This document shows positions 1 to 40,380 of a DNA stretch of 40,380 nt, in pieces. Under the pieces are notes generated by a model. That model was not told where the DNA came from, ran no database searches, and was given only the letters and a program-made list of their open reading frames with translations. The position numbers and the translations under genes were made by a program. The number at the start of each line of letters is the position of its first letter. Positions within the stretch are counted from its first letter, which is position 1. The stretch covers positions 1 through 40,380 of the forward strand of contig JAJZDN010000034.1 in assembly GCA_021805985.1 (NCBI GenBank), given 5' to 3'. Origin of the DNA: Planctomycetota bacterium. Lineage in GTDB: Bacteria > Planctomycetota > Phycisphaerae > WQYP01.

Positions 1-58
1 TGGGCCGACGCGCCTTTAGGCTCTCTACGTTTTGGCTCCTATTTTATGGAGGTGTTGT

Positions 59-505
59 ATGGGTTCCTTCAGCAAGGTGGTTCTCTTGGGCAATCTGACC
101 CGGGATCCGAGCATAGGTACGTTGCCCAGTGGGGCAACTGTCTGCGAATTCGGATTAGCGGTCAATCGGCGCTGGAAGGACGCCGACGGTCAGACGCGGG
201 ACGAGGTGCTGTTTATGGACTGCGCGGCTTATGGGAAGCCGGGCCAGACTATGGGCCAGTATCTCAAAAAAGGTAATCCGGTTCTGGTGGAAGGGCACTT
301 AAAGCTTGACCGCTGGCAGGATGACCAAGGCAAGGCCCGCAGCAAGGTGCGTACGGTGGTGGAACGGTTCCAGTTTATTGGACGGGGCGAGCAAGCACAA
401 CCCGGCCAGAACCGGCCGGGCAAGCCCGCCGGCAAGCGGAAACGCTCCACGGCCGGCCACGCACCAACGGCGGAATTGATTCCGCAGGAGGTGATCCCCG
501 TGTAG
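59..505 (+). CDS. ssb: Single-stranded DNA-binding protein
   Basis: This 148-residue protein should coat single-stranded DNA during transfer or replication of the element. Residues 3-109 read as an SSB OB-fold: an N-terminal KVVLLGNLTRDP strand typical of SSB, then FGLAVNRRW and the VLVEGHLKLDRWQD stretch. A short Pro/Gly/Lys-rich linker follows. The protein ends EVIPV, resembling but not matching the acidic DDIPF tip by which SSBs recruit partners. The ATG at 59 is chosen because GGAGGT lies five bases upstream; an earlier in-frame ATG at 32 lacks such a site. It heads a housekeeping block left of the transfer genes, and a hairpin follows it. The family call is secure; the role in conjugation is inferred from context. 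Confidence 0.93.
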   Translation: MGSFSKVVLLGNLTRDPSIGTLPSGATVCEFGLAVNRRWKDADGQTRDEVLFMDCAAYGKPGQTMGQYLKKGNPVLVEGHLKLDRWQDDQGKARSKVRTVVERFQFIGRGEQAQPGQNRPGKPAGKRKRSTAGHAPTAELIPQEVIPV

Positions 506-520
506 TGGAGACGGAGGTAT

Positions 521-557
521 CCCGCCGCCAACGATAAGGTAAAGACTTGGCGGCGGG
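521..557 (+). terminator. Hairpin terminator after ssb
   Basis: An 11-bp perfect stem (CCCGCCGCCAA with TTGGCGGCGGG) around a 15-base loop lies 16 bases after the ssb stop. It is followed by a pyrimidine-rich run (TCTCTCTC, a C run, then TTT) rather than a clean T tract. It probably ends or weakens the ssb transcript. Confidence 0.5.
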
Positions 558-675
558 TACTCTCTCTCTCCCCCCCTTTATGAATTGAATGCTTTTAGTG
601 GTTTGTTTCAACTGGATTTTCTAAATTGTTTTATGAAAGGCTTGTCCCCATCGGGACTTGTAAATTGGTGTTTTT

Positions 676-1668
676 ATGTCACACGAACTGGATATTTCTA
701 CTGGACAACCGGCGGTATTTGTGACCGGTACCCCCGCATGGCACAAACTTGGCCAAGTAGTGGCCAATGCCGTTACCAGCGCCCAGGCTATTGAACTGGC
801 GCGCTTGAACTGGGATGTCGAACAATGGGAACTCAAGGCTTTTGACCGAGAACTGGGTAAAGAGGCTTTGGTACGCCACAAGTATGCCAATGTCCGCAAG
901 GATACCGGCACGGTGCTCGGCGTAGTATCCGACCATTATCGTATCTTTCAGAACCGGGAATGCTTTGATTTTATGGACTCTCTGGTGGCCGACAAACTGG
1001 CCATGTTTGAGACCGCTGGCGCATTAAAGGATGGCCGGGTAGTCTGGATGCTGGCCCGTATTCCCACCGAGTATATGGCCGGTACGCAGGACGCGATCCA
1101 GCCTTATATTCTGCTTACCAACTCCCATGACGGCTCCAAGGCCTTACGGCTGTTTCCCACCACGATACGGGTAGTTTGCCAGAATACGCTCAACTTGGCC
1201 TTACGTGATGGACTGGGCGAAGGCATCAGTATCCGCCACCGCCCCAGCTTATCCGAACGGGTATCGGAAGCCCGTGAGAAACTGGGCATCATCCATGCCC
1301 GGTTTGATCAATTCGACGCCGAATTGCATACCATGCTCGATAAGCAGATGACCGGTGGAGAACTGGAACGATACTTCAATGCCAGTGCACCGCCGACCAC
1401 GGGCAAACGGGCGGAGATGCGCCGCCGAAAAATATTCCATCAGTTTCAGGATAATTTTACCAATGCCACCAATACCCTGCCGGGTGTAACCGGCACGGCT
1501 TGGGCGGCCTACAACGCGGTAAGCCAATACTTTGACCACCAGAGGAACTTCAAGGGCACCAATACCCTTGAGAAGGCCGACCATCAACTGGAATCAATCT
1601 GGTTTGGCAGCTCGCATCATGCCAAGCAGGAAGCCTACCAGAGGGCGCTAACGCTGGCGGCCGGTTAA
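676..1668 (+). CDS. DUF932 (phage/plasmid-like TIGR03299) protein
   Basis: A 330-residue protein that reads through its whole length as the DUF932 family, also known as phage/plasmid-like protein TIGR03299. Family-like landmarks are TPAWHKLG near residue 20, YRIFQNRE near residue 90, the LLTNSHDGS segment and VVCQNTLNLAL about residue 170. The C-terminal GTAWAAYNAVSQYFDH segment is also typical. The biochemical role is unknown; the family is common on plasmids, phages and integrative elements, usually near ssb genes as here. No strong ribosome site precedes the ATG. A small hairpin (GTCCC/GGGAC, 644-657) sits in the leader. A strong hairpin follows the stop codon. The family call is confident; no function should be assigned. 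Confidence 0.88.
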   Translation: MSHELDISTGQPAVFVTGTPAWHKLGQVVANAVTSAQAIELARLNWDVEQWELKAFDRELGKEALVRHKYANVRKDTGTVLGVVSDHYRIFQNRECFDFMDSLVADKLAMFETAGALKDGRVVWMLARIPTEYMAGTQDAIQPYILLTNSHDGSKALRLFPTTIRVVCQNTLNLALRDGLGEGISIRHRPSLSERVSEAREKLGIIHARFDQFDAELHTMLDKQMTGGELERYFNASAPPTTGKRAEMRRRKIFHQFQDNFTNATNTLPGVTGTAWAAYNAVSQYFDHQRNFKGTNTLEKADHQLESIWFGSSHHAKQEAYQRALTLAAG

Positions 1669-1694
1669 CGGCTTGGTTAAGCGGTTTGTGAACA

Positions 1695-1730
1695 TGGCGG
1701 GGGCTTGGCTGAACATGCCAGCCCCCGCCA
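1695..1730. terminator. Strong GC hairpin after the DUF932 gene
   Basis: A stem of about 14 bp (TGGCGGGGGCT plus inner TGGC, pairing with GCC plus AGCCCCCGCCA, one bulged T) lies 27 bases after the DUF932 stop. No T run follows, so it may be an RNA-stabilising or processing hairpin rather than an intrinsic terminator. Confidence 0.4.
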
Positions 1731-1782
1731 GCTTACGAGGTAAAGGTATTTGAGAACATTATCAAATAAGCAGGAGATATTT

Positions 1783-2622
1783 ATGCGAAACTATGACCGA
1801 TCACACCCGATCCGGCGTTATCGAACAACTCAATCGGGGGATTTTCCATTGTGGGAATCCGCTGGCCGCAATGACTTACAGGCGGATTCTCCGGTGATAA
1901 TGCCGACGGATCAACTGGCCGTTGAACCGGCCACGTTGCCGATCCATCAACCGGATACCCGGGCAATTCCAATGAACACACAGGTTGATGATCCACAGGC
2001 GACTTCCCCCGATCCGGCGGCGGCAATATCCCGTCAGGGAGACGCAATGCGCCCACCGGATGTCGGCCCGATTGTTGCTACCGCCGCGGTGGAAATTCCC
2101 GGCCATGGTATGGCCGAGGATGTCGGCGCAATGCCGACAACACCCGACAACGAGAACCGGATCATACCGGCCAGCAGGCCGGATGGAGCATTATCCGGCC
2201 ACGGCGATACAGCCAGGGCGGCAGACCCATCCGCCGCGCCGATCCCATCGGAATCCACTGGCGACAAGGTATCCAAAATTCCATTCCGCCAGCAGGTGGA
2301 AGACTGGCTCAAGCGAGAAACACTTCCCTATATCCGGGTCGATGAAGCCAAGCGAGCCTTGTTTGCCGGTGCCCGGTTACGGTCTTTTCACTTGGTGGTC
2401 TATATGGCCAATACGGGACCCAACTGGCTCGTTTGGGCTGGCCCCTTGAACCGGGAATGCCGCGTAGATATGCAACAATGGGAATCCATCTTTGGCGACG
2501 GATTTATGGCCGTGATCGCCCGGCCCAGCCGATCCAATGCCCGAGGATTCAGCCTGCAAACCTTGGCCGGCCAGACAGTACCATACCCGATTCAGGAGGC
2601 GGATTCCCAACCCAAATCCTAA
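1783..2622 (+). CDS. Hypothetical protein, disordered N-terminus plus small C-terminal domain
   Basis: I do not recognise this 279-residue protein. Residues 1 to about 165 are low in hydrophobic residues and rich in Pro, Asp, Ala and Thr, which suggests a long disordered arm. From about residue 170 it becomes a compact-looking region with amphipathic helices and strands (QVEDWLKRE, FHLVVYMANTGPNWLVWAGPL, GFMAVIARPS). The start is the ATG at 1783, with AGGAG eight bases upstream, rather than the earlier in-frame TTG at 1750. It lies between the DUF932 gene and the putative oriT region in the same direction, so a DNA-processing or relaxosome accessory role is possible but unproven. Confidence 0.7.
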   Translation: MRNYDRSHPIRRYRTTQSGDFPLWESAGRNDLQADSPVIMPTDQLAVEPATLPIHQPDTRAIPMNTQVDDPQATSPDPAAAISRQGDAMRPPDVGPIVATAAVEIPGHGMAEDVGAMPTTPDNENRIIPASRPDGALSGHGDTARAADPSAAPIPSESTGDKVSKIPFRQQVEDWLKRETLPYIRVDEAKRALFAGARLRSFHLVVYMANTGPNWLVWAGPLNRECRVDMQQWESIFGDGFMAVIARPSRSNARGFSLQTLAGQTVPYPIQEADSQPKS

Positions 2623-2984
2623 CCCAACCTTCGCACTTTGGCACTAAAAAAGGCTCTGGCGCTCAACCAGGGGCAAAAGTCTGTACCATAAACTCATGCG
2701 GAACTCAGAGATTTTGTACCTCCATGAACGGCACCATGTCCGCCGTGACACCCCGTTTCTCCATCATCCGATGAGATGTGTGAATTTTACCGTTCTTCCT
2801 GCGACCAGTAGCACTGATTAACATGTTTACCAATATCGCAAAAGGAGGAAAAAATAGAAAGAGCCGGCATCGAAAGTAGGTCTGTACCAGCACGGTTTTG
2901 AGGAAAAATACCGTCTGGCGCTACCGCCACGGCCACTTAAAGATTTTTTTGGCCCCAAAAACCACGCAAAGTGCGAAGGTTGGG
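2623..2984. repeat. 18-bp perfect inverted repeat flanking about 330 bp
   Basis: CCCAACCTTCGCACTTTG at 2623-2640 is the exact reverse complement of 2967-2984. The left arm begins right at the stop codon of the preceding gene. The enclosed 326 bp has no convincing gene, but it holds a 10-bp direct repeat (GTCTGTACCA at 2679 and 2880). The arms could be the ends of a small non-autonomous element or part of an origin of transfer. No target duplication was found. Confidence 0.55.
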
Positions 2985-3599
2985 CTAACCGGAAGCCCGG
3001 CCTTGAACCGGGAACAAGCCAAGGTGTAAGGCAGGCGGCAGCGCCTCGTTTTCAAAAAAATTTGCCCGGCTGATCCCACCAAAAGCGGAATCAGCCGGGC
3101 CATTGTTACCATCCTCAGAGGAACATCGCCCCTGTTCCATGGGCATGGAATAGGGGCTTCCGAAATGACTGGCCCAAGCTGTCCCAACGCCTTGGCCAAG
3201 GTATCGCAGGATGCCACAACCCAGCGCTGAAACTCAAGCGCATCCAGCCACCATGAAGGCACACTACCGCCCAAGCCTCCCCCATCCTTGATGCCGAAAA
3301 ATTGCCCGCCGGATACGCCCAACTCATGCCCGATATGATTGCCGGATCACGCCGTCAGGCCATCCAGCCGTTGCCCCGCCGCCACCCTCGGAGCCAGGCC
3401 GCTACGCCCCCTTTTCATCGGCTGGCACCGCCCCCGGTGTGCCTTGTTTCCGGTGTGCTCCAACCCTCATGGCCATGTCGGCGTAACGCGCCGCCCGCTC
3501 CACAGCCGACCCCATTCTGAACTGCCCTTGCCCCTGCAATTGCCCCCGGATTCAACGCCCTGGCTGGCCCACTGGATGACCAAAACCACGCTCCCCGAT
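2985..3599. other. Non-coding region upstream of the relaxase; candidate oriT
   Basis: No convincing gene is visible here. The region holds an 11-bp hairpin (GCCCGGCTGAT/ATCAGCCGGGC, 3064-3100), a 12-bp hairpin with one G-T pair (3129-3156), a perfect 12-bp palindrome CCTTGGCCAAGG (3190-3201), and an IncP-type nic-like motif on the minus strand (CATCCTGC, 3213 down to 3206). Inverted repeats next to a nic motif and upstream of a relaxase gene are what an oriT looks like. The right part (3300-3599) shows no structure I can name. The oriT assignment is an inference. Confidence 0.4.
3206..3213 (-). other. Candidate nic site (YATCCTGY)
   Basis: The minus strand reads CATCCTGC, an exact match to the YATCCTGY consensus recalled for IncP-type (MOBP) nic sites, with the cut expected after the G. 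A palindrome begins five bases beyond it, and a hairpin lies about 50 bases away. An 8-base degenerate match can arise by chance in 1.2 kb, so this is only a candidate. Confidence 0.35.
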
Positions 3600-3627
3600 T
3601 TGACGTTTGGATTTCGTTAGGTATAAT
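3600..3627 (+). promoter_or_regulatory. Sigma-70-like promoter for the relaxase operon
   Basis: TTGACG (3600-3605) and TATAAT (3622-3627) are separated by 16 bp. The next genes in this direction are a small open frame at 3677 and the relaxase at 3844. The spacer ends TTTCGTTAGG, closely resembling the spacer of the promoter found before trbC at 26742-26769. Confidence 0.65.
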
Positions 3628-3676
3628 CAACTGAGATAACTTTATTGATGACAAACGTAAATGAGTTGGAATAGAA

Positions 3677-3847
3677 ATGGCCATGAGAAACGAATTAAAA
3701 ATGGAAGGCAGGATAAAGGAGTTGGAACCCAGATTTTTGTATCTGCTTGTTTTACCGTTGCTTAGGTGGCATCCCAGTGATTTTTCGAGATGCCATTGGA
3801 TGCCGCGGATATTGGTCACTATTTTCAGTTTGGAGATCGAACCATGA
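3677..3847 (+). CDS. Possible 56-residue leader protein overlapping the relaxase start
   Basis: An open frame of 56 codons runs from the ATG at 3677 to a TGA that overlaps the relaxase ATG in the ATGA arrangement used for translational coupling elsewhere in this operon. It lies just downstream of the promoter at 3600-3627. The product has a charged N-terminus (ELKMEGRIKELE) and a hydrophobic middle (FLYLLVLPLL). It matches no family I know and has only a weak ribosome site, so it may be chance. It could instead be a coupling leader peptide that sets relaxase level. Confidence 0.3.
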   Translation: MAMRNELKMEGRIKELEPRFLYLLVLPLLRWHPSDFSRCHWMPRILVTIFSLEIEP

Positions 3848-5916
3848 GCACGTCCCGCAAGCCCAATCGTCGTTCCAGCAGGCCTGATCAGACAGCCCCG
3901 CCATCGGCCATCCAACCCGATCCGTATGATCGCGATCGCCTTGGCCGCATTGGATCCGGCCATGCCCGTGAGCCCAGTATCAATAGTCAGTTGGCGCGCC
4001 GACTTGCCGGCTTTAAAGGCCGAAGTTCCGGCGCATCCAAGGCTCGCAAAGCCGGTCGTGGAACTGGCCAGGGTACGGGCTTTGATCGTTTGCAACGGGT
4101 GATGGTGAAGGTTCATGTGAGCCGTCATCGGCCCGGCAAAGTCCATGGCAGTGTGTTACGGCATGTGTCCTATGTAGGGCGGGAAAGCGCCAGTCTGGAT
4201 GGCAAGCATGGGGTCTTCTATGACGCCACGCAGGAAGGCTTGGATGCCCGCCAGATTGTCAAAGCCTGGGAGCAGGATCGGCATCATTTCCGCCTGATCG
4301 TCTCGGCTGAAAATGCCGGTGACCTGCCGGATACGAACAAGTATATTCGCACCGTCATGGCCCGGGTCGAACGGGATTTGGGAACCTCATTACAGTGGCT
4401 GGCGGTCAATCATTACAACACGGATAACCCGCATACCCACATCCTGTGTCGGGGAATCAAACAAGACAATACGGACTTGGTTATCCCCCGGCAATATGTC
4501 TCTTACGGCATCCGCCGACGGGCCGAAGAGGTGGCCACCGAAATACTCGGGCCACGCAGCGCGGAAGACATCCGGCGGGAGCAGGACAGTCACATTGAGG
4601 CTGAACGGTTCACCGCCTTGGACCGGATGATCGAACGGCATCTGGAGGCTGGCAAGATTGATCTACACCCCGATAAACGCATCGGCTTCGGTGCCGATGA
4701 CCGGACTCGCATACTGGGCCGATTGCAGTTCCTTCAGACCATGGACCTGGCAAAGAAGGGCAAAGGAACATGGTGGATGTTAGACCCCGAATTTGGATTC
4801 AAGCTCCGGGACTTGGGGCAACGCAATGACATTATAAAGGTTCTTTACGCAACACTGGGCAGCCAGGCAGGATATGTTGAGCGGCTGGGAGCCAGAGATG
4901 CGCTGGCCGAACCCATTCTGGGCGCATTGGTGGCCAAGGGGAGTGTTGATGAGATCAGTGACCGACGGTTTGTGGTGGTTCGGGATGTTGTCGGCAGACT
5001 CTATTACAGCCAGGTGCCGGAGGATGACAGCTTCCGACGGGCACAAGCGGGTGCCGTGATCGAATTGGGGGGGAAAGCCTATCGGGGGAATGTTCTCGCC
5101 CGTGAGATAACAGCCGTCGCCCAGAGCCATGAAGGTGTTTATACCGCCCCAGATCATGCCGCCTTTCTATCCAAGCAGCATCCGGAAGTTACACCGGATC
5201 AGGCCGTCGCCCGGATTCGGTCGGCAACGGCCAAATTGGTCTTTGTCGCCGGGCATAATGGTGCAGGTGTGGAGCAGATGGCGGAAAACCAGTTCCGAAT
5301 TGATGCCCCGGTCTTTGAAAAATTCATCGCCGCGCGACGCGGCCAGACCGATTTGCGTATTGTCTCTGCGTACAGTCTGGATCAGCAGGTGAAGGCACAG
5401 GCATTGACGTGGCTGGACCGGCAATTATTCCAACCGAGCCAACCGGCCCAATCATCCCAAGCCTTATGGAACGGCCAGTTTTCCCAGGCGCACGAACTTC
5501 GTCGGCAATGGCTGGTGGGTCAGGGACTGGCCGAATTTGCCGGCCCGGATCAAAGAGCCATTGTGTTCAAAGCGGGGGCCATGGCCCACCTTCGATCAGC
5601 GGAATTCCGGCAGGTTCTGGCCGACATCGCCAAAGAATTCAAACGGCCCGCGATCCGGCTGCCACGCGAGGTGACCATCACGGGCCGATACACCGGCTTG
5701 CGGGAACTTCATACTGGACCAATCGCATTGATTGCTACGCCCCAGAAGGTTTATGTCACCCACCAGACGCGCCCATTAAATTCGATCCGTGTGGGCAATA
5801 CGGTAACGCTTCGCCTGGACCGATCCAGTAAATTGGCCTTGGAATCCAATAGTCAGTTGCCTGAACGCACGCTCTTCGATCACGTCCAGAATCTGGAACC
5901 GGAGGTTCACCAATGA
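3844..5916 (+). CDS. Conjugative relaxase, MOBP/VirD2-like with DUF3363
   Basis: This 690-residue protein should nick the element at oriT and pilot the single strand into the recipient. The catalytic metal-binding motif is clear: HYNTDNPHTHI with His190, His197 and His199. The segment RHVSYVGRE earlier (Tyr110) is the best candidate for the nicking tyrosine region. The rest, including the RRRAEEVATEILGPRS segment and the long C-terminal part, reads as a DUF3363-containing relaxase. The ATG at 3844 is chosen because GGAG lies eight bases upstream; the in-frame ATG at 3790 has no such site. The stop overlaps the traG start by four bases (ATGA), so the two are translationally coupled. A candidate oriT and promoter lie directly upstream. 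Confidence 0.9.
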   Translation: MSTSRKPNRRSSRPDQTAPPSAIQPDPYDRDRLGRIGSGHAREPSINSQLARRLAGFKGRSSGASKARKAGRGTGQGTGFDRLQRVMVKVHVSRHRPGKVHGSVLRHVSYVGRESASLDGKHGVFYDATQEGLDARQIVKAWEQDRHHFRLIVSAENAGDLPDTNKYIRTVMARVERDLGTSLQWLAVNHYNTDNPHTHILCRGIKQDNTDLVIPRQYVSYGIRRRAEEVATEILGPRSAEDIRREQDSHIEAERFTALDRMIERHLEAGKIDLHPDKRIGFGADDRTRILGRLQFLQTMDLAKKGKGTWWMLDPEFGFKLRDLGQRNDIIKVLYATLGSQAGYVERLGARDALAEPILGALVAKGSVDEISDRRFVVVRDVVGRLYYSQVPEDDSFRRAQAGAVIELGGKAYRGNVLAREITAVAQSHEGVYTAPDHAAFLSKQHPEVTPDQAVARIRSATAKLVFVAGHNGAGVEQMAENQFRIDAPVFEKFIAARRGQTDLRIVSAYSLDQQVKAQALTWLDRQLFQPSQPAQSSQALWNGQFSQAHELRRQWLVGQGLAEFAGPDQRAIVFKAGAMAHLRSAEFRQVLADIAKEFKRPAIRLPREVTITGRYTGLRELHTGPIALIATPQKVYVTHQTRPLNSIRVGNTVTLRLDRSSKLALESNSQLPERTLFDHVQNLEPEVHQ

Positions 5917-7850
5917 GCCGCAAATGGATTTTAATATTTTACTCATTGGCGATGTTGCTGGGCCTACTGGTTGGCATCCAGTGGGCCGCCTATCGGCTGG
6001 GCGATAATCCCAAGTTGGGCTGGAGAATCCGTATTGGCCGCTTGGTGCTCTATCCGCCCTGGGATGTGTTTGGCTGGTATCAGCGGTACGGGAAGGATCA
6101 TCCCCGGCCATTCAACCAAGCCGGCTTGGTGGCCCTGGGATTCATGCTGCCGGCGACGGTTCTGTTAATGATCTTCCGGCGGCAAGGTCCACCCACGGTT
6201 GCGACGATTGGCCGTGATCGTTGGGCCACGCGTAGCCACATCCGTCGGGCCGGCTTACTCTCCGGCCACGGTACGGTCGTGGGATTACTGGATAAGGAAT
6301 TGCTGACATACAATGGCCCGGAACATCAACTGGTATCCGGTGCCAGCCGGTCCGGCAAAGGCGTGGGCCATGTTGTCCCAACCCTTCTAAATTGGACTGA
6401 TAGTGTATTGGTCTATGATGTTAAAAACGAACTCTGGAACATTACCGCGGGCTTCCGCACCAAGTTTTCCCATACCGTCTTTTTCAATCCCACCCGAACG
6501 GATTCGGTGCGGATCAATCCGCTCTTGGAGATTCGGCCCGGGGATGCCGAGATTCGTGATACCCAGAATGTCGTGGAGATGCTTATTAATCCCACCGGAG
6601 CCAAGCAGACACTGGATATCTGGGATCAGCAGGCATCGCAATTACTGGTGGCCCTGATTCTCCATGTTCTGTATACCGAACCGCCTGATCGCAAAAACCT
6701 CTCGGTGGTCCGGCAGAGATTGCTGGACTTTCAGACCACCTGTCAGGCCATGGCATCCGCAGCCCATCGCCGGAATCCCGGAACCGGCGTGTGGGAACCC
6801 CATCCAGAGATTCAACTGGTAGCCAAAGAACTTTTGGCCCAACCTGATAAATTCCAGGCCAGTGTGCGCGGCACCACCGCCAGTTGCCTAACCCTTTATG
6901 CCGATCCAATTGTATGCCGGAACACCAGTACCAGTGATTTCAAGTTAAGCGATCTGGTCTGCGGCACAAGACCCATGAGTCTGTATATCCAGCCCCCACC
7001 ATCGGATGCAGCCCGATTACGGCCCCTGATTCGCCTCTTGATTAACCAGGTATGTCGAACATTAATGGAACACATCAATGCGGATGCGGATAACCGGCCC
7101 AAGAAGCACCGGTTGCTATTACTACTCGATGAATTCCCCACACTGGGGAAATTGGACTTCTTCTCTCTGAACTTGCGTCAGATGGCCGGTTATGGCATCA
7201 AGGCGCACCTGATTGTCCAATCTTTCAACGACATTATTGAGCAGTACGGTCCACATAACACCATATTGGACAACTGCCACATTCTGACCACCTTTGCCTC
7301 CAGTGATCCGGTCACCCAGCAGAAGATCAGCCAGATGACCGGAACTGTGGTGGAATACCGGGCTGGTTACAGCCAACCGGCCAAAATGTTCTCCGGCGGC
7401 CATCATGGCGTGAGTTACAGTGAACAGGTAAGACCCTTGCTTCAACCGGGTGATATAAGAGAATTCCCCACCGATCAGGAACTGATATTTGTTACCGGCT
7501 GTAAACCGATTAAATGTTCCAAACTGCGTTACTACGCGGATCCACGATTTACCAGTCGTTTGCTTCCACCGCCAGATCAGGGCAAGAGTCTTGATTTAGC
7601 GGGCAAGCCATTGATTGCATGGCTCAAAGATACTGACAGTTCAGCGATGGCCAGTACGGATGGCGGCATAGCCACGGATACTGATCGGCAAGAACACCCA
7701 GTGCATAGCAGCGTCGAGGGAACGCCACTGGCGGAGCCTGACAAAGCCACCCCAGCTTTCAAGCAGCAATCGAAACGACAATCTCAACCTATTGACAACC
7801 AGTCGCGCTCTTCCGAGGGTGCGGTCACGACGGAGGATGAATACCATTGA
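5913..7850 (+). CDS. traG: Type IV coupling protein TraG/VirD4
   Basis: A 645-residue inner-membrane ATPase that links the relaxase-DNA complex to the secretion channel. Two N-terminal membrane segments are visible (about residues 5-25 and 71-92). The Walker A motif GASRSGKG starts at residue 143, and the Walker B LLLLLDEFPTLGK has its Asp-Glu at 406-407. The KAHLIVQSFNDI segment after it is typical of TraG. The C-terminal tail after about residue 565 is polar and probably disordered. Its start overlaps the relaxase stop and its own stop overlaps the next gene's TTG, so three genes are translated as a coupled set. The call is secure. Confidence 0.95.
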   Translation: MSRKWILIFYSLAMLLGLLVGIQWAAYRLGDNPKLGWRIRIGRLVLYPPWDVFGWYQRYGKDHPRPFNQAGLVALGFMLPATVLLMIFRRQGPPTVATIGRDRWATRSHIRRAGLLSGHGTVVGLLDKELLTYNGPEHQLVSGASRSGKGVGHVVPTLLNWTDSVLVYDVKNELWNITAGFRTKFSHTVFFNPTRTDSVRINPLLEIRPGDAEIRDTQNVVEMLINPTGAKQTLDIWDQQASQLLVALILHVLYTEPPDRKNLSVVRQRLLDFQTTCQAMASAAHRRNPGTGVWEPHPEIQLVAKELLAQPDKFQASVRGTTASCLTLYADPIVCRNTSTSDFKLSDLVCGTRPMSLYIQPPPSDAARLRPLIRLLINQVCRTLMEHINADADNRPKKHRLLLLLDEFPTLGKLDFFSLNLRQMAGYGIKAHLIVQSFNDIIEQYGPHNTILDNCHILTTFASSDPVTQQKISQMTGTVVEYRAGYSQPAKMFSGGHHGVSYSEQVRPLLQPGDIREFPTDQELIFVTGCKPIKCSKLRYYADPRFTSRLLPPPDQGKSLDLAGKPLIAWLKDTDSSAMASTDGGIATDTDRQEHPVHSSVEGTPLAEPDKATPAFKQQSKRQSQPIDNQSRSSEGAVTTEDEYH

Positions 7851-8584
7851 TAAACGATGACAAAATAAAACTGTCGATCCGGCTGATGCGGTCGGCGTAT
7901 GACACCGCCAAATCCCAGGCATCCACCACCGGATCAGCCATCAGTGTGATTGTGGCCGAAGCGGCGACACAAACCCTGCTGGCGACCTATCGCTCGGATC
8001 GCGAGGCGGAAATATTTCAGGCCGTCGAACGGGTATTTTTCAAACTACAGAAACTGGAAAAACGTCAGAATCTGGACTTGCTGATACTCAAGGAAATGGT
8101 GGGCCTGGGCATCCGGGCTTATTTTAACCATACGCCGGAGGTTCCGGAGCATGAACGATCCGCGTCGCTGTTGAGCGGCAAGGCGCGATTCCACCGGTAT
8201 CTGGACACTCTGGCCCGTAATCTGCGCCAGAACAAATCGATTCTGGGCGATGTGCCGGAGCTATTGGCTGTCCCGATGGCTATCCAGGCCGAATCCAACG
8301 GCTCAACTCAAGCCGAATCGGTACCTTCAGAATCCGCATCGCCGCAGATGTTGGATCTACCGCCTAATGGCAAGGTGGCTCCCGACGAAGCGGCATTGCC
8401 ACCAGAAGAAAACGTGGACAGAGGTGGCAAGGAGCCGATTGTTTGCCATCAGCCCGCAGGTCGCCGAATCAGTGTCGGGTATGACGAACCCGGATTGTTT
8501 CAGGACGCTGTGAAACCGGATCAGTTGGAACCACCGGCAGGTCCAAACGGCGTGCCCCGCAACAACATAGCAGAGGATTCATAG
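7847..8584 (+). CDS. CopG-type ribbon-helix-helix regulator with long tail
   Basis: This 245-residue protein sits where trb operons usually encode a CopG-family regulator, between traG and trbB. The N-terminus fits a ribbon-helix-helix domain: a basic strand (KIKLSIRLMRSAYDTAK) then two helices. A helical region follows and then ARFHRYLDTLARNLRQ, which resembles the C-terminal motif of these regulators. Residues from about 140 to the end are low-complexity and acidic, making the protein longer than the usual 130-150 residues. The start is a TTG overlapping the traG stop (TTGA), with GGAGG ten bases upstream. It probably represses or tunes the transfer operon; its operator is not identified. 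Confidence 0.68.
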   Translation: MINDDKIKLSIRLMRSAYDTAKSQASTTGSAISVIVAEAATQTLLATYRSDREAEIFQAVERVFFKLQKLEKRQNLDLLILKEMVGLGIRAYFNHTPEVPEHERSASLLSGKARFHRYLDTLARNLRQNKSILGDVPELLAVPMAIQAESNGSTQAESVPSESASPQMLDLPPNGKVAPDEAALPPEENVDRGGKEPIVCHQPAGRRISVGYDEPGLFQDAVKPDQLEPPAGPNGVPRNNIAEDS

Positions 8585-8672
8585 CGGAAGTCCGATGGAA
8601 TATTGAATTTGCTACGCTTGGAAGCCAACCGGAAATGTTATCCCAGTACTTTAACCCAAAAGGAGAATAAAT

Positions 8673-9626
8673 ATGGTCAATATTGTTCAACAGCGTCACA
8701 ACGAAAGCCTAAATCACGCCTTGGGCCCTGTCATTGCCGGTGCCTTGGCGCGGCCCGACGTGGTGGAGATCATGGCCAATCCCGATGGTGGTTTATGGGT
8801 GGATATCATCGGCCAAGGCCGCCAGCGACTGGGCGCTATTGATTCGAGTTCCGCTGAAACGGTGATTCGTCTATTGGCCGCCCATGCCGGGGAAAATGCC
8901 AATCCTGAATCACCCGCCATCGCCGGTGTATTACCGGCAACGGGAGAACGGTTTCAGGGATTATTGCCGCCGCTGGTCGATAGACCCACCTTCACAATTC
9001 GTAAAAGACCAACCCGTATTTTTACACTCGACGATTATGTGGCCTCCGGTGTGCTGGCGGCGGATGGTGCCAGAAGCATACGCCATGCCATTGCCCAGCG
9101 CCAGAATATTCTCGTCGCCGGTGGCACCGGTTCGGGTAAGACCACCCTGGTCAATGCCATATTACATGAACCGGAGTTCCAGATGCAGCGGGTGGTACTC
9201 ATTGAAGATACCCGTGAACTTCAGTGCTCAGCCCCGGATCGGGTGGAACTGCTAACCAAAAATACCGAACCCAAGGTGACCATGAATGATCTGTTGCGTA
9301 TGACGTTGCGACTACGGCCTGATCGAATTGTGGTCGGTGAAGTGCGGGGCGGTGAAGCCCTGGCGCTGCTCAAAGCCTGGAATACTGGCCATCCGGGCGG
9401 CGTGGCGACGATTCACGCCAACAGTGCCAGCGATGCCTTGTATCGGCTGGAAGACTTAATTGGAGAGGTTTCCCAGACGGTGCCGCAGCGATCCATCGCG
9501 TCAGCCATCAATCTGGTGGCATTCATTAAAAGACTTTCTGCTGCACCTGGCCGGGAGGTATCGGAGATATTGCAGGTCACAGACTTTAGTGAAGACAAGT
9601 ACGTGCTGAATAAACCAATTCTTTAG
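8673..9626 (+). CDS. trbB: Conjugal transfer ATPase TrbB (VirB11 family)
   Basis: A 317-residue cytoplasmic hexameric ATPase that powers pilus biogenesis and substrate transfer. The N-terminal domain carries the family's VVEIMANPDGGLWVD segment. The Walker A motif GGTGSGKTT starts at residue 150, followed by the IEDTRELQ Asp box, RMTLRLRPDRIVVGEVRGGEA (Walker B region) and the GGVATIHANSA His box. Length and order match TrbB. AAGGAG lies eight bases before the ATG. In the usual trb order trbC comes next, but here 17 kb of cargo separates the two. The call is secure. Confidence 0.95.
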   Translation: MVNIVQQRHNESLNHALGPVIAGALARPDVVEIMANPDGGLWVDIIGQGRQRLGAIDSSSAETVIRLLAAHAGENANPESPAIAGVLPATGERFQGLLPPLVDRPTFTIRKRPTRIFTLDDYVASGVLAADGARSIRHAIAQRQNILVAGGTGSGKTTLVNAILHEPEFQMQRVVLIEDTRELQCSAPDRVELLTKNTEPKVTMNDLLRMTLRLRPDRIVVGEVRGGEALALLKAWNTGHPGGVATIHANSASDALYRLEDLIGEVSQTVPQRSIASAINLVAFIKRLSAAPGREVSEILQVTDFSEDKYVLNKPIL

Positions 9627-9835
9627 ACGGACTATTCTATCGTTCGGAAAGGTAAGTTGGTCATCTGGATGACACGACAGCAAACCGGGTGAAACACGAT
9701 CGTAGGAACGACAACACCAACGCTCTGCATCCGTTGGCAGGGATGCTTTTGTCCGGCGTTTGACATTTTTATACATTTTCGTAAGGTTCTGTTGGTTCTC
9801 ATCGTCGATTAAGTCTTGCGGAGTGCTGAAACCGA
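9627..9835. other. Junction between trbB and the cargo block
   Basis: No gene is visible. A 6-bp hairpin (CCAACG/CGTTGG, 9717-9737) followed by a short T run could weakly end the trbB transcript. TTGACA at 9760 is a perfect -35 hexamer, but no good -10 lies at normal spacing (TATACA begins only five bases on, and TAAGGT at 9782 is weak). The cargo promoter is therefore probably near here but is not resolved. I found no clear insertion end or target duplication. Confidence 0.4.
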
Positions 9836-10048
9836 ATGCAAAATACCAAGGAACCATGGGTTGACGTGGAGAAAGTTGCCGCCCATTTGGGTGTAAATAA
9901 GGATTCCATCTATCGGAGGATTGAGAATCGCAAATTTCCAGCCCACCGTGCAGGGCGTCTGTTCCGGTTTAAGCTCTCGGAAGTCGATGCTTGGGTGACA
10001 CAAGGTGGCGGCAATCATAAGGAACGTAAAGGGAACATCCCGAAATGA
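9836..10048 (+). CDS. Excisionase-type helix-turn-helix protein
   Basis: A 70-residue DNA-binding protein of the excisionase (HTH_17, MerR-like) type. Residues 8-55 show the pattern VDVEKVAAHLGVNKDSIYRRIENRKFPAHRAG followed by the RFKLSEVDAWV wing typical of this family. It is probably a small regulator or specificity subunit for the coupled helicase rather than an excisionase, because no integrase is present. Its stop overlaps the helicase ATG in an ATGA arrangement, which argues that the two act together. GGAG lies 12 bases before the ATG. The fold call is firm; the role is inferred from coupling. Confidence 0.85.
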   Translation: MQNTKEPWVDVEKVAAHLGVNKDSIYRRIENRKFPAHRAGRLFRFKLSEVDAWVTQGGGNHKERKGNIPK

Positions 10049-12900
10049 CGACGCAATTTCACAGTAAGTACTGGGCCTACGCCCTGACCGTTGCCGGATC
10101 ATCCGGCACCGTGGAAGGTCTCTCACGCTCCATCGCCAACGCGCGCGTGGATCTCAACCCCCATCAAGTGGACGCGGCACTATTCGCCCTGCGCTCGCCG
10201 CTGTCCCGGGGCGTTATTCTTGCCGACGAAGTGGGCTTAGGAAAAACCATCGAAGCCGGTATCGTCATCGCCCAGCGCTGGGCGGAAAAGAAGCGGAAAA
10301 TCCTCCTTATCGTTCCCGCGATGCTCCGCAAACAATGGCAGCAGGAACTCCTGGCCAAATTTTTCCTTCCCTGCAAGATTCTGGATGGTGCAACGGTTCG
10401 CAAAATGGATAACCCGGCGGCCAACCCATTTGATTCTCCCAACGAAATTATCATCTGCTCCTACCATTTTGCGGCGGCCAATAAAGACCGCATCCGCGCA
10501 GTACCCTGGGACATCGCCGTTATTGATGAAGCCCACCGCCTGCGTAATGTTTACAAAACCGGCAGTAAAACCGCCCGGGACGTGGCCGCCGGCGTACAAA
10601 GCGCCTTCAAACTTCTTCTGACCGCCACCCCGCTGCAAAACACGCTCAATGAACTCTACGGGCTGGTAAGCGTCATTGATGAACATGTCTTCGGCGACAT
10701 TGAATCTTTCCGTGACCAGTTCACCAACGGCAAACTGGATCCCGACCGTGGAAATCGCCTGCGGGACCGAATGGCACCGATCTGCATCCGCACCTTGCGC
10801 AAACAGGTGGTGGAATATATTCCATTCACCCGCCGCATCTCCTTGACTTGGGATTTCCACCCCACGCCGCCGGAACAGGCGCTTTATGACAGCATTTCCA
10901 CCTACCTGCAACGCGACCAACTTTTCGCGCTGCCCGCCAGCCAGCGGGCGCTTATCACCCTGGTGCTCCGTAAGCTGCTCTCATCGTCCACCTTCGCCAT
11001 TGGCCATACCCTTTCCCGGCTCGCCGAACGCCTGGAAAATTTTTCCGCCCATCCCGAACTGCTCGGCGACGACGATCTGGACGGCATTGAGGAATTCCAG
11101 GATGAAATGCTGGAACCGGATACTGCGGAATCTGCCCAAACGCCGCCGGATCAGCCGCCACCGCTGGAACGCCTGCACGCTGAGCTTGCGGAATTGCGAT
11201 CCTACGCCCGGCAGGCATCTGAAATTCCGGCCAACGCCAAGGGCCAGCAGTTGATCCCCGCACTGGCCACCGCATTTGACCGTATCGCGGCACTGGGCGC
11301 GCAGCGCAAGGCCGTGATATTCACCGAATCGCGCCGCACCCAGGCCTACTTGTTCGATCTGCTTTCCGCCAACGGCTACGCCGACCAGATTGCACTAATT
11401 AACAGTTCCAACTCTGATCCTAACTCGCACGCCATTTACCAGCAGTGGCTCCAACGCCATAAGGACGATCAGACCACCACCGGCTCGCGCAGCGTCGATA
11501 TCAAGGCCGCCATTGTGGAACACTTCCGCGACCACGCCTCCATTCTCATCGCCACCGAAGCCGCCGCCGAAGGCGTCAATCTCCAATTCTGCTCACTGGT
11601 GGTCAATTACGACCTGCCGTGGAACCCGCAAAGGGTTGAACAGCGTATAGGCCGGTGCCACCGTTATGGCCAGAAGCATGATGTTGTGGTGCTCAACTTT
11701 ATCAACCGCACCAATGAAGCCGACCAGCGCGTATTTGAACTGTTAAGTGAAAAGTTCAAGCTTTTTGACGGCGTGTTCGGAACCACCGATGAAATTCTCG
11801 GTGCCGTTGAGTCCGGCGTGGATGTGCAAGGCCGCATCGCCCAGATCTATCAGACCTGCCGCACCCCGGCGGAAATCGCCACTGCCTTTGATCAAATGCG
11901 CCGCGAACTTGATGAACGTATCCAAACCCGCATGGCCCAAACGCGGCAACTGCTGCTGGAAAATGTCGATGATCAGGTCAGCGCCCGTCTGCGCGTGCAC
12001 CGGGATCAAGCCGCGGAAACCCTCGACCAGCGCCAGCGCTGGCTGCTTTCACTGGCGAAGGTCGAACTGCAAACCCACGCCGTGTTTGAAGATTCCGCCC
12101 CGCGCTTCACATACCACGGGCAATCCGCCGCCGGAACTCCGGAGGCCATGCTCTATGGCCGCTATAATCTTGATTGGAAAAAAGCCGAGGAACTCGGTGA
12201 CATATTTTTTCGGCAGGATCATCCGCTGGCCCAACAACTGATCCATACGGCCATGAATCGTCAACTGCCGCCGCGGCATTTGGAATTTCATTATGACCGC
12301 AAGCTCGGTATCGCCAGCGCTGTAGAGCCATTGATTGGCAAACACGGCTGGCTGGAACTTTCCAAGCTAACCGTGCAATCCATGAGCACGGACGAATTTC
12401 TGGTATTGGTGGGGACCGCCGATACTGGTGAAATACTGGATGAGGAAATTTGCCGCAGAATATTGGAACTACCGGCCACGATAGCGGGTTCTGCCGAGGG
12501 CACCCCGCCGCCGGCCAATGCCAGAGAATCGGAAATTCGGCGATTTATCAAACTCATTGAAGATCGCAACACGCGGGCATTTGATGAAGAATCGCTGAAG
12601 CTGGATCACTGGGCCGATGATTTGAAGCTGGGACTGGAACGGGCGATAAAAGAATTGGATCGCCAAATCAGCGAACGCCGCCGGGCGGCAGCGCTGGCAC
12701 GGTCACTGGCGGAAAAACTCGACGCCCAGAAAGCCATCCGCGAACTGGAAGAAGCCCGCAAGAAAAAACGCCACGACTTTTTCCAATCCCAGGACGCCAT
12801 CGACGCCAACCGCGATACCCTCATCGCCGATATGGAAAAGCAATTGCAGAAAAGCCACTCAATACAACAAGTATTTGTCCTTCGGTGGAGTTTGGTATGA
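10045..12900 (+). CDS. SNF2-type helicase/translocase of a defence island
   Basis: A 951-residue SF2 ATPase of the SNF2/RapA kind that probably translocates on double-stranded DNA. Motif I is DEVGLGKT (residues 61-68), motif II DEAH (161-164) and motif III TATP (193-196). The C-terminal helicase lobe carries EGVNLQFCSLVVNYDLPWNP and ends with EQRIGRCHRYGQ (from about 531). A long C-terminal extension includes a charged helix (about 860-925, RRRAAALARSLAEKL) probably forming a coiled coil. Helicases of this shape are common in defence islands, for example DrmD of DISARM, but no DrmA, DrmB or DrmC is present here. Overlaps of four bases link it to the HTH gene before and the AlbA_2 gene after. 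It appears by eye richer in CGC arginine codons than the transfer genes, hinting at separate origin. Confidence 0.87.
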   Translation: MTTQFHSKYWAYALTVAGSSGTVEGLSRSIANARVDLNPHQVDAALFALRSPLSRGVILADEVGLGKTIEAGIVIAQRWAEKKRKILLIVPAMLRKQWQQELLAKFFLPCKILDGATVRKMDNPAANPFDSPNEIIICSYHFAAANKDRIRAVPWDIAVIDEAHRLRNVYKTGSKTARDVAAGVQSAFKLLLTATPLQNTLNELYGLVSVIDEHVFGDIESFRDQFTNGKLDPDRGNRLRDRMAPICIRTLRKQVVEYIPFTRRISLTWDFHPTPPEQALYDSISTYLQRDQLFALPASQRALITLVLRKLLSSSTFAIGHTLSRLAERLENFSAHPELLGDDDLDGIEEFQDEMLEPDTAESAQTPPDQPPPLERLHAELAELRSYARQASEIPANAKGQQLIPALATAFDRIAALGAQRKAVIFTESRRTQAYLFDLLSANGYADQIALINSSNSDPNSHAIYQQWLQRHKDDQTTTGSRSVDIKAAIVEHFRDHASILIATEAAAEGVNLQFCSLVVNYDLPWNPQRVEQRIGRCHRYGQKHDVVVLNFINRTNEADQRVFELLSEKFKLFDGVFGTTDEILGAVESGVDVQGRIAQIYQTCRTPAEIATAFDQMRRELDERIQTRMAQTRQLLLENVDDQVSARLRVHRDQAAETLDQRQRWLLSLAKVELQTHAVFEDSAPRFTYHGQSAAGTPEAMLYGRYNLDWKKAEELGDIFFRQDHPLAQQLIHTAMNRQLPPRHLEFHYDRKLGIASAVEPLIGKHGWLELSKLTVQSMSTDEFLVLVGTADTGEILDEEICRRILELPATIAGSAEGTPPPANARESEIRRFIKLIEDRNTRAFDEESLKLDHWADDLKLGLERAIKELDRQISERRRAAALARSLAEKLDAQKAIRELEEARKKKRHDFFQSQDAIDANRDTLIADMEKQLQKSHSIQQVFVLRWSLV

Positions 12901-14390
12901 ACCGTGGCATGATAAAAAGCACTCAGGAACTATCCGCTCTTCTGGCACAGGGCGAGGGTGAAGCCCTTGAGTTCAAACGTTCAACAGGCGAATTGAAGGA
13001 GGCCATGCAGACGTTATGTGCCTTCCAGAACGGTTCCGGTGGCACACTGTTGTTTGGTATTCGGCCCGACGGAAGAATTGAAGGGCAGGAAGTTGCCGAC
13101 CACACGCTTCGTGACATTGCGCAGGCTTGCGACCGCTTTGAACCCCCCGCCCACGTTTCCATTCAACGCATCAAAGTCAGCCCCGACCGCGATGCCATCG
13201 CCGTGGCCGTCAAAGGTGGAGGCGACATGCGGCCCTTCGTCTACGAGGGCCGCGCTTATGAACGGGTCGGCAGCACGACGCGCCGGATGCCGCAGGCAAA
13301 ATATGAGCGTTTACTTGTCGAACGCGGCCACGCCAAGCACCGTTGGGAAAACCTCCCGGCGGATGGGCTGACGCTCAAGGACTTGGACCGCAAGGAAATC
13401 CTGCGAACGCGCGAACTTGCTATCCAGCAGAATCGTATTTCGCCGGATACGGGTACTGATATTGGCGAAATACTTGACCGATTAGGACTGCGAATTGACG
13501 GCGTTCTCACACAGGCCGCACTGATGCTTTATGGGAAGCGATTCCTTCCCAATTACCCACAGTGCTTGCTGAAAATGGGGCGCTTCCGGGGCACGGAAGT
13601 GACCGGCGAGATCGTGGATAACCGGCAGGAATATATGAACGCCTTCACAATGGTGCGTGAAGGCATGGCATTTCTTGAACGTACTATGCCGCTGGGGGCG
13701 CGATTCCCGGTGGGGAAAATTTTCCGGGAAGACCGTTTTCCGGTTCCCCTTGGCGCTCTGCGGGAGATACTTCTCAATGCGGTGATGCACCGCGATTATT
13801 CCAACTATTCGGGCTATGTTGCCATTGCTGTGTTTGACGATCGGATCGAAATACGAAGTTGTGGAAGCCTTCCGACGGGGGTCACAGTGGAACAGCTTTC
13901 CGGGCGGCACGATTCAAAGCCTACTAACCCGCTTATCGCTGGGGCTTTCCACCGGACTGGGGCGGTCGAGGTTTGGGGCCGTGGAACAAACCGGGTGATC
14001 GCCATGTGTAAACAGAGCGCAGTGGCAACGCCGGTGTTCGAGGATCGCCATGGATTTTTAATCGTTACGTTCAAGGCACAGATGGTAGCTCCGGGCCGAA
14101 GGGTAGAGTCAAGGGTAGAGTCAAAGGTAGGGTTGGAGGTAGGGTCGAGCCACGACCTTTCAACTCGGATACTTACGGCGCTTTGGTTGGGTCCCACTTC
14201 CAAGGCCCGAATCGCACAAGCCGTTGGCAAGCAGAAAGTTGATGGTCAATTGCACGCGGTCGTGCGAAAACTCCTGGCGCAGGGGCTTATTGAGTACACG
14301 CTGCCCGACAAACCCAACAGCCGGTTGCAAAAATATCGGCTTGCGGAACATGGCCGCAAAATTACCGGGCAGCCTGGCAGTGCTTCATAA
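12897..14390 (+). CDS. AlbA_2 / HATPase-like ATP-binding protein with C-terminal winged helix
   Basis: A 497-residue protein of the family often annotated as ATP-binding or transcriptional regulator. The N-terminus is an AlbA_2 (Schlafen-like) domain: EGEALEFKRST then LCAFQNGSGGTLLFGI. The middle contains the HATPase_c_4-like part ALREILLNAVMHRDYS and later GRGTNRVIAMC. The C-terminus (about 425-480) reads as a winged helix (ILTALWLGPTSKARIAQAV). The ATG at 12897 overlaps the helicase stop; the in-frame GTG at 12885 would extend it by four residues. A short tandem repeat (GGTAGAGTCA twice, 14101-14125) encodes RVESRVES. Schlafen-like domains can be RNA nucleases, so a regulatory or toxic role in the island is possible but unproven. 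Confidence 0.85.
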   Translation: MNRGMIKSTQELSALLAQGEGEALEFKRSTGELKEAMQTLCAFQNGSGGTLLFGIRPDGRIEGQEVADHTLRDIAQACDRFEPPAHVSIQRIKVSPDRDAIAVAVKGGGDMRPFVYEGRAYERVGSTTRRMPQAKYERLLVERGHAKHRWENLPADGLTLKDLDRKEILRTRELAIQQNRISPDTGTDIGEILDRLGLRIDGVLTQAALMLYGKRFLPNYPQCLLKMGRFRGTEVTGEIVDNRQEYMNAFTMVREGMAFLERTMPLGARFPVGKIFREDRFPVPLGALREILLNAVMHRDYSNYSGYVAIAVFDDRIEIRSCGSLPTGVTVEQLSGRHDSKPTNPLIAGAFHRTGAVEVWGRGTNRVIAMCKQSAVATPVFEDRHGFLIVTFKAQMVAPGRRVESRVESKVGLEVGSSHDLSTRILTALWLGPTSKARIAQAVGKQKVDGQLHAVVRKLLAQGLIEYTLPDKPNSRLQKYRLAEHGRKITGQPGSAS

Positions 14391-14800
14391 CACCCGCCGC
14401 CGAATCGCCACGCCCCGGCCAAACAAATTTTTCGCGTAAATCCCACCAGCCAACACGCCCGCACATTCCCCAACCCAAAAAGCCATTCCGGCGCGCCGGA
14501 ACGGGGCTCGCCACTCCCGAAAATTCCAAGGCCAATTAAAGTTTAGGCCCACCCGTGCCGATAATTGATAGTATATCGGATATAATCGGCTAAGTTGATC
14601 GAAAAACATAAGAAATAATAATCCGATTTATAAGAGGCCGATAAAAACGCCGCTCCTTACCACGCTGGAGCGGTTGAGGTTTGGGGCCGTGGAACAAACC
14701 GCAGTGATCGCCATGTGTAGACAGAACGCAGTGGCAGCGCCGGTGTTCGGATATCTCATCGCGTACAATATTTCTTCGTTTGGCCGAGGGCGGCCACGAC
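14391..14800. other. Intergenic region with palindrome and gene remnant
   Basis: No intact gene is visible. It contains a perfect 16-bp palindrome TTCCGGCGCGCCGGAA (14486-14501) and a diverged copy of an internal piece of the preceding gene (14670-14750). A TATAAT at 14581 has no matching -35 at normal spacing. The region looks like degraded or rearranged DNA. Confidence 0.5.
14670..14750 (+). repeat. Diverged partial copy of the AlbA_2 gene (13961-14041)
   Basis: About 80 bp here closely matches 13961-14041 inside the AlbA_2/HATPase gene: both contain GAGGTTTGGGGCCGTGGAAC and then TGATCGCCATGTGT, with scattered substitutions and small indels. The similarity stops abruptly at both ends. It is the remnant of a second related gene or of a partial duplication. 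Confidence 0.75.
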
Positions 14801-15550
14801 ATGGCGCTTACCGAAGCGCAGTCCCATGGAGTTTGCAGCATGCTTGACGTAAAAATAGACCCGCTACCCTGGTGGGACCGGCTTCGCGCCCGCTTTACCG
14901 TGGCAAGGCGACGCTCACGCACGGAATGCCATCGCCGATTGGTGGCGGCGCTCGTAGAATTCAGGCTCAACGACTACGAGAAGATGGTAACCCGCGTTGG
15001 CGAGGGCGACCGCCGCAAGGTGGTGCGATACGAGATGGGCGAAATCCTCTCAGGCGATGCTTATCTCGAAAAATCTGGCGAAGAACTGGCCCGTGCTATT
15101 GAGGAGGGGATACAAGTGCGGATGGCCGATGAAATCCTCTGGCACCAAATTGCTTGTCTAAACCACGCTGGCCGGTTCGCGCAAGACGCCCATCTGACCG
15201 TTAACACTGTGAATCCACAGCATTTTTCGACCACCGCTATTCCCGCTATCTCAAAATGCTTCCCGTTCCTGACCCAGCCGATCAAAGCTGTCCCGCCTGC
15301 GTCGCCAAGACAATTGCCGACCGAGTGGAGATTGTCTGACGCCTTAACGAACCTTCTTCGCCAGTGGCTGGGTAGTCACGCGCTTCCGACGATGCGGTAC
15401 AAGTTCGGCCCGCATCCGGGGCCACAAGATTTGGTGTCCTTGAGTATCCTCAGTGAAGGCGACCCCGCCGTAGTGACCGTTCCCATGGGATGGCATCCGG
15501 CTGGCAATCAAATGGAGGGAACACATGACAATTCCGCAAAACCATGCTGA
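14801..15550 (+). CDS. Hypothetical protein
   Basis: I do not recognise this protein of about 249 residues. It starts with a basic region (WWDRLRARFTVARRRSRTECHRRL) followed by a probably helical segment to about residue 115, and then a less structured Pro-rich part. The start is uncertain: ATG at 14801 has GAGGG ten bases upstream, and ATG at 14840 is an alternative. Its last 26 bases overlap the start of the HNH gene, which suggests the two are expressed together. It lies in the repeat-rich, partly degraded middle of the cargo, so it could itself be a remnant. Confidence 0.45.
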   Translation: MALTEAQSHGVCSMLDVKIDPLPWWDRLRARFTVARRRSRTECHRRLVAALVEFRLNDYEKMVTRVGEGDRRKVVRYEMGEILSGDAYLEKSGEELARAIEEGIQVRMADEILWHQIACLNHAGRFAQDAHLTVNTVNPQHFSTTAIPAISKCFPFLTQPIKAVPPASPRQLPTEWRLSDALTNLLRQWLGSHALPTMRYKFGPHPGPQDLVSLSILSEGDPAVVTVPMGWHPAGNQMEGTHDNSAKPC

Positions 15551-15869
15551 CAATCTTCTCGCAGATTGTGGCCGGCGCTGCTGCATTTGCAGGCGATTTA
15601 AGCCCCTGCACCTTCAGGTACATCACATTCAGCCGCGCGAGGAAGGTGGAACCGACAATCCAGACAACCTTATCGCTCTGTGCGTCACATGCCATAGCAG
15701 CGTCCACACGAAAACAAATATGACCCGCAACTTCACGTTGACCGAGCTTAAGCAGCATCGAGACAACACCATTGCCGCTGTACGCGACGGGCGGCTGGTG
15801 GAGAACAGCGAGCCGCCCGATGTTTTCGAGGCGACGCTAAAAGCGATGCCCAGCGCTACCCTGGGCTGA
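15525..15869 (+). CDS. HNH endonuclease domain protein
   Basis: A 114-residue protein whose first 60 residues form a classic HNH nuclease core. It has a zinc-binding CxxC (Cys19/Cys22), the catalytic LQVHHIQPREEGG stretch (His33-His34), TDNPDNLIALC with the HNH asparagine, and a second CxxC-His (Cys53, Cys56, His57). The C-terminal half is charged and probably helical. GGAGGG precedes the ATG. It overlaps the end of the upstream hypothetical gene. Small HNH proteins can be restriction nucleases, homing-type nucleases or accessory nucleases of defence systems; the context favours defence, but nothing fixes the target. Confidence 0.87.
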   Translation: MTIPQNHADNLLADCGRRCCICRRFKPLHLQVHHIQPREEGGTDNPDNLIALCVTCHSSVHTKTNMTRNFTLTELKQHRDNTIAAVRDGRLVENSEPPDVFEATLKAMPSATLG

Positions 15870-15914
15870 TGAAAGCCCCGATGCCGCGTTCATGCCATTT
15901 GTGTTGCGCGACCG

Positions 15915-16305
15915 AAACAAGGTCCAAGGACGCCAAGTTCGGAAAGTTGAGAAAAGGCTTGGTGTCAGCGGGTTTGGTTCAAATGTGCCAAGATTGCCAG
16001 GTTGTTTTTGGGGGCGACGAAGCCGCCAACATTTAGTATTTGGCATTCAGCCTTTGGGACGCTTGCGGTGTTCAGCGAGGCAACTTGCCCTAGATGCCCA
16101 AGATGTTTTTGGGCGGCTGTGGCCGCCGGCTTACCGCGTTGAGCAATCAGTTTTCAGCGGGCGGCAAGGTGGCCAAGATGGCCAAGTTAGGGGGCAAGGT
16201 GGCCAAGTTAGGAAAATTGATAAGAGCCTTGATGGCAGCGGGCTGTGTTCAAGGTGGCCAAGATGGCCAAGTTGTTTTATGGGGGGCGGCGGCTGCCGCC
16301 AGAGC
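15915..16305 (+). repeat. Cluster of diverged direct repeats with GC hairpins
   Basis: Two diverged units of about 100 bp (about 15917-16030 and 16195-16305) share the order CCAAGTT, GGAAA, TTGA, GCAGCGGG-like and a CCAAG-rich end. A shorter third piece lies at about 16088-16132. A 23-bp block is exactly repeated at 16166-16188 and 16251-16273 (core GGTGGCCAAGATGGCCAAG). The two right-hand copies end in a GC hairpin of the GGCGGC...GCCGCC type. The frame is open through part of this, but the translation is low-complexity, so it is best read as a repeat family. Confidence 0.65.
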
Positions 16306-16372
16306 AGTTGAGCAGGAGAGCGTGCGGAGTTGGCGCGGGCGTCGACATTCTGCCGGGTACATAGCGATCCTC

Positions 16373-17008
16373 ATGGCTGAGGCGGAGCCAATGATGCGGG
16401 CATGTTATTTAATTGTCAAAGAACATTGTTCAGCAGATCTGAACCGTTCATTGGTTTGCTATAGGGAGGCAGTGAGGGCGATAAGAGCGCTACTGCGCCA
16501 AGAAGTTGAAGATTTGGACCCCAGAGGCATGGCAGAAACTTTCACAGGCCCATATGTGGGGGCGCGGGAGTGGATTTAGGATTCCATGGGCGCAGCGCAA
16601 CAGATTCAGAGACTTGGAGCACAGAAAAAACACGCAATACGTCAAGGTTTTCATCAGCCCAGCGCTACCCTTCCATCGCTCGTGCAGCCCACAGCACCGG
16701 GGCGGCGGCTCATGCCCGAGGCAGTTGAAATACTCCTGGCTGCCGCGAAACAGGATCAACCCCTGCTGCCTGTGCAATATGATGGCGGGTGGGTATTACA
16801 ATGCGGCCCGATACAGTTTCCGAGCGACCAAACTGGCCCACGGAAGCAAGCCACATATCGACGGGCATTCGAGCAATTGATACAAAGCGGCCTTGTCGAG
16901 CATGCCCATGGAAACGTCTGGGGTATCTCCCACGACGGCTACCTGCTGGCCGACCAACTTATCGCTGCAGCACAACCCAGGTCAGCGCAACCGGAAACAA
17001 CCCTGTAA
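16373..17008 (+). pseudogene. Probable broken gene with C-terminal winged helix
   Basis: One reading frame runs from about 16373 to 17008 but is interrupted by a TAG at 16577-16579, with the next ATG two codons later at 16586. The first part (MAEAEPMMRACYLIVKEH, then REAVRAIRALLRQEVEDL) looks helical. The second part ends in a region that resembles the C-terminal winged-helix module of several uncharacterised proteins (PEAVEILLAAA, then RRAFEQLIQSGLVEHAHG and GYLLADQLI). Upstream the frame merges into the repeat cluster. Either a single gene has been split by a nonsense mutation, or only the 3' part (ATG at 16586 or 16712) is expressed. No function is assigned. Confidence 0.45.
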
Positions 17009-17112
17009 CGCCGGCATCTTGCCTGCATCCCAAGCGGACAGGACGCCTGCGACACCGGCACAGTGCGTGCGGGAAAATTGGAATTGACTCGGACAACCAA
17101 AGGAAAAGAGTA

Positions 17113-17931
17113 ATGAGCGAACCACATAGACACCACATCGTTGGACGATTTTATCTCAAGCACTTCACCGCCACGGGGATGAAGGACGGACCATTCCATG
17201 TTTTCGACGTACGGAAACAAATAATTCGCCGCTCAACCCCAAGCGCCGAACCCTTGATAAAGGATTTCAATCGCGATGAGAGCCTCACCGATCCGATGAG
17301 TGTCGAAAGATACTTCGCCGATATCGAAGGAATGATTACGCCAGTCCTTGGCAAAACTGTCGGATCTGGAAAACTTCCTGAATCCTTGGAATCGCGTGCG
17401 TGGCTCGTCGTGTTTGTGGCATTGACTATTGCCCGGCTTCCCGCGTTTCGACTACAGGCACAAGATTTCGGGGCCAAAACGAGTGGCCGGGCGGATCTGC
17501 TTCCGCGAGACCTGCCCCCTGCCATTGAGAAGTTGTTGCCACTTTTGCACAAACGCTGGTGGCGGGTATACAAATTTCCGGTGTCGGCTGGTACACTCGT
17601 GACATCAGATTGTCCGGCAATATTGACGGCGAGGTCTACATTGTTGCCCTTCACGCCGGAAAATTTTGCAGAGGGGATAATTGTATTTCCATTATCATCC
17701 GATTGCTTTATGTTATCCGGGATCCCCGGCGCGACTTCCTCCAGAAACATTCCGCTGGATACGCTTGCGGTTGCCATGGCTAACGGTTGGCAAATCCAAG
17801 CCGCTTTCTTCCGCGCCGAGGCAAGCGGTTTTCCACCAAGGCTATTCTCCCCATCGCCCGATTTCCCAACCATTGACCACCGCACCAATCTGACCACCTT
17901 CCGAAAGCTGTATCCAGAGTTCCATGAATAA
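17113..17931 (+). CDS. DUF4238 family protein
   Basis: A 272-residue protein of the DUF4238 family. The hallmark N-terminus is present (HRHHIVGRFYLKHFT, residues 5-19). The conserved LVTSDCPAI segment around residue 160 matches the usual SDNP motif of the family. The middle, between about residues 115 and 140, seems shorter than I remember for this family. The function is unknown; family members often appear singly in defence islands and on mobile elements. The ATG at 17113 is chosen because GGAAAAGAG lies just upstream and the family motif begins a few residues in, although the frame is open further upstream. A repeat-derived promoter for the next gene follows. Confidence 0.8.
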   Translation: MSEPHRHHIVGRFYLKHFTATGMKDGPFHVFDVRKQIIRRSTPSAEPLIKDFNRDESLTDPMSVERYFADIEGMITPVLGKTVGSGKLPESLESRAWLVVFVALTIARLPAFRLQAQDFGAKTSGRADLLPRDLPPAIEKLLPLLHKRWWRVYKFPVSAGTLVTSDCPAILTARSTLLPFTPENFAEGIIVFPLSSDCFMLSGIPGATSSRNIPLDTLAVAMANGWQIQAAFFRAEASGFPPRLFSPSPDFPTIDHRTNLTTFRKLYPEFHE

Positions 17932-18008
17932 ATCCCGCTGTCAAATATCTCCGCGAGCGGAGTTTATCCCGACACATCGGGGTGCCTCCGCGTGAGATTC
18001 CCCGAGAG

Positions 18009-18037
18009 CTGACCGCTGAAAGCTGATCGCTTACAAT
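18009..18037 (+). promoter_or_regulatory. Putative promoter of the mod-res-sbcD-sbcC operon
   Basis: CTGACC (18009-18014) and TACAAT (18032-18037) are spaced by 17 bp. The start codon of mod is only eight bases after the -10, and no ribosome site is present, so the transcript would be leaderless or nearly so. The promoter lies in a small repeat-like stretch (GCTGACCGCTGAAAGCTGA). Confidence 0.45.
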
Positions 18038-18044
18038 ACATCGC

Positions 18045-19835
18045 ATGGCCAACGGCAAACAAAAACTTGAACTTACTTGGATCGGAAAGGACATCCGGCC
18101 AAAATTGGAGCCGCGGATTCTTATTGAAGACCCGGCGAAAAGCTACCACGCGGGATTCCGGACGGTTGGGTCGCGCGGAGGCGAGAACGCGGAGAACGCT
18201 GGAAAACAATCCCCAACCTCTGCGGCCTCCGCGCCTCGTGAGGACTTCTTCGATAACCGCCTGATTTTTGGTGACAACCTTTTGGCGCTCAAGGCGCTGG
18301 AGCAGGAATTTACCGGAAAAATCAAGTGCATCTACATTGATCCGCCGTACAACACCGGCTCGGCCTTTACACATTACGATGACGGCATTGAGCATTCCTT
18401 ATGGCTTTCCCTGATGCGCGATCGGCTGGAATTATTGCGGCAACTGCTTTCGCCGGATGGGTCGATCTGGATCAGCATTGATGATAACGAGCAGGCCTAC
18501 CTGCGGGTGGTGATGGACGAGGTTTTCCAGCGTGCAAACTTCAGAGCCTGCGTGACATGGCAAAGGAAATATAGCGTCAGCAATAATTTTCAGGGCATCG
18601 CGACGATCTGTGACTACATTCTTGTGTATTCAAAGAGCGAGGCATTTCAAAACAACCTGCTTCCAAGGAGCCGAGAGTCGATAGACCGTTACGCCAATCC
18701 CGACAACGACCCAAGAGGACCATGGAAGGCCGTTGACTACCTTAATCAGGCAACCCCAGAACAACGCCGGAATCTCTGCTACCCAATCGTGAATCCAAAT
18801 ACCGGAGAGGTGATAAACAACACAAAGAAGGCGTGGAAATACGAGCCAGACGCCCACCGGACACACGTCGAAGAAAACCGGCTATGGTGGGGGCGCGAGG
18901 GAAAGAACTCCGTGCCGGCCTTAAAACTGTTCTTGTCGGAAGTCCGCGATGGAATGACCCCACATAACTGGTGGCCCCACGATGAGGTAGGGCATACCGA
19001 CGAGGCCAAAAAAGAAGGGATTGCAATGTTTGGTGCCACCGAGGTTTTTGACACACCCAAGCCCGAGCGGCTGATCCACCGCATACTCACCCTCGCCACA
19101 AACCCCGGCGATTGGGTTCTCGATTCCTTCGCCGGCTCCGGCACCACTGGTGCGGTCGCACACAAAATGGGCCGCAAGTGGATCATGGTGGAGCTTGGCG
19201 AGCATTGCCACACCCACATTATTCCACGGCTGACAAAAGTTATTGATGGCACCGACCCCGGCGGCATTACCGAATCTGTCGGCTGGCAGGGTGGCGGCGG
19301 CTTCCGCTATTACCGCGTCGGGCCGTCGCTGTTGGAAAAAGACCGATTCGGTAATCTGGTTATCAGCAAAGAATTCAATTCGGCCATGCTCGCCGAGGCT
19401 ATCTGCAAGCTGGAGGGTTTTATTTACGCACCCAGTGACACGGTATACTGGCAGCAAGGGCACTCCACCGAGACCGACTTCATCTTTGTGACCACACAAA
19501 CACTCGCCCGCGAACAGTTGCAGAAACTTTCCGATGAGGTGGGAGAAGGTCGTTCACTGTTGGTCATGTGCGGTGCGTTCCGCGCCAAAAGCCTTGAGGG
19601 GTTTCCGAACCTGACCGTGAAGAAAATTCCGAAGGCCGTGCTGGCCAAATGCGAATGGGGCCATGACGACTATAGTCTGGAGATAAAGAATCTGCCGATG
19701 AAAACACCCTATTCGGAGGAAGCCCGGGAGCCGTCATCCCACACCATGAAGCCACGATCCAAGGCGGAACGGCGAGCCAGCGTGCAGACACCATCCCTCT
19801 TCGAGTTTTCCGAAGGAAGGGAAGGCCCACAATGA
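18045..19835 (+). CDS. mod: Type III DNA adenine methyltransferase (Mod)
   Basis: A 596-residue N6-adenine methyltransferase of the beta class, the modification subunit of a type III restriction system. Motif IV DPPYNTG is at residues 99-105 and the SAM-binding DSFAGSGTTG at 360-369, in the order expected of this class. The SIWISIDDNEQAYL segment and the family N-terminus (LEPRILIEDPAKSYHA) are clear. Residues about 41-64 are an extra Ala/Ser/Gly-rich stretch, encoded by a palindromic repeat and not expected in relatives as I remember them. The stop overlaps the res start (ATGA). No ribosome site precedes the ATG. Modification would protect host DNA from the coupled nuclease. Confidence 0.95.
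   Translation: MANGKQKLELTWIGKDIRPKLEPRILIEDPAKSYHAGFRTVGSRGGENAENAGKQSPTSAASAPREDFFDNRLIFGDNLLALKALEQEFTGKIKCIYIDPPYNTGSAFTHYDDGIEHSLWLSLMRDRLELLRQLLSPDGSIWISIDDNEQAYLRVVMDEVFQRANFRACVTWQRKYSVSNNFQGIATICDYILVYSKSEAFQNNLLPRSRESIDRYANPDNDPRGPWKAVDYLNQATPEQRRNLCYPIVNPNTGEVINNTKKAWKYEPDAHRTHVEENRLWWGREGKNSVPALKLFLSEVRDGMTPHNWWPHDEVGHTDEAKKEGIAMFGATEVFDTPKPERLIHRILTLATNPGDWVLDSFAGSGTTGAVAHKMGRKWIMVELGEHCHTHIIPRLTKVIDGTDPGGITESVGWQGGGGFRYYRVGPSLLEKDRFGNLVISKEFNSAMLAEAICKLEGFIYAPSDTVYWQQGHSTETDFIFVTTQTLAREQLQKLSDEVGEGRSLLVMCGAFRAKSLEGFPNLTVKKIPKAVLAKCEWGHDDYSLEIKNLPMKTPYSEEAREPSSHTMKPRSKAERRASVQTPSLFEFSEGREGPQ
18173..18234. repeat. Palindromic repeat inserted in frame within mod
   Basis: GCGCGGAGGC (18173-18182) and GCCTCCGCGC (18225-18234) form a perfect 10-bp inverted repeat, extended imperfectly by CGCGGAGAACGC and CCTCTGCG inside. 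The interval keeps the mod frame open. A related fragment (GCCTCCGCGTGAGA) lies at 17983-17996 just upstream of mod, so this is a small dispersed palindromic element. Confidence 0.65.
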
Positions 19836-22543
19836 ACCCACACATCAATGGAATTGCCAATCGCCTGAGCTTGCGGCCCCCGCAGCGAGAATCGCTGGAA
19901 ATTCTCGCGCGGGTATGTGAAATCATCTCGCTGGAAAAAGGAGCCGATCCCGTCCGATCCTTGAAGGCTATTCAGACCGAGTATGCGACGGTCACGGACT
20001 TCGAGCGGGATTTTCCATCACTCTGTTTCGCTTTGGCGACCGGCGTGGGCAAGACCCGCCTCATGGGAGCCTTCATCGCCTACCTGTACAGGGCGGAAGG
20101 CATCCGTCATTTCTTCGTCCTCTCGCCAAATTTGACCATTTATAATAAATTAATTATGGATCTTACACCGGGCACGCCAAAGTATGTCTTCCAAGGCATT
20201 TCAGAATTTGCTATCGAGCCGCCGGAAATCATCACCGGCGATAACTACGAGAGCGGTCGCGGCGTCCGCGGTGGGCGTCTCTTCGAGTCGAATGTTCACA
20301 TCAACATCTTCAACATATCGAAGATTACCAGCACGGAGACGCCCAAAGGCGCTGAGAAGACCAATGTTCCACGATTCCGCCGGCTTCAGGAATATATCGG
20401 GGAGAGTTACTTCGATTATCTCTCAAAGCTCGACGACCTCGTGCTGCTCATGGACGAATCCCACCGCTACAGAGCCTCGGCGGCCATGAAGGCGATCAGC
20501 GAATTAAAGCCCATTCTCGGCCTTGAGCTTACTGCCACACCCCAGGTGGAACGCGGCAGCGGCAAGCAGGCATTCCAGAACGTCATCTATGCCTACCCGC
20601 TATCCAGCGCCATGACGGACGGATTTGTCAAAGAACCCGCCGTGGCGACGCGCGAAAACTTCAATCCGAAGAATTATGATGCGGCCAGCCTGGAGCGGCT
20701 AAAACTGGAAGACGGCGTGCGCATCCACGAGAATACCAAGGTCGAACTGGAAGTATACGCCCGCGAGAACGGCAAGCCGATCGTAAAGCCGTTCATGCTA
20801 ATTATTGCCAGGGATACCGACCACGCCGACGCCCTTGCGAAGTTCGTTGAAGATGAGGCGTTTTTTGAGGGGCGATACAAGGGTAAGGTCATCCAGGTTC
20901 ACTCAAAGCAGAGCGGCGAGGAACGCGATGAGACCATTGAACAGCTTATCAATGTGGAGCGGCCGGAAAACCCGACGGAAATCGTTATTCATGTCAATAT
21001 GCTCAAAGAAGGCTGGGATGTCACCAATCTCTACACCATCGTCCCGCTGCGCGCCGCGAACTCGCAAACGCTGGTGGAGCAGTCCATCGGGCGCGGTCTG
21101 CGCCTGCCCTATGGTCGTCGGACAGGTGTCGGCGCGGTGGATCGCTTGACCATCGTATCGCACGATCGGTTCCAGGAGATTGTAGATTACGCCAACAGCC
21201 CGGACTCGGTGATTCGGGGTGGCTTGAAGGTAATCTATGTAAATGACGAGCGATCCAAGGTGGTGATAGCAGAACCCGAAATTATGCAGCGCATTCAACC
21301 ACGGTCCATTGAGGAGGGCGGCGGTGAATACAAGGGAGAACAACAGAAACTGCTCTTCGAAAAACCGAAAGAACAGGAAGCGGCCAAGGCCACCCTCGAA
21401 ATCATTCACCGGCATTTTGAGTATCTACCGCGTTCCGTCGACCTCGCGACGCCGGAAATCCAACAGCAGATCGTTGAGAAAGTGCGGAATGCCATTACTC
21501 CGTCGCAACAGGAACTGGATGGTATTGTAGATTCGGTGAATCTGGTGGATGTGGTGGCCAAGACCATCGCCTTGCGTAACGAGCTGTCTATTGATATTCC
21601 GCGCATCACCGTCCAACCAGTGGGCGAGGTGACGCGCGGCTTCCGGGAGTTCAACCTCGACTTGTCAGGTGTGCGGCTCCAGCCGGTGGACAATGAGATT
21701 CTCATTCAGGAATTGCACAATCGGGAGCAGCATAGGCTCATGAGCGGCACCGGCATCGTGCCCGAAGAAAAACTCGAAGACTACCTTGTGCGTGGTCTCA
21801 TTGATTTTAACGATGTGTGCTATGACGACCACGCGGAACTGTTGTATAAACTGGCGGGGCAGGTCGTGGCGCATTTGCGGTCCTACCTGAAGAATGAGGA
21901 TGAGGTGCTCAATGTGCTTCAGTACCACCAGCAATCACTGGTGAACCTGATACATGCCCAGATGCAGGATCATTTTGTGGAAAAAGCTACCACTTATAAA
22001 GCCTATGTAAGCAAGGGGTTCACAACCCTACGGCCCAATAATTACTCGGCTCCTGCGGGCGCAACCGAGTGCGACTTCCGCGCCATGGTCTCAAACAAAC
22101 AGGATATTCCCAAGATGCTATTTGCCGGGTTTGGCAGGTGTCTTTACCGTGTGCAGAAATTCGATTCGGATTCAGAGCGGCGTTTTGCTGTGATCCTGGA
22201 AAATGACAAGGAAGTAATCAAGTGGTTCAAACCGGCTAAAGGCGACTTCCAGATTCACTACACAGGCGAGGCGTCCTACGAACCTGATTTCGTGGTCGAG
22301 ACCAGAACGGCGAAGTTCCTCTGCGAACCCAAAGCCGCTAACGAGCTAACAGCAGTGGATGTGGTAGCCAAGGCCGCTGCCGCAACGGAATGGTGCGCCA
22401 ACGCCACAGCCCACGAAAAGCAACATGGCGGCAAGCCTTGGTCCTATCTGCTTATTCCGCACGACGTTATTTTGGATAACAAGACGCTTCAGGGATTAGC
22501 CGCAACTTACACCTATCGCGATACATCCAGCGACCAACAGTGA
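19832..22543 (+). CDS. res: Type III restriction helicase-nuclease (Res)
   Basis: A 903-residue restriction subunit partnered with Mod. The helicase part has Walker A ATGVGKT (residues 69-75), motif II DESH (208-211), LTATP after it, and motif VI EQSIGRGLRLPYG in the second lobe. The C-terminal nuclease is of the PD-(D/E)xK type: Pro818-Asp819 in YEPDFVVE, then Glu832-Pro-Lys834 in LCEPKAANE. Length and order match Res subunits of type III systems. The start overlaps the mod stop by four bases, and only 15 bases separate it from the downstream nuclease gene, so all four genes form one operon. Confidence 0.95.
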   Translation: MNPHINGIANRLSLRPPQRESLEILARVCEIISLEKGADPVRSLKAIQTEYATVTDFERDFPSLCFALATGVGKTRLMGAFIAYLYRAEGIRHFFVLSPNLTIYNKLIMDLTPGTPKYVFQGISEFAIEPPEIITGDNYESGRGVRGGRLFESNVHINIFNISKITSTETPKGAEKTNVPRFRRLQEYIGESYFDYLSKLDDLVLLMDESHRYRASAAMKAISELKPILGLELTATPQVERGSGKQAFQNVIYAYPLSSAMTDGFVKEPAVATRENFNPKNYDAASLERLKLEDGVRIHENTKVELEVYARENGKPIVKPFMLIIARDTDHADALAKFVEDEAFFEGRYKGKVIQVHSKQSGEERDETIEQLINVERPENPTEIVIHVNMLKEGWDVTNLYTIVPLRAANSQTLVEQSIGRGLRLPYGRRTGVGAVDRLTIVSHDRFQEIVDYANSPDSVIRGGLKVIYVNDERSKVVIAEPEIMQRIQPRSIEEGGGEYKGEQQKLLFEKPKEQEAAKATLEIIHRHFEYLPRSVDLATPEIQQQIVEKVRNAITPSQQELDGIVDSVNLVDVVAKTIALRNELSIDIPRITVQPVGEVTRGFREFNLDLSGVRLQPVDNEILIQELHNREQHRLMSGTGIVPEEKLEDYLVRGLIDFNDVCYDDHAELLYKLAGQVVAHLRSYLKNEDEVLNVLQYHQQSLVNLIHAQMQDHFVEKATTYKAYVSKGFTTLRPNNYSAPAGATECDFRAMVSNKQDIPKMLFAGFGRCLYRVQKFDSDSERRFAVILENDKEVIKWFKPAKGDFQIHYTGEASYEPDFVVETRTAKFLCEPKAANELTAVDVVAKAAAATEWCANATAHEKQHGGKPWSYLLIPHDVILDNKTLQGLAATYTYRDTSSDQQ

Positions 22544-22558
22544 TTCGGAGAAACTGCA

Positions 22559-23689
22559 ATGATTCGATTCCTGCATACCAGCGACTGGCAATTGGGGATG
22601 ACCCGCCACTTTTTTTCAGAGGGTGCGCAAGAACGCTACAGTCAATCAAGGTTTGATGCGATTCGCTCCATGGGCCAGATCGCCAAGGAAAACGAATGCC
22701 GGTTCATGCTGGTGTGTGGTGACTTATTTGAGTCGAACCAGGTCGACCGGAAGACCGTCGCCCGCGCTCTGGACGCACTCAGGGATGTGTCAATCCCCGT
22801 GTTCATTCTTCCGGGCAACCATGACCCTTTGAACGCCGCTTCTGTATACCATTCGAGTACCTTCATTGAGCAGAAGCCTTCGCATGTGCGGGTGGTTGAG
22901 ACCGCCGCGCCCATCAAGATCGCAGAAGGTGTTGAATTGGTAGGTGCTCCATGGCTATCGAAACGTCCAGTCACAAATCCCATTGAGGATGCGATCAATG
23001 CCCTTGAGCCTGCAACCGAAAATATCCGTATTTGTATGGGGCATGGCGCCGTCGATACGCTTGCGCCAGACCGGGAGTCCACCGGGGTTATTTCAGTTTC
23101 AGCACTCGAACTCGCTCTCGACGAAAGGAAGGTAGACTTCGTGGCGCTTGGCGACCGACATTCTTGGACTAAGGTCGGTAAGACCGAGCGTATCTGGTAC
23201 TCCGGTACGCCTGAAATGACGGATTTTCGCGAAACACAATCCGGATACGGCCTCATCGTGGAACTGGGTGAAAGTAGTGTGAACACCAAGCCTATTCAGG
23301 TTGGCCAGTGGCTATTCCTTGAGCACGAACGGGTGGATATCAACTCCGCAGATGATGTGGAAGCGTTAAGACAAACACTGGAGACCATGAAGGATAAGGC
23401 CCGTACGGTCATTCGACTGAACCTCGTTGGCTCACTTTCTCTGACGTTGAGCGGCACACTTCAAAATCATCTTACTGCCGCACAAGATGTATTTGGGGCT
23501 TTCGATGTTCGGGATGACGAACTTCTCCTCGTACCGGACGATACAGATTTTACGAATCTCGGATTTTCGGGTTTTGCCGATGCAACGGTGCAACGACTAC
23601 GCAACAAAATCGTGGACGGTGGAACCGCAGGTACAGAAGCCCGCGAAGCTTTGATGCTTCTGTTGCGGTTGGCGCGGGAGGCGGTATGA
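22559..23689 (+). CDS. Mre11/SbcD-like DNA repair nuclease
   Basis: A 376-residue calcineurin-like metallophosphoesterase of the SbcD/Mre11 type. Metal-binding motifs are SDWQLG (Asp9, Gln11), GDLFE (54-58), GNHDP (86-90), GHG (161-163) and ALGDRHSW (Asp199, His201). The usual Mre11 pattern has His at the Gln11 and Asp199 positions, so two ligands differ. I recall such changes in a subfamily of prokaryotic DNA repair exonucleases, so it may still be active. The C-terminal part (about 260-376) is probably the region that contacts the ATPase partner. Its stop overlaps the following Rad50-like gene by four bases, as expected for subunits of one complex. Confidence 0.9.
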   Translation: MIRFLHTSDWQLGMTRHFFSEGAQERYSQSRFDAIRSMGQIAKENECRFMLVCGDLFESNQVDRKTVARALDALRDVSIPVFILPGNHDPLNAASVYHSSTFIEQKPSHVRVVETAAPIKIAEGVELVGAPWLSKRPVTNPIEDAINALEPATENIRICMGHGAVDTLAPDRESTGVISVSALELALDERKVDFVALGDRHSWTKVGKTERIWYSGTPEMTDFRETQSGYGLIVELGESSVNTKPIQVGQWLFLEHERVDINSADDVEALRQTLETMKDKARTVIRLNLVGSLSLTLSGTLQNHLTAAQDVFGAFDVRDDELLLVPDDTDFTNLGFSGFADATVQRLRNKIVDGGTAGTEAREALMLLLRLAREAV

Positions 23690-26319
23690 AATTCATTCGT
23701 CTTCGAGTTGCCAATTACAGGGGCATTGGCGCAGCCGATGTAAAGTTCGGTCCCGCCGGGATTACGCTCGTGCAAGGGCCGAATGAAGCTGGGAAAACCA
23801 GTCTTGGCGAAGCTATAGGGCTTTTATTTGAATATTTAGATTCCAGTAAGGCTCGAAATATCGAAGCCATCAAGCCGGTTCACAGGGACGAAGGGCCGGA
23901 GATAGAACTGCATGCAGAAAGTGGTCCCTATACGTTCACTTACATGAAGCGCTTTCTCAAACGACCAGAAACCAAACTCACTATCAGCAACCCCAAGCCC
24001 GAAAACCTCACGGGCCGTGAAGCACACGAACACGCCGAGGCCATCCTCCGCGAAACGCTCGACGTTGTCCTCTGGAAGGCACTGAACATTCAGCAAGGCG
24101 ACGCCATTCACCAGCCCGAGTTAGGCAAGCAGACCTCACTTTCCGCCGCGTTGGATCAGGCGGCTGGAGGCCGTCCCACCGATCCTGGCGAAGAGGGCCT
24201 ATTCAACAAGGTGCGAGAGGAATATCTCCGTTATTACACCGAGCGCGGCACAGAGCGGAAAGAGCTAACTGATGCCCGCATTGCATTGACTCGCGCCGAA
24301 GAAGAAGTCTCCAATATCGAGCAGGCAATCCGTAACCTTGACGATGATACCGAACGTGTAGCCTCTCTCCAGCAAGAATTAGCACAATTGAAGGAACAGG
24401 ACGATAGGCTGACCCAAGAGATCATTGCCTATACGGCCTCACTTGCCGAGATCAGAGATTTGGAGAGTGTGCTCTCGACGTCGCGTTTGAAGTTGCAGTC
24501 GGCCCACCAATCCGAGGAAGCGGCACACCGAGACCGCGACTCTCGCCAGGCGCTGATCACGAGGGTTGCCGCAGTCGATCAGGAATACAAGAAGATCAAT
24601 GCCGAAAACGCTATGTCAGTTCCAGCTTTGGACCAGGCTGATCGTGAAGTCAAGAATGCACAAGGTGCTTTCAATGAAGCTGATCAGAAAAGGAAGTTGG
24701 CGGACAGCAATGCGGAACTCCGGCGAGCGGATTTCGACTATTACAATAATAAATTACAGCTTGAACAAATCGGTGAACGCAAGGCGCGTATCGACCTGGC
24801 CAGAACGAACGCTGCGCAGGCCGAGGAACTGCTTCGGCGAAATAAGGTGACCGCGCCGGTTCAACAGTTGATAGAAGAAGCCGAAAGGGAACTGCTTGCC
24901 GCTAAGGCAAAACTGGATACCGGAGCACCGCAAGTTTACCTTCAGAGTTTGGTCGATGGTTGTCTGGTAATTGATGGCACAGACAATACCTTGACGAAAG
25001 GAGAGAAACGATCTTTAACGGTCACCAGCAGCCTGCGGGTCAGCATCCCAAAAACATTGGATATTGAAGTGGTCGCAGGTGCCAGCTTTGCAAAGCTCCA
25101 GAAAAAGGTTGAGGATGCGCAGGTTGGGTTGGACCGCCTGTGTAAACAAGCTGGTGTAGCCGGTCCTCGCGAGGCCAGGCAGGCCTACGATGACCGCAAC
25201 ACTGCCGAGCGAATTGCCGCAGGTAAAGCACAGGTTGAAAAGGAGAATCTCCGGGATCTGGCGTACCAAAAACTGGACGAGATGCTGTTGGCTCTGCAAC
25301 AAGGCGTCCCAGCCTACATCAGAAATCGTGTAAATGAGCCTGTGATATGTCCCGATTTGGAATCGGCAGAACGGGAATGGAAAAACAGAGAGTCGATACG
25401 GCGACAGGCAGTCGGTGCATGGGAATTGGCTCACCAAACGCTGGAGGTGGCAAGCGGTGTGTGGAATGGACTCAATACAAAGCACCACCATGCGCGAGCG
25501 TCATTTGATCTCTCGTCCAAGCAACTTAACCAGATTCGCGCAGACCTTGAGCAGGCACGCGAGAATATTTCCGATGATGATTTGGAAAAAGCTCTGGCGC
25601 AGGCAGTCCAGATCGTGGCTTCCGAGTATGCCAGGGTTCAATCCGCCGAGACGGCGCTCGGGGCGAAAAATCCCGAAAGGGTGAAAACCTTGTCGGAAAC
25701 AGCCAAAGGATCCCTGCAAACTACCCAAAATCGCCGGAATGCCGCTCAAAATGAACTAATCGAAGTTCAGACACGACTGAAAATCCACGGTGAGGATGGA
25801 CTCTACGAGAAACGGGGCGCGGCGCAGGCTGCTTGCGAACGTCTGATGGCGGAGACTTCATCCTGCAATCGGCGGGCGTCTTCTGCCAAATGCCTTTTTG
25901 AGACAATTCGGGAGGAACGGGATAAGGCTCGGCGAGCGTATGTGGCTCCGCTGAAGGAGAAAATTGAACAACTCGGCCGTCTGGTGTTCGATGGATCCTT
26001 CCAAGTGGATATCAGTGAGGAATTGCGGATTACAAGTCGAACGTTGCGGAATATAACCGTACCGTTCGACTCGTTGAGCGGCGGCACTCGCGAACAGCTT
26101 TCTCTAATCTTCCGAATAGCTTGCTCGATCATTGTCTCTCAGAATGGCGGCATGCCGCTCATTTTGGACGATACCCTTGGATACACCGATCCGGGCCGCT
26201 TGCGGCTTATGGGAGCTGTGTTGGCTAAGGCCGCCAAGGACTGCCAAATCGTAATCTTTACATGTGTACCCGAACGCTATGGCAACATCGGAGAAGCGAC
26301 CTGTATTTCCTTACGATGA
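23686..26319 (+). CDS. Rad50/SbcC-like ATPase
   Basis: An 877-residue SMC-like ATPase and the probable partner of the preceding nuclease. Walker A is GPNEAGKT (residues 31-38). The ABC signature LSGGTREQLSL is near residue 797 and Walker B PLILDDTLGYTD near 826. Long coiled-coil segments flank the centre (about 190-420 and 480-740). No CxxC zinc hook is visible; instead the middle holds a strand-rich insert (about 415-460, VYLQSLVDGCLVIDGT and SLTVTSSLRVSI). It is thus a Rad50-like protein with an unusual apex. It is the last gene of the mod-res operon and the last intact gene of the cargo. Confidence 0.9.
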   Translation: MKFIRLRVANYRGIGAADVKFGPAGITLVQGPNEAGKTSLGEAIGLLFEYLDSSKARNIEAIKPVHRDEGPEIELHAESGPYTFTYMKRFLKRPETKLTISNPKPENLTGREAHEHAEAILRETLDVVLWKALNIQQGDAIHQPELGKQTSLSAALDQAAGGRPTDPGEEGLFNKVREEYLRYYTERGTERKELTDARIALTRAEEEVSNIEQAIRNLDDDTERVASLQQELAQLKEQDDRLTQEIIAYTASLAEIRDLESVLSTSRLKLQSAHQSEEAAHRDRDSRQALITRVAAVDQEYKKINAENAMSVPALDQADREVKNAQGAFNEADQKRKLADSNAELRRADFDYYNNKLQLEQIGERKARIDLARTNAAQAEELLRRNKVTAPVQQLIEEAERELLAAKAKLDTGAPQVYLQSLVDGCLVIDGTDNTLTKGEKRSLTVTSSLRVSIPKTLDIEVVAGASFAKLQKKVEDAQVGLDRLCKQAGVAGPREARQAYDDRNTAERIAAGKAQVEKENLRDLAYQKLDEMLLALQQGVPAYIRNRVNEPVICPDLESAEREWKNRESIRRQAVGAWELAHQTLEVASGVWNGLNTKHHHARASFDLSSKQLNQIRADLEQARENISDDDLEKALAQAVQIVASEYARVQSAETALGAKNPERVKTLSETAKGSLQTTQNRRNAAQNELIEVQTRLKIHGEDGLYEKRGAAQAACERLMAETSSCNRRASSAKCLFETIREERDKARRAYVAPLKEKIEQLGRLVFDGSFQVDISEELRITSRTLRNITVPFDSLSGGTREQLSLIFRIACSIIVSQNGGMPLILDDTLGYTDPGRLRLMGAVLAKAAKDCQIVIFTCVPERYGNIGEATCISLR

Positions 26320-26741
26320 CGAGACACTATCACGTAGTGCATTGTCACTGGACCGGTGTTACAAGCTTATTCGTCGTGGTGTTTTGGTCAAAAAAATAAA
26401 GAATTCGCGGACGGGATGTCGATTTCCCATGCCAGCCGCCGACGTATGGTGTCATTTGGTAGTCAGGCGGTATTTCTGTAATTTGCTATTGGGCTTTTCT
26501 GTTATCGTCATATCCACGAATATCTCGTCCAGTAGGCGATGAAGGCCTTTTGTGAATTCCCGTTCGGTTGCTGTAGCCTACAACGATCAGAGTTACCGCG
26601 CGGTTGTTTCACCCAAAGAACATACCGGCAGGATACCCAAGCGTCCAGATACTTATCGTGCCGGGCCGTATTCAAACGGGGGCGAATATGGCCCCGCCTC
26701 GGTCGAGCCTTGGGTAAAAAGAGGAATAATTTCCCCGCCAC
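26320..26741. other. Right-hand cargo boundary, non-coding
   Basis: No gene I can support lies here. Several short frames exist, the longest being 69-120 codons, but none has a ribosome site and a familiar sequence. No T-tract terminator follows the ATPase gene. No insertion-sequence end, integrase or obvious direct repeat matching the left boundary (9627-9835) was seen. Confidence 0.45.
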
Positions 26742-26769
26742 TTGCATTCGGTATTTGTTAGGGTATGAT
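26742..26769 (+). promoter_or_regulatory. Promoter for the trbC-trbI operon
   Basis: TTGCAT (26742-26747) and TATGAT (26764-26769) lie 16 bp apart. The spacer reads TCGGTATTTGTTAGGG, closely similar to the relaxase promoter at 3600-3627, which has TTTGGATTTCGTTAGG. A promoter here would let trbC to trbI be expressed despite the upstream cargo. Confidence 0.5.
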
Positions 26770-26801
26770 GGTATGAGTGATGACAATAAAGTTAAAGATG
26801 T

Positions 26802-26836
26802 TGTCGGGCCGTGCCGGTCATCACCGTGGCCCGGCA
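26802..26836 (+). promoter_or_regulatory. Leader hairpin before trbC
   Basis: TGTCGGGCC (26802-26810) pairs with GGCCCGGCA (26828-26836) with one G-T pair, around a 17-base loop. It ends a few bases before the trbC ribosome site (GCAGGAG), so it could affect trbC translation. Confidence 0.35.
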
Positions 26837-26858
26837 GCAATGTTGCAGGAGTATCCCC

Positions 26859-27200
26859 ATGCGTATTTCCCGTTGGTTGTCCAATCGTCTTTCCAGCTTG
26901 ATCGCCTCGGCCGTGTTGCTGGGCTATTCAAGTCTTTCCGAGGCTTCCACCTTCGGCGGCAGCGGCGGAGCGCCGCTGCCGTGGGAGACGCCGCTGGCCC
27001 GTGTGCTGGCGAGCTTTACCGGCCCGGTGGCCAAAGCGCTGTGCATTCTTTCCATTGTGACGCTGGGCTTTGGCTTTGCGTTCTCGGAAGGCGCGGGAAT
27101 GAGAAAGATTCTCGGCGTACTGCTGGGCGTGTCGATTGCCGTTACGGCTACCAGCTTCGGCGTGAGCTTCTTTGGCTTTGATGGCGGAGCGGGCTTCTGA
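26859..27200 (+). CDS. trbC: Conjugal pilin TrbC (VirB2 family)
   Basis: A 113-residue pilin precursor. A basic N-terminus (MRISRWLSNRL) precedes a hydrophobic signal segment ending near SEAS (about residue 30). The mature part has two hydrophobic stretches (VAKALCILSIVTLGFGFAF and ILGVLLGVSIAVTATSFGV) joined by a short charged loop, as in TrbC/VirB2. The start at 26859 is chosen because AGGAG lies about ten bases upstream; an earlier ATG at 26811 would add residues ahead of the signal peptide. Its stop overlaps the trbD start by one base. It is the first gene of the right-hand transfer operon. Confidence 0.88.
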   Translation: MRISRWLSNRLSSLIASAVLLGYSSLSEASTFGGSGGAPLPWETPLARVLASFTGPVAKALCILSIVTLGFGFAFSEGAGMRKILGVLLGVSIAVTATSFGVSFFGFDGGAGF

Positions 27201-27472
27201 TGAGCAGTTCTGTCGACAAAATAGAAGGTCTGGAAGTGCCGCTACACTTATCCCTTACCCAGGGCGTACTTTTGGGTGGTGTGCCACGAGCTTTTGGCAT
27301 TCTCAACGGCACCACCGCCTTGGTACTTGGGCTGGGACTGCACGTCTGGTGGCTGGGATTCCCATTGGGGCTGGTATTGCATACCGCCGCCGTCGTGCTG
27401 ACCCGGTTGGACCCGGACTGGTTTGAGATTTTCCGGGCACATATTAAACAGCCGGTATTTCTGGATACGTAA
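27200..27472 (+). CDS. trbD: Conjugal transfer protein TrbD (VirB3 family)
   Basis: A 90-residue inner-membrane protein. It has the family N-terminus (EVPLHLSLTQGVLLGGVPR), a hydrophobic helical hairpin (TTALVLGLGLHVWWLGFPLG and LVLHTAAVVL), then the DPDWFEIFRAHIK segment typical of TrbD. In the channel it works with the TrbE ATPase during pilus assembly. Its ATG overlaps the trbC stop (TGATG), so the two are coupled. A palindromic repeat occupies the gap to trbE. Confidence 0.92.
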   Translation: MSSSVDKIEGLEVPLHLSLTQGVLLGGVPRAFGILNGTTALVLGLGLHVWWLGFPLGLVLHTAAVVLTRLDPDWFEIFRAHIKQPVFLDT

Positions 27473-27492
27473 TAAAAAGTTTTCAGTGTGAA

Positions 27493-27536
27493 GTGTTCAG
27501 TTTTCAGTTCCCGATTTGTGGCTGAAAACTGAACAC
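27493..27536. repeat. Inverted repeat between trbD and trbE
   Basis: GTGTTCAGTTTTCAG (27493-27507) and CTGAAAACTGAACAC (27522-27536) are perfect 15-bp complements around a 14-base loop. Related words (TTTTCAGTGT before, TGAAAAC after) extend the palindrome. It fills most of the only non-coding gap between trbC and the end of trbJ1 and resembles a small dispersed repeat, related in style to the CTGAAAGCTGA stretch before mod. Confidence 0.7.
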
Positions 27537-27562
27537 TGAAAACGTAACACTATGGATGATTT

Positions 27563-30124
27563 ATGTGGAATTTAAGTGAATATCAAAAGCATCCTCGGCG
27601 TTTGAGTGATTACCTGCCATGGGCGGCTTTCATCGGACCCGGGGTGATTCTCAATAAGGATGGGAGCTTTCAGCGTACCATCCGCTTTCGGGGACCCGAT
27701 ACGGGGAGTTCTACGCCCGGCGAACTCATGGCTATGCGCGCCCGTCTGAACAACGTGCTCAAACGTCTGGGTTCCGGCTGGTGTATCCATGTCGAAGCCG
27801 CGCGTAAAAGCGCCCAATCGTACCCCACAAGCTCTTTTCCCAATTCCGCCGCCACACTCATTGACCAGGAACGCCGGAAAACGTTTATCGGTGATCACTG
27901 CGAATCCAACTATTTTCTGACCTTGACGTTTCTACCTCCGGAGGATCAGGTGCGCTCCCTGACCAGTGTGCTTATTGAACGCCCTGTAGATAAGGCGGGT
28001 ATTTCCTATCGGGCCTCGTATGAGACGTTTCTAGGTCAGATTACTCAGATCGTTAATTTGCTTTCCGGCTTTATGCCGGAGGTGATACCCTTGGATGATG
28101 ACCAGACCCTCAGTTACCTCCACGACTGTGTATCCGAGCGGGTGCTGAAGGTTAAAAGGCCATTGCAATCGTTTTACCTTGATGAAATGCTTACCGATTC
28201 AACCCTGAGCGGGGGATTAAGCCCGAAGCTGGGAAAGCATTTTATCAAGACCGTTTCTATCCGAGCCTATATCGGCCAGACCTTGCCCTGTTTATTGGAT
28301 GGCTTGAATGAATTGGCCGTGGAATACCGCTGGGTAGCGCGTTATCTGCCCATGGACAAGGTGCAGGCGACAAGTCATCTGGGCAAACTGCGGCGGCAAT
28401 GGTTTGCCAAACGCAAGGGAATGGTCACATTACTGAAGGAAGCGATCATGAAGCAGGAAAGCCGGCTGGAAGACTCCGATTCTCTTAACAAGGCCCAAGA
28501 TGCCGATGCAGCCTTGCAGGAACTGGGGGGAGATTATGTATCATTCGGTCACTTTACGCTGACCGTCACAGTCTGGGATGAAACTGAATCTGCCGCCATC
28601 GACAAGGCCCGTGCGGTACAGCAGGTGGTGGACAGCAATGGCATCATTTCCCAAATTGAAAGTTTTAATGCCGTACAAGCCTGGCTGGGAAGCCTGCCGG
28701 GCCATGGTTATGCCGATGTTCGCAGGCCGCTGATATCGTCACTGAATGTCTGTGATCTTATGCCCGCCAGCAGCATCTGGTCCGGGCCGGCACGGTGTAA
28801 GCATCTTAATGGTCCGGCCCTGCTGCAAACCCGCACGGCGGGATCCACACCTTTTCGGCTTTCGATTTATCAGGGCGATGTGGGCCATACCCTGATTGTA
28901 GGACCAACAGGTGCGGGTAAATCAACACTGCTGAACTTATTGGCCTGCCAGTTTTTGCGTTATGACAAGGCTCGAGTCTTTATCTTTGACAAGGGCCAGA
29001 GTGCACGGGCCATGACGTATGCCATGGGTGGGATGTTTTATCCGATTGGGGCCGAAGCCAATAAGCAAGCCAGTACGCAGACCAGTCTGCAGGGCGGCAA
29101 ACAGATCGGCACACAGCCCAGTGGTCAAGTCGAGGAGCAAGTATGCTTCCAGCCGCTGGCCCGGATTGATGAAGATGGAGAATTAGCTTGGGCGCAGGAT
29201 TGGCTGTTGGACTTGCTGGTACGGGAAGGCATTACCGTTACACCCAGCCTCAAACGGGAATGCTGGTCGGCTCTCAATAATCTAAAAATACTGCCGACGC
29301 GGCAACGCACGATGACCACACTGCGGAACTTGGTGCAGGATACCACGATCCGGCAGGTGTTGGAGAGTTTTACACTTGTCGGCCCTTATGGCAAGTTGCT
29401 GGATGCCGATCAGGAAACACTCTCCGATGGCGATTGGCTTACCTTTGAGACGGAGCATTTGATGCACTCGCCGCGTGTACTTCTGCCGGTGTTGACGTAT
29501 TTATTCCATAAACTCGAAGCGCGTTTCAATCAGGGGCATCCCACCCTGCTGATTCTGGATGAAGCCTGGATGTATCTGACCGATTCGACGTTTGCCGCAC
29601 GGATACGCGAATGGCTCAAGGTGCTGCGTAAGAAGAATGTCGCGGTAATCTTTGCCACACAGTCACTGGCGGATATTGCCGAGAGTTCCATCGCCCCGGC
29701 GATCATTGAAAGCTGTCTGACGAGAATCTTTCTACCCAACGCTGCGGCATTGGAAGATACGTCGCGCCGGGTCTATCAATCCTTTGGCCTCAGCATGCGC
29801 CAACTCCAGATACTGCAAACCGCAACACCCAAACGGGATTACTATCTGCAATGCCGGCAGGGATCGAGGTTATTTCAATTGGATTTACAACCCATTGCCA
29901 AAGCCTTTTGTGCCGCCGGTTCGCCGGAGGATCAGGCCCGGATCACACGGGTATTGGCCCAACAAGGGCAGGATGGTTTTGTCACCGCGTATCTCAATGA
30001 ATTGGGTATCCACGAGGAATATTTGCAGAGTTTGTCTCCGCAGAACAATACACGGTTGGTGCGGCAAGAAAAACCCATCAATGTATTCCGAAGCTACGGA
30101 ACCAGAAAGGAATGGTTATTATGA
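27563..30124 (+). CDS. trbE: Conjugal transfer ATPase TrbE (VirB4 family)
   Basis: An 853-residue ATPase of the type IV secretion channel. The N-terminal domain begins with the family's LSDYLPWAAFIGPGVILNKD region. Walker A is GPTGAGKST from residue 447 and Walker B LLILDEAWMYL has Asp-Glu at 666-667, followed by VIFATQSLADI. Length is typical. After the GMFYPIGAE strand, residues about 496-525 form a Gln/Thr/Ser/Gly-rich insert where relatives go directly to a short loop. The stop overlaps the first trbJ start (ATGA). The inverted repeat before it could influence its expression. Confidence 0.95.
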   Translation: MWNLSEYQKHPRRLSDYLPWAAFIGPGVILNKDGSFQRTIRFRGPDTGSSTPGELMAMRARLNNVLKRLGSGWCIHVEAARKSAQSYPTSSFPNSAATLIDQERRKTFIGDHCESNYFLTLTFLPPEDQVRSLTSVLIERPVDKAGISYRASYETFLGQITQIVNLLSGFMPEVIPLDDDQTLSYLHDCVSERVLKVKRPLQSFYLDEMLTDSTLSGGLSPKLGKHFIKTVSIRAYIGQTLPCLLDGLNELAVEYRWVARYLPMDKVQATSHLGKLRRQWFAKRKGMVTLLKEAIMKQESRLEDSDSLNKAQDADAALQELGGDYVSFGHFTLTVTVWDETESAAIDKARAVQQVVDSNGIISQIESFNAVQAWLGSLPGHGYADVRRPLISSLNVCDLMPASSIWSGPARCKHLNGPALLQTRTAGSTPFRLSIYQGDVGHTLIVGPTGAGKSTLLNLLACQFLRYDKARVFIFDKGQSARAMTYAMGGMFYPIGAEANKQASTQTSLQGGKQIGTQPSGQVEEQVCFQPLARIDEDGELAWAQDWLLDLLVREGITVTPSLKRECWSALNNLKILPTRQRTMTTLRNLVQDTTIRQVLESFTLVGPYGKLLDADQETLSDGDWLTFETEHLMHSPRVLLPVLTYLFHKLEARFNQGHPTLLILDEAWMYLTDSTFAARIREWLKVLRKKNVAVIFATQSLADIAESSIAPAIIESCLTRIFLPNAAALEDTSRRVYQSFGLSMRQLQILQTATPKRDYYLQCRQGSRLFQLDLQPIAKAFCAAGSPEDQARITRVLAQQGQDGFVTAYLNELGIHEEYLQSLSPQNNTRLVRQEKPINVFRSYGTRKEWLL

Positions 30125-30912
30125 AAAACCAAAATGCAAAAGCTGATCAACCACCCATTGGCCAACAATATAACCACTGGCGTAAGGCAGTGATTGCGGC
30201 ATCGCTGGGAGTATCTCTGATGGTTGCGGCCCCAGCATTAGCGCTCTTTGGAGGGATCGTCTTTGATCCCAGCAACTTTGTCGAGCACATTCTGGCCGTG
30301 GCCGCATCGGTGCAGCAACTGGCCCGCATGGAAAGTCAGTTGCAGGTCCAGGAAAAGATGCTCGCCAATCTGGGCAGTAATGCTTGGCCAAATATGGCCC
30401 AGTCCATGCAGGACACATCCATTATTCTGCAAGCCGGGGGGCGTTTTTCTGGCGGCAATCCCGATACCCAGATGGCGAGTAATGAACCGCTGTCGTTTGG
30501 CAATGGAACTACCAACCCGAATAGCACGGCAATGGCAGAGTTACGCACCCAATGGGATCAGAACAATCGGGCCAGTGTTATTCAGAACCGGCTTTTGGAA
30601 AACCAGATTGTTTCCAATATGCCAGCCGATTCACAACAGATTGGTGGCATCGTTGCCGCCTCCAACAGTGCCCCCGGTCTGACGGCGGCCATTGAGGCCC
30701 ACAATCAGTTGCTGGCGAATTTAAGCGTGCAGATAGGCCGGATAATCGCCCTGAAAGTGGCCAAGAATCGACTGCACGCGCAGCTTTCCGCGCAGGATCA
30801 GTCGCGCCAGGCATATCACGCCGCCGTGCGGCACTGGGTGATGCACGATTGGAACAATCCAACCCCGAGCCAGCCAATTGCGGACCCGTTTCCGGATATT
30901 TATGGGAATTGA
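30121..30912 (+). CDS. trbJ: TrbJ-like (VirB5) periplasmic protein, first copy
   Basis: A 263-residue exported protein. A signal peptide is visible (AVIAASLGVSLMVAAPALA, about residues 23-41). It is followed by the TrbJ-type mature start IVFDPSNFVEHILAVA and a helical body rich in Gln, Asn and Ala. Such proteins are minor pilus components or pilus-tip adhesins. The ATG at 30121 overlaps the trbE stop (ATGA), with AAAGGA about ten bases upstream. The second half is clearly related to the next gene (SNMPADSQQIGG, VAASNSAPG, MHDWNNP), so the two are paralogues. Assignment to trbJ is by context and N-terminus. Confidence 0.8.
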   Translation: MKNQNAKADQPPIGQQYNHWRKAVIAASLGVSLMVAAPALALFGGIVFDPSNFVEHILAVAASVQQLARMESQLQVQEKMLANLGSNAWPNMAQSMQDTSIILQAGGRFSGGNPDTQMASNEPLSFGNGTTNPNSTAMAELRTQWDQNNRASVIQNRLLENQIVSNMPADSQQIGGIVAASNSAPGLTAAIEAHNQLLANLSVQIGRIIALKVAKNRLHAQLSAQDQSRQAYHAAVRHWVMHDWNNPTPSQPIADPFPDIYGN

Positions 30913-30988
30913 TGTCGGATGGATCAAACAGCATGAACGCCTTGCCACAACGAAATCAGCAAAAAGCCAAGATTAAGGAGACTAATTG

Positions 30989-31777
30989 ATGAAATCAGAA
31001 ACACCGACACACAAACTGGAAAAACCGAGTATGAAAAAAGGGATTCCAGGTAAACCTGCTCTGACCAAACCGCTCTGGTATGCGGCCATCACGATAAGCG
31101 CCATAGTCACGTTGACCGTGCCCACGACCTCATGGGGCTTTGGAATCGTCTTTGATCCCGCGATTTATGCCAAAAATATCCAGCAGGTTCAGCAGGATAT
31201 TCAGATGCTCCAGATCATGCAGCAGCAACTTCAACAGGAAGAGATGATGCTGGCAAGCATCAACGTCAACATGTTTCCTCAATTGAGCTACTCCATGAAC
31301 CAGTTGCAGGCCATTATTGAGCAACCGGCCTATCTGGCCGCCAATGTGCAAGCGGTCATCAGTACCGACTATCCGATGAACTTTGCCAATGTATCTAATA
31401 CCCAGATTCTGGCCCTGCAGCAGCAATGGCAGCAGAATCAGAGATCGGCTCTGGTGGAGAATCGGCAGATACAAAACCAGATCGTGGCCCAGATGCCCGC
31501 AACTTCCAGTCAGGTGGGCCAGTTGGTCGCCGCCTCCAATTCCGCACCCGGTGCCACCAGTGCTCTGCAAGCGGGCAATCAGATTGTCGCCACGCTGGCT
31601 GGCCAACTTCAGGAGTTGGAGGCTCTGGAAGCCAGTAACCAGAGAACCTCCGCGCAAAAGCAGGCCATTGACCAATCACAGAGAGCTTATGCCGATCAAC
31701 AGCGTGCGGCGGTGATGAGTGATTGGAATACCCCGGTGACAACGCAAGGGATCCCAATGCCGTTTGGTCAGCAATAA
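30989..31777 (+). CDS. trbJ: TrbJ-like (VirB5) periplasmic protein, second copy
   Basis: A 262-residue exported protein paralogous to the preceding one. A membrane or signal segment (AAITISAIVTLTVPTTSWG) precedes IVFDPAIYAKNIQQVQQDI and a Gln-rich coiled region. It shares NQIVAQMPATSSQVGQLVAA, SNSAPGATSA and MSDWNTP with its neighbour. The start is the ATG at 30989 with AAGGAG eight bases upstream, rather than the TTG at 30986. Two tandem VirB5-like proteins may form different parts of the pilus tip or broaden recipient contact; that is inference. The order trbE-trbJ-trbL is the standard one. Confidence 0.82.
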   Translation: MKSETPTHKLEKPSMKKGIPGKPALTKPLWYAAITISAIVTLTVPTTSWGFGIVFDPAIYAKNIQQVQQDIQMLQIMQQQLQQEEMMLASINVNMFPQLSYSMNQLQAIIEQPAYLAANVQAVISTDYPMNFANVSNTQILALQQQWQQNQRSALVENRQIQNQIVAQMPATSSQVGQLVAASNSAPGATSALQAGNQIVATLAGQLQELEALEASNQRTSAQKQAIDQSQRAYADQQRAAVMSDWNTPVTTQGIPMPFGQQ

Positions 31778-31836
31778 GCAAAATAAATATGTCCAGGTAA
31801 AGCGGCCAACGTAAGGCTGTTACATAAAGGAATCCC

Positions 31837-33003
31837 ATGCCAACCATCAATCTGATTCTGAACCAATACCTGCAAACCATCAATAGCGCCTTTGGTCTGA
31901 TCCAGGGCCATGTGGTCTGGCTGCTGAATTTTCTGATTATTATGAATATCGTTTTGTCGGCCATGCTATGGGCCTTGTCAGAAGATCAGGTCATGGTCAA
32001 ATTGGCTCGTAAAATCGTCTACATTGGATTTTTTGTTTGGCTGGTTCAGAATTGGCAGAGCCTTACCGATACCATCGCCCAATCGTTTATGTACCTGGGC
32101 TTTGAAGCTGGGGGAATAGGTTTTCCCCAGGTGTATCTGCTGAACCCCGGCAATATCGCCTATCGCGGCTTTACCGCCAGTTCCCCGATCATGACGGAAA
32201 TAGGCAATCTGTGCGGGCCAATCGGCTTTTTTAAGAACTTTCCGCAGATTGCACTACTGACACTGGCCGTACTGGCCATTCTGGCCGCGTTCTTTATTAT
32301 CGCCATACAGGCCGTTGTGACGATTCTATCCTTCAAACTCGGCTCATTGGCGGCCTTTGTACTGATTCCCTTTGGAGTACTTTCCAAGACCGCATTTATT
32401 GCCGAACGTCCCTTGGGCTGGGTGGTGTCATCCGGTGTAAGACTCATGGTATTAACCCTGGTGGCGGGAATCGGTGATCTGGCCTTTGGCCATCTGCAAC
32501 TCAATCCGGATTCTATTACGATCCGTTCGGCTCTGGACATTGCACTGGGAGCCATTGTGCTGATGGTGTTGGCGATTACCGCGACACGATTAGCTGGTGA
32601 TCTGGTCTCCGGCGGACCGAGCCTGGGCGCGGTAAGCATGATCGGAGCAGCCGGCGGTGCCGGAGCGGTGGCTTTTGGCTCCGGTCAGGCGGTATATGGC
32701 GGCGGAACCTTTTTAGCCGGCTCTGTGGTTGGGGCATCACTGGCATCGGTGCGTGCCGCATCCGCGATAAGTTCCAACACGACCATGGCGGCTGGTGGTG
32801 GTTCTTTGACAACAGGAGCCACCAAAACCACGCCGTCATCATCGGCCACGCCACCACGCTCTTCATCTGGTGCATCATCAACATCTTCCGCTTCGGATCA
32901 TCTTCGGTCTGGTAGCCAGAAGATCAGCAATGGGATCGGCAAGATCGGCGGATCAGGAGGTGGAGGATTCAGTGCGGGCCGCAGCGGACTATCAGAGGAA
33001 TAA
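31837..33003 (+). CDS. trbL: Conjugal transfer membrane protein TrbL (VirB6 family)
   Basis: A 388-residue polytopic inner-membrane protein, the VirB6-type channel component. At least five hydrophobic stretches are visible, for example VVWLLNFLIIMNIVLSAMLW, IVYIGFFVWLV, IALLTLAVLAILAAFFIIAI and AIVLMVLAITA. The C-terminal about 120 residues change to Gly/Ser/Ala/Thr-rich low complexity (from GAAGGAGAV on), as in many TrbL proteins. AAAGGA lies about six bases before the ATG. It sits between trbJ and trbF in standard order. A small GC hairpin follows its stop codon. Confidence 0.9.
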   Translation: MPTINLILNQYLQTINSAFGLIQGHVVWLLNFLIIMNIVLSAMLWALSEDQVMVKLARKIVYIGFFVWLVQNWQSLTDTIAQSFMYLGFEAGGIGFPQVYLLNPGNIAYRGFTASSPIMTEIGNLCGPIGFFKNFPQIALLTLAVLAILAAFFIIAIQAVVTILSFKLGSLAAFVLIPFGVLSKTAFIAERPLGWVVSSGVRLMVLTLVAGIGDLAFGHLQLNPDSITIRSALDIALGAIVLMVLAITATRLAGDLVSGGPSLGAVSMIGAAGGAGAVAFGSGQAVYGGGTFLAGSVVGASLASVRAASAISSNTTMAAGGGSLTTGATKTTPSSSATPPRSSSGASSTSSASDHLRSGSQKISNGIGKIGGSGGGGFSAGRSGLSEE

Positions 33004-33007
33004 CCAG

Positions 33008-33026
33008 ATGGCCGCGAAACGGCCAT
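33008..33026 (+). other. Small hairpin after trbL
   Basis: ATGGCCG and CGGCCAT form a perfect 7-bp stem with a CGAAA loop five bases after the trbL stop. No T run follows, so it is more likely an RNA-stability element within the operon than a terminator. Confidence 0.35.
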
Positions 33027-33107
33027 GATTTGCTATGTGAAAAACAGTGGATCAGTTTTTGCAATACGTTTTATAGATCATTTTGAATGTATTTATGGAG
33101 TTTGAAA

Positions 33108-33809
33108 ATGGGATTTTCATTACACACGACCAGTTATGGTCAGAACAACAAGACCGATTACCAGCCACCATATAGTCAGGCGGCCAAAGCCTGGGATCAG
33201 CGGATCGGAACCGCCCGCCAGCAGGCGGCCCACTGGCGGCTGGCGGCTCTGGGATGTCTGGGTTTGGCTATACTTTCCACCAGTGCTTTGGTCTACATGA
33301 GCCTGACACGTCAGGTGGCCGCTTACGTTGTGCCGGTAAACCGGGTGGGAATGCCGGGCCGTATTGAACTGGCCAATGGACTTTATAAACCCGATACGGC
33401 CCAGATCGGCTACTTTGTCGGTCAGGTGGTGCGTTTGGTCCGGTCCCGTCCGTTGGACCCGGTGGTACTGCGGAATCAATGGTTGCAGGCCTATCACTTT
33501 TTGGCCGGAAATGCGGTGCGGGCCATGAATCAGTATGCGGCCTCACAAAGCCATGTAAGTACCGCTGCCCGAACCGTTCACCTGGTCAGCATTCTCCAGC
33601 GCAGCAAGACCACCTATCAGGTGCGCTGGATTGAGGCCACCTTTCGTCACGGCCTTGAAAAGCGGTCGGTGCGTTACACCGGTCTCTTTGAGATCAAATT
33701 GATCCCGCCGCATAACGCCCATGCGGTCTTTAACAATCCACTGGGTGTTTATATCACCAGTTTTACCTGGAGTCGTGACTTTGATGCTCCGGTGCAAACG
33801 GTGCGATAG
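33108..33809 (+). CDS. trbF: Conjugal transfer protein TrbF (VirB8 family)
   Basis: A 233-residue bitopic inner-membrane protein that links the inner complex to the core channel. The short cytoplasmic N-terminus contains AAKAWDQRIGTARQQAAHWR, typical of TrbF. One membrane segment follows (LAALGCLGLAILSTSALVYM, about residues 45-65). The periplasmic VirB8-like domain ends with NPLGVYITSFTWSRDF. The ATG at 33108 is preceded by GGAG at seven bases and preferred over the ATG at 33087. It lies in the standard position between trbL and trbG. Confidence 0.92.
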   Translation: MGFSLHTTSYGQNNKTDYQPPYSQAAKAWDQRIGTARQQAAHWRLAALGCLGLAILSTSALVYMSLTRQVAAYVVPVNRVGMPGRIELANGLYKPDTAQIGYFVGQVVRLVRSRPLDPVVLRNQWLQAYHFLAGNAVRAMNQYAASQSHVSTAARTVHLVSILQRSKTTYQVRWIEATFRHGLEKRSVRYTGLFEIKLIPPHNAHAVFNNPLGVYITSFTWSRDFDAPVQTVR

Positions 33810-33926
33810 CCGGAGAGAGAGACGCCCATGCCCAGCAGGGAAGTCTGCGGCGTGAAGAAAAAACTGTGAACCGACATTGAAAATTGGAATTCAGATAACC
33901 GCTTTTATTTAGGAAAGGATTTTTAC

Positions 33927-34952
33927 ATGAACATAGACATGAACTTCAAAACAAAAGGCTTCAAGGGTTTTGCCGGTTGGGGCTTGATGGCGGCACTGGG
34001 CCTGTTGGTCGGATGCACAGCGCAAAAGCCGGATATTGTTGTTGGGCCGGATACACGGCTGGTGCCCGCCCACCTTGTCTCCAATCCGGCCCCGCCCAAA
34101 GTCGTCGAGGTCAAGGTGCCGGTACTTGAGCCACAATTGCGGCCATTGCCGGTAACGATGGCTCGTAAAACCCAAGCCAGAAATTCGGGCAATGTTTTAC
34201 AGAGTATTGCCAATGCGGTGGCCAGAGCCACACAGGAGCCGACACCCAAGGGATTTATTGATGCCGTTCAGTACTACAACTATGCCCCGGGCGTGGTGTA
34301 TACCGCCATCACCAGTCCGGGCTTTGTCACCACCATCGCACTTGCTCCAGGCGAAAGATTGGAAAGCTGCGCCGCCGGGGATACGACCCGTTGGATTGTG
34401 CAGGAAGTCCATGCCGGTTCCGGGCCGCAGCGTCAGACGCTGGTGCTGGTCAAGCCTCGTCTACCGGATTTGAGCACCAACATGGTCATTACCACCAACC
34501 AGAGAATTTATCAGCTTGATCTACAGAGCGTAGCGGTGGGAGTTTATCAGACCATGATCGCATGGCACTATCCATTTGGTGATCTGATCATGATTCGCCA
34601 CACGATGCAACGGGAAAACAGTCGCCAGGCAGCCATTCTGGGCCGAAACATGAATTTATCCCAGATGAATTTCAATTATCTGATTCTCAAGCAGAAGGGC
34701 AAAACGCCGCCATGGACGCCGCTAAGAGCTTTTGACGATGGGACAAAGACCTTCATTGAGTTCCCACCGGAACTCGGCGTTACAGCAGCACCTCCCCTGT
34801 TTGTGTTGGGTCGCAATGGACGATCCCAGATTGTCAACTACCGAATCGAAGGCAATTACTACGTCGTCGATCAATTGTTCAATGAGGCGGAACTGCGTCT
34901 GGGTGAAAATCCGCAGACCATTGTGCGAATTGTGCGGGCCAAGCCCAAATAA
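33927..34952 (+). CDS. trbG: Conjugal transfer lipoprotein TrbG (VirB9 family)
   Basis: A 341-residue outer-membrane-associated protein of the core complex. A lipobox LVGC puts the lipidated cysteine at residue 30. Further on are the family's YNYAPGVVYTAITSPGFVT and LAPGERLESCAAGDTTRWIV segments, typical of TrbG/VirB9. The C-terminal half includes a VirB9-like strand-rich domain ending ETQTIVRIVRAKPK-like (NPQTIVRIVRAK). AGGAAAGGA lies about seven bases before the ATG. The lipoprotein signal shows that the host has a Gram-negative envelope. It works with TrbF and TrbI. Confidence 0.92.
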   Translation: MNIDMNFKTKGFKGFAGWGLMAALGLLVGCTAQKPDIVVGPDTRLVPAHLVSNPAPPKVVEVKVPVLEPQLRPLPVTMARKTQARNSGNVLQSIANAVARATQEPTPKGFIDAVQYYNYAPGVVYTAITSPGFVTTIALAPGERLESCAAGDTTRWIVQEVHAGSGPQRQTLVLVKPRLPDLSTNMVITTNQRIYQLDLQSVAVGVYQTMIAWHYPFGDLIMIRHTMQRENSRQAAILGRNMNLSQMNFNYLILKQKGKTPPWTPLRAFDDGTKTFIEFPPELGVTAAPPLFVLGRNGRSQIVNYRIEGNYYVVDQLFNEAELRLGENPQTIVRIVRAKPK

Positions 34953-35030
34953 CATGGAGAAACACAGCAAGGCAATCACGGATCAGAAAGAATTTTTAAC
35001 ATCACAACCCATGTAATGAGAGGAAAAGCG

Positions 35031-36569
35031 ATGGATGAAATAACCAATAAAGACACAAACGAAATCATTGAACCGCAAACCGTTGCAGAGAACATGACAC
35101 CGGAACCCAGCCTGGGTGACACGGATGTGGGTGCTTCTGCATTGCCTTTGGATGGGCAGTCCGCCACAGCGGCACCACCGCAGGTTTCCGAGATGCATCT
35201 GACGACCGATGCCGAATCCTCGGAGCAAACTCAACGGCAAGCCAATGATCCCGTGAATGGTTTTATCGGAAATTCCCCAGATCAGATGCCAGACCCTTAT
35301 CATCTGCCGGATGAGAAACAAGATGGCCAGACGGTGCTGCGTATGCACACGCCGCAACCAAGGGTGACGCGGTTAAAACCCAGGGCGGTCATGTTGATAC
35401 TGCTGGCCGCCGCAGGCGCGGTGGGCACCGCCCTGTTCATTGGTCTGGGCGGTGGGCCATCGGTTCCGCAGGTACAAAGACGGCCGTCTTCCAATGCGGT
35501 TGTACAGTCGTCCGGCGAAGTGGCCGACAACAATGCTCTTTTGAGCACGTTGCCGCAGACGTACACCTGGCCGCAAGCGGATAGCCATGCCGCCGCTGCG
35601 GTTCCAGGCCATTTGGCAAAGCCAGCCAAGAACTCATCTGCGGTGTCCAAATCGACCACCGCACCGGATCGGCAGCGGATGCGTGACTTAAAATCCTTGC
35701 AGCGCCAATGGCGTCAGGCGATGAATGCCCCGGTCGTTTTTGCCGGTATGGCGGATTCGGTCAATAGCAATGGCGTCACGGCAACGTCGCCGATGGCTAA
35801 TGCGTCCTCGCCGGACCCAGATAACGGATTGCTCACTTCTGGCGGTGTTATTCCACCGGGATTTCAAAGTCCGTATGGAAATTCAAGCCAGGGGATTGGC
35901 TCCGGCGACCAAGGTACCGCAATTCAACAGGAGCATCGGGCCTTTATGAAATCATCCGCTGGGGTTCAATCCTATTTGGCCCAACCGTTGACGCCGCCGG
36001 CATCCCCCTATGAAATTCAGGCTGGCACCGTGATCCCCGGCGCTCTGGTAACCGGTATTAACAGCGATCTGCCGGGCCAGATCATCGGCACGGTGACGCA
36101 AAACGTCTTTGATTCCGTTTCTGGAAAATATCTGCTCATACCGCAGGGATCGCGGTTATTAGGCCGTTACAGCAGTGTGGTGGGCAATGGTGAAAACCGA
36201 GTATTGGTGGCTTGGCAGCGGTTGATACTGCCCAATGGCGATTCTATTGTGCTTGATGCCATGCCGGGTACCAACCAGGAAGGTCAATCGGGTCTTCATG
36301 ATCAGGTAAATTACCACTTTGCCAAACTCGCCCAGGCTGCGGCCTTGAGTACGGCTATCGCCTACGGCGGCAATCTGGCCATTAATCCCAACAGCACCTC
36401 CACCAATCAGGATGTGGTGGGTAATACGATTGCCCAGGAAGGTTCCCAGATCGGCCAGAAGATTATTGACCGACAACTCAACGTGCAGCCAACGATTACA
36501 ATTCGGCCCGGCTGGCCGTTTCGGGTTCTGGTCAACGAGGACATGATATTAAAACCATATCGGCCTTGA
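35031..36569 (+). CDS. trbI: Conjugal transfer protein TrbI (VirB10 family)
   Basis: A 512-residue envelope-spanning protein. The N-terminal about 115 residues are polar and disordered. One membrane segment follows (RAVMLILLAAAGAVGTALFIG). A Pro/Ser-rich periplasmic linker leads to the VirB10 C-terminal domain: PYEIQAGTVIPGALVTGINS, DLPGQIIGTVTQNVFDS, LLIPQGSRLLGRY, and the terminal WPFRVLVNEDMILKPY. The ATG at 35031 has AGAGGAAA nearby and is preferred over the ATG at 35016. A stem (CGGCC/GGCCG) overlaps the stop codon at 36561-36574. It completes the core channel with TrbG. Confidence 0.94.
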   Translation: MDEITNKDTNEIIEPQTVAENMTPEPSLGDTDVGASALPLDGQSATAAPPQVSEMHLTTDAESSEQTQRQANDPVNGFIGNSPDQMPDPYHLPDEKQDGQTVLRMHTPQPRVTRLKPRAVMLILLAAAGAVGTALFIGLGGGPSVPQVQRRPSSNAVVQSSGEVADNNALLSTLPQTYTWPQADSHAAAAVPGHLAKPAKNSSAVSKSTTAPDRQRMRDLKSLQRQWRQAMNAPVVFAGMADSVNSNGVTATSPMANASSPDPDNGLLTSGGVIPPGFQSPYGNSSQGIGSGDQGTAIQQEHRAFMKSSAGVQSYLAQPLTPPASPYEIQAGTVIPGALVTGINSDLPGQIIGTVTQNVFDSVSGKYLLIPQGSRLLGRYSSVVGNGENRVLVAWQRLILPNGDSIVLDAMPGTNQEGQSGLHDQVNYHFAKLAQAAALSTAIAYGGNLAINPNSTSTNQDVVGNTIAQEGSQIGQKIIDRQLNVQPTITIRPGWPFRVLVNEDMILKPYRP

Positions 36570-36660
36570 GGCCGCTGATGAATGTTAAATCATTTGACGG
36601 AACTGAACAACGCATCAGACAGAAAAGACCTTACAAACAACCGTAAAAGGAGAATAAATT

Positions 36661-36969
36661 ATGACCGACATATCACTACCGGCATTTCATCACACGGCGA
36701 CAACCCAGTGTAATATTAAAGTTGATTACCGTATGGGGTTGGATTTACAACTCTACCGGCAGTTCTACAAGCAGGCTTACAATGCGGAGGTTGCCGATGC
36801 GGACCTGGTGCGTGAGATGGCCCGGCGATTTATGGATGCGGACCGGGAGTTTCAGGCGTTCAAGACCAGACTCGCCGCTGCCAACGTCCGCAAAGCACCA
36901 AAGATCAACTCTGCGAATGACGTTAAAAATAGGCCAACACTAAACGGTTCTGGGGCAGTGTCGTCATGA
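36661..36969 (+). CDS. DUF2274-like small protein at the end of the trb operon
   Basis: A 102-residue protein in the place where trb operons usually end with a DUF2274 gene. The segment CNIKVDYRMGLDLQLYRQF, then ADLVREMARRFMDADREFQA resembles DUF2274 proteins (a strand followed by helices, with an invariant-looking DREF near the end). DUF2274 resembles small ribbon-helix-helix or regulatory proteins, but its function is unknown. The ribosome site AAAAGGAG is strong and matches that of trbB. The last about 35 residues are a polar tail. The family call rests on memory of the pattern and on position. Confidence 0.65.
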   Translation: MTDISLPAFHHTATTQCNIKVDYRMGLDLQLYRQFYKQAYNAEVADADLVREMARRFMDADREFQAFKTRLAAANVRKAPKINSANDVKNRPTLNGSGAVSS

Positions 36970-37110
36970 CCGATGGACGATTAAATCATAATTGATTATT
37001 AGATTTGCGGCGTTTTAAAAACAAGAAAGATGCAGCGTGCATGGTCATGTTTATCGTTTCATCAAATTAAGTGACTTGTGTGGCCTCGGCAATTCTCCGT
37101 TAGTTCATCA

Positions 37111-37470
37111 TCATTCTCGACCACACCATTCGATGAATCCCCGTCGCAAAAAGAAGTGACTGTGGCAGCCAACCTTCCGCCAAATCGACGGATGCAGAGA
37201 AATTGTATTGTCACCATACTCGTGAAGCCGCCACTGTGGCTTGGCATCCGGCAATAAACTTACTTGTACTATTGCTCCGCATCCACATGGACAGATCATC
37301 GCCACGAACCACTTTTTTTCCCCTTCGCCCATCACATAGACTGTATCAGCGTCGAGCGTTTCAGGCAACTCTTCCAGATATACGGTGCGCAATCGCTTGG
37401 GAGTTCGTCTGTACCTTGAGACAAGCCGAATCCATATCCGTGAGACCACACCAGCAATAAATCTTATCAT
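37111..37470 (-). CDS. DUF6527 protein, putative metal-binding partner of the ubiquitin-like operon
   Basis: A 119-residue protein that reads as the DUF6527 family. Conserved-looking features are ELPETLDADTVYVMGEGEKK, the cysteine cluster CPCGC (Cys60, Cys62, Cys64) and GCHSHFFLRRG (Cys102, His103, His105). The Cys/His arrangement suggests one bound metal ion, probably zinc. It is the third gene of a minus-strand operon, 14 bases after the JAB-E1 gene. From memory this family regularly accompanies multi-ubiquitin and E2/E1 genes. Its job is unknown; a substrate- or partner-binding role, or a place for the transferred ubiquitin-like domain, would fit. Confidence 0.75.
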   Translation of the reverse strand: MIRFIAGVVSRIWIRLVSRYRRTPKRLRTVYLEELPETLDADTVYVMGEGEKKWFVAMICPCGCGAIVQVSLLPDAKPQWRLHEYGDNTISLHPSIWRKVGCHSHFFLRRGFIEWCGRE

Positions 37471-37484
37471 GCTATTTGCTGCCC

Positions 37485-38876
37485 TTAGCTTAGTTCCGGC
37501 TTATCGAGCAACGGTGCGACATCGCCACGTCCGAGTTCTTTGCTAAGCACTATACAAGTCTGCATTTTCGATTCTGTTTCTTTAAACGTTAGGCCTTCGT
37601 GTAACCCAATACGCTGTGAGGCAAATTCCTCATTTGCGGGGATGCGGTAGCGATGGATTCTCGCCAGCAATTCATTGACCGCCATTGCCGCGACCAGCGT
37701 GTTGACACTGATGACGGCTGGCCTATCCTCTTGGACCAAACGAATGTACTTTTCTCGCCGCCTGCGGCGGTATTCAGTAGGATCATCCCGCCTGAGTAAT
37801 TCTGCCTGCACATCCTCTGATGTATACACGCCGCGTGATTTTAAACTAGATCGCCCAGGTTGCAAGTAATGCACCGCGCCCCAAATCGTATCAATGCCGC
37901 CGTGCGGCAGCGAATTGAGTTGCACGCCCAGATCAAAATATGGCAAGGAATAAAACGCCGCAGCTCTGTTCAATAAGTCTCTTCCATACCATGTATCCAT
38001 ACATCCAACCACCACATCGCATTCGGCAATCGCCTTTACTGCTTGGGAGGTGTCGATATCAATCGCCATCGCGGCGACTCTTGTTCCAAGACCGATTTTG
38101 CCGATGGCATCAGCCAGAACCTCGACCTTGAAACGGCCTATATTGGCATCGGCTGCTGTCGCCATATAGATGCGGTTTAGGTTCCTCCATTCGACCCGAT
38201 CAGGATCAATGAGCACAACCCAACCGACACCAAGTCTTACAAGTTGTTCAATCAGCGGGCTTCCAGTCCCTGAGCAGCCAACGATCGCAATCTTCATGCG
38301 TCTTAGAATCTCGACTGTTCCCTCCCCAAAAGCCTGGGCATGACGCTGCACGAACTCGGGCAAGCCATAACCATTACCCTCTGCGTACCAGAAACACAGG
38401 TCATCTCCGACAATGGATACCAACTCCACAGGCATCTTCTTGCAATCAGGCAAAATTGTTCTTGCAAAAATGCGTCCGTCAGCGCCCGGTAACATCACAG
38501 CGCTCAAATGAGGCCTATCGTCTTCAAGTAGGTCATCGACCGATCTAAAAAAACTGCCATCCGATTGATCATCTCGGGCGGAAAAGCTATCCAATCCTCC
38601 AGGATGACTGTGAATCTTCATGATAGCCATGCCGCGCTGCATTGCCGCCATGATTAATGGGTCGGCGAAACGGGTCGGCCAGTCAACACTGACTTCGGTA
38701 CGAATACATGCGTCGTGCGGAATCAGGGTGATTTGATGAGCACAGAACACAACGCGTTCCTCGCCGTCACGCCGCCCGCATAGAACCAGGGCGGCTGCCT
38801 CAAGCCCATCACCTGGAAACAGGTGTGCCAAGAGCTGCGCATGTTGATGGCTGGTCAATCTCAAAGCATAACGCAT
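37485..38876 (-). CDS. JAB deubiquitinase-like and E1 (ThiF) fusion protein
   Basis: A 463-residue two-domain protein. The N-terminal JAB/JAMM peptidase has Glu26 and the metal motif HSHPGGLDSFSARD (His89, His91, Ser99, Asp102). The C-terminal ThiF/E1 adenylation domain has the nucleotide loop GCSGTG (200-205), the DPDRVEWRNLNR box, Lys250 and VVGCMDTWYGR (Asp294). Where many related E1 proteins carry a cysteine pair after the PG turn, this protein reads PGRSSLKSRG (Ser343, Ser344, Ser347). Adenylation and isopeptidase sites look intact, but the usual thioester cysteine does not. It follows the ubiquitin-like-E2 gene by eight bases. Confidence 0.9.
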   Translation of the reverse strand: MRYALRLTSHQHAQLLAHLFPGDGLEAAALVLCGRRDGEERVVFCAHQITLIPHDACIRTEVSVDWPTRFADPLIMAAMQRGMAIMKIHSHPGGLDSFSARDDQSDGSFFRSVDDLLEDDRPHLSAVMLPGADGRIFARTILPDCKKMPVELVSIVGDDLCFWYAEGNGYGLPEFVQRHAQAFGEGTVEILRRMKIAIVGCSGTGSPLIEQLVRLGVGWVVLIDPDRVEWRNLNRIYMATAADANIGRFKVEVLADAIGKIGLGTRVAAMAIDIDTSQAVKAIAECDVVVGCMDTWYGRDLLNRAAAFYSLPYFDLGVQLNSLPHGGIDTIWGAVHYLQPGRSSLKSRGVYTSEDVQAELLRRDDPTEYRRRRREKYIRLVQEDRPAVISVNTLVAAMAVNELLARIHRYRIPANEEFASQRIGLHEGLTFKETESKMQTCIVLSKELGRGDVAPLLDKPELS

Positions 38877-38884
38877 GCTGATTC

Positions 38885-39667
38885 CTATCGTTTTGGTTCA
38901 GAGTCTAACCATTGCTTAATACGCAGGTGATGTGTGGCCAGGCTATCAATGCCATCACGCCATGAGTAGTGCCGTGACCAGCGCTGATACATTTTGCCGT
39001 CAATAGACTGCGTAGCGACCGCGTTGATGCCCTTACCATCCGTACGCTCGAGAAGTGGCAGAAAATAAGCCATGTCTAAAGCTCCCGGCGGATAGCCCCC
39101 TTCGATACGAATGGCCAGCGTCGCTGTCTGTTGTTTATACCCAGTGGGTAACGCATGATTGTGTATGAGAAGCCATTGCACTGGGCCGTCTTTGATAGTC
39201 TCCCACCGCAACAGTAGCGAGTTAAGGTATGCTTCATCCTCTTTGGGCAGCAAGAAATGGCGACGTGGCGAAGGCTCAATCTTAGCAGATTCTACTTCGT
39301 TCGCCGTTGCTTGCTGGCCATCGCCTTGCGTCAGTTCCATCGTCACAAAACGTTCAAGACCAGGCTGTCCAAGATCAACTACCTCATCCGGAGAAATTTC
39401 CCGCATGAGTCCACCGTGCAGCTTCTGATGGATTCGCCACGCTGAAGGCAACTTATGCACTAGCTGTAATAGCTCCAAGCCAGTAATAAACTGCTTCTCA
39501 ACCGTGAAGTATTCTCGGTCAATTCGGAGCCTATATGTTTTCGCTCGGGGCGGTTTGCAATTCTGCTTGCCGAATGCCTCGATGTCGACAATTTCCACAA
39601 GTTCGCCCTGCTCGATATTTGTGGGGCGATCCTTTGATTCTTCGGGCCGATGTGATTGATCTGACAT
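38885..39667 (-). CDS. Ubiquitin-like (Multi_ubiq) and E2-like (Prok-E2_E) fusion protein
   Basis: A 260-residue fusion. Residues about 42-112 are a single beta-grasp ubiquitin-like domain of the Multi_ubiq type: KTYRLRIDREYFTVEKQFITG, then LHGGLMREISPDEVVDL and GLERFVTMEL. Residues about 136-258 read as the E2-like family E: LPKEDEAYLNSLLLRWE, GYPPGALDMAYFLP, YQRWSRHYSWRDGIDSLATH. The only cysteine in the protein is Cys37, outside the E2 domain. No Gly-Gly ends the ubiquitin-like domain. The ATG at 39667 has AAAGGAAA upstream; a start at 39733 would add 22 residues and is possible. It is the first gene of its operon. Confidence 0.87.
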   Translation of the reverse strand: MSDQSHRPEESKDRPTNIEQGELVEIVDIEAFGKQNCKPPRAKTYRLRIDREYFTVEKQFITGLELLQLVHKLPSAWRIHQKLHGGLMREISPDEVVDLGQPGLERFVTMELTQGDGQQATANEVESAKIEPSPRRHFLLPKEDEAYLNSLLLRWETIKDGPVQWLLIHNHALPTGYKQQTATLAIRIEGGYPPGALDMAYFLPLLERTDGKGINAVATQSIDGKMYQRWSRHYSWRDGIDSLATHHLRIKQWLDSEPKR

Positions 39668-39940
39668 AGCGATTTCCTTTCTGTAAATGTCACCATTTTC
39701 TTCGAGCCGGAATTCCGCAAAATCAGGGCCCATAGTTGCCCCAGTCCCAAAAGCCGGTACGATTGGCTTTCAGCCAGTGGATTGTCGCGTCTTATCGCGG
39801 CTCGGTCGTTCTGCTACTTTATGCCGCTGAGCCAATTGAATTCGCCGCGCGAGATGAAAAATTGCATGCCGTGGCACAATAGGCGATCTAACCGGCATAA
39901 ATTATTGTAGCATTGTTGGCGTTGCGCCAGGGAAGGTCGT
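39668..39940. other. Divergent regulatory region
   Basis: About 270 bp separates the minus-strand ubiquitin-like operon from the plus-strand sigma-factor-like gene. On the minus strand an extended -10 (TGCTACAAT, 39912 down to 39904) could serve the operon, with no clear -35. GGGAAGG ahead of the TTG at 39941 is the ribosome site for the right-hand gene. No repeat or RNA gene was recognised. Confidence 0.35.
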
Positions 39941-40380
39941 TTGCAGGAATTACTTGATCTCAATAATGTAGAACAGGATCGACTGTATAAGCGGCTTACG
40001 CATCACGCTAATTGCAAGATGCACCGTTTAACGTGGCGCGGCGCATACATCGCCCGTGGCGGGTCTGTTCCCAAAGCCTATGAGGCTGGCGATTTTGTTA
40101 ATGATGCCGTTCAGAAGGCGCTTGATGGTGATCGCAATTGGAACCGTCAGGCCTATCCGACGCTCGAAGGTTTTCTTCAGTCGATTATTGACAGCGACAT
40201 CAATCACATGGCCGAGTCGGTGGACAATGCTAAAGTCCGGCGTGAGTCATATACTGCTGGAGAGGGGACACCTTCCGGCTTGTGTGAGATATTGGGGCGT
40301 GAATCGGAACCAATCAGAATATTAATTGATGAAGAATGTCGGAAGCAATTTCATCAAGCTGCGATCCAAGCACTCAAGGA
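39941..40380 (+). CDS. Sigma-70-family-like factor, partial
   Basis: An open frame of at least 146 codons begins at a TTG at 39941 and runs off the window. The translation matches sigma region 2 of ECF-like sigma factors: DRLYKRLTHHANCKMHRL, then AGDFVNDAVQKALDGDRNWN and EGFLQSIIDSDINHMAES. The last visible part (SEPIRILIDEECRKQFHQAA) would lead to region 4. The start is inferred from GGGAAGG just upstream, because the frame is closed by a TAG at 39908. It may be an element regulator or the first chromosomal gene beyond the element. It is divergent from the ubiquitin-like operon. Confidence 0.72.
   Translation, partial: MQELLDLNNVEQDRLYKRLTHHANCKMHRLTWRGAYIARGGSVPKAYEAGDFVNDAVQKALDGDRNWNRQAYPTLEGFLQSIIDSDINHMAESVDNAKVRRESYTAGEGTPSGLCEILGRESEPIRILIDEECRKQFHQAAIQALK

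Follow-up and report, generated by a model that had tools for sequence, protein, structure and literature searches.

How does an operon for ubiquitin-like conjugation hand on its modifier when the cysteines that usually carry it are missing? The question is raised by three closely spaced minus-strand genes at positions 37111-39667 of a 40,380-nucleotide stretch of DNA (hereafter the window), which is contig C185 of a 4.68-Mb Planctomycetota draft genome (MAG). They encode a ubiquitin-like (Ubl) domain fused to an E2-like domain (bubAB), a JAB peptidase fused to an E1-like domain (bubCD) and a DUF6527 protein, with gaps of 8 and 14 bases between them. Bil operons (BilA-D) contain the same set of Ubl, E2, E1 and JAB components and work via cysteine thioesters. 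Unlike in Bil, the catalytic cysteines of both E1 (loop residues 349-392) and E2 are absent in the window. An initial annotation of the sequence proposed that the system adenylates a substrate but transfers it by another route, or not at all. The first part of this proposal agrees with the results below, while the second is unlikely because the ATP site, the JAMM site and the C-terminal glycine of the Ubl are retained.

Identity of the operon

Gene calls and Pfam matches, which exceeded the cut-off for all three proteins, reproduced the genes and domains of the initial annotation (Table 1). The start of bubAB was placed at the ATG at 39667, which is preceded by AGAAAGGAA, a good ribosome-binding site, in preference to an upstream ATG at 39733.

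Table 1 Features of the bub locus and their positions in the window.
Feature	Position	Strand	Basis
bubAB: Multi_ubiq + Prok-E2_E, 260 aa	38885..39667	-	PF14452 E 3e-9, PF14462 E 1e-32
bubCD: JAB/JAMM peptidase (BubD) + E1-like ThiF adenylyltransferase (BubC), 463 aa	37485..38876	-	PF14464, PF00899
DUF6527 protein, predicted zinc-binding (CPCGC ... C..SHF), 119 aa	37111..37470	-	PF20137 E 2e-22
Gly117 codon: predicted mature Ubl C-terminus and JAB cleavage site (TQGDG/QQATANEV)	39317..39319	-	Ungapped tail register
Trp230-Ser231-Arg232-His233 (WSRH; conserved S-x-H motif, E2-like domain)	38969..38980	-	42 E2 domains
Lost zinc CxxC site, codons 343-351 (SSLKSRGVY)	37824..37850	-	MoeB/ThiF alignment; E1 tree
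Tyr377 codon, E1 crossover loop	37746..37748	-	Tyr in 42/42 homologues
Divergent open frame cut by contig end, possibly sigma-factor-like regulator	39941..40380	+	15.8 bits to L008 counterpart

By sequence, the operon is a member of the already described Bub (bacterial ubiquitination-like) system. This operon type was first described, as type 6e, in the 2006 paper of Iyer, Burroughs, Aravind and colleagues, with Ubl repeats, an E2-like domain without cysteine, a JAB-E1 fusion and a partner protein with a C-x3-C...H-x2-C pattern; the E2-like domain was predicted to be catalytically inactive and no transfer mechanism was given (PMC1779556). The window shows the corresponding features, namely a Multi_ubiq Ubl and an E2-like domain fused in one 260-aa protein, a Prok-E2_E domain without catalytic cysteine, a JAB domain N-terminal to the E1-like domain (PF14464, then PF00899) and a Cys/His zinc-finger-like partner, the DUF6527 protein (PF20137). 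As noted initially, the E2-like region is free of cysteine: residues 38-260 contain none, and the only cysteine of BubAB, Cys37, lies outside the E2 domain. A cysteine-less E2 was already part of the operon type as reported in 2006, which makes the missing cysteines a family trait, a possibility that the initial annotation had itself raised and with which our homologue alignments agree. The locus is ordinary for its family, of which 544 operons have been counted (EMBO J 2026, PMC13373217). The same study states that phage protection by Bub operons is undemonstrated, and the role in phage defence that the initial annotation had invoked is not substantiated for this family.

Homologues were found in 262 plasmid records, of which 115 cover at least 80% of the length, so the finding is not due to chance. 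Structures are available for the Citrobacter Bub proteins (PDB 9ea4, 9ea5, 9ea8, 9eae and 9eav; 9d59 for BubA). BubCD of the window aligns with Citrobacter BubCD (9ea4) over residues 5-462 (E 1e-68), and the E2 domain with Citrobacter BubB (9eav_D, E 6e-26). The E2 part was also modelled with AlphaFold2 from a three-row alignment; the model, of modest confidence, matched chain C of 9eae ('Structure of Citrobacter BubCD(D104A)-BubB') with a TM score of 0.86 by target length. When the E2 alignment was used for a profile search of the PDB, it returned BubB itself and one chance match, and nothing else. The two systems share the domain order Ubl-E2, JAB-E1, DUF6527 (the last known from the related plasmid loci L015 and L016), an E1 of the zinc-less clade described below, the WSRH motif, the invariant Tyr and the Ubl tail glycine. 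They differ in that Citrobacter has three Ubl domains, whereas the window has one with a longer linker past the glycine, in that the BubCD proteins are only about 35% identical, and in the ATP-binding and winged-helix proteins, CapK/CapS-like, upstream of the Citrobacter operon.

Bil is linked to Bub through the Ubl, as its BilA chain 8u38 distantly matches Citrobacter BubA. The E1 adenylation fold is shared with CBASS Cap2/Cap3 (Cap2 was among the PDB matches), but in contrast to type II CBASS the fusion partner of the E2 is the Ubl and not the E1, and the cysteines are missing; the window neighbour genes scanned included no CD-NTase or other nucleotidyltransferase.

In the DUF6527 protein, C60, C64, C102 and H105 are invariant across 12 relatives, and its gene adjoins bubCD in most relatives; it presumably has a role in the Bub pathway. 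A fold search with its model (pLDDT 74) gave no significant match. DUF6527 genes also occur near position 2500 of the viral contigs L078, L079 and L081, where the neighbouring frames include no bub E1 or E2, indicating that DUF6527 is not restricted to Bub operons. On Rhizobium, Bradyrhizobium and Deinococcus plasmids (L067, L072 and L073), a bub subtype with the E2 motif FSWH carries a gene annotated as a phosphotransferase between the JAB-E1 and DUF6527 genes.

Active sites and zinc site of the JAB-E1 protein

The homologue set for BubCD comprised 42 JAB-E1 proteins, taken from one viral contig and from plasmids and draft genomes; L074 was excluded because of misalignment. In the ATP site, Gly200, Gly205, Asp224, Arg235, Lys250, Asp294 and Arg299 are invariant in all 42, and the same holds for Pro340 and Tyr377. 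Of the JAMM residues, Glu26, His89, His91 and Asp102 are retained in 41 of 42, and Ser99, also present in the window protein, is conserved in at least 41. The earlier description of the ATP loop, Lys250, Asp294 and the JAMM residues as intact is therefore confirmed across the homologues (at least 41 of 42).

The PG turn of the E1 domain reads PGRSSLKSRG, as annotated, and the cysteine pair usually found here had been regarded as the missing catalytic cysteines. Our alignment to MoeB and ThiF of E. coli points elsewhere. Ser344 and Ser347 align with MoeB Cys172 and Cys175, which we take to be structural zinc ligands, and the catalytic Cys187 of MoeB falls beyond this pair. The pair at the PG turn thus corresponds to the structural zinc CxxC of E1 enzymes and not to a catalytic site. 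Cys441, which aligns with MoeB Cys244, appears to be a remnant of the second zinc pair. Ser343 and Ser344, singled out in the initial annotation, are not conserved: their positions are occupied by Ala, Gly, Thr or Glu in relatives, which rules them out as nucleophiles and hence as transfer residues.

Relatives outside the branch of the window retain the CxxC at the PG turn. The 18 E1s that lack the zinc pair group together in a maximum-likelihood tree (100/100), and still do so after removal of the zinc-pair columns (100/99). On this tree the zinc CxxC was lost once, in the 18-E1 clade, and the loss is old. The clade includes the E1 of a Citrobacter plasmid (L016), a close relative of the solved Citrobacter enzyme, and by sequence the solved enzyme belongs to it as well. 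The missing zinc site and cysteines might resemble the decay of an unused system that adenylates without conjugation. We consider this exceedingly improbable, as the active-site residues are all retained in intact frames, near-identical copies occur in a second MAG and, in part, on another contig of the same MAG, and the zinc loss is old and common to 18 E1s, among them relatives of the solved enzyme.

Nor did the crossover loop provide a cysteine. In the window, residues 349-392 contain none, and no catalytic cysteine is shared among the 42 E1s; stray cysteines in the crossover region of L010, L077 and L024 have no position in common. With no conserved cysteine in the loop of the relatives, a recent loss in this copy, which the initial annotation had considered, is not borne out.

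Ubl tail and predicted processing

In all 20 Ubl tails compared (the window and 19 others; distant siblings with other tails, for example L017, L066, L068 and L072, are outside this count), a Gly lies at a fixed, ungapped distance after the motif xG-[VILT]-E-[RK]. The stand-alone Ubls of L007, L012 and L069 terminate exactly at this Gly, while in the fusions the E2 continues. The solved BubA chains end at VNNG with the matching Gly229, and the BubB chain 9eae_C begins one residue on. Together, the stand-alone Ubl ends and the ends of the solved chains suggest that BubAB of the window should be cut after Gly117, with the JAB domain as the obvious candidate for the protease.

Candidate residues for Ubl transfer

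The E2-like domain lacks the cysteine, as annotated, but it carries a near-invariant serine where the E2s of some siblings have Cys. Position 231 is Ser in 37 of 42 E2 domains, including that of L016, which was shortened in the automatic slice and was read by eye. The other five, L023, L037, L039 and the archaeal plasmids L066 and L068, have Cys. His233 is kept in 38 and the downstream Trp236 in 41 of the 42 domains. The four Cys-type E2s with an E1 in the tree group together (99/96). On the two haloarchaeal plasmids, L066 (Natrinema) and L068 (Salinigranum), the Cys-type E2 is accompanied by a Bub-related JAB-E1 with the invariant Tyr of the E1.

Ser231 follows the beta-meander and precedes the last helix in the AlphaFold2 model (three-row alignment; pLDDT 60-84 for the E2 part), which is the location of the active site in E2s. 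These observations are suggestive of Ser231 as a stand-in for the E2 cysteine and make it the best candidate for an acyl carrier, with an oxyester replacing the thioester. BubB was also compared by profile-profile alignment with six planctomycete UQ_con E2s that have the cysteine; the match was not significant and left Ser231 unpaired with their cysteine, so the equivalence rests on the five sibling sequences and the order of elements. PF14461 (Prok-E2_B), considered as a cysteine-bearing comparison, matched neither the relatives nor the controls.

Alternatively, Ser231 and His233 could be structural, as in RWD domains. BubB would then be a non-catalytic, RWD-like scaffold, and an amine or hydroxyl group of the target would attack the Ubl-AMP directly, without a carrier. 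The 2006 analysis took the E2-like domain to be catalytically inactive (PMC1779556), and the absence of a conserved cysteine from both the E1 loop and the E2 fits such a mechanism. However, Ser231, His233 and Trp236 are among the few residues conserved family-wide in the E2, and a motif alternating between Ser and Cys is not expected to persist in a pure scaffold, which makes a mechanism without a carrier unlikely.

A second candidate is Tyr377, which lies in the loop that holds the catalytic cysteine of E1s and is the only invariant hydroxyl side chain of that loop. It is located nine residues N-terminal of the conserved Pro, compared with eight for MoeB Cys187 and its own Pro, and the solved chain 9eav has Phe at this position, which suggests that others have singled out the same residue. 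The Ubl could leave AMP to form an ester with this tyrosine in the crossover loop and move from there to the target, with BubB serving only for docking. This seems quite unlikely to us, because Tyr377 is just as invariant where the sibling E2 has a cysteine, a gating or acid-base role fits equally well, and the Ser/Cys swap in the E2 would be left unexplained. Decidedly unlikely is a relay in which Tyr377 and then Ser231 carry the Ubl as esters, replacing both thioester steps. If it were true, E2s with Ser or Cys as the carrier, combined with a cysteine-free E1, would form a natural series bearing on the origin of the thioester relay.

We therefore favour Ser231 as the carrier and propose the following scheme for this mobile operon. 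BubD would cut BubAB after Gly117, so that a Ubl ending in glycine is set free and the E2-like BubB becomes a protein of its own. The E1 domain, BubC, would adenylate this glycine with ATP. Transfer of the Ubl would then proceed without a thioester to cysteine, most probably through an ester on BubB Ser231, with His233 and E1 Tyr377 assisting this step. From Ser231 it would move to a target, from which BubD may be able to take it off again. We assign the scheme as a whole a probability of roughly 60%. A thioester route is unlikely in the window system, and Ye et al. are said to have reported in 2026 that Bub conjugation proceeds without cysteine thioesters.

The operon type and the cysteine-less E2 have been known since 2006 (PMC1779556), and this analysis adds that the 'missing pair' belongs to the zinc site, and names Tyr377, Ser231/His233 and Gly117 as residues for testing. 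The family is large and mobile, and its cysteine-free state is stable. With Ser and Cys alternating in the E2 and an invariant Tyr in the E1, natural siblings offer a way to test in which order the steps towards thioester-based ubiquitination arose.

Genomic context and mobility

Genes for conjugation proteins (coupling protein, VirB11-like, VirB4/TrbE, TrbL, VirB8, CagX and TrbI) lie upstream on the plus strand. We propose that a mobile element of this Planctomycetota bacterium carries the bub operon. Inside the conjugation cluster lies a defence island (10045-26319) with an SNF2 helicase close to DISARM DrmD, a Schlafen/AlbA_2 protein, a type III methyltransferase and restriction enzyme, and an SbcD/SbcC-like pair.

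A 99%-identical BubCD is encoded on the Planctomycetota contig JAKAEB010000070.1, and a scan of draft-genome contigs for relatives matched only the near-identical MAG. The operon of that contig is also present on contig C93 of a genome from the window's family. A second bub operon lies in the MAG of the window itself, at about 25.5-27.9 kb of contig C94. Its Ubl and E2 are encoded by separate genes, its E1 is of the zinc type and it includes DUF6527; it also has divergent genes for HTH and ImmA/IrrE-like proteins that resemble CapH/CapP. A third DUF6527 gene lies at the end of contig C166 (44.0-45.0 kb), where the DNA is 96% identical to window positions 36699-37720 and then diverges; this 3' end of an operon represents either a second copy or a strain mixture. 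Locus L004 departs from the window sequence at 36699 and leads into tyrosine recombinases (read by eye), not conjugation genes. The divergence of C166 and L004 indicates that the operon occurs in at least two contexts, or that the MAG is a strain mixture.

Viral contigs contained one full bub operon (L043; L080 and L084 are the same contig), lone DUF6527 genes and one distant E2-like match (L085). On L043, an IMG/VR contig, the complete operon and a divergent ImmA/IrrE gene are found beside phage structural genes that by eye are Mu-type-like.

Divergent upstream gene

The sets of upstream regulators named for Bub, CapW, CapH+CapP and CapK+CapS, occur only in part of the family (EMBO J 2026, PMC13373217). 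Divergent genes, all on the minus strand, lie upstream of the operons in L006 (1664-2266), L008 (2101-2694), L010 (1826-2428) and L043 (2075-2716). In searches with sigma-70 models, the L006 gene matched Sigma70_r2 above the cut-off and the L043 gene weakly. Several bub operons thus look to have a sigma-factor-like divergent gene upstream, which differs from the three regulator sets of that study. The contig ends 0.65 kb upstream of the window operon, and only a partial divergent frame is visible; its weak similarity to the L008 gene (Table 1) tentatively suggests a sigma-factor-like operon regulator here as well. In L010 and L043, a gene for an ImmA/IrrE peptidase is located next to the divergent sigma-like gene.
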